Origin: Kaistella haifensis DSM 19056
Lineage (GTDB): Bacteria > Bacteroidota > Bacteroidia > Flavobacteriales > Weeksellaceae
Assembly: GCF_000735695.2 (NCBI RefSeq)
Contig: NZ_JASZ02000002.1
Location: forward strand, 124,001 to 188,000
Length of the DNA: 64,000 nt
Direction of reading: 5' to 3'
Shown: positions 1-64,000 of the stretch, piece after piece
Layout: every line of letters starts with the position of its first letter
Numbering within the stretch: position 1 is the stretch's first letter
The notes under the pieces: model-generated
Told to the model about the DNA's origin: nothing
Seen by the model: the letters and a program-made list of their open reading frames with translations, nothing else
Databases searched by the model: none
Translations under genes and position numbers: made by a program

Positions 1-1660
1 TTAAAGTGGTGAATTGAATCGTTTCAAAGAATTTCCCAAGCGTGATATTAATTACGCGCGGTCCTCCGCCAGAAATTGTATCACCAGCTTTTTTGGAAGA
101 CTCTTTATTTTTCTTACTTTTTGCTTCAGTATCACTGATAATCCCTTTATCCTTAAATCTTGTTAAGTCTGCCTGATAACTTGGTGCTGCTGGATCATCT
201 TTATTTACGATGGTTTTCGTAGCTTGCACAGTAAGATTATTGTCATCTGTTACAATGTCGCGAACCCATTTATAAGCGGCTTCTAAACCATCGAGGATAG
301 GGCTTAATACTTTTTCCCAAATCCAAACTAAGGCGTCACCGAGCCACGTAATTATAGGTTTAATGATACTTTCTAAGGTCCAGCCAATAAGCCGGAAAAT
401 ATCTTTTATGATTAAACTTTTCCCAAGCCATTCCAAAATGCCGCCGACAATTTTCCCTAGTTGAGCAGACACTGTTTTTGAATAATCCCAAATGGTTCCG
501 AAAATTCCAGAAACAATATTCAGGTAATCCATCCAACCGCCTGTGCTTTTTGACAAACCAGTGATATAAGCTATAGCGGTTCCCAATCCTTTAGAAATAA
601 GGTCGATGTACGGCGTGATTTTTAAAATTGCAGGTGCAACAAAATTTAAAGCCTTTGTGCCAAGATCAAGGAATTGAATAATAATAGGGCTCATTGCATC
701 ACCAATATCTGTAAGCGTATTTGCTGCTTTATCCTTCATTGCTTCCCACCGTCCGCCCTTCGTTGCATTTTGAGCTTCTAATGCGCCGGCATAAAGACCA
801 CCTTTGCTCCTTGCCATTGCTAATGACTTGGCCAGTAAATCATAAGTAACATCCATTTCCTTAACTTCATCCATTGATTTTCCTGTAGCTTTGGAGAGCA
901 GAGAATAAATATTGATTCCAGCATAGCCAAATTGCCTAATATCCATAGCGGAAGCTTTTCCAAGCGACTTAATTTGCTGCATGTTAATTGACATACGCTG
1001 CAATTCATCATTTCCTCCACCGGTTGCTGCTATAGCATTGGCAAGGTTCATCACATCTTCTCTGGCATTTTTAGCATTGCCGTCAACTGATATTAAAGCC
1101 CGGTTAGCTTTTAGAAGTGAGGCGGTATCGTAAGAAGAATTTTGTGCATCCTGCCGGATATTCTTATAAGCGACATTTGCATCCTTTTTTCCGATAAAAG
1201 TGGAAAGTCCTACGAGATCTTTCTCTTTTTGCAAACTCCCGGAAATAGCGCTCCCAATTCCTTCTTTAACTGCTCCTAAAAAAGCAGTTGCAGCCTGTAA
1301 GCCAACATTACCGATCATGGAACCTAAAGCGACTCCACCAACGCCAATCCCACCAGAACTAGACCCAGAACCACCAATATTACCTTGATGAGTTCCGGCT
1401 TGCCTTTGTAAACTTGCTAATTCACGCCTTGCAGATGCAATTTGGGTGGTAATAGTAGAGGTTCGAATTGTATTTTCAACTTCACGAATTCTGCTTTGTA
1501 ACTGATCATAGCTTTGGCCAAGAATACGGTTACGCTGGTTCATTTTATCCGCGTGCTGAGCCATTCGGCCGAATGTTGATTGAGAAGTTGCGCCAAGTTT
1601 CCCTAGGCCGCCGCTCATCTGATCACGCATTCGTACTACAAACTCAACAATATTACTCAC
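1..1660 (-). CDS. Phage tail tape measure protein (3' end outside window)
   Basis: The minus-strand frame is open from a GTG at 1660 to the window edge, at least 553 codons. The N-terminus (SNIVEFVVRMRDQMSGGLGK) is followed by a heptad-like helical stretch, a Gly/Ser-rich linker and hydrophobic segments, as in tape measure proteins that set tail length and fill the tail tube. The GTG overlaps the TGA at 1657-1659 of the chaperone frameshift product, which is the usual coupling between these two genes in tailed phages. The C-terminus lies beyond base 1. The family call rests on residue composition, position after the tail chaperone and length; I cannot see a catalytic motif. Confidence is good for a tail tape measure, lower for the exact start. 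Confidence 0.85.
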   Translation of the reverse strand, partial: MSNIVEFVVRMRDQMSGGLGKLGATSQSTFGRMAQHADKMNQRNRILGQSYDQLQSRIREVENTIRTSTITTQIASARRELASLQRQAGTHQGNIGGSGSSSGGIGVGGVALGSMIGNVGLQAATAFLGAVKEGIGSAISGSLQKEKDLVGLSTFIGKKDANVAYKNIRQDAQNSSYDTASLLKANRALISVDGNAKNAREDVMNLANAIAATGGGNDELQRMSINMQQIKSLGKASAMDIRQFGYAGINIYSLLSKATGKSMDEVKEMDVTYDLLAKSLAMARSKGGLYAGALEAQNATKGGRWEAMKDKAANTLTDIGDAMSPIIIQFLDLGTKALNFVAPAILKITPYIDLISKGLGTAIAYITGLSKSTGGWMDYLNIVSGIFGTIWDYSKTVSAQLGKIVGGILEWLGKSLIIKDIFRLIGWTLESIIKPIITWLGDALVWIWEKVLSPILDGLEAAYKWVRDIVTDDNNLTVQATKTIVNKDDPAAPSYQADLTRFKDKGIISDTEAKSKKNKESSKKAGDTISGGGPRVINITLGKFFETIQFTTL

Positions 1661-1842
1661 AACTCTTTTTTACCTTGATTTTTCCAAATTTCTAAAGCGA
1701 TGCCTGTTCTGAAGAAAAATTTCTCCTCACCCCAGAGTCTCATCGCATCTGCGCCGAATTTCATAGCTCCGAAAACTATTAAGAACTCAATTCCGCCTTC
1801 CTGCTTTTCAAAGGCATATTTGCCAGCTTGACTAAGCGCGAA
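1657..1842 (-). CDS. Frameshift extension of the tail assembly chaperone
   Basis: This frame has no start codon of its own. It opens just after a TAG near 1872, runs about 60 codons past the T6 run at 1841-1846 and ends at the TGA that overlaps the tape measure GTG. Its product (ALSQAGKYAFEKQEGG, then GAMKFGADAMRLWGEE) reads like real protein. It is reached from the upstream chaperone by a -2 or +1 shift at GAATTTTTTCGC. Tail chaperones with such G/G-T type extensions are common in tailed phages, and Mu-like phages are known for a -2 shift. The extended form would bind tape measure and tail tube during assembly. Confidence 0.65.
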   Translation of the reverse strand, partial: FALSQAGKYAFEKQEGGIEFLIVFGAMKFGADAMRLWGEEKFFFRTGIALEIWKNQGKKEL

Positions 1843-2242
1843 AAAATTCGCCTTTCTTACCTTCTAAAATGTTATTGATTTGCAGGAAAACCGCAATAAA
1901 GAGGTCTTCATCTTCGATCAGTTGATAATCGCCTTCCAGCCAAAGCTGTTCGATGATCATAGCAACCGCTTTGGACATTCCGTTGACTCCGATTGCGGTT
2001 AGGTAATCGCCAAGGTCTTCAGCGGTTGGAGGTCTGAGAACTGCTAGGAAATCATCTACTTTTAAATAGATCAGTTCCCGGTTTGCGTTTTCCTCTTTCC
2101 ATTCATCCAGCTTCTTTTGGGTGAATCTTTTCACAAATGCTGATAAATCCTTAACCACCGGTGATTTGTCGTTTTTTGCTTTTTCAGCTTCCTTTGCCTG
2201 TCTTTTGGCGAATACGTTTTTTAAGTCTTCTGTTTGTGACAT
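1832..2242 (-). CDS. Phage tail assembly chaperone
   Basis: A 136-residue, highly charged, helical protein encoded between the tail tube gene and the tape measure gene, the fixed position of tail assembly chaperones. The N-terminal 35 residues are rich in Lys, Glu and Asp; the middle contains AVLRPPTAEDLGDYLTAIG, typical of small phage chaperones. The zero frame ends EFFRA-stop directly after a run of six T residues on the coding strand, where ribosomes could slip into the extension frame. No enzymatic motif. The name rests on position and the frameshift arrangement rather than on a recognised domain. Confidence 0.7.
   Translation of the reverse strand: MSQTEDLKNVFAKRQAKEAEKAKNDKSPVVKDLSAFVKRFTQKKLDEWKEENANRELIYLKVDDFLAVLRPPTAEDLGDYLTAIGVNGMSKAVAMIIEQLWLEGDYQLIEDEDLFIAVFLQINNILEGKKGEFFRA
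1841..1846 (-). other. Probable programmed frameshift site in tail chaperone gene
   Basis: Six T residues on the minus strand lie between GAA and CGC five codons before the zero-frame stop. The useful downstream frame starts at 1842 (a -2 shift) or 1839 (a +1 shift). This is the place and arrangement expected for tail chaperone frameshifting. Confidence 0.6.
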
Positions 2243-2261
2243 TCTGATATTTTATTTTTGA

Positions 2262-2702
2262 TTAATGAATTAACTGTTGGCTCATCGCTAAGAATGGCAA
2301 CGTTGTTTCGCGGTTCTTTGCGCCTTGCTCCATTCCAACACCTGTCTCAGTAAACTGCACACCGCGGACGATGTAGGTCTTGCGCTTATCCGTAATTCTT
2401 CTTTTGAAAGAGATACTGATAATAATAAGCTCGTGCGGTACCTCTGTGATATCATCATAGCCTCCATCCTGCGCCGCTTTATCAATTGCATCGGCTTCGA
2501 ATCCTAAAAGTTTGATATTACCTTCATACTTGATGTTGGAGGTCATAATATCAATCGGTTGATCACCTGCACCCATCAGATGTTCTGCATCTTTTGTTTT
2601 TTTACTTTCAAAACCGCGCAAACCTTTTATAGTTCGGTTGAGAACTTTTACTTCAAAATGTGACCAGGCACATTCTTTTGTAGTGATATTTACGTTTGAC
2701 AT
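2262..2702 (-). CDS. Phage tail tube-like protein
   Basis: A 146-residue protein directly downstream of the sheath gene. The sequence has the beta-rich pattern of tail tube proteins, with a polar N-terminus, a loop with GAGDQPIDIMTSNIKYEGN and a central strand region ELIIISISFKRRIT. In contractile-tail phages the tube gene follows the sheath gene, and a chaperone and tape measure follow the tube; that order is seen here. No family-specific motif can be named from sequence alone. It would polymerise inside the sheath and form the DNA channel. Confidence 0.6.
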   Translation of the reverse strand: MSNVNITTKECAWSHFEVKVLNRTIKGLRGFESKKTKDAEHLMGAGDQPIDIMTSNIKYEGNIKLLGFEADAIDKAAQDGGYDDITEVPHELIIISISFKRRITDKRKTYIVRGVQFTETGVGMEQGAKNRETTLPFLAMSQQLIH

Positions 2703-2705
2703 TTT

Positions 2706-3866
2706 TTAAATCGTTTTTGTTAATCCTAGGTTGATGATGATCCATGTCAGATATCCAAGAGGTTGGATTTTCACCTGCATTTCCAAAGTGTTGGTATTAA
2801 TAAGGTCCTGATCTAAGGAAATGATACAGTCTACGCCGCTGATCTGGTCTCCCATCTGTGCCAGTAGCTGCGTTTTAACGGTTTGCTCCATATACGTCGC
2901 ATCAGCATCGTTGATTTTACCGTCCGGTGTAATTCTCACATCTGTTTCCACAAATGGAGCTGTAGTAGCGGTGGAGATTCTTTGCGCTTTGTCGATTAAG
3001 CGACCGTAAACTAAGATTCTGAAATCGTCATCAGAACACATGTTATCCCGGCCGAAAAAGAAACCTGAAATTCCTTCCCGGATATGCAACACCATAAATC
3101 CAGCACTTGCGAACGCATCCAGTTCTGTAGGTGTGTATTCTTCAATCGGACGGTCTCCGATATAAGCTGAATTAATACTCAAAGCGCCTTTTTCACCGCT
3201 TCCGATTTTAATGTGAGCTTCATATTTAACCGCCCTTGCTAATGCTAAAGGAACGGCCGGTCTGCCATCAGATAAAACATTTCCCAACACAACTCCAGCG
3301 TAACCGTTGGATGCAGTATTTGGATTGTAAGTGTTCGCGACATCCGTATTCGCAACTCTACCGGAAATTAAAAACCTTACCGGACGATTGATACTTTGTT
3401 GATATTCCGCCAACGCTTTTGAAGCGATGACAGCGGCTGAAACATCAGTGTCGAGAAATTCTTCTCCAGCATCATAAGCTAATGCCGGGTCTCTCATAAT
3501 TCCAACCAGATTTACACGCCCTTGAGAAACAGTCAGCAATTTTTTCGCACCGTTGTTATTGGTACTGGTCACAGCTTGCGCCATCGTCATTGTGTCTTCG
3601 GTTCCTAGAACCCAAAGTTCCTGCGAGCCGCCAAGTTCCGTGTAGAACTCATTGAGAATTCCAAAGATGAAAGGTTCTGCAGCTTCGGTATAACCTTTCT
3701 TAACCGCATCGTCTAAGCCATAGACTGTATTTACTTTGCCAATTAATCCAGCGGTTTTCGCTGTAGCTACGATTCCTGCAACACCGTCAGTTATGTTGAC
3801 TTGGCGTAGCAAATTGCCGTTGGTAACATTGGTAATTACTTTCGGCGTTCCAGTTTCTTGAGCCAT
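2706..3866 (-). CDS. Phage tail sheath protein (DUF2586-like)
   Basis: A 386-residue protein resembling the DUF2586/tail sheath group found in Mu-like phages of Bacteroidota. Visible sheath-like features are the segment FGILNEFYTELGGSQELWVLG near residue 70, the central ALAEYQQSINRPVRFLISGR, and the C-terminal strand-rich end that finishes with a hydrophobic tail. Its presence means the phage has a contractile (myovirus-type) tail. It is followed by the tube gene after only 3 bases. The start ATG at 3866 has an A-rich upstream region like its neighbours. Confidence 0.75.
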   Translation of the reverse strand: MAQETGTPKVITNVTNGNLLRQVNITDGVAGIVATAKTAGLIGKVNTVYGLDDAVKKGYTEAAEPFIFGILNEFYTELGGSQELWVLGTEDTMTMAQAVTSTNNNGAKKLLTVSQGRVNLVGIMRDPALAYDAGEEFLDTDVSAAVIASKALAEYQQSINRPVRFLISGRVANTDVANTYNPNTASNGYAGVVLGNVLSDGRPAVPLALARAVKYEAHIKIGSGEKGALSINSAYIGDRPIEEYTPTELDAFASAGFMVLHIREGISGFFFGRDNMCSDDDFRILVYGRLIDKAQRISTATTAPFVETDVRITPDGKINDADATYMEQTVKTQLLAQMGDQISGVDCIISLDQDLINTNTLEMQVKIQPLGYLTWIIINLGLTKTI

Positions 3867-3868
3867 AA

Positions 3869-4252
3869 TTATTGAGCTAAGTTATTTTTGTATTCAGTTA
3901 AAGCAGTTTTTAAAGTTGCTGCCTTTTGGTCTTCGCATTTGATGTCGAAAAACTTGATGAAAGTTTTCAGAACAGGATATTCCGCTGCATCAATATCAAG
4001 GTTTTTAAGTTCCTCAGTTTTTGCAATAATTTCCTCTTCAGTAGGACCAACTGGTTCAACCGGAACAGTTGCAATTTTTTCCGCCTGATCTCTTGTGTAA
4101 GATTCAATTGTTTGATCTTGCAGGTTATTTTCCTGAGCAAAACTGATGGCGTGACCTGAGGTGTGAAAAACTCTTCCATCACTTGTAATGTGGCATTCGT
4201 TACTTCTGGAATGGCGCTCAAAATAGTCTTGAGCTAAATCTGTATGTTTCAT
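3869..4252 (-). CDS. Phage structural-region protein, function unknown
   Basis: A 127-residue protein encoded just upstream of the sheath gene (2-base gap). The N-terminus is His/Ser rich (YFERHSRSNECHITSDGRVF), the middle is acidic with an EPVGPTEEE linker, and the C-terminus is helical. It may be a small tail or head-completion protein, but nothing in the sequence decides this. Its place in the tail gene run and tight packing argue that it is a real gene. Confidence 0.55.
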   Translation of the reverse strand: MKHTDLAQDYFERHSRSNECHITSDGRVFHTSGHAISFAQENNLQDQTIESYTRDQAEKIATVPVEPVGPTEEEIIAKTEELKNLDIDAAEYPVLKTFIKFFDIKCEDQKAATLKTALTEYKNNLAQ

Positions 4253-4286
4253 TTTAATTGATTTTTAATAAGTGTTTAAACATTGA

Positions 4287-4799
4287 TTAAATCAGGCGTT
4301 TCCAACGGAGTACACCGATTATTAAAAACAAAGAGAGGATTCCCATAAAGATTCTTCCGAACCAAATTTGAGTTTTCTGCCAGAACGTTAAAGGCTTTTC
4401 CACTTCAACAGGCACTTTGATGTAAATAGGTGTTTGCTCGTGCTCCTTGGTGTGGGTTTCCTCCCATTGTTTATGTAATTCCTGTGCTTTCGCTTCACAA
4501 TCACAGTTTAATTTATTGCCGTCTAATGTGGTTTTGGGAACTTTCAGACTTTTACCAGGCTTTGAGGCTGCTTTGGTTTCCTGAGTTTCCCGTAGTACCG
4601 GTTTCCCGTTCACACAGTCTACAAAAGCCGTGTAGAATGAGCTGTCTTTTTCCACTTTAAAGATTGTATCTCTTACAGTTTTAACAGTCTCCTTCGTTTT
4701 CGTGATGATCACCGGTTCCTGCGGTTTCCTGCTTTTGCAGGAAACCACCATCACCAGCGAATAAAAAATCAGAACTATGAAAAAAAAATTGCGTTTCAT
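4287..4799 (-). CDS. Candidate unimolecular spanin (lipoprotein with C-terminal membrane segment)
   Basis: A 170-residue protein with an N-terminal signal ending in a lipobox-like VVSC near residue 21 and a hydrophobic C-terminal helix (FGRIFMGILSLFLIIGVL, about residues 147-165) followed by basic residues. The 125-residue middle is polar and charged, with a Pro/Val-rich stretch (IYIKVPVEVEKP). An outer-membrane lipid anchor plus an inner-membrane C-terminal anchor in one chain is the topology of u-spanins, which fuse the two membranes at the end of phage lysis. The neighbouring gene, 1 base upstream, encodes the amidase, so the pair forms a lysis cassette. An alternative is a generic phage lipoprotein. 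Confidence 0.55.
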   Translation of the reverse strand: MKRNFFFIVLIFYSLVMVVSCKSRKPQEPVIITKTKETVKTVRDTIFKVEKDSSFYTAFVDCVNGKPVLRETQETKAASKPGKSLKVPKTTLDGNKLNCDCEAKAQELHKQWEETHTKEHEQTPIYIKVPVEVEKPLTFWQKTQIWFGRIFMGILSLFLIIGVLRWKRLI

Positions 4800-4800
4800 T

Positions 4801-5217
4801 TTAAAAATTTATTTGTTTCAGCCAAGTTTTGACATCAAAGCTTGGACAGGCTTTGTTCACTTTTGGAAAATCCCGATGGCCAGTAATTATGGCAGTGGGA
4901 AATTTTAATTTCAGCTCTTTTAAAAGCTTTATTTGTGATGCTTTTTGCGCATCGGTTCTGTTATCCAGAGGTTTGTTTTTAGCATCTACACCGCCGATAT
5001 AGGCGATATGAATACTGGGTGTGTTGTAACCGGCAACACCATTGGAGATTTGCTCAATCGGAAAAGTGTTCACTATTTCGCCATTGGCCTTAATCATAAA
5101 ATGATATCCGGGATTCTTCCAGCCTTTCACCCGCTTCCAATAATCTTTAATTGAATCAATGGTTGTGTTTTGCGGTGTGGCTGTGCAATGCAGCACTAAA
5201 TATTTGATAGCTCGCAT
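4801..5217 (-). CDS. N-acetylmuramoyl-L-alanine amidase (endolysin)
   Basis: A 138-residue single-domain amidase of the amidase_2/T7-lysozyme type. The first zinc ligand is in YLVLHCTATP, the central strand-turn is NPGYHFMIKANGEI, and later ligands are in TGHRDFPKVNKACPSFDV, giving the His, His, Cys pattern with the lysine used in catalysis. There is no signal peptide, so export needs a holin, which I did not find by sequence. It cuts the amide bond between muramic acid and the peptide stem at lysis. The candidate spanin gene follows directly. Confidence 0.88.
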   Translation of the reverse strand: MRAIKYLVLHCTATPQNTTIDSIKDYWKRVKGWKNPGYHFMIKANGEIVNTFPIEQISNGVAGYNTPSIHIAYIGGVDAKNKPLDNRTDAQKASQIKLLKELKLKFPTAIITGHRDFPKVNKACPSFDVKTWLKQINF

Positions 5218-5232
5218 AAGTGTTTTTAAGAA

Positions 5233-5262
5233 AAAAAGCCTACCTAATCAGATAGGCTTTTT
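5233..5262. terminator. Bidirectional intrinsic terminator
   Basis: A ten-base stem (AAAAAGCCTA pairing with TAGGCTTTTT) with a ten-base loop lies between the capsid gene and the amidase gene. The A and T flanks allow it to work on either strand. It would separate the abundant capsid transcript from the lysis and tail genes. Confidence 0.75.
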
Positions 5263-5283
5263 ATATTTATTTTGTGATTATTG

Positions 5284-6243
5284 TTAAGCGCCTTGAACGA
5301 TTGAGATAACTCCTTTCCAGTCAGCTCTCTTACATCTTGCACCCATTTTCAGTAATGTTGAGTAAACGTCACCGTAATACAGTGGGTTCCCTTTGTCATC
5401 AAACAAATGAGTGTCTCCCATTGCCTTGGTAACAGATTGCTTTTGCCATAACAGACAGCCTAAATTGTCAGTTGCTGCAAGAGCGGTTCCCGGTGCAATG
5501 GCTGCACCTTCACTGGTAAATGCCAATACTGAACTTCTTTCCAAAATTTTGAATCCTGCGAACTCACCAACAATACCCTTTGAAAGGTCAGCGGCGTTTT
5601 GGAATGCAGCCATTTGGTTAGCTGATAATGAATCCAAAAATTGCTGATACATGTAAGATTCAAGCATTGCATATCTCTCAGACTTTGGAACATTATCTTT
5701 GTTCATGATCGCCTGAGCTTTTTGAAGCTCTTTGTAGCTCAATGCCTTTCTGGTTCCAGTTTGGCCATCTTCACCATTTACAGCCTCGGCTGCACCTGTA
5801 GTTGGGATTTTTCTGTTTGCTGGTAAATTATCAGCTGTAACACCGCCGCCAACTGCTGGTTTAAATGCTCTTACCCAGTTGTAAACTACTTCATCACCTA
5901 CAGCTTCAATTAATGTATTGACATGATCGCCAAGTACAGAATCTGTTTTTTGGTAAGAAAGTTCCAGCTGGTCAGCCAGTGGCAAATGAGAAGGATCGGT
6001 AGTCCAAACATCAAGCGCATACACCAATGCTGTATCGGCTCTTTGCACCGCTGTTGCCGGATACACTGATCTGTTTTTTACCGTTCCGGGCTTTGCCCCG
6101 GCTTGTGGAATATAAACAACTGAACCACCTTTTACGAATTGAGATTCGTCAACACATAGTGCTAAATGGGGATTTTCTTTCCATAGTTTTTCAACTACGT
6201 ATTGCGCCCACAGTTCTTGTGGTACTTTTGGATTTTGTGCCAT
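5284..6243 (-). CDS. Phage major capsid protein
   Basis: A 319-residue protein encoded directly downstream of the protease-scaffold gene, as expected for a major capsid protein. The N-terminus (QELWAQYVVEKLWKENPHLA) resembles Bacteroidota Mu-type capsid proteins, with a middle that includes DQLELSYQKTDSVLGDHV and a Gly-rich loop. No signal peptide is present. It is followed by a strong terminator. The call rests on position, size and family resemblance; the fold cannot be read directly. Confidence 0.75.
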   Translation of the reverse strand: MAQNPKVPQELWAQYVVEKLWKENPHLALCVDESQFVKGGSVVYIPQAGAKPGTVKNRSVYPATAVQRADTALVYALDVWTTDPSHLPLADQLELSYQKTDSVLGDHVNTLIEAVGDEVVYNWVRAFKPAVGGGVTADNLPANRKIPTTGAAEAVNGEDGQTGTRKALSYKELQKAQAIMNKDNVPKSERYAMLESYMYQQFLDSLSANQMAAFQNAADLSKGIVGEFAGFKILERSSVLAFTSEGAAIAPGTALAATDNLGCLLWQKQSVTKAMGDTHLFDDKGNPLYYGDVYSTLLKMGARCKRADWKGVISIVQGA

Positions 6244-6248
6244 ATTTT

Positions 6249-7211
6249 TTAGTCTTGTTTTAGGTTAGGATACTTCTCATCTCTCAGTTTTTCATAGAGA
6301 TCAGGAAACTCTTTCTTTACGGTTTCCAGTTCACCGGAACTGTACAGATCATCAAAGGTTTTACCTTCGTATTTGCCAGCTTCTTTTTGCTCTGTAACCA
6401 ATACCTGCGCTGGTAATGTATCGATCAAATCTTTCAGTCCGGACGGATTTTCGGCATAGTCTTTCTCAAGCTTTGCAGCCAATTCGTTGGTCAGTTTTTT
6501 AGAGGTTTTTCCACCGGCAATAAGGTCTTGAACCTCCTTTGTTAAGGTTTCGGCCTTTACCGTTTTCAGTTCCTCATCTTTTGCATCCAAAAGATCTTTG
6601 TACTCGTCGGCTTTGTCAGCTTTAGCAACTAGGTTGTTAATAGCTGTTACGACGGCAGATTCGTCGCCGTCCTTTAGATTCAGTGCGGTAAGAATTACGG
6701 CAGCTTCTAGTGTGTTTTTCATATTTTTTAAAGTGAAATTTTCGAGATCGGATAAGTTGAGCTCGTTGTTATCTTTATCATAAAGATTAGCAAGAGCGTT
6801 GTAGTTTCCGGGAATATCCACCAGTGATATTTCACGCGAAAACCATTTTGTTACGGTAGGTTTTGTTTGTCCGGGTAACTTTAGATTTTTAGCATCTGAA
6901 GCTTCCAAAACGACAATCTTTCCAACAGAGGCAGCGTTTAGAAAACCACCTTCTATCTGGTCAACTATTGATTGACCTTCCGGATGTGATAGATTAACAA
7001 CCGGCTTTGCAAAAACTTTATCGCCATCGATACGGAAATCATCCCAACGAACGACAACACCTTTGTCACGGTTGTGCATGTGGAAGCCTATTGGATTCTT
7101 TTTGACTTCATCGATTTGAAATCCTGCCGTAAGACATCGGTAACCATAAACATTCACGGAATCATCAGTGATGCAAAATTCTTTGTCTATTTTTTTGAAA
7201 GTGTCGCTCAT
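6249..7211 (-). CDS. Phage head maturation protease with C-terminal scaffold
   Basis: A 320-residue protein. The first 150 residues look like a prohead protease, with a candidate catalytic His in GFHMHNRDK and Ser in NAASVGKIV. From about residue 160 the chain is helical, highly charged and Lys/Glu rich, like a scaffolding protein. Met164 (ATG at 6722-6720) is preceded by an A-rich stretch like other starts here, so a shorter scaffold could be made in frame, as with protein Z inside Mu gene I. It lies just upstream of the capsid gene and is the first gene of the minus-strand block. Confidence 0.75.
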   Translation of the reverse strand: MSDTFKKIDKEFCITDDSVNVYGYRCLTAGFQIDEVKKNPIGFHMHNRDKGVVVRWDDFRIDGDKVFAKPVVNLSHPEGQSIVDQIEGGFLNAASVGKIVVLEASDAKNLKLPGQTKPTVTKWFSREISLVDIPGNYNALANLYDKDNNELNLSDLENFTLKNMKNTLEAAVILTALNLKDGDESAVVTAINNLVAKADKADEYKDLLDAKDEELKTVKAETLTKEVQDLIAGGKTSKKLTNELAAKLEKDYAENPSGLKDLIDTLPAQVLVTEQKEAGKYEGKTFDDLYSSGELETVKKEFPDLYEKLRDEKYPNLKQD

Positions 7212-7448
7212 TTATTTTGAAAAAGGTTTAAAAAATTTGCTTTCAACTTGATACTTTAATTCGTGCTTATGAATGTTTGGAAATCCAAGAACATCCACAC
7301 CTAGCCAGAAAGAAATTATTATCGTTTTCATATTTGTCTGGCAAACTTCCAAAAACCTCTAACCGTTTGAAAATTAGTGCGCAAGGATTGCACAACTATT
7401 TCACTTTGAGGCTGTTTCACTTCATTTTTGTACCGAGAAATACTATTT

Positions 7449-7934
7449 ATGGCAATAAGCAAGTCGGAACAAAGGGAACACGCACGCCTTTTATATGTGA
7501 ATGAAAAAATCACATTAAAAGAAGTGGCAGAGCGTGTGAAAGTCACTGAGAAAACAGTGGGTAAGTGGTGCAAAGAAGATAACTGGGACGGTCTCAGAAA
7601 GAGCCTTTTAAACACCCGGGAAAATCAATTGATACACTTTTATAATCAATTGGAAGCTATCAATCTTGATATCGCCTTTCGACCTGAAATTCTGGATAAT
7701 AAGGGAAAGCCGATTCAGCGACCACAAAAAAACATTCCTACATCTGCTGAAGCGGATACATTGAGTAAAATAACTTCTAATATACAACGATTGGAGGTGG
7801 AAATCGGATTAGGTGAAATCGTACATACTGGCAAAAAGATGATCACCTTCATCCAGCAGATCAATCTACCGGATGCAAAGCTTTTTAAAAACTATTTCGA
7901 TGAGTACATAAATAACCGGGTGAAAAATGGCTAA
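7449..7934 (+). CDS. Phage terminase small subunit
   Basis: A 161-residue protein when started at the ATG at 7449, giving N-terminus MAISKSEQREHARLLYV. An N-terminal helix-turn-helix (LKEVAERVKVTEKTVGKWCKE) is followed by a long helical region, the arrangement of small terminases that bind the packaging site and load the large subunit. The coding region overlaps the large subunit gene by 8 bases, so the two are translated together. It is the first gene of the plus-strand head block, divergent from the protease gene. No clear flavobacterial promoter was found in the 237-bp gap. Confidence 0.75.
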   Translation: MAISKSEQREHARLLYVNEKITLKEVAERVKVTEKTVGKWCKEDNWDGLRKSLLNTRENQLIHFYNQLEAINLDIAFRPEILDNKGKPIQRPQKNIPTSAEADTLSKITSNIQRLEVEIGLGEIVHTGKKMITFIQQINLPDAKLFKNYFDEYINNRVKNG

Positions 7935-9462
7935 TCGCAAAAAAACCGATAAAGAGTGGTTACAGGAGTGGAAAGAATTTGGAGACAATATCGACAACGC
8001 CACACCCATTGACCTCGCAGAGTTATCTACCGAAAAACTAAAACGCATTAAGCGACTGGAAGAGAATGATGAGGAATGGTTTAAGTATTATTTCCCAAAT
8101 TTCTATACCTCAGAACCTGCACCGTTTCACTTAGCATCTACCAAAAAAGTAATGCGGAATTCTGAGTATTACTTGGTGAGAAGTTGGGCGCGTGAACTTT
8201 CAAAGTCCGGGCGTACAATGATGGAGGTTTTGAAATTAATCCTTACCGGCAAGAAAAAAAATACGCTTCTGGTTTCAAACTCCTGGGATAATGCCAATAG
8301 GCTTTTAATGCCTTACAAAACAATCCTTGAGAGAAACAATAGAATCATTAATGACTACGGCCAACAGAAAAGAATTGGAAGTTGGGAAGAGGGAGAATTC
8401 ACCACCCGAAAAGGTTGTGCTTTTCGCGCCGTTGGGGCTGGGCAATCGCCGAGGGGTACGCGTAACGATTCCATTCGTCCGGATATTATTTTAATTGATG
8501 ATATCGACACTGATGACGATTGCCGAAACTCTGAAATTATTGATAAGCGTGTAAAATGGATCGATGAAGCTTTGATTCCAACGCGGTCTATTTCTAACGG
8601 TTTACTGATTATCGCCTGCGGAAATATCATTGCAGATTATTGTTGTATAACCGAAATGGGTAATAAGGCAGATAGCTGGGAAATTGTAAATATCCGGGAC
8701 GAAAACAATAAATCCACTTGGCCAGAAAAAAACACGGAGGAACTGATTGATATTGCACTCAGAACCACAAGTTACGAGTCTATCCAAAAGGAATATTATA
8801 ATAATCCAATGGACGGCGGAAAAGTCTTTAAAAACTTGACCGACAAAACGCCTTTTATGTTGAAGCACTGCGATTATGTGGTGATTTATGCCGATCCAGC
8901 AACCAGCAATTCTGAAAGTAAAAAATCATCATCCAAAGCGGTCGGAATTGTCGCCAATAAGATGAGGGAATATAATATTCACAAGGCATGGGTAGACCAG
9001 ATGACAAACTCGAAATTCATTGATTATCTCTTCGAAGCTTACATGATTTGTAAGAAAGCAGGTGTTGAAGTTATTTACATCTACATCGAAAATAATACGC
9101 TGCAAAATCCTTTTTATGAGCAGGTTCTATTGCCGCTGATTTATGCAAAATCACAGGAGCTGAACATCATACTCCCAATTCGACCTGACGAGCGCAAAAA
9201 GCCAGATAAATGGTCAAGGATTGAAGGGAAGTTAGAGCCGTTGGTAAGATTGGAGCATCTGACTTTTAACGAGCGTGAAAAAGATAATCCGCACATGATG
9301 AGATTAAAAGCACAATTCAAAAATGCCAATTCCAAAGCAAAGCTTCTGGATGGTCCCGATATGATCGAGGGTGCTGTTTCAATCATCGACGATAAGAGAG
9401 CCAGCGAAGCACTTGGCTCTGTAGAATCAGTGCAACGTCAACCTAGCCGTCATAGACTTTAA
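7927..9462 (+). CDS. Phage terminase large subunit
   Basis: A 511-residue motor-nuclease. The ATPase half has a deviant Walker A (RELSKSGRTMM, about residue 88) and a Walker B with DIILIDDIDTDDD near 185. The nuclease half begins with YVVIYADPATSNSESKKSSS near 318 and contains further acidic positions (YIYIENNT). This is the Mu gp28-like packaging ATPase type. It pumps DNA into the prohead through the portal encoded downstream. Its start overlaps the small subunit gene and is followed by a 10-bp gap to the next gene. Confidence 0.88.
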   Translation: MANRKKTDKEWLQEWKEFGDNIDNATPIDLAELSTEKLKRIKRLEENDEEWFKYYFPNFYTSEPAPFHLASTKKVMRNSEYYLVRSWARELSKSGRTMMEVLKLILTGKKKNTLLVSNSWDNANRLLMPYKTILERNNRIINDYGQQKRIGSWEEGEFTTRKGCAFRAVGAGQSPRGTRNDSIRPDIILIDDIDTDDDCRNSEIIDKRVKWIDEALIPTRSISNGLLIIACGNIIADYCCITEMGNKADSWEIVNIRDENNKSTWPEKNTEELIDIALRTTSYESIQKEYYNNPMDGGKVFKNLTDKTPFMLKHCDYVVIYADPATSNSESKKSSSKAVGIVANKMREYNIHKAWVDQMTNSKFIDYLFEAYMICKKAGVEVIYIYIENNTLQNPFYEQVLLPLIYAKSQELNIILPIRPDERKKPDKWSRIEGKLEPLVRLEHLTFNEREKDNPHMMRLKAQFKNANSKAKLLDGPDMIEGAVSIIDDKRASEALGSVESVQRQPSRHRL

Positions 9463-9473
9463 ACATATTTAAA

Positions 9474-9977
9474 ATGAGTTTAATAACACCAAAAGACCTC
9501 GACACTGAACTGTACGCAGAGGTCATTAACCAAATCACACGATATCAGGAACCGGTAGAAAATGAAGACCCGGAAACTGTTCCCGTTGCTGAAATCAATC
9601 AGGAAGTACAGGATCATATCGATGATGCTGAAGCATTCATCAAAACTTTCCTTTTTAAATATGATCTGGATAAACTTTTCGGAACTGAAGATTCGGATCC
9701 AGCAGTAAAAGACCATGCTCTGAAAAAATGCGTAAAGGTAACGACGTCTTGGTTCCTGATTCGGAAAGCAAATCCGAACGTTAATCTGTCAAGATTCGAA
9801 GCTGATTTTATGTTTTGGATCGGAACAGAGGAAGAGCCGGGATGGATTTACGGAATCCGGGACGGGAAACTAAATCCGGGTTGGCCTTATCCGGCTGACG
9901 ATCCTGACACCCCGGAAGATGAAAGTGGAAGCGATGTCTATTGGACATCTACAACTAAACGAACAAACAGATTTTAA
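9474..9977 (+). CDS. Phage gp36/DUF1320-like head-tail protein
   Basis: A 167-residue acidic protein with the pattern of Mu gp36/DUF1320 proteins: N-terminal SLITPKDLDTELYAEVIN, a helical core with DAEAFIKTFLFKYDLDKLF and KKCVKVTTSWFLIRKANP, and a Pro/Asp-rich tail. Related proteins sit at the head-tail connection. It is encoded between the terminase and portal genes, with the portal ATG one base after its stop codon. Confidence 0.65.
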   Translation: MSLITPKDLDTELYAEVINQITRYQEPVENEDPETVPVAEINQEVQDHIDDAEAFIKTFLFKYDLDKLFGTEDSDPAVKDHALKKCVKVTTSWFLIRKANPNVNLSRFEADFMFWIGTEEEPGWIYGIRDGKLNPGWPYPADDPDTPEDESGSDVYWTSTTKRTNRF

Positions 9978-9978
9978 A

Positions 9979-11325
9979 ATGACAGAAGATTTAAAACCGC
10001 GCCCGCAAAAGCAAACCGCTCAACCGACATACATAATCCAGGATATTAACCTTGTTTCGCCAGATCGTAGCAGGAAGGATGTTCAGTCGCTTAAAAACTC
10101 CGTTGTCATTGCTGAATCAGTTCATTACCCGAACAGAGTACTGCTGTATGATCTGTATCATGATGTTGTTTCTATGGACGGCTTTCTTGGGGGAATTATT
10201 GATAAAAGAATCAATTCAGTTCTCAATAAAAAATTAATTTTTAAGGACAAAGAAGGCAACGAGAACAAAGTGGTGACCAAACTCATGCGCAGCAAGTCTG
10301 GAAGATCTTTGATAAAGAAAATACTGGAATCCATTTTCTGGGGTATTTCGGGTGTTGAATTTAAGATCGGAGAAAAGTTTTGTTTTGACGAAATCGAACG
10401 AAAGCACATCAAGCCGGAAAAGGGTTTGATTGTTAAAAACCAATACAGCATTTCCAAAGATGAAGGCTTTAAAATTGACGAGCTGCCATTTGTTTGGGTG
10501 ATCGGTGATAAAAAGGATCTCGGCTTATTGTTGGGCTGTTCACTGTACGCAATTTACAAACGAGGAAACTTTGGTGATTGGGCGCAATATGTAGAAATTT
10601 TCGGCCAACCGGTTCGAATTATGGAATATGATGCCTATGACACACAAACCAAAGAGGAGCTTAAAAAGATTCTCAATGAGTCCGGAAACTCATTAGCAAT
10701 GATGATTCCAAAGCAGGCAACTTTCCAGATGTTGGACGGCAAAGCCAGTAATGGTGACGGACAATTACAAGGTGGTTTTAAAGCTGCCTGTAATGAAGAA
10801 ATGGCTATTAAAATCCTTGGAAACACGGAAACCACATCCGCGAGCAAATCTTCCGGATATGCGCAATCTAAAGAGCATGGTGAACAACAAGACGAGATTA
10901 TCGCCTCTGACTTAATCATGGTTGAGAATGAGCTGAATTCTGAATATTTCCTTAATATTCTGAAATCTTACGGTTTTGATGTTGAAGGCGGTGAATTTGA
11001 GTATGAGTTAGAATTAAATCTAGCCAAACTGAAACTCAAAATGGAGATTGATTTTAAAGTTGCAGAAAAGGTACCGGTGGAAGATGATTATTGGTATAGT
11101 ACCTATGGCATCCCAAAACCAAAGAATTACGACGCTTTGAAAAAGAAAATGGAGGAAAGTAAACTGCCGGTTATTGATGACGGTACCAAGACAGAAAAAA
11201 AAGGTACCAAGATCAATGATGCCACTTCGAAAAAGGAAGGAGATCTCGCGGATTTTAGCAACCCTACAATTCTAGACCAGTTTTTCAAAAAGATGGCCGA
11301 TTTTTTCGACCACGCCCGACGGTAA
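9979..11325 (+). CDS. Phage portal protein (DUF935, Mu gp29-like)
   Basis: A 448-residue protein with features of the DUF935 portal family: SMDGFLGGIIDKRINSVL near residue 60, LLGCSLYAIYKRGNFGDWAQ near 180, and the loop segment ILGNTETTSASKSSGYAQS near 280. The ATG at 9979 is preferred because it follows the gp36-like stop codon directly. Portal dodecamers form the DNA entry vertex. The last codons (DFFDHARR-stop) lie in a frameshift signal that could fuse this protein to the Mu-F-like protein encoded next. Confidence 0.85.
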   Translation: MTEDLKPRPQKQTAQPTYIIQDINLVSPDRSRKDVQSLKNSVVIAESVHYPNRVLLYDLYHDVVSMDGFLGGIIDKRINSVLNKKLIFKDKEGNENKVVTKLMRSKSGRSLIKKILESIFWGISGVEFKIGEKFCFDEIERKHIKPEKGLIVKNQYSISKDEGFKIDELPFVWVIGDKKDLGLLLGCSLYAIYKRGNFGDWAQYVEIFGQPVRIMEYDAYDTQTKEELKKILNESGNSLAMMIPKQATFQMLDGKASNGDGQLQGGFKAACNEEMAIKILGNTETTSASKSSGYAQSKEHGEQQDEIIASDLIMVENELNSEYFLNILKSYGFDVEGGEFEYELELNLAKLKLKMEIDFKVAEKVPVEDDYWYSTYGIPKPKNYDALKKKMEESKLPVIDDGTKTEKKGTKINDATSKKEGDLADFSNPTILDQFFKKMADFFDHARR

Positions 11326-11332
11326 TCGGGCG
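11301..11332 (+). promoter_or_regulatory. Probable -1 ribosomal frameshift signal (portal to Mu-F protein)
   Basis: A zero-frame slippery heptamer T-TTT-TTC sits at 11301-11307. Five bases later a perfect 7-bp GC-rich stem starts (CGCCCGA 11313-11319 with TCGGGCG 11326-11332), and its 6-base loop holds the portal stop codon. A -1 shift enters the frame of the Mu-F-like gene, which is open from 11259 but has no ATG, GTG or TTG before 11502. Confidence 0.65.
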
Positions 11333-11501
11333 GTTAAATAATCTGTACGCCACACACTGTGAAGATTGTGGTGGACATTTACCGGATCTTGCAGACCAAG
11401 ACAATAATTGGGATGAAATTTATCAGATTATTGCTGAACAGCTGAACGATCCAAACATTCTAATTAATGCTGATCTGCACCTGAAAACGGCACAAAGTTT
11501 A

Positions 11502-12275
11502 ATGAAAGCGGTAAACTCAGGACTTGAAGGTATTGGAAGTTCTGAAGACGATCAGCGGATTCTAATTGAGAAATTGAAGCAAAACATCTATGCGTTTTCG
11601 GCGGCGAAATCTCTCACTCAAATGCAATATTACCGTGATGCAATGATTGAAGATGGCAAGATAATAAGTGGATCGGCATTCGTTAAAAAGATAGCAGATA
11701 CAGGAGAAATTTTCAATAGGAAATTTTTGGAAACCGAATCCGAAAATGCACATTATAGTGCGATAATGGCGGATAAATGGGATAGGTTTGCGGAAGAGGA
11801 TTGGTTGCAATATTCTACGGTTGGTGATAGTCGTGTAAGACCATCGCACGCGGTTCTTGATAAATACACCGCTCCGAAATCACATTTCTTCTGGAAAACA
11901 AATTATCCGCCAAATGGCTGGAGCTGTAGATGCATGGTGGTTCCGGGAAAATCAAATTATCAAAATAAATTGACGGACCAGGAGGCAGACATACAGTTAA
12001 AAGAAGAAAACAAAGATTCGCCGTTTTACAATAATGTTGGAATATCGAAAGTGATATTTAAAGAAAACCATCCGTATTTTATCAATTCAAAAGGAAAGGA
12101 GCAAAATCTGAGCTGGCAACAGTATGGATTGCCCAATCTTGAAAAAATAAAAACTTTTGAAGGCTACTCCGAAACATGGATGAATGCAAAAGGTGTGATC
12201 ACTGAAGTAGATTTTACCGCGGGCGACCCTAAGAAGATTGACAAACTAAGAAAAGGCATTTTAATAGACCGATGA
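11502..12275 (+). CDS. Phage Mu-F-like minor head protein (may start upstream by frameshift)
   Basis: The C-terminal half carries the Mu-F/SPP1 gp7 signature: STVGDSRVRPSHAVLDKYT followed by FFWKTNYPPNGWSCRCMVV. The family makes a minor head or head-morphogenesis protein that associates with the portal. The first ATG in frame is at 11502, but the frame is open and protein-like for another 60 codons upstream (WDEIYQIIAEQLNDPNILIN and more), reaching into the portal gene at the slippery site near 11301. The full product is therefore probably a portal-MuF fusion made by -1 frameshifting, or begins at a rare start codon. Its stop codon overlaps the next ATG. Confidence 0.82.
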   Translation: MKAVNSGLEGIGSSEDDQRILIEKLKQNIYAFSAAKSLTQMQYYRDAMIEDGKIISGSAFVKKIADTGEIFNRKFLETESENAHYSAIMADKWDRFAEEDWLQYSTVGDSRVRPSHAVLDKYTAPKSHFFWKTNYPPNGWSCRCMVVPGKSNYQNKLTDQEADIQLKEENKDSPFYNNVGISKVIFKENHPYFINSKGKEQNLSWQQYGLPNLEKIKTFEGYSETWMNAKGVITEVDFTAGDPKKIDKLRKGILIDR

Positions 12276-12832
12276 GTCCAGAAGAATTTGACAAAGTTTT
12301 GCAACGTAAATCAGCCGAGCTGAAGACATACACTGAAGTAAAGTTTCCTGCAAAAGCCGGAAAGATTGCTTTGCGTTTTGTGAACGGGAATTTTCGGGCG
12401 CAAGGCTTTCAAGGTGCATCTTTCAAAAAGTGGAAATCTACCAAGCGTGGTGGTACCATTCTCGTGAAAACGGGAAAATTGAGGGCTGCAACCTATTTCA
12501 CAACACAGGTAGGTCAAGCAACAATTCAGAACCACATGCCATACGCAAAAGCGCACAATGAAGGATTCAGTGGTGATGTGACTGTAAAGGCTCACACTAG
12601 AAATAGGTACGGAAAAACAAAGATCGGCACCGGTAAATATACCAAAAGCGGAAATGAAAGGCAGAAAACTGTTACCATGAAAACGGGTCAAAGTTCTGTA
12701 AAATCTCACACCAGAAAGGTGAATATTGCACAACGCCAATTTGCTCCAACCGCTGCCAATCCAAGTCCTGTTTTAAATAATGCCATCTCCAGAGAAGTAT
12801 TACGGGATATCAACGAAATAATCAAAAAATAA
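12272..12832 (+). CDS. Phage virion morphogenesis protein (tail completion, Mu gpG-like)
   Basis: A 186-residue basic protein of the phage virion morphogenesis type. It shows the family's central pattern, with KKWKSTKRGGTILVKTGKLR followed by AATYFTTQ and MPYAKAHNEG, then a Lys/Thr/Gly-rich section and an AQRQFAPTA end. Family members act in tail completion or head-tail joining. It overlaps the preceding gene by ATGA and the next gene by TAATG, so the three are translationally coupled. Confidence 0.75.
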   Translation: MSPEEFDKVLQRKSAELKTYTEVKFPAKAGKIALRFVNGNFRAQGFQGASFKKWKSTKRGGTILVKTGKLRAATYFTTQVGQATIQNHMPYAKAHNEGFSGDVTVKAHTRNRYGKTKIGTGKYTKSGNERQKTVTMKTGQSSVKSHTRKVNIAQRQFAPTAANPSPVLNNAISREVLRDINEIIKK

Positions 12833-13347
12833 TGGATTACTTTTTTTCACAAATATTAATTGATCTTCAGAAAAGGATTTCCAAAGAAGTTCCCGCAATT
12901 CAGTACATTGATCAGGACCTTGGCCAATTAGGGCAAGTTGGTGAAAATGGCCGTCCGGCGTTAGCCTATCCAGCGGTTTTAATTGATTTCCCGAACTCTG
13001 ATTATTCAGAACTTTCCAGTTCTGCACAGTTGGGAATGGTACCAATCACTTTTCAGCTCGTGTTTGACAACTACAGCGCGACTTGGCACAAAGCTCCACT
13101 AAGAGACAGAATGAAAGGTTTAGAATATTTGGAGATTGAACAGAAACTCCACAATGCGCTGAACGGATGGAGTGAGGATTATTTCACCAACCTGACCAGA
13201 ACCAACGTGAAAAGCCAGAATAACAATGATATCGGGTTACGCGTCCGCCAACTGACTTATACGACATCTTACGAGGATTACAGCACAAATCAGGAGGAAA
13301 CCAAAGAAGTGGTTTTTAAATTTAATGGTGGATTAAAACCTAATTAA
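12832..13347 (+). CDS. Phage head-tail joining protein, putative
   Basis: A 171-residue protein that starts inside the TAATG overlap with the preceding gene. Mixed strands and helices are seen, with PALAYPAVLIDFPNSDY near residue 45 and MVPITFQLVFDNYSA near 75, like gp37/tail-terminator proteins of Mu-type phages of Bacteroidota. It is the last gene of the plus-strand head block and converges with a short minus-strand gene, sharing 8 bases. Function is inferred from position. Confidence 0.6.
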   Translation: MDYFFSQILIDLQKRISKEVPAIQYIDQDLGQLGQVGENGRPALAYPAVLIDFPNSDYSELSSSAQLGMVPITFQLVFDNYSATWHKAPLRDRMKGLEYLEIEQKLHNALNGWSEDYFTNLTRTNVKSQNNNDIGLRVRQLTYTTSYEDYSTNQEETKEVVFKFNGGLKPN

Positions 13348-13558
13348 AAAGCGTTAACTGTTCGGTATTTGGTTTAGGAACGGGCGTTCCCTTGATATTC
13401 ATCCATTGTCTGTAGGAAATGAAAATGTGATGCTTTGGGAAATGAATGCGTAAAATATCTGTATCCGGGACATCAGAATGCTTATACTGTTGATAGACAG
13501 AAATAATGTACTGTAAGCGTTTAATGTAATTATTTCTGTTGTAAGCCATTCTGTACAA
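13340..13558 (-). CDS. Small basic phage protein, unknown
   Basis: A 72-residue basic protein rich in Tyr, His and Arg (YNRNNYIKRLQYIISVYQQY, then IHFPKHHIFISYRQWMNIKG). It could also start at Met4 (13549). Small proteins of this look occur near the late genes of flavobacterial Mu-like phages and may be regulatory. It converges with the head operon and is preceded on its own strand by a terminator. Confidence 0.5.
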   Translation of the reverse strand: MYRMAYNRNNYIKRLQYIISVYQQYKHSDVPDTDILRIHFPKHHIFISYRQWMNIKGTPVPKPNTEQLTLFN

Positions 13559-13562
13559 AAAT

Positions 13563-13595
13563 AAATAGCCTTGACATACGAGTCAAGGCTATTTT
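13563..13595. terminator. Bidirectional intrinsic terminator
   Basis: A perfect 13-bp stem (AAATAGCCTTGAC with GTCAAGGCTATTT) and 6-base loop, with A/T flanks on both sides. It isolates the accessory gene run to the right from the small gene at 13340-13558. Confidence 0.8.
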
Positions 13596-13598
13596 ACT

Positions 13599-13817
13599 TT
13601 ACCGAATTTTAGCTTTTATTTCTTCTGGAATGAGATTTAAAAATCTTTCCAGGTTTCTTAATTTATCATCAAAATCATTAATAAATTCCTCCAAATTATC
13701 CCAATTCTGAAAACCAGAGAACTCACAAAATTTACCTGTAACGGTATCAAAAAAAGCAAATGAAATTATCTCTTCGTCTAAATAGATTTGTCCTGTTAAG
13801 TCAATAAATCTAATCAT
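13599..13817 (-). CDS. Hypothetical protein (72 aa)
   Basis: An acidic 72-residue protein (FIDLTGQIYLDEEIISFAFF, then LEEFINDFDDKLRNLERFL). No signal peptide or recognised motif. It is packed 3 bases downstream of a secreted-protein gene and directly before a strong terminator, so it is probably the last gene of that transcript. Function unknown. Confidence 0.5.
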   Translation of the reverse strand: MIRFIDLTGQIYLDEEIISFAFFDTVTGKFCEFSGFQNWDNLEEFINDFDDKLRNLERFLNLIPEEIKAKIR

Positions 13818-13820
13818 AAT

Positions 13821-14297
13821 TTACCATTGAGAATCTGAACGGTCAGACATATTTACTATTCTCCAGCTTTTAGGTGTAGGCTCCAGATTGTACCACACTT
13901 TTGCTTCTTTATTTTTGTAGCTTTTAATGGCGGTGGTTTTTTCCGCTGGTTGCACTTCTTTGGTCCAGAAAGCGAAAAGGCTTTCACTGTCACCTTTAGC
14001 AGATGAGAATACGTAATTTCCATTAATCACCTTGTAAACCACACTAACTCCTATTTTGCAAGGATTACCAAGTTTACAATCTTTCACTTCAGCTTCAGAA
14101 GTTTTTTCCGGTACCAATACGTAAGTGTAGTTTAAACCTTCCTTATAACTGTCAACCAATTTATAATCTGGATAGATGTTTTTGGTGAAGGTTTGCGCAA
14201 ATGTTTCATCACCGCTGTTGGCCTTCTGTAGTAATTCTACATTTTGACCGAATACAAGTCCGGAAATAAAAAGGAAAATAAGAAATAGTTTTTTCAT
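13821..14297 (-). CDS. Secreted hypothetical protein (158 aa)
   Basis: The N-terminus MKKLFLIFLFISGLVFGQNV is a clear signal peptide with the FGQ cleavage context common in flavobacteria. The mature part has two Cys (VKDCKLGNPCKIGVS) that may form a disulfide, and no enzymatic motif. It looks like a host-benefit (moron) gene carried by the prophage rather than a virion gene. It is adjacent to another secreted protein with a similar signal sequence. Confidence 0.6.
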   Translation of the reverse strand: MKKLFLIFLFISGLVFGQNVELLQKANSGDETFAQTFTKNIYPDYKLVDSYKEGLNYTYVLVPEKTSEAEVKDCKLGNPCKIGVSVVYKVINGNYVFSSAKGDSESLFAFWTKEVQPAEKTTAIKSYKNKEAKVWYNLEPTPKSWRIVNMSDRSDSQW

Positions 14298-14325
14298 TTT
14301 TTTAATGATAAGATTAACATATAAA

Positions 14326-14760
14326 TTATTCCTGCAAAATGTAAAAATAATTACTGATGAAAGTTTCTGTTTTATTGCCGTTTATTTCAATTTGCTCATC
14401 AAATTGATGCTTATCAAGGCGGGCAACAAATTTATTCCGTGAATTGTAAAGACTGTATGAATTAGCATCCTGATAAACTGACAGGAATGCAGTGTTTTTG
14501 TCAGCTACTGAACTGGCTTCTAACAGACCAGTTAAAAATAAATTAAAAGCAATTTCTGTTTGGTGGTTTTGCTTGCTTTTAGCATCAGCAACTATATATT
14601 TACACCTCTCAATATTAGCTATTAGGTCTTCATTTTTTAATCCTAACTTCTCGTTATATAGTTCGATTAGGTTATTATATGACACAGCTTTAAAAAGCGT
14701 CTTTTCTTGTCCAAAAAATATCCCGGAAATAAACAGAAAAAAAAGTAATAGTGTTTTCAT
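14326..14760 (-). CDS. Secreted hypothetical protein (144 aa)
   Basis: Begins MKTLLLFFLFISGIFFGQEK, a signal peptide nearly matching that of the next gene (13821-14297), so the two may be distant paralogues. The mature sequence is helical and polar. Its ATG overlaps the stop codon of the upstream gene as TAATG, showing coupled translation. Function unknown; probably a prophage accessory gene. Confidence 0.6.
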   Translation of the reverse strand: MKTLLLFFLFISGIFFGQEKTLFKAVSYNNLIELYNEKLGLKNEDLIANIERCKYIVADAKSKQNHQTEIAFNLFLTGLLEASSVADKNTAFLSVYQDANSYSLYNSRNKFVARLDKHQFDEQIEINGNKTETFISNYFYILQE

Positions 14761-15191
14761 TACATATATATCTGGTGACTTTTTAAAGAAGTGAAAAACA
14801 ACTTCATCCTATCCAAAATGGCTAAATACTTCTCTTGTTCTTCCAACGGAAGCGAAACAAATGTATCATAATCATTGTAGTTTTCAGGATTAGCGATTTC
14901 CATATAGTAAGATATTGTAGAAATTTGATGCTTATCTCTCTTGGTGGTAAGCAATCTCATAATTTCCCTTAGGCTTCCTTTAAATAATCTTTCGTCTTCT
15001 GTGTAAATAACCCAATGTTCTCCGTTATTCACAAATCCTAAGATACTGATGCCTTCAAAATCAAAAGGATATTTTATTCTTCTGCCAATAGGAATTTGAT
15101 TGAAGATTGATTTAGTAATCTTCTGATTTCCAAGTTTCGCAACTGAAACTGTAACAGTTTGCGCTTCTGAAAAGTATTTTTTGAAATCCAT
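14760..15191 (-). CDS. Hypothetical protein (143 aa)
   Basis: A 143-residue cytoplasmic-looking protein with GISILGFVNNGEHWVIYTED and a Lys/Arg-rich helix (LREIMRLLTTKRDKHQ). No family recognised. It is translationally coupled to the secreted protein gene downstream, so it may belong to the same accessory unit. Confidence 0.55.
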   Translation of the reverse strand: MDFKKYFSEAQTVTVSVAKLGNQKITKSIFNQIPIGRRIKYPFDFEGISILGFVNNGEHWVIYTEDERLFKGSLREIMRLLTTKRDKHQISTISYYMEIANPENYNDYDTFVSLPLEEQEKYLAILDRMKLFFTSLKSHQIYM

Positions 15192-15196
15192 ATAAT

Positions 15197-15376
15197 TTAC
15201 TGTTTTTTAAGTGCCGCGACAGGAACATTTACTTTTTTTAGTTCACCAGCTGCACTGTCAAAGTAAAATAAGACTGCAATTTTTTTATCACTTTGAGTCT
15301 CAATTCTGCCAACGGTAAATGTATAACTCTCTGAACTTTTAAGTGACACAACATCACCTTCTTTAATTTCTTCCAT
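15197..15376 (-). CDS. Small YodC/DUF2158-like protein
   Basis: Started at the ATG at 15376 the product is 59 residues, MEEIKEGDVVSLKSSESYTF and a short beta-rich remainder ending VPVAALKKQ. The opening EGDVVSLKSG-like pattern is that of small DUF2158/YodC proteins, which form a tiny beta barrel. A longer frame to 15424 exists but its N-terminus is AT-rich filler. Function unknown; phages of Bacteroidota often carry one. Confidence 0.5.
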   Translation of the reverse strand: MEEIKEGDVVSLKSSESYTFTVGRIETQSDKKIAVLFYFDSAAGELKKVNVPVAALKKQ

Positions 15377-15417
15377 ATTTCTGATTTTATTAATTTTTTC
15401 AAATTTAACAATTTTAA

Positions 15418-15693
15418 TTAACAAATTTTTAAAAGATTTTTAACCTCTTTTTTAAACACCTTTAAAAACTGATTATCGCCAGACTGTTCCTCGTCTTTTT
15501 TTGTGGCGGTGAAGGTATGCCAGATGTGAACCGGTTCAGTAATTAGAAATTCTTCTACAGCTTCGTGATGAATCGGATAGGCTTTAATTTCATAGCCTTT
15601 GCTTTGCAGGAACTGAAAAATTTCAGTTTGTGGTATTGTGAGTTGTACTTCCATTTTAATAAAATCGGGTGGTTTTTCGGTCAGTTTAATCAT
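15418..15693 (-). CDS. Hypothetical phage protein (91 aa)
   Basis: A 91-residue protein, possibly starting at the internal MEVQLTIPQTEIFQFLQSKG. It contains EFLITEPVHIWHTFTATKKD and a basic helical end. Its start overlaps the stop of the upstream 210-residue gene by four bases, so they are cotranslated. No family recognised. Confidence 0.5.
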   Translation of the reverse strand: MIKLTEKPPDFIKMEVQLTIPQTEIFQFLQSKGYEIKAYPIHHEAVEEFLITEPVHIWHTFTATKKDEEQSGDNQFLKVFKKEVKNLLKIC

Positions 15694-16322
15694 TTTTCTT
15701 TTTTAATTTTTTCAGCAAGTTCCCGGTGCATCTTTTCCCTGGTTAATGCATCGACCGCTTTTTGTGGGAGAAAGTCTTTTTTAGGCTGCACCAGTGTTTC
15801 AAATTTTTCCTGAAGCTCTTTGGGTAATTCATTGAAGTACTTGCCGACTTTCGCCTCCGTTCGCGGTTCCTGTTTCTTTTTCAACAGTTTTTCCCGGGTT
15901 GCAGCTTTCACATCTAAATATTTGTTGCTCCAGTCCATAATCTCGAAAGTATCGCATTTGTACACTTTCCCAAATTCGCCCTGCCTTGCCATTTTGAACA
16001 TGAGAATAATATCTTCCAGTGCATCAGTTTTAAATTTTTCGTACAGGTCGCCAGCAAGGATGTCAATTTGATAGTCATAAAGCTCTTTGCCGGTTACTTC
16101 CAGAAAGAATTCTATAATCCGAGATATTTGATCTACAACCGGTCGTTTCCTGCCAAGTGTCATAACCAGCGGACTTTCTTCGATTACTTTTGCAACGCTT
16201 ATTTTCTGCTCTATTTTAGCGAGCATATTAAAAGCCTGTTTAGTCTCCGTAAATGTCTGTAAGGTCATCAGTACGGTTTGCGCTGGATCTTGTTTTATTA
16301 AGTTTTGCGAAGTATTTTGCAT
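15690..16322 (-). CDS. Hypothetical phage protein (210 aa, DUF6633-like)
   Basis: A 210-residue helical protein with KRPVVDQISRIIEFFLEVTG near residue 60 and ILMFKMARQGEFGKVYKCDT near 120, then a Lys/Glu-rich C-terminus. The middle resembles proteins of the DUF6633 sort that travel with phage or plasmid replication genes in Bacteroidota, but I am not certain of the family. It overlaps the preceding replication-type gene by 83 bases in another frame, so one of the two starts may be wrong; an internal Met is possible. Confidence 0.5.
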   Translation of the reverse strand: MQNTSQNLIKQDPAQTVLMTLQTFTETKQAFNMLAKIEQKISVAKVIEESPLVMTLGRKRPVVDQISRIIEFFLEVTGKELYDYQIDILAGDLYEKFKTDALEDIILMFKMARQGEFGKVYKCDTFEIMDWSNKYLDVKAATREKLLKKKQEPRTEAKVGKYFNELPKELQEKFETLVQPKKDFLPQKAVDALTREKMHRELAEKIKKEK

Positions 16323-16680
16323 ATTGCTTCGGGTTTGCTTTGATTGACAAAATATAATTAAGGTACTTATCTGTATTGCCGGGCCGGAAAAGTGTTGTTG
16401 GGCAAAGGTGTTGGTTCATCACCTCGTTATTCTTCCAGTCGAGCGTTTTAACCTGTACAATTTCCTTTAATTCCTGTACGGTGTAACCATCTTTCAGCCT
16501 TGCCGATATGGGCGCTATATTGCTTTTAATCGGCTTAAATCTTTTGCCTGCCAAATCGTTGAGCATTGTTAAGATTTCTATTTCGTGGGTGGCGATTTCT
16601 TCATTCATTATTCCATATTTTCGTGAATTATATAAGAGAAATAACAGATAATTATTGCTGTTATCATTATTTGCATCCAA
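16240..16680 (-). CDS. Conserved phage C-terminal domain protein (replication type)
   Basis: Contains the Phg_2220_C domain almost complete: MLNDLAGKRFKPIKSN, then ISARLKDGYTVQELKEIVQ, the Trp-containing KTLDWKNNEVMNQHL and CPTTLFRPGNTDKYLNY. In other phages this is the C-terminal part of DnaD-like replication initiators. Here only about 120 residues precede the stop, with the likely start at MNEEIATHEIEI. The IS110 element begins within 100 bp upstream, so an N-terminal DNA-binding part may have been cut away. Confidence 0.65.
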   Translation of the reverse strand: MDANNDNSNNYLLFLLYNSRKYGIMNEEIATHEIEILTMLNDLAGKRFKPIKSNIAPISARLKDGYTVQELKEIVQVKTLDWKNNEVMNQHLCPTTLFRPGNTDKYLNYILSIKANPKQYAKYFAKLNKTRSSANRTDDLTDIYGD

Positions 16681-16752
16681 ATAAAACTAAGAGTCCAAAT
16701 AAATACTAGGAAAGAAAGAATTCTGACTAACGTTAAATTTTAATATTGATAA

Positions 16753-18111
16753 TCAGTATTTTGTGATTTCAATATCTCTGTCAGTCAATCCAAATTTAGT
16801 GATTTGTTTTTGAATTCTTTTGGCTGCAGCAATTTTTCTTTTCTCGTCAAGGAACAGATATAGTGAAGGTGGTTGGTAGCTTTGCCCTTTCACAAGCATG
16901 TTCCAGATGATGACGGCAAGTTTGCGGGCCAGTGCAGAGACAGCAGTTGCTCTTCCTTTCTTGTAGTTCAACCTTTTGAAAAAGTCTGCGAGCCAGCCTT
17001 CTTTGAGATTACCGATGGCATTGGCAGTGTTTCGAAAGGCAATTTTGAGCCTTGAACTTCCTTTCGGGATGTGGTTGGACAGCACCTTGCCTCCGCTTAT
17101 CTTGTTGTTTGGCGCAAGCCTAAGCCAGGCCGTGAACTGTTTAGCAGTGGGGAATTTCCTAATACCGTCTAATCCGATTTCAGCAATAAGGGTCATAATC
17201 AATCCCTCACTTACCCCTTCAATAGCCATCAGATCTACACCTTCGAAGTATTGGTAAGCAATTAAATTCATATCCGTTTGGCTTACCGCATTTTTGTTTT
17301 TTCGCTTGTGCTTTTTTTTTTCAATGGTATGCTGTTTCTTATGGTCGTCTTTATCGATGAGTTCTTTCAGCAGTTGATCAATTTGTAAATCTGTCTCTGT
17401 GATTTGCTGTTGAAGGTGTTTATAGGAGTTCCACTCCTGTTGCAAAGCAAAAAGATAATCTTTACGACCGTTAAATTGCAGGGCTTTTGCAATTTCTTCC
17501 TCTGATTTCCGGCAATTATAATGACGGAGTTTTGCCAAGTCCTCACCTTGATGCTCACCCTTTAAAAAAGCCTCAATAATCGATGATCCGGTAAGGCCAA
17601 CTACATCCCTTACCACGACTTCTAACCGCATATTCATCAACCGAAGGTATTTTTGAATTCTCCTGACGCATGATGCGGATTGCTTCAGCAGATTCTGCCG
17701 GTGTCTGGAATAGGTCCGTACAGTATCCGTGTCCGAATCTGGCAAAAAACTGGCACTCAAAAGCCCGAGAGAATGCAGTTTCTGTATCCACTGACAATCT
17801 TTAATGTCGGTCTTTTTTCCTTTGATGTTTTTGGTTTGTCTGCCATTCACCAAAATCACCTCAAAACCCTGGCCCACCAAAGTGGAAAATAGGTTTTGCC
17901 AGTAAGTTCCGGTGGATTCCATTGCAATGGAGGTAACACCTTTTGAGTGTAGCCAGTTACACATCTCGAGCTGATCTTGGCTGTACACCCCAAATTCTTT
18001 TACATCCTCGGCATTTTGCCCTACAGCTGCCCAGTGGCTGCGGCTGCCAATGTCTATTCCACACGCATTGGGATGTACCACTTCGAGTGAAATCTGCTTC
18101 TTAATTTCCAT
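16753..18111 (-). mobile_element. IS110-family transposase (DEDD recombinase)
   Basis: A 452-residue protein with both IS110 parts. The N-terminal RuvC-like DEDD domain shows ACGIDIGSRSHWAA, AMESTGTYWQNLF and TDIKDCQWIQKLHSLGLL. The C-terminal part has AIEGVSEGLIMTLIAEIG followed by the serine region IPKGSSRLKIAFRN. A Lys-rich linker lies near residue 270. IS110 enzymes recombine DNA guided by a structured RNA made from the non-coding end of the element. It separates the prophage from the cassette island. The gene is intact and may be active. Confidence 0.92.
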
Positions 18112-18330
18112 GTCTTAATTTTTTAAATTAAACCAATAAAAACTCCAAGGATTGCACTTTGCTAAATTTGAAATTATTCTGATCGGGATATCTGCTTTTG
18201 GCGGACTCACCATTAAAAACTAACACCGTCTGAAGTATTACTACCAAAGACTTTTGTGCAATCTTACCTGAATTGCAGACGGGTTTTTTAAACACCATTG
18301 CTTAAACCGGTCTTTTCAAGGAGCAGGTAC
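18112..18330 (-). ncRNA. Probable IS110 non-coding end with bridge RNA
   Basis: About 220 bp lie upstream of the transposase start without any gene. In IS110 elements this end is transcribed into the bridge RNA that pairs with target and donor DNA. An 8-bp inverted repeat (GATTGCAC at 18150-18157 and GTGCAATC at 18256-18263) brackets about 98 bases and could close such an RNA. The boundaries, loops and strand are inferred; the exact end of the element cannot be set from one copy. Confidence 0.4.
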
Positions 18331-18422
18331 TAAGGTAAGAAATAATGGATTTGGAATATTGAATTTTTCACGCCGACTCCTCCTCGTTAGCGGCTAAAAA
18401 CAACTTCGTTTTCGAGTAGGGG

Positions 18423-18556
18423 AATTGCAGGTAACGGTTTGCAGCTTGGCGAAGTGGCGGAAATCGAAGCACAAATGTTGAGTTTTGCACAAAAGTTCAA
18501 TCGAAGAACTGAACTTGAATTTAGCAATGAACCCGCCATTTTGCCAAACTGCTGTT
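18423..18556 (-). repeat. attC-like imperfect palindrome 1
   Basis: A 134-bp imperfect palindrome. The left arm TTGGCGAAGTGGCGG pairs with CCCGCCATTTTGCCAA on the right, the outer ends carry the triplets AAC and GTT, and the centre contains CGAAGCACAAA shared with other copies. On the minus strand it follows the gene at 20976-21647, as attC follows a cassette gene. The IS91-like element starts immediately after its terminal GTT. Confidence 0.6.
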
Positions 18557-18633
18557 GAACTAAACCTCCGGTAGCTTTTCCCATTCGCCGTTTTAGTAAC
18601 TTTGTTTTTATTAACCCTTAAAAAACATATAAA

Positions 18634-19634
18634 ATGGCTACAAAAAAAAATCTCCGGAGGATTTAAGGACCAACAAATTTCTCAATCGTGCCTCGAGCGA
18701 AGTTAATGGTTTTGCCGAACTTCTGCAACGCTTCGAAAGAAATATTTCCATCCTGGGCAGAAGCAAACGTACCTTCGACAATTATTCCCGTCACGTTGCA
18801 GCCTTGGCGCTTCATTTCGGTAAAGTCCCTACCGAATTAGACCCGGAAGACATCAAAGATTACCTTTTTGAACTTCAAAAGCGATCAAAAACCCCTTCTC
18901 AGTCGTACTTTAAACATACCGTTTACGGACTGCGGTTTTTGCTGAAAACCGAAGGCTTGCCTTACAGCTACCTCCATCTTCCCGCGATTCCAAAAGTGAA
19001 AAAACTTCCCACTATTTTAAGCCGTGAAGAAATCTGGCGAATGCTTCAAAGTGCTGAACTCCTGAAACACAAACTGCTCATCGGCCTGATCTACGGTTGC
19101 GGACTGCGCTGTATGGAAGTAAGGAATATCAAGCTTCAGCATTTGGATTTTGACCGGAAGATGCTGCATATCGTTCAGGGTAAAGGCAGCAAAGACCGCT
19201 ATGTTCCCCTGTCCGAACATTTAATCAGAGGCTTGAAAACCTTCATCAGTATTGAAAATCCGGATCAGTATTTATTCAATGGGAACCACAACAGGAATAT
19301 TGAGGAGATTGATTTAAAAACACATCAAAACGCTTTACAGAAACCTGATTTTGACTCCCGCTACAGCCAGCGCGGTGTGCAGTGGGTAATAAAAACCATT
19401 TCTAAAAAAGCCGGCATCACCAAAGAGGTTCACACCCATACTTTGCGCCACAGCTACGCCACGCATCTGCTGGAAGAAGGCGTTCCGATCATCATGGTTC
19501 AGAAACTTCTGGGTCATGAAAGAATTGAATCGACCATGGAATATCTTCATGTCTGCCAGCTTTCGGATCAGAAGCCTCACAGTCCTTTGGATACCGTTTT
19601 CGCTTTATGCCGCAAAAATGGAATCCCGAAGTAA
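18634..19634 (+). CDS. Tyrosine recombinase of IS91-like element (needs +1 slippage)
   Basis: A phage-integrase-type recombinase. Catalytic parts are GCGLRCMEVRNI (first Arg), the Lys-containing VQGKGSKDRYVPL, HTLRHSYATHLLEEG (His-x-x-Arg), GHERIESTMEYLHV (final His and Tyr). The N-terminal SAM-like core-binding part is encoded from an ATG at 18634, but that frame stops after ten codons because of a run of nine A residues at 18642-18650. One more A gives an unbroken 333-residue protein. The deleted second copy has the same nine A residues, so this may be regulated slippage, not decay. Without slippage only a TTG at 18804 could start it. Confidence 0.82.
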
Positions 19635-20724
19635 GGGCAGAAGTGTAGCCGACGTTCTGCGCAAAATCAATTTATCGGCTCAAAATTTTACGGGTCATCA
19701 GGAAAAAACGCTTCGGGCTTTGTCCTATTGTCGGACTTCCGCCTTGGGCGGCCATATCGATGCGTGCGACGGTTGCGGAAATCTTTCCATCAGTTACAAC
19801 TCGTGTCGTAATCGGCATTGTCCGCAATGTCAAGGTCATAAAAAAGAAGAATGGATTCAGAAGCGCGAAGCGGATTTACTCCCGTGCAGCTATTATCATC
19901 TCGTTTTCACGCTTCCCGAAGAGCTGAACGGTTTGGCAATTGCAAATCCCACACTCATTTACAAAACATTGTTTGAAGCCGCCTGGGCAACTTTAAACCA
20001 ATTCGGTAACACCGAAGGAATACAGCTCGGAATGATTGCGATACTTCACACGTGGGGACAGAACCTGAGCTTGCATCCGCACCTGCACTGCATTGTTCCT
20101 GGCGGCGGAATTGATCATCACGGAAAGTGGAAAAAGAAAGTACGAACCGATAAATATCTCTTCTCTGTAAAAGCGATGAGCAAAGTATTCCGGGCAAAGT
20201 TTGTGGCTTTATTGAGAACTTCGGGAGTAAAAGATTCCAATTTAATGGATAAACTCTTTACCAAGAACTGGGTCGTCTATGCAAAACGTCCTTTTGGCGG
20301 CCCGAAACAGGTCATCGAGTACTTGGGCAGGTACACCCACAAAGTCGCCATCAGCAACCACCGTATCAAAGAAGTTACCGATAAAAAAGTGCATTTTAGC
20401 TACAAAGATTACCGGAAAGGTGGCGAAAAAAAGGAGATGACCCTATCCCATGTGGAGTTTATCAGGCGCTTCAGTCTGCACATTCTGCCAAAAAGGTTTG
20501 TGCGGATCCGCCATTACGGGATTTTGAGCAGCAGCTGGAAACGTGGGAAACTTCAGGCTCTGCAATCCGATTTAAAGATCAAGATCCCGGAGGTAACACC
20601 CAAAACGCTGCTCAATAAATGCCGGTGCTGCAAGGAGGGAAACCTGGTGACCATTGCCGTTTTCGGGCAGCGCGGTCCGCCGCAGGATTTTCTTTTCGTT
20701 ACCCAACCTTTGTCTGCAAAATAA
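19618..20724 (+). CDS. IS91-family HUH transposase
   Basis: A 368-residue transposase when started at ATG 19618, overlapping the recombinase gene by 17 bp. The N-terminal zinc ribbon is CDGCGNLSISYNSCRNRHCP, the HUH metal motif is HPHLHCIVPGGG, and the tyrosine region is YLGRYTHKVAISNHRI. Such Y1/Y2 enzymes nick single-stranded DNA and move the element by rolling-circle replication. A paired upstream recombinase is a known feature of some IS91 elements. Confidence 0.92.
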   Translation: MESRSKGRSVADVLRKINLSAQNFTGHQEKTLRALSYCRTSALGGHIDACDGCGNLSISYNSCRNRHCPQCQGHKKEEWIQKREADLLPCSYYHLVFTLPEELNGLAIANPTLIYKTLFEAAWATLNQFGNTEGIQLGMIAILHTWGQNLSLHPHLHCIVPGGGIDHHGKWKKKVRTDKYLFSVKAMSKVFRAKFVALLRTSGVKDSNLMDKLFTKNWVVYAKRPFGGPKQVIEYLGRYTHKVAISNHRIKEVTDKKVHFSYKDYRKGGEKKEMTLSHVEFIRRFSLHILPKRFVRIRHYGILSSSWKRGKLQALQSDLKIKIPEVTPKTLLNKCRCCKEGNLVTIAVFGQRGPPQDFLFVTQPLSAK

Positions 20725-20927
20725 CCTTTGCGGGTAAGGGAAGCTGTGCCCTACCGCCAGTAAAACCCCGCAGAACCCGCTTCCAAAGGCTACCCAACGC
20801 CACAAAAAAAAGCAGTCCTTCTGAAAAACTGCTTTGCACCTCTAAATTCTAAAAACGACATCCCCATAAGAGGACCATCATACTGCTGAAAAGCCACCGG
20901 AGCTTCCGTTCAACGGGCTTTCATTTC

Positions 20928-20942
20928 TTGTCTTGCAGACAA
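20928..20942 (+). other. Conserved terminal hairpin of IS91-like element (candidate oriIS)
   Basis: TTGTCT pairs with AGACAA around a TGC loop 18 bp from the end of the element. Copy 2 has TGTCC-TGC-GGACA at 25175-25187, where the T-A pair has become C-G on both sides. This compensating change supports a structure used at the replication origin end of IS91 elements. Confidence 0.5.
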
Positions 20943-20975
20943 AACGAAAGCTTAGTTATTGTGCGATGTTTTTTT

Positions 20976-21647
20976 TTAACATTGTGATTTAATTTTTATC
21001 GATTTGGCTCTGATCGCAAAAAATTCCTTGACTAAAATTTCATCATCTTGAATTAGCTCTGCAGAACCGCGAGAGATTATTGTCGTAGAAGTTGGAGATT
21101 TCCAAACTTGCCGAAAACAACCCTTTATTTCAGGAAAGTTATTGACAAAAAAAGAGATGGCAAATTCGTCATTCCAATATTGCTCTATTATAGACTCTAA
21201 AATGGCATCATATTTATGGATGATTCTATCTTGCAAAACACTATTTAGTTTTAAAGGTATGTTATGGCATAAATCAGCCAACAATCTAGCGTTATTGTCT
21301 TGACTGTGTCGAATTTCTATAAATGCATAGTATAAGGCTTTGTGCAAAATCAATCTTGTGTCAATTTGCGAGTCGTCGGTAAAAAAATCTTCATAAACCT
21401 CAAAGAAAAGGTCGAAAGCCACACTACTATTCCCATTGCAATAATTTAAAATAATCTGAACCCAATCAATATCAACCTTTTCGGAAAAATATAATTGGCA
21501 GTATTTGGAGAATAAGATATTGTCTTCAAAAGAATGCGCAACATTAATTCTATCAATATACCTTGCCAACTCGTATAAATTTCTTTCGCCTAAATAATTG
21601 GAAGGGTTATTTTTTAATTTTGAAATATCGTTTGCAATTCTATACAT
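20976..21647 (-). CDS. Cassette-borne protein of unknown function (223 aa)
   Basis: A 223-residue, helix-rich, cytoplasmic protein, starting YRIANDISKLKNNPSNYLGE with conserved-looking aromatic and acidic residues (FFEVYEDFFTDDSQIDTR, then NFPEIKGCFRQVWKSPT). I do not recognise the family. The gene fills its cassette: it stops about 15 bp from the left boundary (GTGCGATG) and starts 26 bp from the right one (ATCGCACAAC), and those two boundaries are complementary. Such compact packing is typical of integron-type cassettes. Confidence 0.6.
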   Translation of the reverse strand: MYRIANDISKLKNNPSNYLGERNLYELARYIDRINVAHSFEDNILFSKYCQLYFSEKVDIDWVQIILNYCNGNSSVAFDLFFEVYEDFFTDDSQIDTRLILHKALYYAFIEIRHSQDNNARLLADLCHNIPLKLNSVLQDRIIHKYDAILESIIEQYWNDEFAISFFVNNFPEIKGCFRQVWKSPTSTTIISRGSAELIQDDEILVKEFFAIRAKSIKIKSQC

Positions 21648-21663
21648 AATATTGGTTTAAAAT

Positions 21664-21800
21664 ATCGCACAACGTTTCGGCGCTTGGCGAAGAAGCGGTT
21701 TTCGAAGCACTAAACTGTCCGCCAGCACTGAACTTGATACGAAGCACAAAGCTTCATTTAAGCACTGAACCCGCTTTTTTGCCAAACGCCTGTTGTACCA
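21664..21800 (-). repeat. attC-like imperfect palindrome 2
   Basis: TTGGCGAAGAAGCGG on the left pairs with CCCGCTTTTTTGCCAA on the right; compared with palindrome 1 the inner pairs changed together (TGG/CCA to AAG/CTT). The outer triplets are AAC at 21671-21673 and GTT near 21792-21794. It is the only complete copy without an insertion in this array apart from palindrome 4. On the minus strand it lies between the DUF4184 gene and the 223-residue gene. Confidence 0.65.
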
Positions 21801-21804
21801 CCAG

Positions 21805-22533
21805 TTATTTTTCTTTCGTCCTTGTCAGCCACGGTGTTATTGTTAATGAAATTAGTCCTGCGGAAATAGCTGTCACAATTACGTTTCCGTATTGTTTATA
21901 GTCAAGTCCGCTTAAAAGTCTTACTGCAATAATTGTCAAAGTTAGTCCTGCTAAAATTGTCCAATATTTCAAATTTATATTTTCTTTTTCAGTCTTGTTT
22001 GTCGGCAGTTTGTAAATGGCAAAAACAATTACAAGTCCACCAAGTAAAGTTGAACCGTGTTGTAATATTTTCAGCATTGGAATTTGTCTGCCTAAAAAGT
22101 CCACCGAGTTTTGTAATGCTGGAATTGTTTGAACGAAATAGCCGTGGTCGTGAGTAAAGCTGTCCCAAAATATGTGAGAAGCTGCACCGATTAGAATTGA
22201 AATTGTCACTACTAACCAATTTCTTTTGAAGTGTCCATTCCAGTCAAACTGTCTAAATGCCGAAAATCTTGATTTTAAAATTGTCGGCAAGTTGTCGAAT
22301 AAACTGTCTCGAACAATGTTGTGAAAAATGAAAGCAAGCAACAGTCCTAAAGGTAAGTCGAACCAAAAAAGTCCGTCAATTGTGTGGCTGTAATTGCTCT
22401 TAATTCTCATTCTTAAAAAGTATTCAAAGTCTGGTGTCATACTACCGATTACAAGTCCAGTCAACGAGAACCATTGTCGAGGCAAAAATGTCAACGGTAA
22501 AACTATTGCTGGGTGTGAAAATGTAAATGGCAT
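21805..22533 (-). CDS. DUF4184 family membrane protein
   Basis: A 242-residue multi-helix membrane protein of the DUF4184 family. The start PFTFSHPAIVLPLTFLPRQW and the following LTGLVIGSMTPDFEYFLRM match the family's N-terminal signature, and GAASHIFWDSFTHDHGYFV near residue 120 supplies His and Asp residues typical of membrane-bound metal-dependent hydrolase relatives (YdjM-like). Three more hydrophobic segments follow. Its role is unknown. The gene is a cassette: its stop is about 10 bp from the left palindrome and the ends TACCACC and GGTGGTA are complementary. Confidence 0.8.
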   Translation of the reverse strand: MPFTFSHPAIVLPLTFLPRQWFSLTGLVIGSMTPDFEYFLRMRIKSNYSHTIDGLFWFDLPLGLLLAFIFHNIVRDSLFDNLPTILKSRFSAFRQFDWNGHFKRNWLVVTISILIGAASHIFWDSFTHDHGYFVQTIPALQNSVDFLGRQIPMLKILQHGSTLLGGLVIVFAIYKLPTNKTEKENINLKYWTILAGLTLTIIAVRLLSGLDYKQYGNVIVTAISAGLISLTITPWLTRTKEK

Positions 22534-22581
22534 TTCTTTTTGTCTGTTCGTTTATTTGTTTCAGGGTCGTCTTTTATAATT

Positions 22582-22710
22582 GGTGGTAACGTTTCGGGGC
22601 TTGGCGATGGCGGGCAAACCGAAGCCGAAACTTTCAACTAAAATACAAATTTTAATCGAAGCACAAAACGTGAACTGATAAATTTCCGCCCGCTATTGCC
22701 AAACCCTTGT
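22582..22710 (-). repeat. attC-like imperfect palindrome 3 (right end invaded)
   Basis: TTGGCGATGGCGGG pairs with CCGCCCGCTATTGCCAA. It begins after GGTGGTAAC and should end CCCTTGTT, but a group II intron begins after CCCTTGT at 22711 and an IS91-like copy follows the next T. Removing both restores CTTGTTATCGGCAG, complementary to the far end of the next cassette (TTGCCGATAAC). Confidence 0.6.
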
Positions 22711-24566
22711 GTGTGCCCAGCATGGGCATCTTTCTCTTACGAAAGTAGGAAATTAATCTAGAGGGTGCAAGTCCCTTATGGGCGAGGGTAACGCCTTGAA
22801 CCATTAGTAAGTCGCAAGGGTGGTAACCGTGAGGTTACATCTGAAGGAAGCGAGACTACAAAACTCGGTACTGACGAACAGGAACCGTATAAGAGGCATT
22901 TATGCATGGGTAAGCAAGCACATCATTGTAACGCCCTAAGATTACAAAAGTGCATAAATGTAGATACGGCAGGAATTGAGTGAAAGAAGATGCCATTACC
23001 TGGGGAGATCTTCGTAGCCACGAGTTGGTAAAACGAAGAAGTCAGCAGAAGTCATAGTACTTAGGAGCAACGAGCCGATGAATAAATCGGAGGACTCACA
23101 ACCCGAGGAAGGACTGAACGTATTTTGGTTCTTAATTCACAATGGAATTCCCGTTAAACGGAATAGCCTTGGGAAAGCGGAACAGGTTAAAGTAAAAGAA
23201 CAAGAATGATTGAAAGAGTATTACATCCTCGTAACATGCAACGAGCCTTACAGCAAGTAATTGCGAATAAAGGCAGTGCTGGCGTGGACGGAATGAACGT
23301 GCAAGAACTATCTGATTATCTTCGGAAAGAGAAAACACGACTTTATTCTTCCATAAAAGAGAGGTGTTATCTTCCCCAACCCATTCTTGGAGCAGAAATT
23401 CCTAAAGGAAATGGTAAAACCCGACTTTTAGGAATACCAACAGTAACCGATAGAGTGTTACAACAAGCGGTATCACAAGTTCTGATGCCACACTATGAGA
23501 ATGAATTTAGTGTTCACAGTTATGGATTCAGACCTAATAAAAACGCCCGCCAAGCAGTTGGTAAAGCGTTGGAGCATATCCATGAAGGTTATCCATTTAT
23601 TGTAGACATTGATCTAAAGACCTTCTTTGATGAAGTAGACCACTGCATCCTTCTGAACTTACTTTATCGAAAGGTAAAATGCCCAATAACCATGCGCTTA
23701 ATCCGCAAATGGTTACGAGCCCCAATTCTAATCAATGGTCAATTACACAAACGAAGAAAGGGAGTTCCGCAAGGTTCTCCTTTAAGTCCGTTATTGTCGA
23801 ATATCCTGCTCAATGAGTTGGATAAAGAATTGACAAAACGTAAACTTCGATTTATACGCTACGCAGATGATTTTAGTATTTATACCCAGTATAAAAGCCA
23901 TGCAACTGCAACGTTAAAAGCCATAGAAAAGTACTTGAAAACGAAACTTAAACTCACTATTAATGGTGAGAAAAGTGGCGTTAGAAAGCCAGTACAATTT
24001 GAACTACTGGGATTCGGATTCGAATCTACTTATAAGAAAGGGGACAAGGGCAAATACCAATTGGTAGTAGGCAAGAAAGCGTGGACACAATTGAAAGAGC
24101 GACTAAAATCCCTCACCCGCAAAACCGCTCCGATAAGTTTTGATGAGCGCATCCAAAAGATTAACGAAGTTCAGCGTGGATGGTTAAACTATTTTCGAGG
24201 AACAAGTATCAAGGGAAAACTCCTCAACTTTGACGGATGGCTGAGAAACCGACTGCGGTATTGCATTTGGCATGATTGGAAGAAGCCCGAACGGAAGAGA
24301 AAAAAACCTCATTCGATTAGGAATCGAACAAAGCCTTGCGTATGCATATAGTCGAACTCGGAAAGGAGGATGGGCAGTGGCACAAAGTCCTATTTTAGGA
24401 ACAACAATCACTATTTCAAGGCTAAAGAAGCGTGGTTACATCGCCATGTTAGAACTTCATCTATCACTTAACCCATCAAGATACGAACCGCCGTATACGA
24501 GACCCGTACGTACGGTGGTGTGAGAGGCGTACTCCGTTCGATTATGAGCGGAGCCGTCTACTCGAT
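22711..24566 (+). mobile_element. Group II intron with maturase gene
   Basis: The RNA starts with the group II 5' consensus GTGTG (GTGTGCCCAGCATGGGCATC). A domain V-like hairpin lies near 24485-24525 (CCGCCGTATACGAG pairing with GTACGTACGGTGGT), followed by a domain VI-like stem ending CTACTCGAT at 24566. The ribozyme precedes and follows the maturase gene in the usual order. It is inserted on the plus strand, opposite to the cassette genes, at TTGT/T in the end of palindrome 3. That is the behaviour of group IIC-attC introns, which enter attC sites in this orientation; the class itself is not proven. Confidence 0.85.
23206..24523 (+). pseudogene. ltrA: Group II intron reverse transcriptase/maturase, frameshifted
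   Basis: The reverse transcriptase domains are complete: GKTRLLGIPTVTDRVLQQAV, the first catalytic region VDIDLKTFFDEVDH, the GVPQGSPLSPLLSNILL box and the YADD active site in RFIRYADDFSIY. The maturase region continues to about residue 365. At a run of seven A residues near 24300 one extra A shifts the frame, ending the protein early. The normal C-terminus is found in the next frame (LIRLGIEQSLAYAYSRTRKG and beyond to 24523). No HNH nuclease domain is present. The copy is therefore probably inactive unless slippage restores the frame. Confidence 0.85.
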
Positions 24567-24567
24567 T

Positions 24568-25206
24568 GAACTAAACCTCCGGTAGCTTTTCCCATTCGCC
24601 GTTTTAGTAACTTTGTTTTTATTAACCTTTTAAAAACTCATGAAATGGCTACAAAAAAAAATCTCCGGAGGATTTAAGGACAAACAAATTCCTGAATCGT
24701 GCCTCGAGCGAAATTAAAGGTTTTGCCGAACTTCTGCAACGCTTTGAAAGAAATATTTCCATCCTGGGCAGAAGCAAGCGTACCTTCGACAATTATTCCA
24801 GGCACGTTGCAGCCTTGGCGCTTCATTTCGGTAAAGTCCCTACCGAATTAGACCCGGAAGACATCAAAGATTACCTTTTTGAACTTCAAAAGCGATCAAA
24901 AACCCCTTCTCAGTCGTACTTTAAACATACCGTTTACGGACTGCGGTTTTTGCTGAAAACCGAAGGCTTGCCTTACAGCTACCTCCATCTTCCCGCGATT
25001 CCAAAAGTGAAAAAACTTCCCACTATTTTAAGCCGTGAAGAAATCTGGCGAAAGCTTCAGTCCTTCCGAAAAAACTGCTTTGCACCTCTAAATTCTAAAA
25101 ACGACATCCCCATAAGAGGACCATCATACCGCTGAAAAGCCACCGGAGCTTCCGTTCAACGGGCTTTCATCTCGTGTCCTGCGGACAAGACGAAAGCTTA
25201 GTTATT
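24568..25206 (+). mobile_element. IS91-like element, copy 2 (internally deleted)
   Basis: About 640 bp with both ends of the element at 18557-20960 kept and about 1.76 kb of the middle lost. The junction near 25054 joins the recombinase region to the region after the transposase, at the shared bases AGTCCTTC. The copy carries no transposase and resembles a non-autonomous (MITE-like) derivative that the full copy could move in trans. It sits after the GTT of palindrome 3, the same position copy 1 has in palindrome 1. Confidence 0.85.
24645..25135 (+). pseudogene. Truncated tyrosine recombinase remnant
   Basis: This is the N-terminal 135 or so residues of the IS91-like recombinase, almost identical to copy 1 (DYLFELQKRSKTPSQSYFKH and so on). 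It ends where the internal deletion joins the distal end of the element, so the catalytic Arg, His and Tyr residues are all missing. The nine-A run after the ATG at 24645 is kept. Confidence 0.8.
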
Positions 25207-25221
25207 ATCGGCAGTGGTTTT

Positions 25222-26016
25222 TTATTTAAATTCTATCGGATTATTCCTTTTTTTCATATTCGTTTTAACTCTATCTACACTTTCAGGTGCAACAGTAAAT
25301 CCTGACATTGACATTTCATTAATAATATTTTCATTGATATTATTTACTGCTTTAAAATATTCTTCTTTACTAATTTTTTTATGTTGAGTAAAATAGCTAT
25401 CTTTTAGTATTGTATTTTCAAATAAAATACCCTTCTTAATGCTAATTAAATCAAACGAGTAGTTGTTTTTTGTATCAGAAACTTTTACAATCAATCCTGG
25501 AAGATTATTAAATTTATATGGTCCATCATAAATTGGAATTTCTGTTGTATACCAAGCAATCCAAGTTCTTCCGCCATAATTAGTAATTGCTTTTTGACAA
25601 TTAAAATCACCAATTTTACTTTTTTCACTTAATAATTTCCAATTGAAATTAGATAGCTCAGTGTAATTAAATTTATATTTTAAAAGACTTTCATAATAAT
25701 TAATTGTATTATCTTCTTTTACAATTACATACTTAAAACGAGTGTTTGGAACTTTTGAAAAATTTAATTCTAAATTTTTATTAATTTTCATACTGTTTAC
25801 TATAGAATCCCTCTTTAAAAAAATATCACTTGTAAAATAAGATTTACCTCCTTCAACCAATAATGTAAAATCCTCTTTTTTTCTACTGTTGATGTCCGTA
25901 GAATCAGACAAATATTCTAATCTATAACCTAATTGATAATTTTTATCAATTTGAATCTGGCTATATGCACTCATGGAGACTAATAAAAAAAAAGTCAATA
26001 ATATATAATTTTTCAT
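25222..26016 (-). CDS. GLPGLI family secreted protein
   Basis: A 264-residue protein with signal peptide NYILLTFFLLVSMSAYSQIQ and the family-defining motif in PYKFNNLPGLIVKVSD near residue 175. GLPGLI proteins are found almost only in Bacteroidota, often in many copies, and their function is unknown. Other typical residues are the aromatic NYGGRTWIAWYTTEIPI just before the motif. The gene is downstream of an 86-residue secreted Cys-containing peptide, with a 63-bp gap, in one cassette whose ends are complementary. Confidence 0.85.
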   Translation of the reverse strand: MKNYILLTFFLLVSMSAYSQIQIDKNYQLGYRLEYLSDSTDINSRKKEDFTLLVEGGKSYFTSDIFLKRDSIVNSMKINKNLELNFSKVPNTRFKYVIVKEDNTINYYESLLKYKFNYTELSNFNWKLLSEKSKIGDFNCQKAITNYGGRTWIAWYTTEIPIYDGPYKFNNLPGLIVKVSDTKNNYSFDLISIKKGILFENTILKDSYFTQHKKISKEEYFKAVNNINENIINEMSMSGFTVAPESVDRVKTNMKKRNNPIEFK

Positions 26017-26079
26017 AGTATATAATTAAAATAAAAAGAGCATTACTTGTTAGTAATGCCCACTTTTTAGGTCGTTTCT

Positions 26080-26340
26080 TTAGTTTGGACAAGCAATATC
26101 ATATGCGTCCCAAGCATTCATAATTATTTCCAATGTAGATCCACCACAAGCCCAACCTGTAGTGCCACAATCATAAGAAACTCTAACACAACTCCAATCA
26201 GCACTTGCTGTTTTTTTCTTAATAATTTTTGTTTCAATTTTTTTTGGTGCAGTAGTTGTAACTTTCTTAACAACTTTTCCCGTTGAAGCACTTACTAAAG
26301 TTATGCCTCCTAAAGCGACTGTTAAAAGTAATTTTTTCAT
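26080..26340 (-). CDS. Small secreted Cys-containing peptide
   Basis: Started at ATG 26340 the product is 86 residues: signal peptide KKLLLTVALGGITLVSA, a Lys/Thr-rich linker, and a C-terminal part with SADWSCVRVSYDCGTTGWAC and ending DAYDIACPN, giving four Cys. A longer frame to 26655 runs through a palindrome and is not believed. The four cysteines suggest two disulfides or a modified secreted peptide. It shares a cassette with the GLPGLI gene. Function unknown; a bacteriocin-like role is only a guess. Confidence 0.6.
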   Translation of the reverse strand: MKKLLLTVALGGITLVSASTGKVVKKVTTTAPKKIETKIIKKKTASADWSCVRVSYDCGTTGWACGGSTLEIIMNAWDAYDIACPN

Positions 26341-26450
26341 ATAAATTAAAAGTTTTATATTGAGTTGATAAATTAATAAAAAATCTTTTAAAGAACAAAA
26401 TTTATTTTTATTTTTTTTCAATTTTGCATCAGATTTCGTAATTTTTATAT

Positions 26451-26652
26451 CATTGCCGATAACGGAAAAAGTATTGGCGAAGTGCGGGCTAAATGGAACT
26501 GAAAGTTCAATTTCGACCAAACATAGCGAATGCTTTTTCAATACTGCTAACTTACAAAAAATTGCAGAATTGAAAAGCATGAGCGGATTATTTTTGTGCT
26601 TTTCAATTTCGCACTTCTCCCCGCATTTTGCCAATACAATGTGCCTGTTGCA
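26451..26652 (-). repeat. attC-like imperfect palindrome 4 (long form)
   Basis: GTATTGGCGAAGTGCGGG pairs with CCCGCATTTTGCCAATAC. It is about 200 bp, longer than copies 1-3 because of a larger central arm that itself contains related runs (TTGAAAAGCATGAGCGG). The start GCCGATAACGG and the end CCTGTTGCAC keep the AAC and GTT triplets. It stands upstream of the peptide gene and downstream of the IS1182-containing cassette. Confidence 0.6.
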
Positions 26653-26768
26653 CAACCTCTTTTCAAAGATACGGTAAAAAGATTTCAGAAATAGAAAATG
26701 TGGTTATAAACGGGTTTAAAATATTGAAAATCAATTGTATATATCGTTTATTCTCCGTAAATTAGCGT

Positions 26769-28322
26769 ATGCAAGGCAGAAAAACATTTGAACCGAAAAT
26801 CTTCTACGAACTCAGCCTGGAGGGGCTCGTTCCCCAGGATGATTTCTACCGTAAAATCAGTCAGGAAGTACCCTTTAGCTTCCTCTACAAGTCAACCTCT
26901 CATTATTACGGCCGTTGCGGGCAGGACAGCATCGATCCTGTGGTCTTTTTCAAGATACTGTTAGTGGGCTACCTGAACAATTTAAACAGCGACCGCGCCT
27001 TGCTGCGGTTCTGTTCAGACAGCCTCTCCATCCGCCTTTTCCTGGGCTACGACCTGGATGAGGAGCTTCCGTGGCATTCCACCATATCCAGGACGCGGGC
27101 GCTTTTCGGGGAGGAACTCTTTATGAAACTGTTCCAAAAAATCCTGAGCCTCTGCATAGAGAAAGGCATGGTGCGCGGGAAGCGCCAGGCGGTGGATTCA
27201 GCCTTCATTAAGGCCAATGCAAGCATGGACAGCCTGGTTGAAAAGGAAGTTTTGGAAGACGCTTCAGCGTTTGTGGAGGAACTGGAGGAGAACAGCGAGT
27301 ACAAGGTAACTTCGGCCCGAAAGAAACTTGTAGAACAGCACCACGCCTGGAAGGAAAAAGAATACAAAGACATGCCCGGAGCCAGCAAAAACGAGGACAG
27401 GAGGGACGAGGACGGCAACCCGCTGCGTCCCAAGTTCCTCTCCAATCATACCCATTATTCTCCCACGGATCCGGATGCCAAAATCTCGGTAAAACCGGGC
27501 AAAGCGAGGCAGCTCAACTATGCCGGACAGATAGCGGTGGACGACAAACATCATGTTATCACGGGAGCCTGCGCGAGCACGGCCGGCAGCAAGGACAGTG
27601 CAATCATGCACGAGATTATGGACCGCATGCTGGAAAACCTGGAACAGCACGGCATAAGGACGGAGGAAGCATTGCTGGATGCCGGCTACAGCAGTGGCGA
27701 GAGCCTGGAGTATTGCGAAAAGAACGGCATCAATGCGTTTATCCCGAACTTCGGGCAGTACAAAGCGGAACGGGAGGGATTTGAATTTGTAAAAGGAGAA
27801 ACGCAGGAGGAGGATCATTACCGCTGCACTCAAAAAGGCGGCAACGGAGCTGTCTTACAGTTCAAGAGAATCCTCACCGACAGCAAGGGCTACCAAAAGA
27901 AGAGCTACCGCAGCAGCGAGCGTGACTGTAAGGACTGTCCGCTGCGTGCCCAGTGCTGCGGCAGGGTAACTAAGTTCAAGAAGATAGAGGACAGTATCCA
28001 CAAGCCGCTCTACGATGCGATGCACGAGAAGCTGAACAGGGACAAAAACTACACACGCTTCCTCACCAAACGCCGCAGCTCCACGGTGGAGCCGGTGCTG
28101 GGCACGCTAATCAACTACCACAGCATGAAGAGGGTCAACACGCGGGGCATGAAAAACGCCAACAAGCATGTTTTAATGGCCGCTTTGGCTTACAACCTGA
28201 AGAAGTACCTGAAGTTTATCTCCCGGAAACCAAAAAGCAATGCCCAGATTATGCACCTTCCGGAAGGGATACTCCGGCTTTTTCTAAACCGGTTCCACAG
28301 TTCGCTGATCACTTCAATTTAA
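26769..28322 (+). mobile_element. IS1182-family transposase
   Basis: A 517-residue DDE transposase of the IS1182 group. The N-terminal part is GRCGQDSIDPVVFFKILLVG, the first Asp of the triad lies in KRQAVDSAFIKANASMDS, later LLDAGYSSGESLEYCEKNG holds the second, and the Cys-rich CKDCPLRAQCCG insertion is typical of the family. The DNA is clearly richer in G+C than its surroundings, a sign of recent arrival. It is intact. Terminal inverted repeats could not be set with confidence. Confidence 0.9.
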
Positions 28323-28365
28323 GCCACCCGAAAACCTCAGCTCCTTTGCCCGACAAAAATAGAAA

Positions 28366-28400
28366 CCTCCCTTAAATCGCTTTAAAGGAGGCCGTTTTTT
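28366..28400. terminator. Terminator after IS1182 transposase
   Basis: CCTCC-CTTAAA and TTTAAAGGAGG form a stem around a short TCGC loop, followed on the plus strand by CCGTTTTTT. It ends transposase transcription. The methyltransferase frame reads into it from the other strand. Confidence 0.65.
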
Positions 28401-29653
28401 ATGGTTTTACTTTGGAAATTACTGAAAATGTGGAGTTGTGCAACGGTTACCCTTGTTAGGCGTTCGTTGTTTTTCCTCGTCAGTTCTTTCGTTTGTAATT
28501 CAAGAGATTTCAATATGGTAACTTCAGTTTCAAATCCAAAAAGTCTACTTATTCCAGTTTCCTTTGTTTGGATTAAAATTTTCATCTTATAGTCTTTTCC
28601 GTAAGTAGCTTTCTCTAGTTTTTCAATTGCATCTTCTATACTTTCGTGTTCAGTTTGAATTTTTACAGGAACAGGCATTCCATCGCAGTGTTCTTTTAAA
28701 AAGCCGTCAATCCCTGAATTTCGTTGAACTGGAAAGGCATTGATATTTTGAAGAATTGCAAGTTCTTTATCTGTTTTCTCAAAATATTCATTTGTTCCTT
28801 TGCTTAATAAATTGGATGAAGAAATTATCATTTCTTCTAAACGTGAATTAGCCAACTCTACTGCATCAACAGAAACATCTATTCCAATAAAATTCCTTTT
28901 TAATGATTTTGCAGAAACACAAGTAGTTCCGCTTCCGCAGAATGGGTCAAGAACTAAATCTCCTTCTTCGGTTGCAATACTTAGAATTTGATTTAATAAT
29001 AAAACTGGTTTCTGAGTTGGATAACCTGTTCTTTCTTTCGCTTTTGGATTTAGATAGGGGATTTCCCAAACGTCAGAAAGTGGCACGCCTTTTTTCTCTT
29101 TTCCTAAAACTGGATTTCCATTTTCATCTCTTTTATAAACCGATTTTCCATTTTCATTTCTTTCTCTGTCTTGTAAAATTTGGTCAAGATTTGTTGTAGC
29201 TGAATAGTCGGTATAAAGTGTGTTAAATTTAAAATCTTGTGTTTTTGAATAAAAGAAAATTACTTGATGAGCATTCAAAAGCCCTTTTTTTGCATTCGAC
29301 CAACGTTTGTAAGACCAAATGATTTCACTTTGAAAATTGTCACGTCCAAAAACTTTGTCCATAACAATTCTTATGTTGTGCGAGGCTGTTTTGTCGCAAT
29401 GTAGAAACACGCTTCCAGTGTTTTTTAAAACTCTTTTTGATTGCTCTAAAACATTTTCTATTACCGCCAAATACTCTTCGATAGAATTATACTTGTCGTC
29501 AAATTCGTAAGTTTTCGAATTGTCTTTATTGGTCAAAGAATGTTTTCTTTGAGTAAAAAATGGTGGGTCAAAATAAATCAAGTCAACTTTATTGGCTTCA
29601 ATTTCTTTGAGTTTTTCAACACAATTTCCGTGAATTATTTTATTAATTTCCAT
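28382..29653 (-). CDS. Type II DNA methyltransferase (N4/N6, beta class), extended at C-terminus
   Basis: Motif IV is DLIYFDPPFFTQR near residue 30, and motif I is DLVLDPFCGSGTTCVSA near 235, with NFIGIDVS after it; this order is the beta class of amino-methyltransferases. The likely start is ATG 29653, which overlaps the nuclease gene by 11 bp. It should methylate the site cut by the partner endonuclease. The last 25 residues or so are encoded across a shortened attC-like site (28435-28463) and into the next cassette, ending in the IS1182 terminator. The native C-terminus has therefore probably been replaced. Confidence 0.88.
   Translation of the reverse strand: MEINKIIHGNCVEKLKEIEANKVDLIYFDPPFFTQRKHSLTNKDNSKTYEFDDKYNSIEEYLAVIENVLEQSKRVLKNTGSVFLHCDKTASHNIRIVMDKVFGRDNFQSEIIWSYKRWSNAKKGLLNAHQVIFFYSKTQDFKFNTLYTDYSATTNLDQILQDRERNENGKSVYKRDENGNPVLGKEKKGVPLSDVWEIPYLNPKAKERTGYPTQKPVLLLNQILSIATEEGDLVLDPFCGSGTTCVSAKSLKRNFIGIDVSVDAVELANSRLEEMIISSSNLLSKGTNEYFEKTDKELAILQNINAFPVQRNSGIDGFLKEHCDGMPVPVKIQTEHESIEDAIEKLEKATYGKDYKMKILIQTKETGISRLFGFETEVTILKSLELQTKELTRKNNERLTRVTVAQLHIFSNFQSKTIKNGLL
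28435..28463 (-). repeat. Shortened attC-like site
   Basis: On the minus strand it reads GCCTAAC-AAGGGTAACC-GTTGCAC. The outer boxes fit the integron consensus RYYYAAC and G-TT, and the start AACAAGGGT matches palindrome 3 read on the same strand. The two hairpin arms seen in the other copies are missing, which points to an internal deletion. The methyltransferase frame passes through it. Confidence 0.5.
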
Positions 29654-30278
29654 CTTGAGGTGTTCTTTCGTTAGCAATTTCAGTTAAGATAGCTTTTAGG
29701 TCAACTCCAGAATATGCTTTTAAAAAATCCCAAGCTTCATCTCCTCCATAATATTCTCCGTCAACACCAGCATAAAGTGTTTTCAATGTCTGTTGAATTC
29801 TTATTGCCTGTGTTCTTTGTGGATAAAAGAACATAATCCGAATAGGTTTATAGCCGTGATTTTTAATGACTTGAACTCTAGTATGTTCTTTTGTGATGTG
29901 GTCTCCATCAGTTGTCGCATCTTTCCATTTAACTTCAATAGCATCATTGTCATTTAAAAAATCAACTTCAAAAGTTTTAGGTCTTTGACCGATGGTGTTT
30001 TCTACTTTTGTCTTTATACCTTCTGGAAATTTATAATTTAGGCATAAAGTCGCAGATGCTTCAAGAAAAGAACCTGCGTATTTATATAAAAAACGTCCCG
30101 TATTTTGATAACTGTCTATAAGTTGCCCTTGTTCTAATGAAATTCCCAATACACGATAAATAAGATAGTGAGCATTGTCATCAGCTTTCATTTCTTCTGT
30201 TCTCGCTTCAATTTTACCTTTCAAGTTTGCTGAATAAACCTCTGCTAAATTCTTTATGCTTTGTATTAATTCTTCCAT
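29643..30278 (-). CDS. ApaLI-like type II restriction endonuclease
   Basis: A 211-residue protein from ATG 30278. The resemblance to the ApaLI-like family (which cuts GTGCAC) is in TIGQRPKTFEVDFLNDND, AIEVKWKDATTDGDHITKEH and YKPIRIMFFYPQRTQAIRI. The PD-(D/E)xK active site is read as Asp in EVDF and the Glu/Lys of AIEVKW. The gene is upstream of, and overlaps, the methyltransferase gene. The pair fills a cassette with complementary ends (GTTAGGCGT and ACGCCTAAC). The recognition site GTGCAC is an inference from family only. Confidence 0.78.
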   Translation of the reverse strand: MEELIQSIKNLAEVYSANLKGKIEARTEEMKADDNAHYLIYRVLGISLEQGQLIDSYQNTGRFLYKYAGSFLEASATLCLNYKFPEGIKTKVENTIGQRPKTFEVDFLNDNDAIEVKWKDATTDGDHITKEHTRVQVIKNHGYKPIRIMFFYPQRTQAIRIQQTLKTLYAGVDGEYYGGDEAWDFLKAYSGVDLKAILTEIANERTPQDGN

Positions 30279-30776
30279 TTTAAATTTGTCTATATAATTG
30301 GTTGCAAGGTACAAAATTTTGGTTGGTTTCGGTTCTAGTGCGGTCTGGTACAATGACGCCTAACACCCAAATATACGCAGATTTTTGAAAGTACCAAGTA
30401 TTTTTTAAAATAAATTAAATATATCGAGTAATGTATTGTTAAATAATGAATTATATGTAAATTTGTATTGCGTATTATGAATTGTTTTACCATAATTCCG
30501 CCTAATTTATTGAGTTTTTAAGAAATTTTAACATATACAAAAAACGAAGTATTATGATTGATTTTAATTACTAAAATATCATAGAACCTAGCTGAAGTTT
30601 CTAGTAGTAAATAACTGTGAGAATTTAGTTTTTTGCCTAAGTGCGAAAATTTCTGGAAAGTATACCTGCTTTCGTAACGGAAAGGGATGCATCTTTTAAA
30701 TTGCGAAACTAAAAAGACCGCTTCCGAAAAAGCAGTCTTCAAAGAGCAATATTTTCTTGTGAAATTAAGGCATTTT
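30279..30776. other. Intergenic region at the right edge of the island
   Basis: About 500 bp. The right boundary of the restriction-modification cassette is GCCTAAC at 30358-30364; to its right there is no palindrome and no integrase gene. The rest is very AT-rich and holds only the terminator of the TonB receptor gene. A 74-codon minus-strand open frame at 30518-30742 has no protein-like features. Confidence 0.5.
30714..30739 (-). terminator. Terminator of TonB receptor gene
   Basis: On the minus strand AAGACTGCTT pairs with AAGCGGTCTT around TTTCGG, followed by five T residues. It lies 38 bp beyond the stop codon of the receptor gene. Confidence 0.75.
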
Positions 30777-32906
30777 TTATTTAATTTTAATGCTCATCCC
30801 AAACATGAAATTAGTTCCCGCTTGTGAGAAATACACCGGTCCTTCATACACGTAGCCGTTGTTTACATATTTCTTGTTGAAAATATTATTGAGCAGGAAT
30901 TTGAAATCGATTTCCGTTTTTTGGATTTTCAATGTATATTTTGCATTAAAGTCGGTTAGCCAATAATCTTTTAATTGATTATCAGCAGTTTCTAAATTAT
31001 CCAAATATTGTTTTCCCACATATTGCGCAGTAACACCAAGATTGAAATTTTTGAATGGCGAGTAAATCACATTTCCGTTCGCAATGATGTTAGGAGAAAA
31101 AGAGATATCAGAATCTTTCAAAACAACATCCGCACCATTTTGAAGCGAGTTGATTTCCTTAATCTTATTCTGACTCAAAGATAAATTAGCTCCTAATTGA
31201 ATTTTATCAGAAAGTCTGCTTTGGGCAGAAAGTTCAATTCCTAATCTATAACTTTTATCTACATTCTGACGAATGAATTCACCAACATTGTTGATTCTAC
31301 CTGACAAAACCAACTGATTTTGGTAATCCATATAATACGCATTAGCCGTCAACACAACCTTTCCAAATTGCTGTTCCCAACCTGCCTCAAAATCGTGTAA
31401 GGTTTCTTCTTTTGTGCTAGGATTTGCAAAGAGGTCATCTCTATTTGGTTCGCGATGTGCATTGGCATACGAAACGAATACTTTTCCGTTTTCAATATTG
31501 AAATTGACACCAACTTTCGGGTTGAAAAAAGTCCATTTTCTGTATAGATCTGCACCTTCACCATCGCCCTGTTGGACAATTTTTGTATCATAATTAATGT
31601 TTCTTAGTTGCAAATCGCCAAAAAATTCAAATTGGTTTAATTTATAAATTGCTTTGGCAAATCCAGAAACTTCGTTCTTCACCGAATTATTTCGGTAGTA
31701 TTCGTGTTCATCAATTTGTGGTAGAAAAACGCCGGTTACATTACCAAAATGTCTTCCGTAATACTGATTGGCAACTGCTCCGAAATTCAAATCAAGATTA
31801 CCTAATTTCCCGTATAATGTTGAAACTACTCCATAAAAATCATTATCCAGCCATTTTTTTCGGATAAAATCGGTAATCTCTACCGGAGAACCTCCTACAA
31901 TCTGTACTGGTAAATTATAATTTGAATAATGAGTAGCATCTACATCAGTTTCGTCAACTCTTTTATAGTTTTCGTAATATCCTTTTCCTCTGGTGTAGTG
32001 AAGTGTTGTTTCTAAATTCCATTTATCATTGAATCTTTGTTCCCATAAAAGTTGATAATGATTTTGTCTGTAGTTGTCGGTTTCATTATCGTAGAACTTG
32101 TCTTCACCTGTGAACAAATCGGTGTACATTCCCGAATAATTAAATCTAGGATTAGTTTCCCAAGTTGCTTTATCGATTCCGTTCCAGGCTTGGTATGTTT
32201 TTTCTTTGCCTCCAAACGCCATCAAACGGATTGTGGTTTTATTTTCTTCAAAAAGTGCAGTGAAATTATAGGAATTCAAATCTGAAAATGCACGATCGAT
32301 ATAGCCATCCGAATGGATTTTGGTGTAGCGCCCCAATAGAGACAGTCGGTCTTTCCAGAATTTTCCCGAACCGATTTCGGCGGAGTATTTATAGGTGTTA
32401 AACGAACCGTAGCTGTTGTCGGATTTCACATAAAACTTCTCCTCCGGATTTTTAGAAATCACGTTGACACTCGCTCCAAAGGCTGAAACTCCATTTGTGG
32501 AAGTTCCCACCCCGCGCTGAATAACAATTTGCGAAGCAGAACTTGTTAAATCCGGAACATTCACGAAAAAAGTTCCTTGGGATTCCGAATCATTGTACGG
32601 AATGCCATTCATCATTACATTGATGCCATTTCCACCTACACCACGAATTCTGAAACCAGTGTATCCAACGCCGTTTCCGGCATCAGAAGTGGAAATTACC
32701 GAAGTTTGGTTTTTCAGCAAGATTGGTAAATCCTGACCAAGGTTTTTGTTCCCTAAATCTTTTTCTACAATAATGATTTCTTTGGAAACAGGAAGTCTTT
32801 TTGTGAAATTCACACTTTCGATTTCGTGAATTTTCAAAGTGTCTTGCGTCGATTGTGCAAGGTAAAAAGGACCAGCAAAAAGTCCTAAAAAAATAATTCC
32901 TTTCAT
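30777..32906 (-). CDS. TonB-dependent receptor, probable thiamine-compound transporter
   Basis: A 709-residue outer membrane receptor. After the signal peptide (MKGIIFLGLFAGPFYLAQ) comes a TonB-box-like stretch ESVNFTKRLPVSKE, then the plug domain with GVGYTGFRIRGVGGNGINVM and DLTSSASQIVIQRGVGTSTN, then a 22-strand barrel ending in a terminal aromatic-Ile-Lys strand (MFGMSIKIK). A TPP riboswitch precedes the gene, so it most likely imports thiamine or a thiamine precursor and is shut off when TPP is plentiful. TPP-controlled TonB receptors are known in Bacteroidota. The substrate is inferred from the riboswitch, not from the protein. Confidence 0.88.
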   Translation of the reverse strand: MKGIIFLGLFAGPFYLAQSTQDTLKIHEIESVNFTKRLPVSKEIIIVEKDLGNKNLGQDLPILLKNQTSVISTSDAGNGVGYTGFRIRGVGGNGINVMMNGIPYNDSESQGTFFVNVPDLTSSASQIVIQRGVGTSTNGVSAFGASVNVISKNPEEKFYVKSDNSYGSFNTYKYSAEIGSGKFWKDRLSLLGRYTKIHSDGYIDRAFSDLNSYNFTALFEENKTTIRLMAFGGKEKTYQAWNGIDKATWETNPRFNYSGMYTDLFTGEDKFYDNETDNYRQNHYQLLWEQRFNDKWNLETTLHYTRGKGYYENYKRVDETDVDATHYSNYNLPVQIVGGSPVEITDFIRKKWLDNDFYGVVSTLYGKLGNLDLNFGAVANQYYGRHFGNVTGVFLPQIDEHEYYRNNSVKNEVSGFAKAIYKLNQFEFFGDLQLRNINYDTKIVQQGDGEGADLYRKWTFFNPKVGVNFNIENGKVFVSYANAHREPNRDDLFANPSTKEETLHDFEAGWEQQFGKVVLTANAYYMDYQNQLVLSGRINNVGEFIRQNVDKSYRLGIELSAQSRLSDKIQLGANLSLSQNKIKEINSLQNGADVVLKDSDISFSPNIIANGNVIYSPFKNFNLGVTAQYVGKQYLDNLETADNQLKDYWLTDFNAKYTLKIQKTEIDFKFLLNNIFNKKYVNNGYVYEGPVYFSQAGTNFMFGMSIKIK

Positions 32907-32977
32907 TCTTTTAATTTTAGAGATTAATTGAATAAAAGGGGGAGATTAAGTCATGTAACAATTTGTTCGATGTAACA

Positions 32978-33031
32978 GCGTTGCAATCATTGGCAAACTG
33001 CTATATTCTCACATTGCTACATTTGCAACGC
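32978..33031 (-). promoter_or_regulatory. Expression platform of TPP riboswitch
   Basis: A perfect 9-bp inverted repeat (GCGTTGCAA at 32978-32986 and TTGCAACGC at 33023-33031) brackets 36 bases. Its distal arm starts right where the aptamer ends, so this stem can compete with the last aptamer pairing. No T tract follows, so control may act on translation or RNA folding. Confidence 0.5.
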
Positions 33032-33103
33032 GTCCCTAAACAGCATTACCTGTTCCAGGTTCATTGGGTGTAATCTCAGCCTTTTACAGCACCCCTTTAG
33101 TTT
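33031..33103 (-). ncRNA. TPP riboswitch aptamer
   Basis: Read on the minus strand the conserved blocks are AAAGGGGTGCT, GGCTGAGATTACACCC, TGAACCTG, AACAGGTAATGCTG and AGGGA, in the order of the THI/TPP aptamer. The start codon of the TonB receptor lies about 125 bases downstream. The core matches the family closely. Confidence 0.93.
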
Positions 33104-33129
33104 CGTCAGCGAAAATACAATATTTTTAA

Positions 33130-33858
33130 TTAATATGCATTATTATTGACATCAATGTAAAAATAATTTTTTCCGTCTTTAGTTACTTCGAATAATCGTG
33201 CGAATTTCCAGCTGAAATTCCGTTTGATATCATTGTATTCAAAAGGGATGATGACCTTATTGTTCACATCGATCACCCCGAATTTATTATTCTTGGATGC
33301 AACAATCATTGGGTTTTTCAAATCGTCGCCCTCCAAAATGTGCAGGTAATTGTATTGCGGATAAATTGTGAACTGCCGATAGTCCCCGGGGTTTTCAAAC
33401 TTTGAATCTTCGATAATCCCGTAAGAATTGTTGAGAATGTAGGCATGAAAAAGTTGGGTAACATAAGGCAAACTGCATTTTCCCAAATCGCTGTTTTTGT
33501 ATAGGTAAACCCGCTTTCCGCTTCTATCAATCCGGAAATCCAAGTTGTTGATCCGCACCGATGCATATTTGTTGGAGCCGTATTTTCGGACTTTTTCGTT
33601 CGGAGAATTCAGCAAGTTGCAGTCTTCGGTAAAAAAGCCGACATTGCTGTATTGATGGGCAATAATGACTTTTCCTTTTTGATTGATAAAGCCGTATTTT
33701 CCATTGTTTTTTTGAGGAATCAATGCGGGAATTGAGTCATTAATTTTAACAAGATCCGGATTGGTTTTCACCACAACTGTTTTTTGATGAAGATTTTTTT
33801 TCTGGGCAAAAACCAGCACAACGAAACAACAAAAAAAGAGGCTAAACAGATATTTCAT
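33130..33858 (-). CDS. WG-repeat-containing secreted protein
   Basis: A 242-residue protein with signal peptide YLFSLFFCCFVVLVFAQ and two clear WG-type repeats: GKYGFINQKGKVIIAHQY near residue 54 and NKFGVIDVNNKVIIPFEY near 200. A middle portion has related but weaker repeats (YGIIEDSKF). WG repeats build a beta-rich scaffold of unknown function. The gene stands alone between the TPP riboswitch region and a DUF2752 gene 38 bp upstream, with which it may be cotranscribed. Confidence 0.75.
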   Translation of the reverse strand: MKYLFSLFFCCFVVLVFAQKKNLHQKTVVVKTNPDLVKINDSIPALIPQKNNGKYGFINQKGKVIIAHQYSNVGFFTEDCNLLNSPNEKVRKYGSNKYASVRINNLDFRIDRSGKRVYLYKNSDLGKCSLPYVTQLFHAYILNNSYGIIEDSKFENPGDYRQFTIYPQYNYLHILEGDDLKNPMIVASKNNKFGVIDVNNKVIIPFEYNDIKRNFSWKFARLFEVTKDGKNYFYIDVNNNAY

Positions 33859-33896
33859 GAAAATCTTTTTGCAAACTTAAAGCCAAAAATAAGCAT

Positions 33897-34268
33897 TTAA
33901 ATATTTCTGTAAACGGAAAAAACCACTGCGATTCCCAAAAGAACGAGGATTGCTTGCGGATTGAAGAATAACTTTCGGGTTTTGGGAAAATAATTGCGAA
34001 GCGGTTTGGTATTCAATACAATTGCTAAAATAACGTATGGTGTTACAGTGACGAACAGTGCATTATATTCAAATGCTTTTTTGATATTCAAGTGCAATAA
34101 TTCATGAATCGCCCTTTGGGAACCACATCCGGGACAGAGATATCCTGTGAAATAATATATCGGACACTTCCAAAAATAGCTGCTGTTCTGAGGATTAAAG
34201 CTGTAAAAAACAACTCCCAAACCAATGAAAATCAGAGCAAATACTGCTAATGTTAAGTGTTTCTTCAT
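33897..34268 (-). CDS. DUF2752 membrane protein
   Basis: A 123-residue protein from the Met at 34268 (the Met at 34271 is equally possible). The family motif CPIYYFTGYLCPGCGSQRAI is complete, between an N-terminal membrane helix and two further helices. Its Cys residues could bind metal or take part in redox chemistry; the function is unknown. A longer frame to 34325 has a low-quality N-terminus. Confidence 0.8.
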   Translation of the reverse strand: MKKHLTLAVFALIFIGLGVVFYSFNPQNSSYFWKCPIYYFTGYLCPGCGSQRAIHELLHLNIKKAFEYNALFVTVTPYVILAIVLNTKPLRNYFPKTRKLFFNPQAILVLLGIAVVFSVYRNI

Positions 34269-34430
34269 CATGATGAAAGATAAGGCGCCCGACTGGTTTT
34301 GATTCGCAGAATCCCTTGTTTCCAAAAATTTTAATTAAAATTTTTCTAAAAATAATAAAAAAATAGATGAAAAGCATCATATTTATATTAAATCTAAATG
34401 ATTTTAGTCATCATTAAATGTAAAAATTCG

Positions 34431-34438
34431 TATTTTTG
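34431..34438 (+). promoter_or_regulatory. Probable -7 promoter element of aconitase gene
   Basis: TATTTTTG fits the Bacteroidota -7 consensus TAnnTTTG and lies 34 bases before the aconitase ATG. No good -33 TTG was found at the expected spacing. Confidence 0.45.
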
Positions 34439-34471
34439 AACTTCTTAATTTTAAACAAAAAATATACGAAT

Positions 34472-36745
34472 ATGACTTTTGACATTGATATGATCAGAAA
34501 AGTGTATGAGCGTTACCCAGAAAGAGTTGCGAAAGCACGTGAAGTAGTGGGTAAACCTCTTACATTATCAGAAAAAATTCTTTACACTCACCTTTGGGAA
34601 GGGAATCCAACCCAAAGTTATGAAAGAGGAAACTCCTACGTAGATTTCGCTCCGGACAGAGTGGCAATGCAGGATGCAACGGCTCAAATGGCACTTTTGC
34701 AGTTTATGCAGGCCGGAAAAAAGAAAGTTGCAGTTCCTTCTACAGCACACGCGGATCACCTTATTCAAGCTAGAGTAGGTGCCGAAGCGGATTTGCAAGA
34801 AGGTATCAACAAAAACTCTGAAGTATTCAATTTCTTAAGCTCTGTTTGTGATAAATACGGAATCGGTTTCTGGAAACCGGGAGCGGGGATTATTCACCAA
34901 GTAGTTCTAGAAAACTATGCTTTTCCAGGTGGAATGATGATTGGAACCGACTCTCATACCGTAAACGCGGGTGGTTTAGGAATGGTTGCCATAGGTGTTG
35001 GTGGTGCAGATGCAGTTGACGTGATGGCTGGAATGGCTTGGGAACTTAAAATGCCTAAATTAATCGGGATAAAATTGACTGGTAAACTCAACGGATGGAC
35101 TTCTGCAAAAGATGTTATCTTAAAAGTTGCCGGAATTTTAACCGTAAAAGGTGGTACAGGTTGCATCGTAGAATATTTCGGTGAAGGTGCTGAAAACCTT
35201 TCTGCTACTGGTAAAGGTACCATCTGTAATATGGGTGCTGAAATAGGTGCTACAACTTCTACTTTCGGTTATGACGATTCGATGAGAAGATATTTAGCAG
35301 CAACCGGAAGGCAAGATGTCGTAGATGCAGCGGATAAAATTGCAGAACACTTAACAGGAGATGCAGAAGTTTATGCAAATCCTGAACAATATTTTGACCA
35401 AGTAATTGAAATCAACCTTTCTGAACTGACACCACATTTGAACGGACCTTTTACTCCGGATTTGGCGACGCCTGTTGCAGAATTCAGAGCAAAAGCCGAA
35501 GCAAACGGATGGCCACTTGATGTAGAATGGGCTTTGATCGGTTCCTGTACCAACTCGTCTTACGAAGATCTTTCCAGAGCAGCTTCTATCGTTGAAGATG
35601 CTGTTGCTAAAGGTGTTAAACCAAAAGCAATCTTAGGAATCAACCCTGGTTCGGAGCAAGTGAAATTCACTGCTGAAAGGGATGGTTTCCTGGATTCTTT
35701 CAGAAAATTCGAATCTGCGAGAATCTTTACCAATGCTTGCGGTCCATGTATCGGACAGTGGGATAGAGAAGGCGCTGAGAAAGGCGAGAAAAACTCCATA
35801 ATTCATTCATTCAACAGAAACTTTGCAAAAAGAGCTGATGGTAACCCAAATACCCACGCTTTCGTAGCTTCCCCTGAAATGGTTGCAGCTGTTGCAATTT
35901 CGGGTAGATTAGATTTTAACCCAATCACAGATACTTTAACTAACCAAAACGGAGAGCAAATCAAATTGGACGAGCCAAAAGGTTCGGAACTTCCTGCAAA
36001 AGGTTTTGCAGTGGACGACAACGGTTATCAGGCTCCATCTGAAGACGGTTCTAATGTGCAGGTAATTGTTTCACCTACTTCCGACAGACTTCAATTGTTG
36101 AAACCTTTCGAACCTTGGGATGGAAAAAACATTACGGGTGCTAAAGTATTAATTAAAGCTTTCGGAAAATGTACTACCGACCATATTTCTATGGCAGGTC
36201 CTTGGTTGAAATACCGTGGTCACTTGGATAATATTTCCAACAATATGTTGATCGGCGCTGTAAATGCTTTCAACATGGAAACCAATAAAGTTAAAAATCA
36301 GTTAACTGGAGAATATGGCGAAGTTCCTGCTGTTGCAAGAGCGTACAAAGCAGCCGGAGTTCCTTCAATTGTTGTGGGCGACGAAAATTACGGCGAAGGT
36401 TCTTCAAGAGAGCACGCTGCAATGGAACCAAGACATCTGGGCGTGAAAGCCGTTTTGGTAAAATCCTTCGCACGTATCCACGAGACAAATTTGAAAAAAC
36501 AGGGAATGCTTGGTTTGACTTTCGCTGACAAAGCAGATTACGATAAAATTCAGGAGGATGATACCGTAAACTTTCTTGATTTAGATCAGTTTACTCCGGG
36601 AAAACCTTTGACTTTAGAGTTTGTTCATGCTGATGGAAGCAAAGATACTGTTGTTGCAAATCATACATACAATGAGCAGCAAATCGGTTGGTTTAAAGCA
36701 GGTTCTGCTTTGAATCTTATAGCTGAAGAAGCGAAAAATTCTTAA
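34472..36745 (+). CDS. acn: Aconitate hydratase
   Basis: A 757-residue aconitase starting [18 protein letters not shown]. The 4Fe-4S cysteines lie in [17 protein letters not shown] and [19 protein letters not shown]; the N-terminal substrate region includes [15 protein letters not shown] and [13 protein letters not shown]; the swivel domain ends with [20 protein letters not shown]. It interconverts citrate and isocitrate in the TCA cycle and resembles the mitochondrial-type single-chain enzyme. The cluster makes it sensitive to oxidants. It is monocistronic, with its own promoter element and terminator. Confidence 0.95.
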
Positions 36746-36769
36746 CACTTTTTAAAAATTTAAATATTG

Positions 36770-36795
36770 AAACCGTTCAGAAATGAGCGGTTTTC
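36770..36795 (+). terminator. Terminator of aconitase gene
   Basis: AAACCGTTC pairs with GAGCGGTTT around AGAAAT, followed by TCTTTT, 25 bases after the aconitase stop codon. Confidence 0.75.
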
Positions 36796-36843
36796 TTTTG
36801 CAAGTGTAACAAGTATCATGTTTTCTCTACTAAATATTTAACC

Positions 36844-36851
36844 TATTTTTG
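36844..36851 (+). promoter_or_regulatory. Probable -7 promoter element of outer membrane receptor gene
   Basis: TATTTTTG fits TAnnTTTG and lies 19 bases before the ATG at 36870, giving a short leader. Confidence 0.45.
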
Positions 36852-36869
36852 CCCACCTAAATTGTAAAC

Positions 36870-39035
36870 ATGAAGAAAAGTTTATTTGTACTTTCACTCG
36901 CAGCATCAGTTTTCACTCTTGCACAGCAGAAACCCAAAACCGAAAAAGAAACCCAAATTGAAGGTGTAACGATAACCGCGACCAAAAAAGCGGTGGAACA
37001 GAAAGCCGACCGTACCATTTTTGATTTTTCGGAACAGCCAACGCTGAACTCCGGAACTTTAATGGAAGGTGTAAAAAAACTTCCGGGATTGGTGGTAACC
37101 GACATTGCCGGAATGATGTATCAGGGAAAACTGTTAGCGGTTTTTATGGATGGACGTCCGCTAAATATTTCAAGTAACGAACTTCAGGGATTTTTAGATG
37201 GAATGCCTGCAAACGCGGTTGAGAGAATTGAAATCATTACACAACCCGGCGCAGAATTTCCTGCAACATCGGGAGGTGCAATTCTGAATATCATCACTTC
37301 AAAATCTGCAAAAAATTATTTATCTGCAACGTATTCAGGGAATTATAGTTTTACCAATTACGATAAATACAGAAGCAGAACCAACAATTCTTTAAGTTTA
37401 AATGCGAAAAATAAATTTTTCGGATGGCAGCTGAATGTAGGACAAAACTACCGCGAAAATATGATGTTGGGAAATTTGGATGATCTTTCCTCCACTTACA
37501 CAGACGGTATCAGAAGAGGGTATTTTGCCAAAGCAGCCATGACTTTTGACCTTGGACTTGACCGAATTTTATTGAACTACGATATTTTTCACAACAACAA
37601 CGATAATTACACTTTAGGAAAAGGAACTTATTTTGGAAATCCTTACACTCGCGAAGATGATGCTGCAACTTTAAACTGGCGCAACGAAGCTGTTGTAACT
37701 TATCAGAAAAGATTTGCCGACAAAGCAAAGAAGTTGGATTTCAAATATAATTACAGTAACTCTAAGTCTGATTTTTCTCAGTTCAGCAGAAATTTCAACA
37801 CCAACACGCTTGAAAATGAATCGGATATGAATGTTTCTACCTTTAAAGTAGATTATTCTCAGGCGGTGAAAATTTTAGATGAGGGGAAAATCAGCATTGG
37901 TGGTTTATATGAAATGCAGAAGTTTGATACCCAAAGTTTCGGTTTTACCAACCTCGATTATCAAAGACAAACTGCTTCAAGTTACGTAGAATTGCAGGCC
38001 AAACTGAAAAAGTTTGATTTCACGTTGGGAACAAGAGCTGAAGATTATGATATTTCTGGAATTACAAGCTACAAAGACTCGCTCAATGTTGTTCATACCG
38101 ATAATTTAACGCCTTTCAAAAAATTTAAGCTGTTCCCGAACGCAAGTATTCAGTACAGCTTTATGCCGAGGATTTATTTGGCTTTGAATTACAACAAGAA
38201 AATTAATTTGCCTAGTATTTCAGCACTGAATCCGAATAACACCACCTATCAGAACGGTAATTCCACCACTGCCGGAAATCCCAATCTTCAGCCAACAATT
38301 TTTGATAATTATGAAATCAAAATTTCAGCGTTTGATTATGCCTTTATCGGTTACAATGTAAACGTGGCTAAAAATCAGGTCATGCAGATTATGACGAGAG
38401 AAACGGAAACCGATCCGGACACAGGAAAAACCAACGATTATATACTGAACAGACAGATGAATATTTCGGAAATGACAATTCAGAACTTTAATTTGGGTTT
38501 ACCGATTCCGCTGATGATTTTCAGTAAACCGCTAAGCGAAATCATGAAGTTTAACTTTAATCCGGATAAAATCAACTTTATTTATTTGTACGCGGCTTAT
38601 CAGAAACACATTATCCCGGATTTGAAAACCAAAGGATTTTTGATGTTCAACATCAATTCCCAGTTTATACTGCCGAAAGATGTAAAATTGGCCATCAATT
38701 ATTTCGTTCTTCCTGCCAAAGGAAACTACTATTATTACGAAGCCGTAAAACCTGTCGGAAATAACGTGGACATTACGGTTTCAAAAAAATTCATGAAGGA
38801 CAGGCTGAATGTTTCAGTGTTTGCGAATGATATTTTCAACGGACAACAAATGGCTTTCCGTTCGGTTTTCAGACAGCCTTATCCTGTTCTTTCGAACAAA
38901 ATGGATTCACGAAATTTCGGATTCTCCGTAAACTATAAAATTCCTACAAAAAACAAACTTGCTAAAGAGGCACCCAACATGCTGAACCAGGATAAAAAAG
39001 AAGACAATGGCGGCATTATGAATTCAGGACAGTAA
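36870..39035 (+). CDS. TonB-dependent receptor/outer membrane beta-barrel protein
   Basis: A 721-residue protein with signal peptide KKSLFVLSLAASVFTLAQ, a TonB-box-like EGVTITATKKAVEQKADR, a plug with LMEGVKKLPGLVVTDIAG and NAVERIEIITQPGAEFPAT, then a barrel. It belongs to the outer-membrane-beta-barrel TonB group and has no N-terminal carboxypeptidase-like domain. Substrate is unknown. The C-terminus (LNQDKKEDNGGIMNSGQ) extends beyond the last barrel strand. Monocistronic, ended by a strong terminator. Confidence 0.85.
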   Translation: MKKSLFVLSLAASVFTLAQQKPKTEKETQIEGVTITATKKAVEQKADRTIFDFSEQPTLNSGTLMEGVKKLPGLVVTDIAGMMYQGKLLAVFMDGRPLNISSNELQGFLDGMPANAVERIEIITQPGAEFPATSGGAILNIITSKSAKNYLSATYSGNYSFTNYDKYRSRTNNSLSLNAKNKFFGWQLNVGQNYRENMMLGNLDDLSSTYTDGIRRGYFAKAAMTFDLGLDRILLNYDIFHNNNDNYTLGKGTYFGNPYTREDDAATLNWRNEAVVTYQKRFADKAKKLDFKYNYSNSKSDFSQFSRNFNTNTLENESDMNVSTFKVDYSQAVKILDEGKISIGGLYEMQKFDTQSFGFTNLDYQRQTASSYVELQAKLKKFDFTLGTRAEDYDISGITSYKDSLNVVHTDNLTPFKKFKLFPNASIQYSFMPRIYLALNYNKKINLPSISALNPNNTTYQNGNSTTAGNPNLQPTIFDNYEIKISAFDYAFIGYNVNVAKNQVMQIMTRETETDPDTGKTNDYILNRQMNISEMTIQNFNLGLPIPLMIFSKPLSEIMKFNFNPDKINFIYLYAAYQKHIIPDLKTKGFLMFNINSQFILPKDVKLAINYFVLPAKGNYYYYEAVKPVGNNVDITVSKKFMKDRLNVSVFANDIFNGQQMAFRSVFRQPYPVLSNKMDSRNFGFSVNYKIPTKNKLAKEAPNMLNQDKKEDNGGIMNSGQ

Positions 39036-39064
39036 TTTTAGAATTATTTTATAATGAAAAGTTT

Positions 39065-39097
39065 AAAAGTTGGAGAAATTTCTCCAACTTTTTTTCA
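39065..39097. terminator. Strong terminator between convergent genes
   Basis: AAAAGTTGGAGAAA pairs perfectly with TTTCTCCAACTTTT with hardly any loop, then T residues. It lies between the receptor gene and the convergent pseudouridine synthase gene. Confidence 0.8.
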
Positions 39098-39123
39098 TTC
39101 TGTTCAATTTTTAAACATAATGA

Positions 39124-39822
39124 TCAACCTTCACACGCTTTCCAAACCGCATCATTCTGCGGAACGGGCGCCGTGATTTCTAAATTTTCTTTCGTTACGG
39201 GATGCGTGAATTCTAACTTTCTTGCGTGAAGATGTATTCCGCCATCGGGATTGGATCGGGCTGCACCATATTTTAAATCGCCCTTTATCGCAGCGCCAAT
39301 TTTAGAAAGTTGCGCACGAATTTGGTGATGTCTTCCGGTTTCTAAATCGATTTCGAGTAGTTGGAAATTATCAAGAACTTTGATGATTTGGTAATTAAGA
39401 ATCGACTCTTTTGCGTTATCAGTTGGTTTGATGAAAACTGTCGCTTTGTTGGTTTTCTCGTTTTTTTGTAAATAATGAACCAGCCTTTGGCTTTGCGGAA
39501 TCGTGGTTTTCTGTACAACGGCCCAATACGTTTTCTTGATTTCTCGATTTTTCACCATTTGCGTAAGTCTCGTCAAAGCTTTAGACGTTTTCGCATAAAT
39601 CACCAATCCGGAAGTAGGTCGGTCGATACGGTGAACGAGTCCGAGGAAAACATTTCCGGGTTTTTGGTCTCTTTTTTTTATGAAATCTTTGATCAAATCG
39701 AGCAGCGAAGCATCGCCAGTTTTGTCGCCTTGAACAAGTTGTCCGGCTTTTTTATTAATGATAAGCAGGTGATTGTCTTCAAAAACAATTTGTTGATCGA
39801 TAGAATTGGCAGATTCGCGCAT
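39124..39822 (-). CDS. RluA-family pseudouridine synthase
   Basis: A 232-residue RluA-family enzyme. The catalytic Asp lies in GLVHRIDRPTSGLVIYAK near residue 65; KKTYWAVVQKT and the later ETGRHHQIRAQLSKIG complete the family's conserved strands. No S4 domain is seen, so it resembles the shorter synthases. It isomerises uridine in structured RNA (23S rRNA or tRNA), but the target site cannot be told from sequence. It is near the NUDIX gene but separated from it by a terminator. Confidence 0.85.
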   Translation of the reverse strand: MRESANSIDQQIVFEDNHLLIINKKAGQLVQGDKTGDASLLDLIKDFIKKRDQKPGNVFLGLVHRIDRPTSGLVIYAKTSKALTRLTQMVKNREIKKTYWAVVQKTTIPQSQRLVHYLQKNEKTNKATVFIKPTDNAKESILNYQIIKVLDNFQLLEIDLETGRHHQIRAQLSKIGAAIKGDLKYGAARSNPDGGIHLHARKLEFTHPVTKENLEITAPVPQNDAVWKACEG

Positions 39823-39852
39823 GGATGATTTTTCGGGTTCTAAAATTACAAC

Positions 39853-39877
39853 AAAAAAAGAGAATTGAAATTCTCTC
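39853..39877 (-). terminator. Terminator after NUDIX gene (minus strand)
   Basis: On the minus strand GAGAATT and AATTCTC pair around a two-base loop and are followed by seven T residues, 14 bp after the NUDIX stop codon. Confidence 0.65.
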
Positions 39878-39890
39878 CCCTTTGTATGTT

Positions 39891-40400
39891 TTACTTCAAG
39901 TATTTCTCTAAAAATTTTCTTTGAGAATCGAACGCAATATCGTCCAGATTGATTTGTTCTTTATGAAGCCAAACAGCTTCGGAAATTTCCGAAATTTCCA
40001 GATTCACTTCGAATTTTTCTGATATATGGTATTCGTAAAATAAATCTAAAGTGTTGTAAATGATGTTTTTATATTCGTAAATATTCGGCAATGAGGCCAA
40101 GTATTTCAATTGAGAAATATCAACATTAAGCTTCATTTCTTCAAAAAGTTCTCGAACACAAGTTTCCTCAGCACTTTCTTTTGGATCCACAAAGCCACCG
40201 GCTAAATCGAGTTTTCCTTTTTTGGGTTCTTGGTTTCTGCGTGTGAACAGGATTTCATCACCATTTTTTACCAAAACGGCAACTGCACCTGCAACATTAT
40301 GAAAAAGAATAAAGTCGCATTCCGAACAGTTCCATTTTTTTTCGCCATCCCATTTCAGGCTTTGTTGCCCACATTTCGGACAAAATTTGAGATCCTTCAT
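39891..40400 (-). CDS. NUDIX hydrolase with zinc ribbon
   Basis: A 169-residue protein with an N-terminal zinc ribbon (KFCPKCGQQSLKW and WNCSECDF) and the NUDIX box GGFVDPKESAEETCVRELFE with EEM after it. NUDIX enzymes hydrolyse nucleoside diphosphates linked to another group; zinc-ribbon members are often NADH pyrophosphatase-like. The substrate is not decided. It begins right after xerD ends, so both are one transcript. Confidence 0.88.
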   Translation of the reverse strand: MKDLKFCPKCGQQSLKWDGEKKWNCSECDFILFHNVAGAVAVLVKNGDEILFTRRNQEPKKGKLDLAGGFVDPKESAEETCVRELFEEMKLNVDISQLKYLASLPNIYEYKNIIYNTLDLFYEYHISEKFEVNLEISEISEAVWLHKEQINLDDIAFDSQRKFLEKYLK

Positions 40401-41306
40401 TTATGATTTATTTCTAGGATGATAATTAAGAATCACGTCCCGAAGTTCTTCGTTTTTCAGATGCGTATAGATTTCGGTTGTTGTAATACTTGAGTGTCCC
40501 AACATTTCCTGAATGTATCGCAAATCGGCACCATTTTGCAAAAGATGGGTGGCAAATGAATGCCGGAAAGTGTGCGGAGAGATTTTCTTGTTGATGCCTG
40601 CTTTTTCGGTGAGTTCTTTGATGATAATGAAAACAATTACCCGCGACATCGCGGATCCACGGCTGTTGAGGAAGAGGATATCGTCACATTTTTTATTGAT
40701 TTTATATTTCGATCGAACTTCGCGGATATAATCTTTGATTAATGTTGAGGTGTAAGTTGCCAACGGAACAAAACGCGATTTGTCGCCTTTTCCATCCACT
40801 TTTAGGTAAGATTCTTTGAAGTTGATATTCGAAATTTTAAGGTCAATTAATTCGGAAACACGCAGACCGCAACCGTACAAAACCTCGATCATGCATTGAT
40901 TTCTTTTCCCTAAATCCGTCGATAAATCAATGGCTTTAATAATTCTGTTGACGTCTTCGAAACTTAAAGTATCCGGAAGATAAAGACCAAGTTTCGGGCC
41001 TTCGATCAGCGTTGCAGGATTGTCGGTTCGCACCTCATCGTCCACAAGATATTTAAAAAAAGCTTTGATTGAGGAAATCCATCTTGCCTGTGATCTCTCA
41101 CTGAATTTAAGCTTTGAACGTTGAAAAATATACTCCTGAATATGGTCGTAAGTAATTTCCAGTGGCCCCGTATTTTCGAGTTCTAGTTCGCAGTAATCGC
41201 GGAGTTTTTTGATATCTCGAAGGTAGGCGTCAAGTGTGTTTTCAGAGAAATTTCTTTCAAACCTCAGGAAATTTTCAAAATCTTTAATTTTTTCATCCCA
41301 AGTCAT
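40401..41306 (-). CDS. xerD: Site-specific tyrosine recombinase XerD
   Basis: A 301-residue XerC/D-type recombinase. The core-binding domain contains FLRFERNFSENTLDAYLRD; the catalytic set is CGLRVSELIDL (Arg), VDGKGDKSRFVPL (Lys), SPHTFRHSFATHLLQNG (His-x-x-Arg), LGHSSITTTEIYTHL (His and Tyr). The length and end fit XerD, which resolves chromosome dimers at dif. It is in a run with dCMP deaminase and NUDIX genes and is not associated with the mobile island. Confidence 0.9.
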   Translation of the reverse strand: MTWDEKIKDFENFLRFERNFSENTLDAYLRDIKKLRDYCELELENTGPLEITYDHIQEYIFQRSKLKFSERSQARWISSIKAFFKYLVDDEVRTDNPATLIEGPKLGLYLPDTLSFEDVNRIIKAIDLSTDLGKRNQCMIEVLYGCGLRVSELIDLKISNINFKESYLKVDGKGDKSRFVPLATYTSTLIKDYIREVRSKYKINKKCDDILFLNSRGSAMSRVIVFIIIKELTEKAGINKKISPHTFRHSFATHLLQNGADLRYIQEMLGHSSITTTEIYTHLKNEELRDVILNYHPRNKS

Positions 41307-41327
41307 TGTGTTATGGTGTTTAGTTTT

Positions 41328-41750
41328 TTATAAATTTTCTTTCGGAATTTTTACAATTTCAATTCCATGGTTTTTCAAGAAGTTGATTCCGTCATTATCG
41401 GAATAATTATCTGTAAAAACAACTCTATTGATACCAGCTTGCAGAATCAATTTGCTACACTCCTTGCATGGAGACAAGGTTAGGTATAGCGTGGAGTCCT
41501 TTGCAGATTGTGTGGAACCTGCGAGTTTCAGGATAGCATTCGCTTCCGCGTGAAGGACAAACCAATGCGTTTTTCCGGCTCCGTCTTCGCAGCAGTTGTC
41601 GAAGCTAGATGGTGTTCCATTATACCCATCGGAGATAATCATTCGGTCTTTTACAATTAATGCGCCTACCTTTTTTCTTTCGCAATAGGAGAGTTTCGCC
41701 CATTCCATAGCCATTTTCAGGTAAGCCTTATCGAATTTCGTTGGTTCCAA
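41328..41750 (-). CDS. dCMP deaminase/ComE-like cytidine deaminase
   Basis: A 140-residue zinc deaminase. The metal site is WFVLHAEANAILKLAG (His-Ala-Glu) and LSPCKECSKLILQAG (Pro-Cys-x-x-Cys). The opening MEPTKFDKAYLKMAMEWAKL is typical for flavobacterial dCMP deaminases. It makes dUMP for thymidylate synthesis. It lies 22 bp upstream of xerD on the same strand. Confidence 0.9.
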   Translation of the reverse strand: MEPTKFDKAYLKMAMEWAKLSYCERKKVGALIVKDRMIISDGYNGTPSSFDNCCEDGAGKTHWFVLHAEANAILKLAGSTQSAKDSTLYLTLSPCKECSKLILQAGINRVVFTDNYSDNDGINFLKNHGIEIVKIPKENL

Positions 41751-41785
41751 AAATTGTTTATTTCTAAATTTATTATTAATGCGGT

Positions 41786-42556
41786 TTATTTAAAAGAAGG
41801 TTTTCTTTTTTCCAAAAACGCAGCCACTCCTTCTTTTTTATCTTCCATTTCGAAGAGCTCTCCGAAAGATTTTATTTCGGTCTCAAAGCCTTTGTCGGTA
41901 TAAGCTAGATTCACTGCAGCAATCGCTTTTGCAATTCCCAATGGCGAATTTTGTGAAATCAATGTGGCCAATTCTTTTGTTTTTGATAAAAGATCTTCCA
42001 AACTAAAAACCTCGTTTACCAATCCGATTTCTTTCGCTCTTTGCGCAGGAATCATCTTTGCAGAAAGGATTAATTCGTTAGCAAAACCTTTCCCGACCAG
42101 CTTTGGTAGTCTTTGTGTGCCACCGTAACCGGGAATCAACCCTAAAGTAACTTCTGGTAATCCCAACTTTGCATTTTCCGAGGCGTATCGGATGTGGCAA
42201 GCCATAGCCAACTCTAATCCTCCACCTAATGCAAATCCGTTCACCGCCGCTATTACTGGTTTGCTGAGATTTTCAATTTTATCAAAAAGAATCGATTGTC
42301 CTTTTCTTGCTAATTCTTCAGCAGCTGCAGTTCCGAAATCCGAAAATTCCTTAATGTCGGCACCCGCTACGAAAGATTTCTCGCCACTTCCAGTCAGGAT
42401 GATTGCTCGAATATTTTTATCTGCTTCTAATTCAGAAAATGCATCGCTTAATTCCTGAATTGTTTGTGAATTAAGGGCATTTAAACTTTGCGGTCGATTG
42501 ATGATAACGGTTGCTATCTTTCCTTCCGCTTCTACGATGATATTTTGGTAATTCAT
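41786..42556 (-). CDS. Enoyl-CoA hydratase/isomerase family protein
   Basis: A 256-residue crotonase-fold protein. The oxyanion-hole segments are KSFVAGADIKEFSDFG and ALGGGLELAMACHIRYA, and the acidic catalytic residues fit EVTLGLIPGYGGTQRLP. This fits short-chain enoyl-CoA hydratase (paaF/crt type) in fatty-acid or amino-acid breakdown. The exact substrate is unknown. It precedes the dCMP deaminase gene and follows the catalase gene without a shared transcript being clear. Confidence 0.9.
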   Translation of the reverse strand: MNYQNIIVEAEGKIATVIINRPQSLNALNSQTIQELSDAFSELEADKNIRAIILTGSGEKSFVAGADIKEFSDFGTAAAEELARKGQSILFDKIENLSKPVIAAVNGFALGGGLELAMACHIRYASENAKLGLPEVTLGLIPGYGGTQRLPKLVGKGFANELILSAKMIPAQRAKEIGLVNEVFSLEDLLSKTKELATLISQNSPLGIAKAIAAVNLAYTDKGFETEIKSFGELFEMEDKKEGVAAFLEKRKPSFK

Positions 42557-42658
42557 ACTGACAAATGATTATTTCTTACTGTGCAAATTAGCAAATTTTT
42601 ATCTAGGAATAAAAAATGAATACGCACGATTCTTATTTTTAATGAATTTTTAAATAAA

Positions 42659-44155
42659 TTATTCAGGTGATTTAGAATGGTTCATCATATTCATATCAAT
42701 ATTCACTTGCAATCCCATCGCGATTTTCATTCCGAGTTCAATATTCGCTCTGAAAAAATGGCAAAGTTGTCGATTGATAATTTCTTCTTTTTTTGGACCA
42801 CTAATTCCTTTCATCGATCCAATAATATTAGAAACCAGATTTTCGCGATCCTGAGGATTCATTGCTTTGGTGTACAATAAACCCGGTTGGGTGTAGTGAT
42901 CGTCATCGTTTTCGTTCCTGTTGAAATTAGCTACAGTGGTATTGTCTAAATCATATTCGAAGTTTTTATAAGCGGAATCGGGTTTGATTTCATCGAAACT
43001 GTTCGGGTAATAATTTGGTGCATCTTTATAGCCGCTCGAATCTGCCATATATCCGTCTCGTTGGTAATTGTTGACAGCAAACGGACAACGGTTTACTTCC
43101 AATTGATGGGAATTTACCCCAACTCTATAGCGATGCGCATCACGATAAGAGAACAATCTTCCTTGCAACATTCGATCTGGTGAAAAACTAATTCCATTAA
43201 TCAAATTGCTTGGTGAAAAAGTGGACTGTTCCACATGAGCAAAGTAATTATTCGGGATTTCGTTAAGTTCCATTTCGCCCACTTCAATTAATGGGAATTC
43301 GTTTTGAAACCAAACTTTCGTTACATCAAAAGGATTCCAACGGAATTCTTTGGCTTGTTCTTCGGTCATAACCTGGATGTACATGGTCCATTTTGGGAAA
43401 TCGCCGTTTTCGATAGCGTTTACCAAATCTTCTTGTGCGAAATCTGGATTTTCACCTTTCATTTTCACGGCTTCATCATTGGTGAAATTTTTAATTTGTT
43501 GCTTGGTTTTGAAATGGAATTTTACCCAAACTCTTTCATTTTCGGCATTAATCATTGAAAAAGTATGCGATCCAAAACCGTGCATATGTCTGTATCCATA
43601 AGGCGTTCCGCGATCAGACATCAAAATGAGAACTTGGTGAAGCGATTCCGGATTCAAACTCCAGAAATCCCACATCATTGTAGCGCTTTTCAGATTTGTT
43701 TTCGGAACTCTTTTTTGGGTATGAATAAAATCGGGGAATTTTTTAGCATCTTTGATGAAGAAAACCGGCGTGTTATTTCCTACTAGATCCCAATTTCCAT
43801 CTTCTGTGTAAAATTTTAAGGCAAAACCTCGCGGATCTCTTTCAGTATCAGCACTGCCTTTTTCGCCTCCCACGGTGGAGAATCGGGCAAAAATTTTACA
43901 TTCGTTTCCTACTTTCGAAAATAATTTTGCCTTCGTATATTTAGAAATATCATGGGTAACAGTGAATTTTCCGTAAGCGCCGCTGCCTTTTGCATGAACA
44001 ATTCTTTCCGGGATTCTTTCGCGTACAAAATGCGCTAAATTTTCCTGTAAAATAAAATCTTGTAGCAAAACAGGGCCTCTCGCGCCAACGGTTTGTGAAT
44101 CTTCATGTTCAAAATATGGTGCTCCTGAGCTTGAGGTGAGTTTTTTAAATTCCAT
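42659..44155 (-). CDS. katA: Catalase (clade 3 type)
   Basis: A 498-residue monofunctional catalase. The catalytic His is in IVHAKGSGAYGKFTVTHD with the Asn in GNWDLVGNNTPVFF; FSTVGGEKGSADTERDPRGF is the family signature; the haem Tyr is in GRLFSYRDAHRYRVG. The length fits small-subunit catalases. It breaks down H2O2. An OxyR-type regulator gene is divergent, 111 bp away, and probably controls it. Confidence 0.95.
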   Translation of the reverse strand: MEFKKLTSSSGAPYFEHEDSQTVGARGPVLLQDFILQENLAHFVRERIPERIVHAKGSGAYGKFTVTHDISKYTKAKLFSKVGNECKIFARFSTVGGEKGSADTERDPRGFALKFYTEDGNWDLVGNNTPVFFIKDAKKFPDFIHTQKRVPKTNLKSATMMWDFWSLNPESLHQVLILMSDRGTPYGYRHMHGFGSHTFSMINAENERVWVKFHFKTKQQIKNFTNDEAVKMKGENPDFAQEDLVNAIENGDFPKWTMYIQVMTEEQAKEFRWNPFDVTKVWFQNEFPLIEVGEMELNEIPNNYFAHVEQSTFSPSNLINGISFSPDRMLQGRLFSYRDAHRYRVGVNSHQLEVNRCPFAVNNYQRDGYMADSSGYKDAPNYYPNSFDEIKPDSAYKNFEYDLDNTTVANFNRNENDDDHYTQPGLLYTKAMNPQDRENLVSNIIGSMKGISGPKKEEIINRQLCHFFRANIELGMKIAMGLQVNIDMNMMNHSKSPE

Positions 44156-44266
44156 TTTTTCTATTTTTTAGGTTAACAAATTTATGAAATTCCGCAGAGG
44201 AATCTCTTGCTTTTTGGTTAAATTAAAGAAAACATAAGTATATTTGTAATAGATAAAATTAATCAG

Positions 44267-45211
44267 ATGAACATTCAGCAATTAGAATATCTTATCGCAG
44301 TTGATAAATATAAACATTTCGGAAAGGCAGCACAAGCTTGCTTTATTACACAGCCCACGCTCAGTGCGATGATACAGAAGTTTGAAGACGAACTGGATGT
44401 GAAGGTTTTTGATCGAACTACGCACCCAATTCGAACCACCGATGTGGGGGTGCAAATTATCGAAGAATCCAAAAGAGTGATTGATGCTGTAAATGAACTG
44501 AAAAATAAAGCGAATCTTCTTAATAATGTTTTGGCGGGGAAATTAAACCTCGGAATTATCCCCACGATTTCTAGTTTTATTCTTCCTTCAGAAATTTTTG
44601 ATTTTCTTCAAACTCACCCAAAAATTGAACTGAATGTGAAGGAAATGACTACCGATAGCATTATCAAAGCTTTAAAATCCGGGGAGTTGGATGCCGGAAT
44701 TATCGCGACTCCTTACGATGCGGCTTCTGAGTTTTACCAACAGTTTCTATTTAATGAAGAATTGATGATTTACTCGTCGGAAGATTTGAGGAAAGATTCT
44801 TTTGTTGTTCCTGAAGATATCGACAGCAACAAAGTTTGGCTCCTCGAAGAAGGGAATTGCCTGCGTACGCAGTTCGAAAATATCTGCATGCTCAAAGAAA
44901 ATTCGCTGAAACCAAAAAATCTGGAATTTTTGGCGTCAAATATCAATACCTTAATACAAATGGTAGATAAAGTGGGTGGAATTACTATTCTTCCAGAGTT
45001 GGCGATTCCTCAACTATCCGAAGAACAAAAATCGAAAATTTCCAGATTCCGAAAGCCGTTTCCTTTTAGAGAAATCAGCTTGATTTATTACAAACCGACT
45101 TATAAGCAGAAAATTTTGGACGAAATGACGCAATCACTTCAAAATTCGCTGAATACGAAATTTAATTATAACCAAAATCCCGAAGATTTCGTCAGCGTAA
45201 AACCTCAATAA
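44267..45211 (+). CDS. oxyR: OxyR-like LysR-type peroxide sensor
   Basis: A 314-residue LysR-type protein. The winged helix is MNIQQLEYLIAVDKYKHFGK with KAAQACFITQPTLSAMIQ. The two cysteines of OxyR are seen in LLEEGNCLRTQFENICMLKE near residues 198 and 207, with the usual nine-residue spacing. H2O2 would form a disulfide between them and switch on catalase. It is divergent from katA. The partner Thr in the sensor pocket was not checked in detail. Confidence 0.88.
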   Translation: MNIQQLEYLIAVDKYKHFGKAAQACFITQPTLSAMIQKFEDELDVKVFDRTTHPIRTTDVGVQIIEESKRVIDAVNELKNKANLLNNVLAGKLNLGIIPTISSFILPSEIFDFLQTHPKIELNVKEMTTDSIIKALKSGELDAGIIATPYDAASEFYQQFLFNEELMIYSSEDLRKDSFVVPEDIDSNKVWLLEEGNCLRTQFENICMLKENSLKPKNLEFLASNINTLIQMVDKVGGITILPELAIPQLSEEQKSKISRFRKPFPFREISLIYYKPTYKQKILDEMTQSLQNSLNTKFNYNQNPEDFVSVKPQ

Positions 45212-45231
45212 TTTTATTCATGAAATAAATT

Positions 45232-45261
45232 TTGCTTTTCAATAAATACTCTTTAAATTTG
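45232..45261 (+). promoter_or_regulatory. Bacteroidota promoter of the metK transcript
   Basis: TTG at 45232-45234 and TAAATTTG at 45254-45261 are separated by 19 bases, fitting the -33/-7 promoter of Bacteroidota. The SAM-II-like aptamer starts about 18 bases later. Confidence 0.65.
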
Positions 45262-45278
45262 CAGTCGAATAAAATTTC

Positions 45279-45328
45279 ATGAGGAAAAATTTGAACTGAT
45301 TGCAACCTCCATAAAAAATGCTAAAACA
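45279..45328 (+). ncRNA. SAM-II (SAM-alpha) riboswitch
   Basis: A GAGG/CCTC stem closes a loop that ends in TTGCAA, and the 3' tail has ATAAAAAATGCTAAAA. This is the SAM-II order: stem, TTGCAA, stem, then ATAAA and GCTAAA, which form the pseudoknot. It precedes metK and follows a good promoter. The core is well matched; the pseudoknot pairing (CTG in the loop with CAG in the tail) is short. Confidence 0.75.
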
Positions 45329-45401
45329 GAATTTCTATTTTAGTTTCTTTTGTAATCATTTCCTATTTTCTTTATTTTTTAATTAATAAAATACAAAAGA
45401 A

Positions 45402-46682
45402 ATGTCATACTTATTTACGTCTGAATCTGTTTCAGAAGGACATCCTGACAAAATTGCAGATCAAATTTCTGATGCGCTGATTGATAATTTTCTAGCTTAC
45501 GATCCCAATTCAAAAGTTGCTTGCGAAACCTTGGTAACAACCGGACAAGTAGTTTTGGCGGGAGAAGTGAAATCGGAAGCTTATCTTGATGTGCAGGATA
45601 TTGCCAGAAAAGTAATCAACGAAATTGGCTATACCAAAGGCGAATATATGTTCAATGGTGATTCTTGTGGAGTAATTTCCGCAATTCATGAGCAATCTCA
45701 GGACATCAATCAGGGGGTTGACAGAACTGATGAAAATGCTGATTTCGAAACCAAAGCCAACGGACAAGGAGCTGGTGATCAAGGAATGATGTTTGGTTAT
45801 GCAACCAACGAAACCGAAAATTATATGCCTCTTGCATTGGATCTGGCGCATACTATCTTGAAAGAACTTTCGGTTTTAAGAAGAGAAAATAATGCCATTA
45901 AATATCTTCGTCCGGATGCAAAATCACAAGTTACGATTGAATATTCGGATGATCACAAACCTATCAGAATAGATTCTATCGTAGTTTCAACACAGCATGA
46001 CGATTTCGGAAGTGAGGAAGCGATGCTCGCTAAAATCAAAAAAGATATCATCGAAATTCTAATTCCTAAAGTTAAAGATTTGCAGAAATTGGAAATTCAG
46101 GAACTTTTCAACGATCAGATTAAATATCACATCAACCCAACCGGAAAATTTGTTATCGGAGGTCCGCATGGAGACACTGGCTTGACAGGTAGGAAAATTA
46201 TTGTAGACACTTATGGCGGTAAAGGCGCTCACGGAGGTGGGGCGTTTTCCGGAAAAGATCCGTCAAAAGTGGACAGAAGTGCGGCCTATGCGACAAGACA
46301 TATTGCTAAAAACTTAGTTGCTGCAGGAGTTGCAGATGAGGTCTTGGTACAAGTTTCTTACGCGATTGGTGTGGCAGAACCGTGCGGACTTTTCATCAGT
46401 ACCAACGGAACTGCGAAAGTAAACCTTACCGATGGAGAAATTGCAGAAAAACTGAAAAACATATTTGATTTGAGACCGTATGCCATCGAGCAAAACTTGA
46501 AATTAAGAAATCCTATCTATCAGGAAACTGCTTCATACGGCCACATGGGAAGAGAGTATTATGTTGGAAGTAAAACTTTTAATAAAGGAAAAAGTAACCA
46601 AAAAATTATTGACGACCTGGAATTTTTCACGTGGGAAAAACTAGACAAAGTTGACGAAATCAAAAAAGAATTCGGATTGTAA
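45402..46682 (+). CDS. metK: S-adenosylmethionine synthase
   Basis: A 426-residue methionine adenosyltransferase. The start [20 protein letters not shown], the ATP loop [15 protein letters not shown] and the [18 protein letters not shown] and [19 protein letters not shown] motifs are all present. It makes SAM from methionine and ATP. A SAM-II-like riboswitch upstream gives product feedback. It is the only gene in its transcript and ends in a strong terminator. This protein is longer than the usual 384 residues because of a loop near residues 190-230. Confidence 0.97.
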
Positions 46683-46700
46683 TTTTTTTAAAAAATATTT

Positions 46701-46737
46701 AAACTGCTTTATTCAAAACGATAAAGCAGTTTTTTTT
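46701..46737 (+). terminator. Terminator of metK
   Basis: AAACTGCTTTAT pairs perfectly with ATAAAGCAGTTT, followed by T residues, 19 bp after the metK stop codon. Confidence 0.85.
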
Positions 46738-46763
46738 AACTTTACCGCGAAATAAATGAGTTT

Positions 46764-47252
46764 ATGAAGAAAATTTTGGCTTTTTCAATTTTGATGGTGT
46801 TTCTTTCAACGGCTTTTGCGAAAGGTCAAATGACGATCCATAAAATGCTTCATGCCGGATATGTTTATCAAAATCAAAGCTTTGGGGAAATTGGTGGAAG
46901 ATTACTTTTTTTGAATAATGATGATGTAATTTATCGTATGGGTGCTGCTGCAATGATGGGTTCTGTAAACAAAGAATTTGCAATTTTGCCCAAAGTGCAA
47001 GGTGATATCTTGATTAATTTTGAAAGAAATGTGGATATTTATCATTCCTATTATTTCTTGGCCGGAACTGAAGTTACCACCAAATATGCCGCTCCAAAAA
47101 TAGGAGTCTCCATGTTTGGACTTATCGATCTTACCGGAGGATACGCTTTTCCTATCGATAAATCGGGGATTAATCGCAAAGAATTGAAAGGTTTCAATTT
47201 TAATTTTACCCTCAATTTACCGCTTGTAATGTTGAATGATTTACTGAAATAA
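46764..47252 (+). CDS. Secreted/outer membrane hypothetical protein (162 aa)
   Basis: Signal peptide KKILAFSILMVFLSTAFAKG, then a beta-rich body with alternating hydrophobic residues (HAGYVYQNQSFGEIGGRLLF, and YYFLAGTEVTTKYAAPKIG). It could be a small outer membrane barrel or lipid-facing protein. No family recognised. It lies between the metK terminator and the sigma factor gene and stands alone. Confidence 0.6.
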   Translation: MKKILAFSILMVFLSTAFAKGQMTIHKMLHAGYVYQNQSFGEIGGRLLFLNNDDVIYRMGAAAMMGSVNKEFAILPKVQGDILINFERNVDIYHSYYFLAGTEVTTKYAAPKIGVSMFGLIDLTGGYAFPIDKSGINRKELKGFNFNFTLNLPLVMLNDLLK

Positions 47253-47429
47253 TGAGTTTCTACTAAAATTATCGAATTTTCTAACAAAGGATTAACTTTT
47301 TTACTAATTTTACACCCTATAAAAAATAATTGCTATCGATTAAAGCTGTACTTCTTGAAATAGACCGATCATTAAGATGACCTAATTATAAATTGGGATT
47401 TTAAATTCGAGTGAAAAAAGAAGAAAATT

Positions 47430-48020
47430 ATGTACACAAACACAGATAGTTGGTTAATCGAACAATATAAGTCGGGAAACGAAAATGCCCTCGCAACCCT
47501 CATCGAGAGGCATCAAAAAGATCTTTTCTCATTCATTTTTTATAAATTAATGGATGACGATCTAGCGAATGATATTTTTCAAGATACTTTCATGAAGATT
47601 ATTGTTACGCTGAAAGAAGGTCGCTACAACGAAGAAGGTAAATTTATGCTCTGGGCCAAAAGAATTGCCCATAATCTCATCATCGATCATTTCCGTTTGA
47701 AATCGAAGCACTCCAAAGTTTCGGAAACTACTTACGATAACGAGGAATTTTCTATATTCGACCTTATTGCAGGAAAAGAAGAAAATGTAGAAGAAAAATT
47801 GGTGAGCCAGCAAATCCAAAATGATTTAATGAAAATGCTCGTTTGTCTCCCGGAAAACCAGCAAGAAGTCATCAAGTTGAGATTTTTCGATGGTTTAAGT
47901 TTCAAAGAAATCGCAGAACAAACCAATACCAGTATTAATACAACCCTTGGAAGAGTGCGTTATGCTCTTATCAACTTAAGAAAAATAATGGACGAAAATA
48001 AGATTATTTTAACGCGATAA
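47430..48020 (+). CDS. ECF-type RNA polymerase sigma factor
   Basis: A 196-residue sigma-70 family factor. Region 2 has ANDIFQDTFMKIIVTLKEGR and FMLWAKRIAHNLIIDHFR; region 4 has LPENQQEVIKLRFFDGLSFK and NTSINTTLGRVRYALINLR. There is no anti-sigma gene next to it, only a 44-residue protein. The targets are unknown. Flavobacteria have a conserved factor of this kind followed by such a short gene. Confidence 0.88.
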   Translation: MYTNTDSWLIEQYKSGNENALATLIERHQKDLFSFIFYKLMDDDLANDIFQDTFMKIIVTLKEGRYNEEGKFMLWAKRIAHNLIIDHFRLKSKHSKVSETTYDNEEFSIFDLIAGKEENVEEKLVSQQIQNDLMKMLVCLPENQQEVIKLRFFDGLSFKEIAEQTNTSINTTLGRVRYALINLRKIMDENKIILTR

Positions 48021-48067
48021 TAATAATTTAAATAAACTTTCGTTTTTAAGAAAAAAACCTTTCGCCT

Positions 48068-48202
48068 ATGAAAAAAAATGACACTTTAAACGAAAAACTT
48101 TTGAAACCCCAAAAAAAAACAATTGATTTTCTATTAAGTTATTCCAGAAGCATTTCCGTTTTAAAAACCAAAAGTAAAAACCAAATTGTTTCGAAGAACT
48201 AA
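48068..48202 (+). CDS. 44-residue protein following sigma factor
   Basis: A complete small gene: starts ATG AAA AAA AAT and encodes MKKNDTLNEKLLKPQKKTID, then FLLSYSRSISVLKTKSKNQI and VSKN. It is basic, with one short hydrophobic patch. The KKTIDFLLSYSRS-type core recurs in my recollection of short genes after this sigma factor in flavobacteria, so it is probably real and cotranscribed 47 bp downstream. Function unknown. Confidence 0.65.
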   Translation: MKKNDTLNEKLLKPQKKTIDFLLSYSRSISVLKTKSKNQIVSKN

Positions 48203-48228
48203 TCTTAAATTACTTAAATTTGTGCTGT

Positions 48229-48924
48229 ATGAAAATTCAGCACATTTTTTTTGATCTCGATAACACCCTTTGGGATCACCGACGAAACGCCTATCTTACC
48301 CTGAAAGACATTTTCAATAGACAAAAAGTAAGCGAAAAATACAATCTAAATTTTGAAGATTTCCACCGAGAGTATTTCACTATTAATGAAAGACTGTGGG
48401 AGCAAATTCGCGACGGTGAAATTGATAAAGATTACCTTAGAAAACATCGCTTTTATGATTCATTCCTGTTTTTTGGAATTGATGATCTCGAGCTCGCTCA
48501 GCTTTTTGAAGATAATTTTCTTGATGAAATTCTCAATTACAATGACCTGGTGGAAGGAGCATTCGATTTGTTGGAATATCTTTCCGAGAAGAAATATAAA
48601 CTTCATATCCTTTCCAATGGTTTTAAAGAGGTAACTTACCGAAAATGTGAACTTTCAGGGATTAAAAATTATTTTGAAACGATTACGAGTGCTGATGAAA
48701 TTAATGTTCGCAAGCCGCATCGCGAAGTTTACGAATATGCATTGAACAAAGCCGGTGCGAAAAAAGAAGAAAGCATGATGATTGGCGACGATTGGATCGC
48801 GGATGTCGAAGGTGGAAAATCTTTCGGATTGCAAGTGGTTTTCTTCGATGTTTTCAATGACAATTACCAAGCAGAAGGCGTGGAAGTCATTAAAAAATTA
48901 GCTGAACTTAAAAACTTATTATAA
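48229..48924 (+). CDS. HAD-family pyrimidine nucleotidase (YjjG type)
   Basis: A 231-residue HAD hydrolase started at ATG 48229. Motif I is HIFFDLDNTLWDHRRNAY, motif II is KLHILSNGFKEVTYRK, motif III Lys in VRKPHREVYEYALNKAG, motif IV ESMMIGDDWIADVEGG. This is the YjjG pattern, which cleans up non-canonical pyrimidine nucleotides. A TAAATTTG -7 element ends only 6 bases before the ATG, so the message may have almost no leader. Confidence 0.85.
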   Translation: MKIQHIFFDLDNTLWDHRRNAYLTLKDIFNRQKVSEKYNLNFEDFHREYFTINERLWEQIRDGEIDKDYLRKHRFYDSFLFFGIDDLELAQLFEDNFLDEILNYNDLVEGAFDLLEYLSEKKYKLHILSNGFKEVTYRKCELSGIKNYFETITSADEINVRKPHREVYEYALNKAGAKKEESMMIGDDWIADVEGGKSFGLQVVFFDVFNDNYQAEGVEVIKKLAELKNLL

Positions 48925-48927
48925 AAC

Positions 48928-48966
48928 AAAAACCCTTTCAGAATCAATGTTCGAAAGGGTTTTTTA
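48928..48966. terminator. Terminator between convergent genes
   Basis: AAACCCTTTC pairs with GAAAGGGTTT and is followed by T residues. It ends the phosphatase transcript and could also act on the convergent trpS transcript. Confidence 0.8.
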
Positions 48967-48996
48967 TTCGTGAAATTTGAGCAATTCGTATATAAA

Positions 48997-49965
48997 TTAC
49001 ATGCCCAAATTTGCTCTTACTCTTTTCAGAGTTTCTGCGGCAATTTTTCTGGTTTTTTCGGCACCTTCTTGTAGTTTTTGTTCCAGCTCCGGAAGATTGT
49101 TCATGTAGTAACTGAAAAGTTCTCTTTCCTTAGCGTATTTGGTGAGAATTAAGCTTAAAAGTTCATTTTTAGCATGTCCGTACCCGAAATTTCCAGCGAG
49201 GTATTTTTGTCTTAAAACTTCAGTTTGTTCTGCAGTTGCAATGAGTTCATACAAAGCGAAAACTTTATCGGTTACCGGGTCTTTCGGCTCTTCCAAAGAT
49301 TTGGAGTCGGTTTCTATTCCCATTACCTGTTTTTTCAGCTCTTTTTCCGGAAGAAAAATATTGATGATATTTCCTCTCGATTTGCTCATTTTATTTCCAT
49401 CGGTTCCGGGAACGTATTTGGTGTCTTCTTGTAACTCCGCTTGCGGCAACACGAAAACATCTCCCATTTGATGGTTAAATCTTGCGCCCATATCTCGTGC
49501 CATTTCCAGGTGTTGTAGCTGGTCTTTCCCGACAGGAACAACTTCCGCATCGTAAAGCAAAATATCTGCAGCCATCAAAACCGGATAGGTGAAAAGTCCG
49601 GCATTCACGTCATCTAAACGATCGGCTTTATCTTTAAAAGAATGCGCCAAAGTAAGTCTTTGATACGGGAAAAAGCATGCAAGATACCAAGAAAGTTCGC
49701 ACACTTCCGGGATGTCGCTTTGTCTGTAGAAAAAAGTCTTTTCCGTATCCAGACCACATGCAAGCCACGCAGCCGCAATTTCGTATGTATTTTTCTTCAG
49801 TTCAGCAGCATTTTTTATCTGGGTTAAAGAATGCATGTTGGCGATGAAGAGAAAAGATTCGTTTTCAGATTGTTTGGAGAGTTCGATTGCGGGAATAATT
49901 GCGCCCAAAAGATTTCCCAAATGCGGCGTTCCTGTTGCTTGTATTCCGGTAAGTATTCTTGACAT
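48997..49965 (-). CDS. trpS: Tryptophan--tRNA ligase
   Basis: A 322-residue class I synthetase from ATG 49965, MSRILTGIQATGTPHLGNLL with the HIGH-like TPHLGN. The KMSKS loop is in GTDGNKMSKSRGNIINIFLP. A longer frame to 50052 adds a poor N-terminus and is not favoured. It charges tRNA-Trp. Length and motifs fit the bacterial enzyme. It is alone in its transcript. Confidence 0.95.
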   Translation of the reverse strand: MSRILTGIQATGTPHLGNLLGAIIPAIELSKQSENESFLFIANMHSLTQIKNAAELKKNTYEIAAAWLACGLDTEKTFFYRQSDIPEVCELSWYLACFFPYQRLTLAHSFKDKADRLDDVNAGLFTYPVLMAADILLYDAEVVPVGKDQLQHLEMARDMGARFNHQMGDVFVLPQAELQEDTKYVPGTDGNKMSKSRGNIINIFLPEKELKKQVMGIETDSKSLEEPKDPVTDKVFALYELIATAEQTEVLRQKYLAGNFGYGHAKNELLSLILTKYAKERELFSYYMNNLPELEQKLQEGAEKTRKIAAETLKRVRANLGM

Positions 49966-50086
49966 ATTGTGTATTTCTATGTTGAAATTTCTGTTGTAAT
50001 GCTCTTGATTAAAAAACTCAGCAAAAATAGGGAAATAAAAAACTCCAGACAATTGGCTGAAGTTTCAAATATGATTAAATGTTTTC

Positions 50087-50725
50087 TTAAAGTTCAAATC
50101 CGTCCGGAAACGCTTTCTTCCTGAAAATCAGCAATAAAATTCCGCCGACGGTAATTGCAGAATCTGCAACATTAAAGATGTATTTGAAAAACTCAATATG
50201 CTTGCCGCCAATTAAGGGCCAGCTTTCAGGAACCCACCAGTCCACGAGCGGGAAATGCAACATATCGACTACACAGCCTTTCATAAAATGCGAATAACCT
50301 TCACCAAACGGTACCACTTTCGAAATTCCGCCATAATCGATCCAGCGGTTTACGCTTTCGTCGAAAACAGTTCCGCTGTCGAAGATCATTCCGTAAAACA
50401 TTCCGTCGATCAGGTTTCCGATAGCGCCGGCAAAAATCATCGCCATTGGGATGATGAGGTAGTTGGAAGCGCCTTCTTTCAACCATTTTCTGAAAAGATA
50501 AACCATTCCGCCGATTAAGAATATTCTTACAATGACCAGGAAATATTTACCAATTAATCCACCGAAATGAAAACCGTAAGCCATTCCCGGATTTTCTACA
50601 AAGGTGAGTTTGAAACCAGGTAAAATATCGACACTCTCGCCGAGCTGAAAAGTTGTCTTTATATAGAATTTTGAGATCTGATCGATTAAAAGGATGATGA
50701 AGGTAATTAATGCTATTTTCTTCAT
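50087..50725 (-). CDS. lspA: Lipoprotein signal peptidase
   Basis: A 212-residue membrane peptidase with four helices. Conserved regions are KLTFVENPGMAYGFHFGG, the first catalytic Asp in GAIGNLIDGMFYGMIFD, and the second in FKYIFNVADSAITVGGIL. It removes the signal peptide of prolipoproteins. It is somewhat longer than E. coli LspA because of an insert around residues 110-150, as in other Bacteroidota. Its ATG overlaps the stop codon of the upstream short gene (TAATG). Confidence 0.93.
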   Translation of the reverse strand: MKKIALITFIILLIDQISKFYIKTTFQLGESVDILPGFKLTFVENPGMAYGFHFGGLIGKYFLVIVRIFLIGGMVYLFRKWLKEGASNYLIIPMAMIFAGAIGNLIDGMFYGMIFDSGTVFDESVNRWIDYGGISKVVPFGEGYSHFMKGCVVDMLHFPLVDWWVPESWPLIGGKHIEFFKYIFNVADSAITVGGILLLIFRKKAFPDGFEL

Positions 50726-50925
50726 TACAGATCTTTCTTTGGTTTGTCTTTAAAATTTCTAGCAGGTTTCGACTCTTTTCTCGGGGCAACTTTTACGTCT
50801 TGACTTGGAGAGGTTTTTGTGTTTCTGGTGTGAAATTTTTCGAAATGGATTCCCATTTCCTTAAGTGTGCTTTTTAGGGCATTGAGCTCCATTTGGTTTT
50901 TTGGATGAACGACTAATGATTCCAT
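50725..50925 (-). CDS. Short DUF2683-like protein
   Basis: A 66-residue protein beginning MESLVVHPKNQMELNALKST, a pattern common to short flavobacterial proteins sometimes labelled DUF2683 or antitoxin-like. The rest is basic and unstructured-looking. The stop codon overlaps lspA, so the two are coupled. Function unknown. Confidence 0.6.
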   Translation of the reverse strand: MESLVVHPKNQMELNALKSTLKEMGIHFEKFHTRNTKTSPSQDVKVAPRKESKPARNFKDKPKKDL

Positions 50926-50950
50926 TTTTTAGTTTTTATAACATATAAAA

Positions 50951-50994
50951 TGTACAAGGTACCATGTTCTTTGAAAAACAGGGTGCCTTGCACA
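50951..50994 (-). other. Intergenic RNA hairpin
   Basis: TGTACAAGGTACC (50951-50963) pairs with GGTGCCTTGCACA (50982-50994); two positions are G-U pairs on the RNA of one strand. A similar TGTACAAT follows at 51010-51017. It may be an attenuator or processing signal between the DksA-like gene and the lspA operon. Confidence 0.4.
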
Positions 50995-51018
50995 ATTTAG
51001 GGGATACAATGTACAATA

Positions 51019-51399
51019 TTATCTTTGTAAATTCTTTGCCTCAATACTTAAGGTTGCATGCGGAACCGCTCTCAATCGTTCTTTCCCGATGAGTTTTCCG
51101 GTTACTCTGCAGATTCCGTACGTTTTGTTTTCAATACGGATGAGTGCATTTTTCAAATCGCGCACAAATTTCTCCTGCCTTCCGGCCAAAATTGCATTTT
51201 GCTCCTTGCTCAGGGTTTCTGCACCTTCTTCAAATGCTTTGAAGGTTGGGGAAGTATCATCCGTTCCATTATTTTGGTCATTGATGAAACTTTCTCTAAT
51301 CAGCATTAAATCTTTTTCTGCTTTTTCTATTTTTTGCTGAATAAGTTCTTTAAACTCTTTCAGATCACTATCGCTGTAACGTTGTCTTTCTTCTGCCAT
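51019..51399 (-). CDS. DksA/TraR-like protein lacking most zinc cysteines
   Basis: A 126-residue protein from ATG 51399 (MAEERQRYSDSDLKEFKELI). A long N-terminal coiled coil is followed by the usual DksA C-terminal fold, NKTYGICRVTGKLIGKERLR and VPHATLSIEAKNLQR. Only the first of the four zinc cysteines is kept; the others are Thr, Ser and Ala. The variant is common in flavobacteria in my recollection. It should bind RNA polymerase in the secondary channel, probably without zinc. A longer start to 51459 is less likely. Confidence 0.85.
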   Translation of the reverse strand: MAEERQRYSDSDLKEFKELIQQKIEKAEKDLMLIRESFINDQNNGTDDTSPTFKAFEEGAETLSKEQNAILAGRQEKFVRDLKNALIRIENKTYGICRVTGKLIGKERLRAVPHATLSIEAKNLQR

Positions 51400-51475
51400 G
51401 TTTTTTTGTTTGAAATCGTTTGTGTTTTTTGGGAGGACGAAGAATTTCGGATTCTTCATTAATTCTCTGCTAACA

Positions 51476-54400
51476 TCAAACTTTGTTTACCAATAATTTA
51501 AATTTCACGTCGTCAATTTCAATTTCATCAAAATTTGAAAGTGAATTTACAATTTCTATTTTATCTGACAATACTTCTTCCGAAATATATGCACGATTGT
51601 TAATAAGTTCTTTTTCGAAAGGCGAGTTAGCTTCTAATTCAATTGAAATTCTGTCTGTTAGCTCAAAATCTTTATCTTTTCGGATGTTCTGAACTCTATT
51701 GATGAATTCTCTCGCGATTCCTTCCGCTTTCAAGTCATCGGTTATTGTCAAATCCAATGCCACAGTCATTTTCCCTTCGTTGGCAACAGTCCATCCCGGA
51801 ATATCTTTAGTGAAGATTTCTACATCATCTGTGGTAATTTCGTACCCTTGAATGGTCATTTTTCCGTCTTTTTCCAAATCAGCAATTTCTGCGGAGGTCA
51901 AATTAGTAATTGCCGCGCCCACGGTTTTCATGTCCTTTCCGAGTCTTGAACCTAATGTTTTGAAATTCGGTTTGATTTGTTTCACAATCAAGTGCGAAGC
52001 TTCATCAGCATTGATGAGAACCAATTCTTTTACGTTTACTTCTTGTTTAATGAGTTCCGGAACTGCTACAATCTGAGCTTCCGTTTTCGGATCCAAAACA
52101 GGAATCATTACTTTTTGCAAAGGTTGACGGACTTTGATATTTTCTTTCTTTCTTAAAGAGAAAACCATCGAAGTAATTTGTTGCGCCAAATGTGTTTTTT
52201 CTACCAAATCCTGATCGATCAAACTTTCATCAGCAACCGGGAAATTCGTTAAATGCACAGATTCAGCTTCATCTTTTCCGGTAATTTTGTTCAAATCTTG
52301 GAAGAGTTGATCCATGAAAAACGGTGCAATCGGTGCCGAAATTTTAGCAATCGTTTCCAGACAAGTGTACAAGGTTTGATATGCCGAAATTTTGTCTTCG
52401 GTATAATCTCCTTTCCAGAAACGTCTTCTGCAAAGTCTTACATACCAGTTACTTAAGTTGTCATTAACGAAATTGTTGATCGCTCTTGCAACTTTTGTTG
52501 GTTCGTAATCATTGTAAAATTCGGTAACATCTTTTACCAAAAGATTTAGTTCAGAAAGAATCCATCGGTCGATTTCCGGACGGTTTTCAATATCTTTTTC
52601 GGAATAATTAAATTCGTCAACATTCGCATAAAGCGCGAAGAACGAGTATGTATTGTACAAGGTTCCGAAGAATTTTCTGCGGACTTCATCAATTCCTTCT
52701 ACATCAAATTTCAAATTTTCCCAAGGATTTGCATTCGAAATCATATACCAACGCGTTGCATCGGGACCATATTTTTTTAGCGTTTCGAAAGGATCTACCG
52801 CGTTTCCAAGACGTTTAGACATTTTCTGTCCGTTTTTGTCCAACACCAAACCATTCGACATCACATTTTTGTAAGCAACTGAATCGAAAACAGAAGTTCC
52901 AATCGCGTGAAGCGTGTAGAACCAACCTCTTGTTTGGTCAACTCCTTCCGCAATAAAATCGGCAGGAAATGCTTTTTTGTTGTCGATAAGTTCTTTATTT
53001 TCAAATGGATAATGCAATTGTGCGTAAGGCATCGAACCGGAGTCGAACCAAACGTCGATCAAGTCGGATTCGCGTTTCATCGGTTTTCCGGAATCTGAAA
53101 CCAAAATAATTTCATCCACAATGTTTTTATGCAAATCAATTTTCGCATAGTTTTCCTCCGACATGTTACCGGTTTCAAAACCTTCGAAAGGGTTCGTTTT
53201 CATCAAACCTGCCTCGATCGATTTTTGGATTTCGTTCATCAGTTCTTCCACCGAACCGATGATGATTTCTTCTTTCAAATCCTCGCTACGCCAAATCGGA
53301 AGAGGGATTCCCCAATATCTGGATCGCGAAAGATTCCAATCATTTACATTTTCGAGCCAGTTGGCAAATCTACCTTCTCCTGTGGATTTAGGTTTCCAGT
53401 TGATGGTTTCATTGAGTTCTACCAAACGGTTTTTCACCGCGGTCATTTTCACAAACCAAGAATCCAAAGGATAATACAAAACAGGTTTATCGGTTCTCCA
53501 GCAATGCGGGTAGCTGTGAACATATTTTTCGACTTTAAAGGCCTTGTTCTCCGTTTTTAAAAGGATCGCAAGTTCCACATCCCAAGATTTTTCCGGAGCG
53601 GTTCCTGCGTTGTAATATTCGTTTTTAATATATTTTCCGGCAAATAATTCCGGTGTGTTTCCACCTTTAATAAATTTTCCTTGCAAATCCACCAAAGGAA
53701 CGAGATTATCGTTTTCGTCTTTGGTAAGCATTGGTGAAATTCCGTTTTCTTTTGCAACACGGGCATCGTCTGCACCAAAAGTTGGCGCGATATGTACAAT
53801 TCCGGTTCCGTCTTCAGTCGTAACGAAATCTCCAATGATTACTCTGAAAGCATTTTTTTCCCTTCGGTCAAGATACGCTTCGCTTGATTCAGGATTTTCT
53901 GCCGGCAAAAACCAAGGAATCAGTTGCTCATATTCGGTTCCGGCAAGATCTTCGCCGGTGAATTCGGCTAAGATTTGATATGGAATAACTTTGGATTCTG
54001 CTGTGTAATTTTGGAAATCTTCATCGGTTCCTACTGCGTATTTTTTTCCAAAATTCTTCTCCAAAAGAACTTTCGCAAGAATGATGTTAATGGGCTCGAA
54101 AGTATATTGATTAAAGGTTTTCACCAAAACATATTCAATATCCCGTCCAACTGCTAAAGCGGTGTTGGAAGGTAAAGTCCAAGGAGTTGTCGTCCATGCT
54201 AAAATGTGAATTGGACCTTGGTTTTTGTTATTCGGTTCTTGATTTTCTTTGTCAAATTCAGCCCAATGATTAACACCACCACAAGTAGCACCTGCGATTT
54301 CATCCGTGTTTATCTTGGATCCAGGATTCGAAATTTTAGATCGTAGCGCATCACTCAATTTTTTTACTTTAAACTGGGCAACAACAGTGGTGTCGGAAAC

Positions 54401-55009
54401 ATCACGATAGGTTCCCGGTTGGTTGAGTTCATGGGAGCTCAAACCTGTTCCTGCAGCAGGAGAGTACGGCTGTATGGTGTAACCTTTGTACAGTAATTTT
54501 TTGTCGTAAAGTTGCTTCAAAAGCCACCAAACGGTTTCCATATATTTCGGTTCATAGGTAATATAAGGATCTTCGAGATCTACCCAATAACCGATTTTTT
54601 CAGTCAAATCGTTCCAAACATCGGTGTAGCGCATCACCGCGTTTCTACAAGCCTGATTGTATTCTTCGACCGAAATTTTCTTCCCGATGTCTTCTTTGGT
54701 GATGCCCAATTCTTTCTCAACGCCCAATTCTATTGGTAAACCGTGAGTATCCCAACCAGCTTTTCGAAAAACTTGTTTTCCGTTTTGGGTTTGGTATCGG
54801 CAGAAAATATCTTTCAGCGCTCTTGCCATCACGTGGTGAATTCCCGGCATTCCGTTTGCGGAAGGTGGTCCTTCGTAGAACACATATTCCGGTTTTCCGG
54901 CGCGGGTTTCTACTGATTTCTTAAAGGTTTCGTGAGTATTCCAAAATTTTGAAACTTCATCAGCAATCGCCGTGAGGTCTAGATTTTTATATTCGGTAAA
55001 CTTATTCAT
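51476..55009 (-). CDS. ileS: Isoleucine--tRNA ligase
   Basis: A 1177-residue class I synthetase. The HIGH motif is in PPSANGMPGIHHVMARALKD; WDTHGLPIELGVEKELGI follows; the editing domain holds GTGIVHIAPTFGADDARVA; the KMSKS loop is GQKMSKRLGNAVDPFETLKK. The anticodon-binding end and DUF5915-like tail fill the rest. The length fits the Bacteroidota enzyme. It charges tRNA-Ile and edits valine. The DksA-like gene follows 77 bp downstream on the same strand. Confidence 0.97.
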   Translation of the reverse strand: MNKFTEYKNLDLTAIADEVSKFWNTHETFKKSVETRAGKPEYVFYEGPPSANGMPGIHHVMARALKDIFCRYQTQNGKQVFRKAGWDTHGLPIELGVEKELGITKEDIGKKISVEEYNQACRNAVMRYTDVWNDLTEKIGYWVDLEDPYITYEPKYMETVWWLLKQLYDKKLLYKGYTIQPYSPAAGTGLSSHELNQPGTYRDVSDTTVVAQFKVKKLSDALRSKISNPGSKINTDEIAGATCGGVNHWAEFDKENQEPNNKNQGPIHILAWTTTPWTLPSNTALAVGRDIEYVLVKTFNQYTFEPINIILAKVLLEKNFGKKYAVGTDEDFQNYTAESKVIPYQILAEFTGEDLAGTEYEQLIPWFLPAENPESSEAYLDRREKNAFRVIIGDFVTTEDGTGIVHIAPTFGADDARVAKENGISPMLTKDENDNLVPLVDLQGKFIKGGNTPELFAGKYIKNEYYNAGTAPEKSWDVELAILLKTENKAFKVEKYVHSYPHCWRTDKPVLYYPLDSWFVKMTAVKNRLVELNETINWKPKSTGEGRFANWLENVNDWNLSRSRYWGIPLPIWRSEDLKEEIIIGSVEELMNEIQKSIEAGLMKTNPFEGFETGNMSEENYAKIDLHKNIVDEIILVSDSGKPMKRESDLIDVWFDSGSMPYAQLHYPFENKELIDNKKAFPADFIAEGVDQTRGWFYTLHAIGTSVFDSVAYKNVMSNGLVLDKNGQKMSKRLGNAVDPFETLKKYGPDATRWYMISNANPWENLKFDVEGIDEVRRKFFGTLYNTYSFFALYANVDEFNYSEKDIENRPEIDRWILSELNLLVKDVTEFYNDYEPTKVARAINNFVNDNLSNWYVRLCRRRFWKGDYTEDKISAYQTLYTCLETIAKISAPIAPFFMDQLFQDLNKITGKDEAESVHLTNFPVADESLIDQDLVEKTHLAQQITSMVFSLRKKENIKVRQPLQKVMIPVLDPKTEAQIVAVPELIKQEVNVKELVLINADEASHLIVKQIKPNFKTLGSRLGKDMKTVGAAITNLTSAEIADLEKDGKMTIQGYEITTDDVEIFTKDIPGWTVANEGKMTVALDLTITDDLKAEGIAREFINRVQNIRKDKDFELTDRISIELEANSPFEKELINNRAYISEEVLSDKIEIVNSLSNFDEIEIDDVKFKLLVNKV

Positions 55010-55078
55010 TTTCAGTCAGTTCTATAAGGATGATCTTGGTTTCATTAAGTTTGCGAATATAATAAATTTTAGTTAATT

Positions 55079-56575
55079 TTAAGCGTATTTATTTCCTAAA
55101 TATCGGGGCGTGGGTATGGAAATTAGTATTATGGTTCCAGTTGGGATATCGTTTTCATATAAATCAATATATTGAAGTTTATATCCTTCGTTGTTAAAAT
55201 AATTTTTAAGCATTTCTGCTGCTATTTCTGTGCCTAGCGATTTGGTTTTGTTTTTAATGATCGATTTTCTTTTTCCGGCCTCCTCTCTTCCTATTCCGTT
55301 ATCGGAAATAGAGATTTCAACAGCTTGATCTTTTACCGATACATTAACCGAAATTTTTTTGTCATCCACGGTCGCCACGCCATGTATAATAGCGTTTTCA
55401 ATGAAAGGCTGCAGTACCATTGGTGGCAATTTTACAATGTCCACATCGATTTCCGGCGCGATATTAATGGAGAACTGAATGTGATTGTGAAATCGCAAGT
55501 TTTCGATATCAACGTAGAGCTGCAATGTTTGAAGTTCCTGCGAAAGCGTAAACTCTTTTTCTTTAGATGCTAAAAGAATGGTTCTGATAATTTTTGAAAA
55601 TTTGGTCAAGTAATCCACCGCGTTTTGCGTGTCGTTTTCCAGGATATAATATTTTATTGAATTTAAAGCATTGAAAATAAAATGCGGATTCATCTGGCTT
55701 TGAAGTACAGAGAGTTTCAAGTCTGAAATTTCCTGCAGATACTTTATTTTCTCATTGTCGATGATGAGTCTTTTTTCGTTATCTCTGTTTATTTCGTCTT
55801 TCAGCATTTCATTTTTTTGTAATTGTGCGATGAAATTCTGCTGAAAAGCTACTTTGTCCTGGTAATTCATCCTTTGTTTGTGTCCCAATGCGAAAGAGAA
55901 AGCCATATTTTCGATTAAAAGTCCAAGGAAAAATATAAAATCGCCCATTTTTCTGCTTAAGTCAATGCCAGGAAGCTGCCTCACCGTTTTGTCCCCTATT
56001 ACGGAACAAGCAAATAAGATCAGACCGTCAAAAACGATATAATATTTGAGATCATTGTGGACTTTCGAAAGGATGTAAAAAGAAATCACCGTTTGGATGG
56101 TCACTAGATAAATGAAAACATTTTTAAAGGAATTGAAAAACCCATCATAACCTAGGAAATAATGTAGGAAAAGACTAAGAAACGCTATGAAAATTATTAC
56201 AAAAACCGGCAGAACAATAATCCTGTACCAATTTATGCTAATCTTTTTGATGTTAAGAAATTCTGTAAATAAGAAAAAATAAATACAGTTGAAAATAATG
56301 GTAAAGAAATCTTTGGTAAAATGGTCCAGGTTCAGCGTTTCCGAAATCGACTTTGCGAAACCGCTTTCTGCCATAGGCATATAGGCAACAAATGAAAAAA
56401 AAGTGTAAGCGCTGTATAAAAGGTAGGCGCGATCCCTGTTCTGAAAAAACATGACGAGATGAAATACAGAAAGCAGCAATATCCCACCTAATACCACATA
56501 CAATATACTGTTGTAGGCGTCGCGCTCTACAATCGAACTTAGGGAATCATACATGGCGCGGATGATTTTTTCCAA
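55079..56575 (-). CDS. LytS/YehU-type sensor histidine kinase
   Basis: A 498-residue membrane kinase. The first 230 residues have about seven hydrophobic helices of the 7TMR-DISM kind. A coiled coil leads to the His_kinase domain, with the phosphorylated His in QSQMNPHFIFNALNSI near residue 298. The ATPase part has LPPMVLQPFIENAIIHGVA and SISDNGIGREEAGKRKS. Partner LytTR response regulator genes usually lie next to such kinases, but none is here. The signal is unknown. Confidence 0.88.
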   Translation of the reverse strand: MEKIIRAMYDSLSSIVERDAYNSILYVVLGGILLLSVFHLVMFFQNRDRAYLLYSAYTFFSFVAYMPMAESGFAKSISETLNLDHFTKDFFTIIFNCIYFFLFTEFLNIKKISINWYRIIVLPVFVIIFIAFLSLFLHYFLGYDGFFNSFKNVFIYLVTIQTVISFYILSKVHNDLKYYIVFDGLILFACSVIGDKTVRQLPGIDLSRKMGDFIFFLGLLIENMAFSFALGHKQRMNYQDKVAFQQNFIAQLQKNEMLKDEINRDNEKRLIIDNEKIKYLQEISDLKLSVLQSQMNPHFIFNALNSIKYYILENDTQNAVDYLTKFSKIIRTILLASKEKEFTLSQELQTLQLYVDIENLRFHNHIQFSINIAPEIDVDIVKLPPMVLQPFIENAIIHGVATVDDKKISVNVSVKDQAVEISISDNGIGREEAGKRKSIIKNKTKSLGTEIAAEMLKNYFNNEGYKLQYIDLYENDIPTGTIILISIPTPRYLGNKYA

Positions 56576-56739
56576 AAATAGGTATTTAAATCATAATTGT
56601 GATAATAAATACAGTTTTTTATGAATGAAACTGCTTATTTTTTGTTGAAAATTGTTGCATATTGATTATAAATAAAGAAAATCATTTTGAATTTACGTGC
56701 TAAAAATGAGCGTTAAAATTTTCATTAAAAAAAAACTTC

Positions 56740-56747
56740 TACTTTTG
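56740..56747 (+). promoter_or_regulatory. Probable -7 promoter element of topA
   Basis: TACTTTTG fits TAnnTTTG and lies 14 bases before the topA ATG at 56762. Confidence 0.45.
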
Positions 56748-56761
56748 CAAAAATTTTCTTG

Positions 56762-59320
56762 ATGTCAAAAAATCTAGTCATTGTAGAGTCTCCTGCAAAA
56801 GCGAAAACCATTCAAAAGTATTTAGGGAAAGATTTTGAAGTGAAATCCAGTTTCGGGCATATCCGAGATTTACCTAAAAAAGGAATGGGAATCAACTTAG
56901 CTACGTTCACCCCCGAATATGAAGTTTCTCCTGATAAAAAGAAATTGGTTGCCGAACTGAAAGCAGCAGTAAAAAAAACCGACATGGTTTGGCTAGCTTC
57001 CGATGAAGATCGCGAAGGTGAAGCAATTGCGTGGCATCTTGCTCAAGAATTAAAATTAAAAGATGAAAATACGAAAAGAATCGTTTTTCATGAAATTACC
57101 AAAAATGCTATTTTAAAAGCAGTTGAAAATCCACGAAAAATTGACCAAAATTTAGTGGATGCGCAACAAGCGAGAAGAATTTTGGATCGGGTTGTTGGGT
57201 TTGAAATGTCGCCTGTTCTTTGGAAAAAAGTAAAACCAGGACTTTCTGCCGGTCGAGTACAATCTGTCGCAGTGCGTTTGGTGGTGGAACGAGAACTGGA
57301 AATAAGAGCCTTTGAGCCCAAATCGAGTTTTAAGGTAGAGGGTGTTTTCTTAAATGAAAATCAGCAGGAAATTGCCGCAAAACTGAAAAAAGATTTTGCT
57401 AAAGAAAAGGACGCGGAAGATTTTCTTCTTCAATCCCAAAACACAGAATTCCAAGTTCTGAATGTAGAAACAAAACCAGGAACGCGTTCTGCATCAGCGC
57501 CTTTCACAACATCTACTTTGCAACAGGAAGCGAGTAATCGCCTTGGATATGGAGTGACCACCACGATGAGAGTTGCGCAAAGATTGTACGAAGAAGGGTA
57601 CATTACCTATATGAGAACCGATTCCGTGAACCTTTCTCAAGATGCGATCAACGCGGCGAAATCCTATATCGTTTCGGAATTTGGTGATGAATATTCGAAT
57701 CCGCGAAATTTCACCACAAAATCAGCATCTGCACAAGAAGCGCACGAGGCGATTCGTCCGACCGATTTTTCGGTGAAAAAAATTGGCGATGAACAACTTA
57801 ATAAATTATATCAATTAATTTATAAGAGGACATTGGCTAGCCAAATGGCGAATGCCAAAATTGAAAAAACCGTTATCGAAATTGGAAATCCGAAACTTCC
57901 CCAACATTTCGAAGCGCAAGGTGAAGTCATAGTTTTCGATGGTTTCCTTAAAGTGTACGGAATTACCAAAACTGAAGATGACGACGAAGAAAACAACGAA
58001 AAGCTTTTGCCGAAAGTGAAAATCGGTGAAGTTTTAAATTATAAAAAAATAGAAGCCACAGAAAAATTTACCAAACCTTCCGCTCGATATACCGAAGCAG
58101 GATTGGTGAAAAAACTCGAAGAATTGGGAATCGGAAGACCTTCAACTTATGCGCCTACCATTCAGACGATTCAGAACCGTGAGTATGTGGATAAAAGAGA
58201 AATTCAGCCGCAGGAAAGAGAGATTATGAAGATTTCTTTGGGTAAATCCGGTGTGAAAAAACAAGTGATTACCGAAAAATTTGGTGGCGACAAGAATAAA
58301 TTTGTTCCCACTGACATCGGCGAAGTAGTGAATGAATTTTTAACGCAAAATTTTGCAGAAATTTTAGACTATGGTTTTACCGCTAAAGTAGAACAGGATT
58401 TTGATGATATCGCGAACGGATCTGAGAAATGGAAAGACGTTTTACAGAATTTCTACAAAGATTTCCACCCGAAAATTGAAGATGTTGAAGAACACGCGGA
58501 AAGAGCTAATGGAGAAAGAATTTTAGGAGTAGATCCGAAAACCGGCAAAAACGTAATCACCAGAATTGGAAGGTTCGGTCCGATGGTACAAATTGGCGAA
58601 CAAGACGATGAAGAAAAACCAATTTTCGCAAGTTTGATGGCCTCGCAAAATATCGCTACAATTACTCTGGAAGAGGCTTTGGAATTGTTCAAGGTTCCGT
58701 TTGATTTAAAAGAGTATGATGGGCTCCCGGTTTCTGTGGGAGTTGGTAGGTTCGGGCCGTATGTGAAATGGGGAGATACGTTCATCAGCATACCTCGAGG
58801 TGAAGAACCACTTTCGATTACTCAGGAAAGAGCAGAAGAAATTATTAACGAGAAAAAAATCGCGGATGCGCCAATCGCTACTTACAAAGGCGAGCCGGTA
58901 ACCAAAGGAACCGGAAGATTTGGGCCGTTTATTAAATATCAGTCTCTTTTCATCAATGTTCCGAAGCGTTATGATTTCGATAATCTTTCTCAAAATGACA
59001 TCAACGAACTGATCGAGGCGAAGCTAGAAAAAGAAGCCAATCGCTACATTCAGCAGTGGGAAAATGAAAAAATTTCTATTGAAAACGGAAGATGGGGACC
59101 TTTCATCAAATTCGGGAAAGCGATGTTTAAAATTCCGAAAAACAAGAAAGATGAAAAATATACCACTGAAGAATTGGCAGAAGTTTCTTTGGATGAGGTA
59201 AAAAAATGGATTACCGCCCAGGATAAAAATGCTTTCAAAGAAAAGCCGAAAAAAGCCGCTCCCAAAAAAGCAACTCCCAAGAAAGCTGCAGCCAAAAAAC
59301 CGGTCGCGAAGAAGAAATAA
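56762..59320 (+). CDS. topA: DNA topoisomerase I
   Basis: An 852-residue type IA topoisomerase starting MSKNLVIVESPAKAKTIQKY. The TOPRIM acidic set is in WLASDEDREGEAIAWHLAQE. The catalytic Tyr is in EEGYITYMRTDSVNLSQD. In place of the zinc fingers the C-terminus has four GRFGP-type repeats (IGRFGPMVQIG, VGRFGPYVKWG, TGRFGPFIKYQ, NGRWGPFIKFG), as in other Bacteroidota, then a Lys/Ala/Pro-rich tail (PKKAAPKKATPKKAAAKK). It relaxes negative supercoils. It begins a divergent promoter region opposite the sensor kinase gene. Confidence 0.97.
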   Translation: MSKNLVIVESPAKAKTIQKYLGKDFEVKSSFGHIRDLPKKGMGINLATFTPEYEVSPDKKKLVAELKAAVKKTDMVWLASDEDREGEAIAWHLAQELKLKDENTKRIVFHEITKNAILKAVENPRKIDQNLVDAQQARRILDRVVGFEMSPVLWKKVKPGLSAGRVQSVAVRLVVERELEIRAFEPKSSFKVEGVFLNENQQEIAAKLKKDFAKEKDAEDFLLQSQNTEFQVLNVETKPGTRSASAPFTTSTLQQEASNRLGYGVTTTMRVAQRLYEEGYITYMRTDSVNLSQDAINAAKSYIVSEFGDEYSNPRNFTTKSASAQEAHEAIRPTDFSVKKIGDEQLNKLYQLIYKRTLASQMANAKIEKTVIEIGNPKLPQHFEAQGEVIVFDGFLKVYGITKTEDDDEENNEKLLPKVKIGEVLNYKKIEATEKFTKPSARYTEAGLVKKLEELGIGRPSTYAPTIQTIQNREYVDKREIQPQEREIMKISLGKSGVKKQVITEKFGGDKNKFVPTDIGEVVNEFLTQNFAEILDYGFTAKVEQDFDDIANGSEKWKDVLQNFYKDFHPKIEDVEEHAERANGERILGVDPKTGKNVITRIGRFGPMVQIGEQDDEEKPIFASLMASQNIATITLEEALELFKVPFDLKEYDGLPVSVGVGRFGPYVKWGDTFISIPRGEEPLSITQERAEEIINEKKIADAPIATYKGEPVTKGTGRFGPFIKYQSLFINVPKRYDFDNLSQNDINELIEAKLEKEANRYIQQWENEKISIENGRWGPFIKFGKAMFKIPKNKKDEKYTTEELAEVSLDEVKKWITAQDKNAFKEKPKKAAPKKATPKKAAAKKPVAKKK

Positions 59321-59751
59321 TTAGCGTTTTATTGTAAATATCTTAAACTTGTCATTTTATTAATGACAAGTTTTTTTTATTTTGAATAAAAATGTCATAA
59401 TTCGCTGTATTTCTGATGTTAAGAGATTGTAAATGTTATAAAATTCGGTGTTTTCAATAGTTTGCCGTGCTTGAGTTAAAATTTTTAATCAAACTTTTGA
59501 TTTTGTAGTTTTTTAATAAATCGCCTTTGTAGCTGGTATTTGGCTTAAAGACATCATGGTTTCTACCATTGAAAATATTTTAATAAAAATGTTAATTTAT
59601 TTGAATATCAGTAAATTATGATTTTTTACGCTACTTTTTATTATTTTTGCAGCGCACAAATGATCCTCCAAACACAAATGATTTAGAAGAATTTATCACA
59701 CAAACGATGTTAAAAAATTTACAGTATTAACCTTGTAAATTTATTTAACGA
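59321..59751. other. Intergenic region between topA and the type IX-secreted protein
   Basis: About 430 bp, very AT-rich. It holds the topA terminator (59348-59378) and a TATTTTTG promoter element at 59642-59649, 103 bases before the next ATG. I see no small gene and no known RNA. Confidence 0.6.
59348..59378. terminator. Terminator of topA
   Basis: CTTGTCATT pairs with AATGACAAG around TTATT, followed by eight T residues. Confidence 0.85.
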
Positions 59752-62700
59752 ATGATAAAAATTAATGTCTTAGTATTGTGTTGTTTGGCAGGCTTGGCGT
59801 ATTCGCAAACTCAGAACTATTCTAAAGCTCCAAACAGTTATATCTACGACTTAGAACTCGCCAAATCCCAGAATTATGGGGGAATAGAGATTCCGGTTAA
59901 AAAGGCCTATGAAATGTGGGCGAATTATGAGTATTTGAAAACCAACGGATCGGCAACTCCGATTCCTCAAGGAAGTCAAACTGCATCGTTGTACTGGGAA
60001 GATGTTCCCCGACTAATCGAAAACGTAACTATTGTGCCTGGAGAAAATTCTTCTTCTTCTAAAATTAAAGTGGAAGTGAACAAGGCTAAAGGAAAAGGTA
60101 ATGCTGTAGTTGCTTTCAAAGTGGATGGTACCATTTACTGGAGTTGGCATATTTGGGTAACCGATAACCCTGAAAATGGAATTGCATACTCTCAAGGAAC
60201 TGAAACTGATATTGATGGAAATCCGATAACCGTTCAGTATATGGATAGAAATTTGGGAGCAGTAAGTGGTAGTTTTCTTGAAAATGATTGGCAAAAATCC
60301 GGAGGATTAATGTATGAATGGGGCCGCAAAGATCCGTTTCCGCCATTGGTTTACAAAGACAATAGTTTCTATGAAATCTCCGGCGAAGTTGGGGTTTTGA
60401 AGCATATACAGATTGATCAGATCAATACAATTCCTGTTCAGGTAAGACCTTATAATCAAATAGAGAAAAATATTCAGTATGCGGTAAATAATCCCCTAAA
60501 TTATATCATTAATACTGAAGCTACCGGAAATTGGTTTTCAAGTAGCAGATATAAAATTGCGGGAGGAACTTACGATTATGTCACATGGGATTTATGGTCG
60601 GATAATGCAAAGGGGAAATATAGCCATGCAAACAGTTCGAATACAGCGGTTAGAATGGACAGCCGATCTTATGAATTAAAATCCGAAATGGATCCTTGTC
60701 CGAACGGATGGCGTATCCCTTCTTATTATGGGCGCGAAGCGTCGGTGAATAACTTGGTATTTTTCGGAAACAAAGACTGGAATAATGACGATATTAATCC
60801 CACAAAAAGCCAGCTTTTCCCGGACGCTATCAATCCGAATTTAAATGGAATTAAAGTATATCCTGGTTTGGGAATGGATTTTACCAACGCACAATCCGGA
60901 AACCGAAATTTAGGACTTCTGAGTATTTCAGGTGCTTATGTTTTTTATCCCAACTCGGTTTCTCCGAACGCACCAGTGGGAGTCAATTTTCAGGATACAA
61001 CAGCCAATGGAGGTTTGTGGAGTGCAACATTCGGGTACGATGGAGCGCGGATTTTTTCAATGATTTCAGATCCGGTTACAACGCAGACTTCAGTGGGACT
61101 CCATGCGATCTATAACCATCAAACCAATCCTACCAAAGCAGGAAATGCAGTGAAATGTATGAGAGATCCGAATATGAGCAAAATCGGAGATTTCGCAACA
61201 CAATATTTTATCAACCAGAAAGAAGATTTCCAAACCGGTTTAAACAATCCTAATTCTTACGTTCTGGTAAACCAAAGTAATCTGCAAATTCCTGTGAGTA
61301 AAGCGTTTTCGGTGTACAACCAAATTCTTACCGATCATGAAATGCCTGATTACAACAATTTGGTGGCTAAAGTGAACTGGAGCACCAATGCTCAATTGGT
61401 TACCGGGATTTCTTTAATTAAAAACACTATCGACGCAAGAAATTCGGTGATTAATATTCAATTGAATTCAAACGAATCCGGCAACGCAGTAATTTCCCTT
61501 CATAACGGAAGCAAGGAGGATCCTGTTCTATGGAGTTGGCATATTTGGGTACCAATAAGTGATCCTACAATTAATACTGTTACTTACATTACAGAGGATC
61601 CGGTAGCGGTAGCATATAATTTTGTAAATCCTACTACCAGTAAACTTCCTCCATTAAAAACCGTTTTTATGGATCGAAATTTAGGTGCGGAAAGCAATAA
61701 TTTAAACTCTGGTTTAGCCAATGGTTTACATTATCAATGGGGAAGAAAAGATCCGTTGCCAAACTTCTTGGGAACAAACAAACAAAATATTTATCTTGAT
61801 AGTGGAGTTTCCCAAAAAACGATCAATGGGACAAATTACGAAGCTAATTATACAGTGAACTACGATATTTACAGCTCCAATAATTCTATTTATCATAAAA
61901 AAATAAGAGCGCATATTAAATATTCCGTAGAAAATCCACTTTCTTTCATGTATCATAATGTTTTGGGAATGCTTTATGATGGTGGAAATCACGCCGCGAA
62001 TGATTTAACAAAAATCAATGATTGGGTTTCTGATGACAGAGCCGATGCCGAAAATCGTTGGGGACACGGAACGGAAAAATCACCCTTCGATCCTTGTCCC
62101 GAAGGTTGGCGAGTTCCCGATGTTTCACTTACCAATTTGTACTCAGGTTCTAAAGGAAATTCACCCTGGTACAACGGTTCTCATACTGATGCTTATGGAA
62201 AACCTGGTGTAATTCAAGATCAATGGCATGATGTGAATACGTATTACGGAGGGACAACTGACAGTAGCAACGGATGGAAATTTGAAACTTCTTCTTTCCA
62301 AATTGGAAATTTCCCTAAAGACGGAATCCGCGGAGAATTGGGATCCAATAAAATCTCTATGGAAAGATCCGGTGTGTGGACCGCTTCGTTAGCAGATATG
62401 AACACAGGTTTTGCGCTGGCAATGGAATTTAAGGGAAGCAAGATGCAAACTGCAACCGGTGCTTATCCGCAAGCCGCAATGAGTGTGAGATGCGCTAAAG
62501 ACGAAAAAAGACTTCTGGGAGCTCCAGTGGTTAGGGATTCAGGAACATTGGATACCGGATACGACAATATTCCAAAGCCGAAAACCGCAGATTTACAAAC
62601 TTATCCGAGTCCTTTTAAAGACGAGTTTTACATCAATAGTCCGAATGCTGAACAATTTGAAATTTACGACATCAGCGGAAAACTTGTTCAAAGCGGCAAG

Positions 62701-62808
62701 GTGAATTCCGGAAAAGTTTCCGCACCGAAACTGCAAAAAGGTTTCTATCTCGTAAAAATCATCATGGAAAATGGTGAAGCGGTAACCAAGAAAATCATCA
62801 AAGAATAA
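59752..62808 (+). CDS. Type IX-secreted protein with two FISUMP domains
   Basis: A 1018-residue secreted protein with signal peptide IKINVLVLCCLAGLAYSQ. Two Fib_succ_major (FISUMP) domains are seen: the first with QYMDRNLGAVSG near residue 163, YEWGRKDPFPP near 190 and MDPCPNGWRIPS near 313; the second with FMDRNLGAESNN near 639, YQWGRKDPLPN near 662 and FDPCPEGWRVPD near 779. The C-terminal 75 residues are a T9SS type A sorting domain (TYPSPFKDEFYINSPN, then KGFYLVKIIMENGE). It is exported across the outer membrane and attached or released. Function of FISUMP domains is unknown; adhesion is often supposed. Confidence 0.9.
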   Translation: MIKINVLVLCCLAGLAYSQTQNYSKAPNSYIYDLELAKSQNYGGIEIPVKKAYEMWANYEYLKTNGSATPIPQGSQTASLYWEDVPRLIENVTIVPGENSSSSKIKVEVNKAKGKGNAVVAFKVDGTIYWSWHIWVTDNPENGIAYSQGTETDIDGNPITVQYMDRNLGAVSGSFLENDWQKSGGLMYEWGRKDPFPPLVYKDNSFYEISGEVGVLKHIQIDQINTIPVQVRPYNQIEKNIQYAVNNPLNYIINTEATGNWFSSSRYKIAGGTYDYVTWDLWSDNAKGKYSHANSSNTAVRMDSRSYELKSEMDPCPNGWRIPSYYGREASVNNLVFFGNKDWNNDDINPTKSQLFPDAINPNLNGIKVYPGLGMDFTNAQSGNRNLGLLSISGAYVFYPNSVSPNAPVGVNFQDTTANGGLWSATFGYDGARIFSMISDPVTTQTSVGLHAIYNHQTNPTKAGNAVKCMRDPNMSKIGDFATQYFINQKEDFQTGLNNPNSYVLVNQSNLQIPVSKAFSVYNQILTDHEMPDYNNLVAKVNWSTNAQLVTGISLIKNTIDARNSVINIQLNSNESGNAVISLHNGSKEDPVLWSWHIWVPISDPTINTVTYITEDPVAVAYNFVNPTTSKLPPLKTVFMDRNLGAESNNLNSGLANGLHYQWGRKDPLPNFLGTNKQNIYLDSGVSQKTINGTNYEANYTVNYDIYSSNNSIYHKKIRAHIKYSVENPLSFMYHNVLGMLYDGGNHAANDLTKINDWVSDDRADAENRWGHGTEKSPFDPCPEGWRVPDVSLTNLYSGSKGNSPWYNGSHTDAYGKPGVIQDQWHDVNTYYGGTTDSSNGWKFETSSFQIGNFPKDGIRGELGSNKISMERSGVWTASLADMNTGFALAMEFKGSKMQTATGAYPQAAMSVRCAKDEKRLLGAPVVRDSGTLDTGYDNIPKPKTADLQTYPSPFKDEFYINSPNAEQFEIYDISGKLVQSGKVNSGKVSAPKLQKGFYLVKIIMENGEAVTKKIIKE

Positions 62809-62830
62809 GTTATTTCGAACTTTACCTCAT

Positions 62831-62859
62831 AGCACAATCTTTTGGTTGTGCTTTTTTTG
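62831..62859 (+). terminator. Terminator of the type IX-secreted protein gene
   Basis: AGCACAA pairs with TTGTGCT around TCTTTTGG, then seven T residues. A TACTTTTG element for the next gene follows at 62861-62868. Confidence 0.8.
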
Positions 62860-62904
62860 TTACTTTTGTTTCATTTTCATTTAATACAAATTATTTTCTC
62901 AGAT

Positions 62905-63981
62905 ATGAACATCGAAGATCTCATGATTCCGCCCAAAGAATTCAAAACCGAAAAATGGCAACTCGGCAATATCATTTCGCAAGAAATCAAAGAAAATGGA
63001 ATTGTGCTTATTTTTTGTTCAGATTATCGAGGTGTAAAAAACGGAAACGCTGAAATCCAAGATTTTGTAACCATTAGAAAAGAACTGTACCGGCTTTCAA
63101 AACTCGATTTTGAGGTTCCGATTTGCGATTTAGGCGACCTTATTTCTGGGCGTTCGCATCAGGATACTCACTATATTTTGCAGGAATTGCTTTCGATATG
63201 TCATTACAAAAATGCCATTCCCGTAATCATCGGTGGAAGCAACGATCTTTCTTTTTCGCTTTTTTCAGCTTTAAATTTTCATCAGAAAAATATTAATTAT
63301 ACACAAATTTCGAATATTATTTCTTTGATCAATGAAGGCGAATATATTTCGGATCTGAATTTCTTGTCAAGGATTTTAAGTTCTAAAAATTTCAGCATTA
63401 AAAATTATCACCATCTCGGCTATCAAAAGCATTTGAATGAATTGGATTCGGTGAAACTGATGAAAGAAGTGGAGTTTGAAATCATTAGACTTGCCGAAAT
63501 GATGAATTCAACCGAGAAAACAGAACCATTTTTCCGTCGTGCAGATTTGGTGACTGTAAATTGTGATGCCGTGGAAAGTATGGGCGATGGTTTTTCGATA
63601 AATCCACAAATAAATGGCTTGAATAAAAGGGAAATTTGCGCTTACATGAAAGAAATTGGGTTGAGCGAAAACCTGAAATCAGTCGGGATTTTTAATTTCA
63701 ATGTGTATTCTCATGAGTTTTTGAATCACCAACTTTTGGCACAAATGATTTGGCATTTAATAGAAGGAATTAATATCCAGAAATCGCACCCGAAAGAGCG
63801 TCAGTTCGAAACATTTTGGGTAATGATTGACGATGGCGAATATGCCTTTCAACGCGATAGTTTCAGCGGATTATGGTATTTTGGAGAAGATGAAAATCCA
63901 CAAAATCTAATCCCTTGTTCAAGGTTAGAATATGAAGAAGCAAAGCGCGGCCGACTGGACAGGCGTTTTATGAAAAGTTGA
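62905..63981 (+). CDS. Arginase/formimidoylglutamase-fold protein lacking metal ligands
   Basis: A 358-residue ureohydrolase-fold protein started at ATG 62905 (MNIEDLMIPPKEFKTEKWQL). The usual metal motif GGDHS is replaced by VIIGGSNDLSFSLF, the DAHxD motif is not seen, and SxDxDxxDP is replaced by LVTVNCDAVESMGDG. It should therefore not be an active Mn hydrolase. A homologue of this kind often stands just before the gliding/type IX secretion genes gldK-gldN in flavobacteria, after topA; the window ends 19 bp past its stop codon, so this cannot be seen here. Confidence 0.85.
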   Translation: MNIEDLMIPPKEFKTEKWQLGNIISQEIKENGIVLIFCSDYRGVKNGNAEIQDFVTIRKELYRLSKLDFEVPICDLGDLISGRSHQDTHYILQELLSICHYKNAIPVIIGGSNDLSFSLFSALNFHQKNINYTQISNIISLINEGEYISDLNFLSRILSSKNFSIKNYHHLGYQKHLNELDSVKLMKEVEFEIIRLAEMMNSTEKTEPFFRRADLVTVNCDAVESMGDGFSINPQINGLNKREICAYMKEIGLSENLKSVGIFNFNVYSHEFLNHQLLAQMIWHLIEGINIQKSHPKERQFETFWVMIDDGEYAFQRDSFSGLWYFGEDENPQNLIPCSRLEYEEAKRGRLDRRFMKS

Positions 63982-64000
63982 ATAGATGAGATTAGGTTAA

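Follow-up and report, generated by a model that had tools for sequence, protein, structure and literature searches.

The window analysed here is a stretch of 64,000 nucleotides from Kaistella haifensis DSM 19056. It contains a prophage with a Mu-type portal gene, and the reading frame of a MuF head protein opens in the -1 frame before the portal gene ends. The two genes, their junction and their neighbours are:

7927-9462, forward strand: terminase large subunit (phrog_38, E 6e-56)
9474-9977, forward strand: head-tail adaptor (phrog_195, E 1e-5)
9979-11325, forward strand: Mu-type portal gene (Portal_Mu, PF06074), zero-frame product 448 aa, Pfam E 2e-58
11301-11307, forward strand: slippery heptamer T TTT TTC, its zero frame being the portal frame, kept in frame in about 90 dereplicated relatives
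11308-11313, forward strand: spacer GACCAC, 5 nt (GACCA, 11308-11312) to the 7-bp stem and 6 nt to the conserved 6-bp core
11313-11332, forward strand: predicted 3' stimulatory hairpin, arms CGCCCGA (11313-11319) and TCGGGCG (11326-11332), 7 bp, no mismatches
11320-11325, forward strand: hairpin loop CGGTAA, containing the portal stop
11323-11325, forward strand: portal stop codon TAA, read from the sequence
11307-12275, forward strand: MuF reading frame (-1) after the putative slip (Phage_Mu_F, PF04233), 322 aa, Pfam E 8e-11
11307-11501, forward strand: N-terminal part of MuF, 65 aa with a C-x2-C motif, out of reach of any ordinary start codon
12272-12832, forward strand: tail completion or Neck1 protein (Mu G-like; phrog_26, E 8e-16)

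The head genes are split by strand. The lysis-like, major capsid and protease genes are found at 4287-7211 on the reverse strand, and the genes from terminase to neck at 7428-13347 on the forward strand. The protease is inverted in Hankyphage and in Elizabethkingia phage TCUEAP3 as well. A cluster of mobile elements occupies 16753-28322, with an IS110 transposase (16753-18111, reverse), a tyrosine recombinase (18804-19634, forward) that overlaps an IS91-type transposase (19516-20724, forward), a group II intron reverse transcriptase (23206-24351, forward) and a DDE transposase (26769-28322, forward). A restriction-modification pair, an N6/N4 DNA methyltransferase and an ApaLI-like restriction endonuclease, is located at 28382-30353 on the reverse strand.

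Both proteins at the junction are clearly recognised, the portal with 198.8 bits against a curated cut-off of 23.9 for PF06074, and MuF with 43.1 bits against 29.6 for PF04233. The longest open reading frame of the portal starts at 9919 and has 468 aa, and in an alignment of relatives the ATG at 9979 is the start in close relatives. The gene ends with the codons GCC GAT TTT TTC GAC CAC GCC CGA CGG TAA. A first-pass annotation of this DNA had read a -1 frameshift signal here, and its description holds base for base as regards the T TTT TTC in the zero frame and the spacer of 5 bases. The MuF frame is also open from 11259, as it said, and runs to 12275 (338 aa), and the sensible protein it saw there is the PF04233 match. 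It had found no ordinary start for MuF before 11502, and this is the case, as the earliest ATG, GTG or TTG is at 11502. The perfect 7-bp stem with the portal stop in its loop is exact in the window, but the core conserved in the family is only 6 bp, GCCCGA/TCGGGC (11314-11319 and 11326-11331), most commonly starting 6 nt past the heptamer, and the outer C-G pair is peculiar to the window sequence.

The AlphaFold2 model of MuF has a mean pLDDT of 85, and the helices at residues 36-45 and 55-73 are near or above 90. A start at 11502 (residue 66) would, according to this model, cut the helix 55-73 and lose the helix 36-45. A fold search of the PDB with the model gave nothing below E 0.9. The heptamer sequence TTTTTTC occurs 82 times in the AT-rich 64-kb window, which is no excess over expectation, and the window hairpin alone is not significant when a 60-nt fold is compared with shuffles (z -0.71). 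A common heptamer and an ordinary fold imply that the window sequence could not decide the matter by itself.

Relatives were collected by similarity of the portal or the MuF protein, the DNA signal never being used for selection. They came from phage records, from contigs of viruses and of genomes, from whole genomes within the host family and from a phylum-wide profile search. The first 12 close relatives, whose portals are 65-84% identical, all share GAT TTT TTC G.C C.. GCC C.. together with a perfect stem. Among 121 dereplicated Mu-type portal loci, a count that includes related sequences, 89 have MuF in the -1 frame and, no more than 26 codons from the portal stop, T TTT TTC in frame. The others are divided into 10 with MuF in -1 and another heptamer of the type X_XXY_YYZ, 10 with portal and MuF in a single open reading frame, 8 with the next frame at +1, and 4 of other kinds. 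An enlarged set of 168 loci, likewise including related sequences, gave 94 with heptamer and perfect hairpin, 21 with heptamer and no perfect hairpin, 16 one-frame fusions, 22 where the next gene has its own ATG, and 15 others. With one representative for each group of less than 60% identity, T TTT TTC was present in 29 of 69 and another heptamer in 10. In one Flavobacteriia lineage (L168-L172, L197 and L029) the portal end carries A AAA AAG or G GGA AAG instead of T TTT TTC, and a conserved stretch similar to TAAGCCT comes next.

The heptamer is restricted to the end of the portal gene and to one register. In-frame T TTT TTC was found 90 times in 2,775 terminal portal codons, as compared to 3 times in 43,291 codons of the gene body, and the terminal heptamers are distributed over the three registers as 90/1/1. 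The codon in front of the heptamer always ends with T, yet it encodes any of seven amino acids (D, S, N, G, R, Y or H). The register also bears on the possibility that the polymerase slips on the T run, giving mRNAs with one extra base and the same fusion with ribosomes that do not slip. A polymerase would not require a fixed T6 register, and it would leave the hairpin at a constant 5-6 nt downstream unaccounted for. Six T residues is also a short run for polymerase slippage. What fits this explanation are the runs of T9-T10 or A8-A11 at the junction that lack a clear hairpin (L059, L123, L143, L016 and L157-L161), where slippage of this kind may operate. As a general mechanism it is rejected for T6 by the fixed register, though not for the T9-T10 and A8-A11 lineages, and for the signal as a whole we give it very little credence. 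In L059, L123 and L143 the T9-T10 run is found with MuF in +1 or -1, and these runs could represent either transcriptional slippage or homopolymer sequencing errors.

A stem beginning 3-7 nt past the heptamer was found in 86 of the 90 loci with an in-frame heptamer, as compared to 5% of dinucleotide shuffles. The first-pass annotation had named the conservation of heptamer and stem in related prophages as a check, and these numbers show that they are conserved. The median folding z of the relatives is -2.74. Of 94 loci, 64 have a spacer of 6 nt between heptamer and stem and 19 have one of 5 nt (5-6 nt in 83), and the 5' arm occurs in 44 different sequences among the same 94. In 31 distinct close sequences four stem pairs are invariant and the fifth is GC in 19, AU in 10, CG in 1 and UA in 1, and it is never broken. 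As judged from these alignments, the predicted hairpin is conserved and shows compensatory changes. A Shine-Dalgarno-like stimulator upstream was observed in 4 of 95 loci, which is below the 15% of control windows. The loci thus have a zero-frame X_XXY_YYZ heptamer, an RNA structure within 5-9 nt and a -1 extension that in most of them has no start of its own, and they lack the Shine-Dalgarno-like stimulator that is common in bacteria but not obligatory.

Conservation of the MuF coding sequence sets in at the very first codon behind the slip, with the pattern R..P.....L...Y...C..C in 91 loci. In 13 of 89 loci there is a stop in the -1 frame immediately 5' of the slip site, which makes a start further upstream impossible in these. 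An ATG in the MuF frame between the upstream stop and 60 nt past the heptamer is present in only 13 of 89 loci, and the first MuF-frame ATG is found at a median of 217 nt downstream. These observations are difficult to combine with a separate MuF that is initiated independently, or by coupling, near the portal stop as in phage Mu, with the hairpin aiding re-initiation and the heptamer being incidental. In phage Mu, a dedicated ribosome site serves MuF (F), whose start at 16073 precedes the portal stop by 20 nt, and in H70, SuMu, FPSV-S1 and pippi8-1 MuF has its own ATG. The first-pass annotation had named an ATG start together with a missing heptamer as the observation that would count against a frameshift. 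Such an arrangement is found solely in these distant lineages and a few scattered members, and in no close relative. In the window and most relatives there is no MuF-frame ATG for more than 200 nt, initiation at the first downstream start in the window would cut a confidently predicted helix, coding is conserved 5' of any start all the way up to the slip, and the 90/1/1 register would be left with no reason. Separate initiation as the general explanation is accordingly given little weight.

Named phages carry the signal as well. Hankyphage p00 has CGT TTT TTC GGG AAA GCCCCG...CGGGGC. The annotated MuF gene of this phage begins at an ATG that overlaps with the portal stop, which is an observation in favour of separate initiation. 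Because of an ATG near the junction, Hankyphage and 12 others may use independent MuF starts alongside the slip. In TCUEAP3 the signal is present and MuF is annotated from an ATG 275 nt past the portal, leaving a gap that is not explained. Winogradskyella phage Peternella_1 has an A-run heptamer, and its annotated MuF begins about 100 nt late.

A portal tree, made with a quick method that gave long-branch warnings, places 142 rows in a single clade (SH-aLRT 99) which contains all T TTT TTC loci, 17 other heptamers, 16 fusions and 13 separate genes. In the sample taken from the portal profile alone, the fetched members of this clade have either a slip site or a one-frame fusion. The 23 rows outside, H70 and SuMu among them, are mostly separate genes or have nothing recognised, and two of them (L202 and L206) have A-run heptamers. 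A sub-clade of five loci within the clade (L061, L117, L120, L127 and L129) serves as a natural control. MuF is absent behind the portal, the slip signal is also absent, and the portal is followed by the gene that in the window comes after the neck gene. This loss of the signal together with MuF matches what is predicted for a programmed frameshift. The portal C-terminus is shortened in these five loci.

The one-frame fusions in relatives could be taken to mean that the window has a broken gene or a sequencing error, a base having been lost from a former single-frame fusion. On the tree the fusions are nested within the slip-site lineages and require at least four changes, and the same layout, with coding conserved on both sides, is found in about 90 dereplicated loci. 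This conservation refutes a gene break or sequencing error, which retains hardly any probability. It also follows from the 16 loci that fuse in one frame that a ratio of two products is not required in every lineage.

Some fusions seem to have kept the means of making the short product. In L149, a Porphyromonas phage, and in L070 the zero frame of the fusion retains T TTT TTC and the hairpin, and the -1 frame reaches a stop 24 and 13 codons past the slip site, respectively, which implies that slipping would yield a short portal. The polarity is the same as in E. coli dnaX, where the slip gives the short product. In L134-L148, eight related viral contigs, the hairpin is kept and CTT TTT C replaces the heptamer. 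Their +1 frame meets an early stop at the hairpin, apparently a remnant of the place where the portal once ended. At the junction of L157-L161 there are A8-A11 runs, and in most of these loci the -1 frame soon reaches a stop. Taken together, these sequences suggest selection for a short and a long portal, whichever frame encodes the long one; the case is strong in L149 and L070, and elsewhere it is weak.

The tests made by sequence comparison (heptamer, register, compensated hairpin, coding, starts and co-loss) all support the -1 frameshift signal that the first-pass annotation proposed. In this comparison the signal, its register, the hairpin and the coding in two frames come out as being under selection across Bacteroidota Mu-like phages. 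We consider it very probable, from the sequences, that the junction is a conserved programmed -1 ribosomal frameshift which gives the portal and a minority portal-MuF product. Most ribosomes would pass T TTT TTC and terminate at the TAA at 11323-11325, giving the short portal. A minority would pause at the hairpin, where the two Phe tRNAs would re-pair one base back, from TTT TTC to TTT TTT, and continue in the MuF frame. The product would be the portal through F-F followed by 322 MuF residues, about 765 aa when counted from 9979. The predicted tryptic transframe peptide for the window fusion is MADFFRPRPTVIGR. For Hankyphage, most phage proteins of the virion were identified by mass spectrometry of gel slices (PMC12135933). 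The heptamer U_UU.U_UU.C is among the more efficient ones in E. coli, and T TTT TTC itself is in use by some IS elements (PMC4066793).

The arrangement resembles that of IS3 and IS1 elements and dnaX in its zero-frame X_XXY_YYZ, a stem-loop 5-7 nt away on the 3' side and a conserved -1 extension. It differs from them in joining two virion proteins, portal and MuF, and in the absence of the upstream Shine-Dalgarno-like stimulator. Head structural genes are known to give a short major and a long minor form, as gp10A and gp10B of T7, and the major head protein of Lactobacillus phage A2 and Listeria phage PSA reportedly have frameshifted forms of the same kind. In T7, A2 and PSA it is the major capsid protein that is extended, whereas the extension here would be added to the portal and consist of an entire separate head protein domain. 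The tail assembly chaperone G/GT has a conserved -1 slip in a late phage operon and gives N-terminal and N- plus C-terminal products, as would be the case here, but the genes are different and the chaperones are not virion components. In the window the gene behind the tail tube (1832-2242, reverse strand) ends with GAA TTT TTT CGC GCT TAG, and its -1 frame runs on for about 60 codons to about 1660 on the same strand. This overlap is probably the G/GT tail assembly chaperone frameshift, and the prophage may therefore use two frameshifts.

Mu gp29-gp30 and SPP1 gp6-gp7 are the same gene pair as in the window, in the same order and with the same Pfam families. In those phages MuF is made from its own start, whereas the window MuF would be an extension of the portal. 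The one-frame portal-MuF fusions of Porphyromonas phages (DBA55165) have the same domain order and the same fusion point, and unlike the window they do not need a frameshift. Portal C-termini point into the head, which implies an internal position at the portal vertex for a fused MuF. Short and long subunits would then be combined within a single ring, placing a few MuF copies inside the head at that vertex. The slip on the ribosome, its efficiency and this mixing in the ring with MuF at the vertex are what we infer from the conserved arrangement. The MuF protein of SPP1, gp7, binds the portal, and each capsid has one or two copies of it (PMC5576092). Such a low number would be in keeping with a ring of about 12 subunits in which the frameshift product is rare. 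For the window and its relatives the sequence comparison predicts a portal-linked MuF, not a free minor head protein bound to the portal. That the slip sets the MuF dose at one vertex is plausible, and it is the least certain step of the explanation. The slip could be regarded as a translational ruler that sets the number of MuF-bearing subunits per ring, covalently and at one vertex, with a need for short and long forms that predates the frame arrangement; we hold this idea tentatively, at somewhat less than an even chance. The greater age of this need is suggested because L149 and L070, and perhaps the A-run loci L157-L161, keep a slip signal that gives the short form.

Frameshifting and portal-MuF fusions are known kinds of arrangement, and a conserved frameshift that joins both across Bacteroidota Mu-like phages appears to be new. 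No earlier report of a portal-MuF frameshift was found in the searchable open-access literature, and a mention elsewhere, for example in Sharma et al. 2011, is possible. PRFect mentions MuF-like genes solely as fusions with VIP2-type ADP-ribosyltransferases, and the portal is not mentioned in the openly available parts of the GeneTack survey and of a 2016 review on frameshifting.

If the slip is right, MuF appears to be mis-annotated or truncated in many Bacteroidota Mu-like phages, including Hankyphage of the human gut, and in reality it would be made as part of a fusion with the portal. The slip would add a conserved recoding site, consisting of heptamer and hairpin alone, in a phylum that rarely uses Shine-Dalgarno signals in translation. 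It would also offer an answer to how a minor head protein of one or two copies is placed at a single vertex, which is that it would be translated as part of some of the portal subunits.

Follow-up and report, generated by a model that had tools for sequence, protein, structure and literature searches.

As far as the available part of the source goes, an additional IntI-specific domain near patch III counts as a defining mark of an integron integrase and belongs to what the standard finder recognises (PMC9668308), and a large survey with that finder, likewise available in part, gives as the complete integron newly detected in Bacteroidetes proper that of Salinibacter ruber (PMC9024848). An integron-like subgroup of tyrosine recombinases has been described (PMC8138268), and in the portion of that paper at hand we found no link from its insertion-less members to cassette arrays. 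A protein label also exists, NCBIfam NF040815 (recomb_XerA_Arch, 'site-specific tyrosine recombinase/integron integrase'), to which we found no attI, site or array attached. In the literature searched, which included PMC9024848, PMC7923331, PMC8618304, PMC9668308, PMC2426708 and PMC8138268, some of it accessible only in part, and which left out subscription papers and preprints, we found no description of the system presented here. We read the region at 18433-30364 of the window (the whole stretch of 64,000 nucleotides of DNA that was analysed), with a probability of about 85%, as a small array of gene cassettes from an integron lineage of the Bacteroidota whose integrase is a tyrosine recombinase other than IntI.

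In this region, minus-strand cassettes are separated by attC-like hairpins whose outer arms are matched unit by unit. The sequence-only reading had proposed an integron-like array without an integrase inside it, with four long palindromes and one shortened site, and both proposals are borne out when the sites are measured from AAC to GTT. All sites lie on the plus strand, the folding strand opposite to the cassette genes: S1 (18433-18556, 124 nt) has stem and arms and scores 118 bits with our covariance model R1, S2 (21671-21794, 124 nt) scores 116 bits, S3 (22588-22710 plus T24567) scores 97 bits and has its right-hand core TTGTT split between TTGT and T by a 1856-nt intron, S4 (26461-26649, 189 nt), of a long type, was found by R1 (20.8 bits, E 0.0022) and by a home-made scanner, and S5 (28442-28457, 16 nt), which has lost its stem, was read from the sequence. 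Palindromes do lie between the units as proposed, but the right end at 30364 is an attI-like site with no further palindrome; likewise, the claim that most genes end before a site does not extend to the methyltransferase ORF (28382-29677), which runs through S5.

R1 rests on 30 short sites, of which this genome contributed two (S2 and a site on contig C29), and its further matches up to E 1 comprised three reverse-strand shadows and one match at E 0.41, with nothing else. Stem pairs covary among the 30 sites, column pair 20-131 being CG in 14 and GC in 10, and pair 36-115 GC in 17 and CG in 13. Since R1 reads the long site type poorly, as the score of S4 illustrates, all R1 site counts given below are lower bounds. 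The home-made scanner, which uses a fixed stem pattern, found zero sites in 80 shuffled loci, and its set of 165 sites includes at least one likely chance match (G022 878140, 264 nt). The strand opposite to the gene folds more stably in 127 of 153 distinct sites; that this single strand is the substrate, and that the sites are active in recombination, is inferred only.

Each of the five units carries its own pair of complementary ends, as had been claimed: ATCGCACAAC/GTTGTGCGAT and GGTGGTAAC/GTTGTACCACC (two extra bases) in the first two units, and TGCCGATAAC/GTTATCGGCA, GTTGTGCAAC/GTTGCACAAC and ACGCCTAAC/GTTAGGCGT in the last three, the GTT half being split by insertions in the first and third pairs. 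Across 111 distinct units under 4 kb from the fetched stretches, the first six variable bases match at 4.75 of 6 positions versus 2.90 ± 0.11 in shuffled pairings (5000 shuffles, z about 17), and unit ends are matched beyond chance. Only 58 of the 111 units match at all six bases; some of the mismatches stem from missed sites or insertions, and others are possibly real.

The cargo is also as first listed, judging by Pfam. Unit A (20959-21673) holds the unknown protein, a 223-aa ORF (20976-21647) without a Pfam match at E<=0.01; unit B (21792-22590) a DUF4184 protein (21805-22533; PF13803, E 2.4e-76); unit C (25205-26463) a GLPGLI protein (25222-26016; PF09697, E 4.7e-10) plus an ORF for a small peptide of about 86 aa (26080-26340, its start taken from the sequence); and unit E (28455-30364) the restriction-modification pair, that is an ApaLI-like restriction endonuclease (29643-30353; PF09499, E 1.4e-89) and the DNA methyltransferase ORF mentioned above (PF01555, E 8.2e-55), all on the minus strand. 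No cargo ORF was recognised in unit D (26647-28444, strand not assigned), which holds a plus-strand transposase (26769-28322; PF05598, PF13751) that we take to be of the IS1182 family.

Four insertions interrupt the array: two are IS91-like, one is a group II intron and one is this IS1182-like element. An IS110-like gene lies immediately to the left of the array. The intron (22711-24566, plus strand, GTGTG...AT; Rfam RF02001 139.6 bits and RF00029 41.3 bits; TIGR04416), with borders read from the sequence and an RT/maturase ORF at 23206-24351, is inserted in the S3 core in the orientation opposite to the cassette genes, as are IIC-attC introns, whose target is described in the available part of PMC7923331; membership of class IIC is not formally established. 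In three of four homologous insertions, GT precedes the intron and T with an R'-like arm follows it, a hairpin being evident ahead of the insertion in two; the fourth (L138) is unresolved. Directly after the GTT of S1 lies an IS91-like element (18557-20958, plus strand, right border read from the sequence; Pfam Phage_integrase, Y2_Tnp and Zn_Tnp_IS91) with ORFs for a tyrosine recombinase (18804-19634) and a Y2 transposase (19516-20724), and a second, internally deleted copy (24568-25204, plus strand) follows the intron-split GTT core of S3, the direct repeats of the copies being 95% and 92%.

The array starts at the attI-like site (30362-30380, minus strand), which reads TATATTTG on the minus strand adjoining the GTT core and has the same motif as sites found beside integrases in relatives. 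It is followed on the plus strand by an integrase leader with the remnant of an integrase start (30381-30574), in which the frame at 30554-30574 has six codons and then a stop, the window's integrase being gone after its first codons. Over 204 bp, attI and leader are 96.6% identical to C29:1060-1263, the leader of a tyrosine-recombinase gene on the contig C29 of the same genome, where similarity stops at window position 30565 and the integrase frame is complete (C29:1252-2322, TTG start assumed). Judged by this match, the window attI belongs with the leader of the integrases that we term type A. The Bacteroidota -7 box has the consensus TAnnTTTG, which the attI-like site fits. Because this box lies within the attI motif itself and an upstream box is present in only 19 of 41 loci, the evidence for a promoter at attI is weak and promoter activity is inferred.

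The integrases that accompany such arrays, of type A or type B, lack the IntI-specific insertion of about 40 aa in all 45 sequences read: the segment from KGKKDR to HxLRH spans 58 aa in 34/34 type A (10 from the genus and 24 of 80 named loci) and 59 aa in 11/11 type B proteins, versus 100 aa in the nine pattern-readable IntI (out of 14 IntI sequences from 15 loci). The integrase also has about 80 additional aa at its N-terminus, and the catalytic residues of tyrosine recombinases, identified by their usual motifs, are invariant in nine type A rows. Both types score near or above the cut-off of NF040815 (220 bits), with 223.7 bits for one type B and 219.9 bits for one type A protein, and a plasmid-borne type B gene bears the name of this family. 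By Foldseek the whole-protein fold is closest to XerA and then to VchIntIA, though the predicted model has a pTM of only 0.47, and a tree leaves it unresolved where types A and B stand with respect to IntI (support 50/25, long Xer branches). A HARP-like, forked-DNA-binding N-terminal domain is unsupported though not excluded: Pfam gave HARP at E 0.11 in one of seven sequences and DUF5710 below its own cut-off in six of seven, Foldseek gave HARP at E 0.46 with a poor fit, and VIA gave a best Z of 4.1 to other chains, with HARP absent among the best 50.

With an integrase without the IntI-specific insertion and sites off the classical R-box consensus (RYYYAAC and GTTRRRY are met in 10 and 6 of 165 sites, respectively), the system falls outside the classical IntI/attC integrons; of the sequence-only reading the integron-like anatomy survives, and the IntI-type integrase to be sought elsewhere in the genome was not found above cut-off, the system's own non-IntI integrase being on C29 instead. 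The array could still be a classical CALIN, that is attC sites of an ordinary integron whose IntI has been lost, and its general anatomy, gene orientation and intron are CALIN-like as far as the accessible part of PMC7923331 describes them. However, apart from the rarity of the R-box consensus, none of 60 genomes (its own and 59 relatives) has a TIGR02249 (IntI) match above the curated cut-off, and on this ground an ordinary integron or CALIN was dropped as very improbable. IntI does exceed the cut-off in 70 of 247 genomes of the phylum, only one of them in this genome's class, R1 gave no match at 15 true IntI loci (about 1.5 kb read on each side only), and it is a different integrase, with a conserved attI, that adjoins the arrays.

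Versions with other cargo, which had been proposed as a check, are present in quantity in relatives, where the full system comprises up to 46 sites per array, with attI and an integrase of type A or type B at the array's end. In all ten type A loci of the genus the attI motif (in a looser form) stands 114-195 bp before the integrase start. Among 80 named type A loci it lies upstream of the integrase in 47, where 100 shuffles gave a mean of 0.2 and a maximum of 2, and downstream in none. R1 sites occur in 48 of the 80, and site polarity has the cassettes reading away from the integrase in 47 of them, the exception being a Riemerella locus (L123) with a site on the unexpected side; with the home-made scanner, three of 44 sites lie downstream on the integrase strand (L175, L185, L186). 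No R1 site was found at E<=0.01 in the other 32 loci, six of which have at least 9 kb of upstream sequence, and one genome (G034) has integrase and attI with no site by either method. The locus rows are partly dependent, as L182 and L183 share an integrase and L112 and L137 look like contigs of two genus genomes. An attI beside the integrase, with cassettes starting there, is supported by conserved motif and position, without binding data. An ORF of at least 80 aa is present in 107 of 118 units, in one direction relative to the site in 101 of the 107. At the scale of the phylum, R1 sites were detected in 124 of 247 sampled genomes, in 32 of 34 with an integrase versus 92 of 213 without, where 'without' means no type A match at the chosen threshold and type B was left uncounted; the system appears widespread in Bacteroidota.

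These associations also bear on whether the cassettes are moved by another recombinase, be it type B, XerCD or the tyrosine recombinase that the IS91-like elements encode. The ends of these elements follow GTT in 18 of 21 end-motif occurrences (one of the remaining three is a chance match), and type B loci carry sites too, mostly with their own attI. Nevertheless, the window attI matches a type A leader, type A integrase and attI co-occur across classes, and a type B query of this genome retrieved no type B integrase and matched best the type A gene, with 45% identity, which leaves another recombinase with very little credit. The link between type A integrase and sites is seen directly as linkage, and rests on linkage alone; recombination by this enzyme is inferred and has not been observed.

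Traces of cassette movement are nevertheless visible as cassette-sized copies. Five pairs of units are 100% identical within one array, and in four the identical block takes in the site body on the 3' side of the gene; the edges lie 0-3 nt from AAC in three of the five and are blurred by similar neighbours in one. One duplicate (1279571/1320828 in G028) was copied without the site body, an outcome not expected from simple cassette capture. A cassette common to two genomes is 98.9% identical over 1196 bp, with edges at AAC and differing neighbours. That the hairpins are merely terminators or REP/MITE-like repeats, with repeat recombination explaining the copies, would suit stable hairpins near stop codons (median distance from stop to unit end 20 nt) and the duplicate without a hairpin body, for which no capture is needed, but would not lead one to expect outer arms matched per unit, an integrase with a neighbouring attI that shares the core, or copies whose edges fall near AAC while the flanking hairpins differ, and it was dropped after the arm-matching test as the least credible explanation.

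We read the array as part of a distinct integron lineage within the Bacteroidota. Each cassette would be circular and carry a single attC-like site with matching outer arms, made up of AAC/GTT and some 6-12 bases specific to the unit. The integrase would recognise the strand opposite to the gene in its folded form and fuse the cassette, through the conserved AAC/GTT core, with the attI beside its own gene, where new cassettes would enter and be read from a promoter. In the window, attI would have been kept and the integrase gene deleted; the C29 integrase could act in trans. It is about an even bet that this reflects a second root of integron recombination, in which XerA-like types A and B throughout the Bacteroidota recombine folded single-strand sites without the IntI-specific domain, possibly with the N-terminal domain in its place and each with its own attI. 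If so, the IntI-specific domain is inessential, integrons rest on more than one enzyme family, surveys requiring this domain missed most integrons of Bacteroidota, and the evolution of folded-site recombination from Xer-like enzymes becomes directly testable. Should a different integrase lineage run arrays in many Bacteroidota, integrons would be far commoner there than counted, a possible route for gene capture and shuffling in environmental and host-associated members.

Compared with known systems, the lineage resembles the classical integron, large chromosomal integrons included, in having the integrase beside attI and mostly one-gene cassettes read away from it, in its foldable sites with outer arms matched per cassette, in edges at an AAC/GTT core and in cargo that includes toxin and restriction genes. 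It differs in the integrase, which has no IntI-specific insertion and an extra N-terminal stretch, in the type A attI, which is of the CAAATATACGCA type, in sites that mostly measure about 124 or 186 nt and have GTTRnnnGnnG arms, and in the type B integrase, which points towards the array. Like a CALIN, the window has sites without an adjacent integrase, whereas its attI is kept, an integrase of the same system resides elsewhere in the genome and the sites deviate from the classical attC consensus. Like group IIC-attC introns, finally, the intron splits a site between TTGT and T and has the orientation opposite to that of the cassettes, but its host site, unlike theirs, is no classical attC.

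On the minus strand, the window array extends from 30364 to about 18433 and comprises five attC-like sites (S1-S5) between five units (A-E). Unit A encodes an unknown protein, unit B a DUF4184 protein, unit C a GLPGLI protein plus a small peptide and unit E an ApaLI-like restriction endonuclease and the methyltransferase paired with it, all on the minus strand, and unit D is an insertion only, filled by an IS1182-like element. A group II intron lies within S3. IS91-like insertions occur twice, behind the GTT core of S1 (18557-20958) and behind that of S3 (24568-25204, with an internal deletion). The element, which has a tyrosine recombinase and a Y2 transposase, is also present at other loci; of 21 occurrences of its end motif, 18 stand directly after a GTT core, mostly behind the right arm of a site, and the element seems to target these sites. 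The stretch AGGGGAATTGC precedes a site in the window (18415-18435) and sites in three relatives (G028, G016, G027), and may be the terminal part of a single common cassette.

Beyond its attI-like end (30362-30380), the array borders a remnant. Window positions 30362-30565 are 96.6% identical over 204 bp to C29:1060-1263, on another contig of the same genome, which holds attI and the leader of an integrase at C29:1252-2322. This integrase belongs to type A, one of two groups of non-IntI tyrosine-recombinase integrases described here. Since the integrase frame in the window ends after six codons (30554-30574), the window appears, on sequence likeness, to hold a second platform of the integron type, with attI kept and the integrase lost. 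No gene of the other group, type B, was found in this genome by a type B query.

Read on the plus strand, the sites follow the pattern AAC-G..X-GC-G(A/C/T)(A/T)G-Y..loop..Y'-TTTT, TATT or similar-GC-X'-n-T-GTT. The stems covary among 30 aligned short sites in which AAC and GTT are invariant, a constancy that is partly built in, as our home-made search for a fixed stem pattern (the scanner) demands both triplets and the 30 rows were chosen to differ. One stem pair is G.T in 30/30 sites and another in 21/30, which on the other strand becomes C.A. When both strands were folded, as the sequence-only reading had proposed, 127 of the 153 distinct sites were more stable on the strand opposite to the genes, with a mean difference of 2.45 kcal/mol. 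In the fetched stretches the scanner picked out 165 sites, most of them close to 124 or 186 nt in length, and the shortest matches to R1, a covariance model made from the 30 short sites, go down to 67 nt.

That same reading had claimed that every unit carries its own pair of complementary ends, and in the fetched stretches such matching exceeds chance. When the bases after the GTT of one site were compared with those before the AAC of the next (units <4 kb), 4.75 of the first six variable positions matched in 111 distinct units, versus 2.90 ± 0.11 in 5000 shuffles (maximum 3.34), and all six matched in 58 units. No more than 7% of units agreed at the eleventh base, counted from the start of GTT; in the printed examples a G there usually faces a T, which makes a wobble pair on the folding strand. 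Sequence footprints of probable movement lie mostly at or near AAC. Within single arrays, five pairs of units (G028 has four, G021 one) share 100% identity and differ in their flanks, and in four of them the identical block takes in the site body on the 3' side of the gene. Three of these four have their left edge 0-3 nt from AAC and their right edge 1-2 nt beyond AAC; the fourth has similar neighbours and edges extending 9 and 32 nt further. Unlike these four, the fifth pair (G028 1279571 / 1320828) duplicates the unit without the site body. A cassette common to G011 and G027 (98.9% over 1196 bp) likewise has its edges at AAC and differing neighbours.

We scanned 97 cassette proteins (92 of 101 gene-sense unit ORFs and five from the window), after dropping identical proteins and ORFs crossing a locus border, and 64 Pfam families matched at 1e-5. 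Versions with other cargo, which the sequence-only reading had asked to look for, do exist in relatives. The matches listed (25 of 64) include two ParE toxins, EcoRV and ApaLI enzymes, two Adenyl_transf proteins and five GLPGLI proteins. The PADLOC matches listed (25 of 138 families) were all methyltransferases. Elsewhere in the window, a SAM-II riboswitch lies at 45275-45334 (plus strand, 63.5 bits), and a TPP riboswitch-like element at 33016-33106 (minus strand), whose 41.3 bits fall short of the Rfam gathering score (54.3), lies upstream of a large minus-strand ORF (30777-32906) that appears to encode a TonB-dependent receptor.

At 10/10 type A loci of the genus, a (C/T)AAATATACGCA-like motif preceded by AAC lies 114-195 bp upstream of the integrase start. 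Sites stand at 0.5-4.2 kb in nine of the ten, with cassettes and integrase divergent in all nine, and no site was found at the tenth locus (G034). As these loci were picked partly for nearness to sites, the count is biased, and we turned to a less biased set of 80 named loci, retrieved through the integrase alone as the best 80 of 512 relatives. R1 sites were present in 48/80, upstream on the integrase strand in 39, downstream on the other strand in eight and downstream on the same strand in one (L123), so that, judged by site polarity, cassettes are directed away from the integrase in 47/48. Upstream, the scanner gave 34 plus and 0 minus sites on these loci; downstream, it gave 7 minus and 3 plus; on shuffled versions it gave none. 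The attI motif was found upstream in 47/80 (shuffles average 0.2) and downstream in none of the 80. Contigs stop within 9 kb on the upstream side alone in 40 loci, on the downstream side alone in 6, on both sides in 12 and on neither in 22, the pattern to be expected where assemblies break at repeated sites. Some type A integrases (L163, L169, L182, L183, L185, L186, L188; also L128) have their array beyond the 3' end, and in five loci of this kind an attI of similar core follows the stop codon. Of the first seven, the tree includes L163, L182, L183, L186 and L188, which form one branch; L128 is placed elsewhere.

Type B integrases are oriented toward the array, and sites were detected by R1 or the scanner at 12/12 loci. 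In nine of them an AACTT(A/G)(C/T) motif, mostly embedded in a longer AACTTGTTTATATGTC-like stretch, stands 103-117 bp away from the stop codon; it was not found at the other three. A 66-kb plasmid in Chryseobacterium sp. SNU WT5 carries one type B integron.

R1 sites occur in 69/100 relatives: 36/36 of the same genus (own genome included), 19/25 from other genera of the family and 14/39 others of the order. Across the phylum, 124/247 genomes have them and 34/247 match the type A profile (E<=1e-80), the weaker matches often lacking the N-terminal part and possibly being cousins. Sites are found in 32/34 type A genomes versus 92/213 others (Fisher p 9e-9, uncorrected for kinship); G159 and G194 have a type A match and no sites. 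True IntI is present in 70/247 phylum genomes, 69 of them outside the class of this genome. TnpF beside tet(X3) on a plasmid (pHH1107, L207 5001-5702) shares 49.6% identity with the C-terminal 234 aa of the type A integrase, and of the 21 plasmid records that matched, 16 are from Acinetobacter; this likeness hints at a possible Bacteroidota background for the tet(X3) gene neighbourhood.

The array had been described as lacking an integrase, and no IntI-type enzyme was found elsewhere in the genome: none of 60 genomes reached the IntI cut-off, and scores for the tested proteins of types A and B were 198 and 209 bits against a cut-off of 265. The integrase test and the site-consensus test together rule out membership in the IntI integron family. 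Recombination, a single-strand substrate and promoter activity are inferences only. Both types carry an extra N-terminal stretch of ~80 aa, and the segment housing the IntI-specific domain is 58-59 aa long in the 45 proteins of types A and B that were read, compared with 100 aa in IntI (nine readable by pattern, of 14 sequences) and 60 aa in XerA. Among PDB sequences, XerA matched at 161 bits and VchIntIA at 145 bits, the latter in two pieces flanking the missing segment. Type A (100/99), type B (100/98) and IntI (100/100) form separate clades; A and B are joined at 93/81, and their link to IntI is unresolved. By its anatomy, the system works like an integron.
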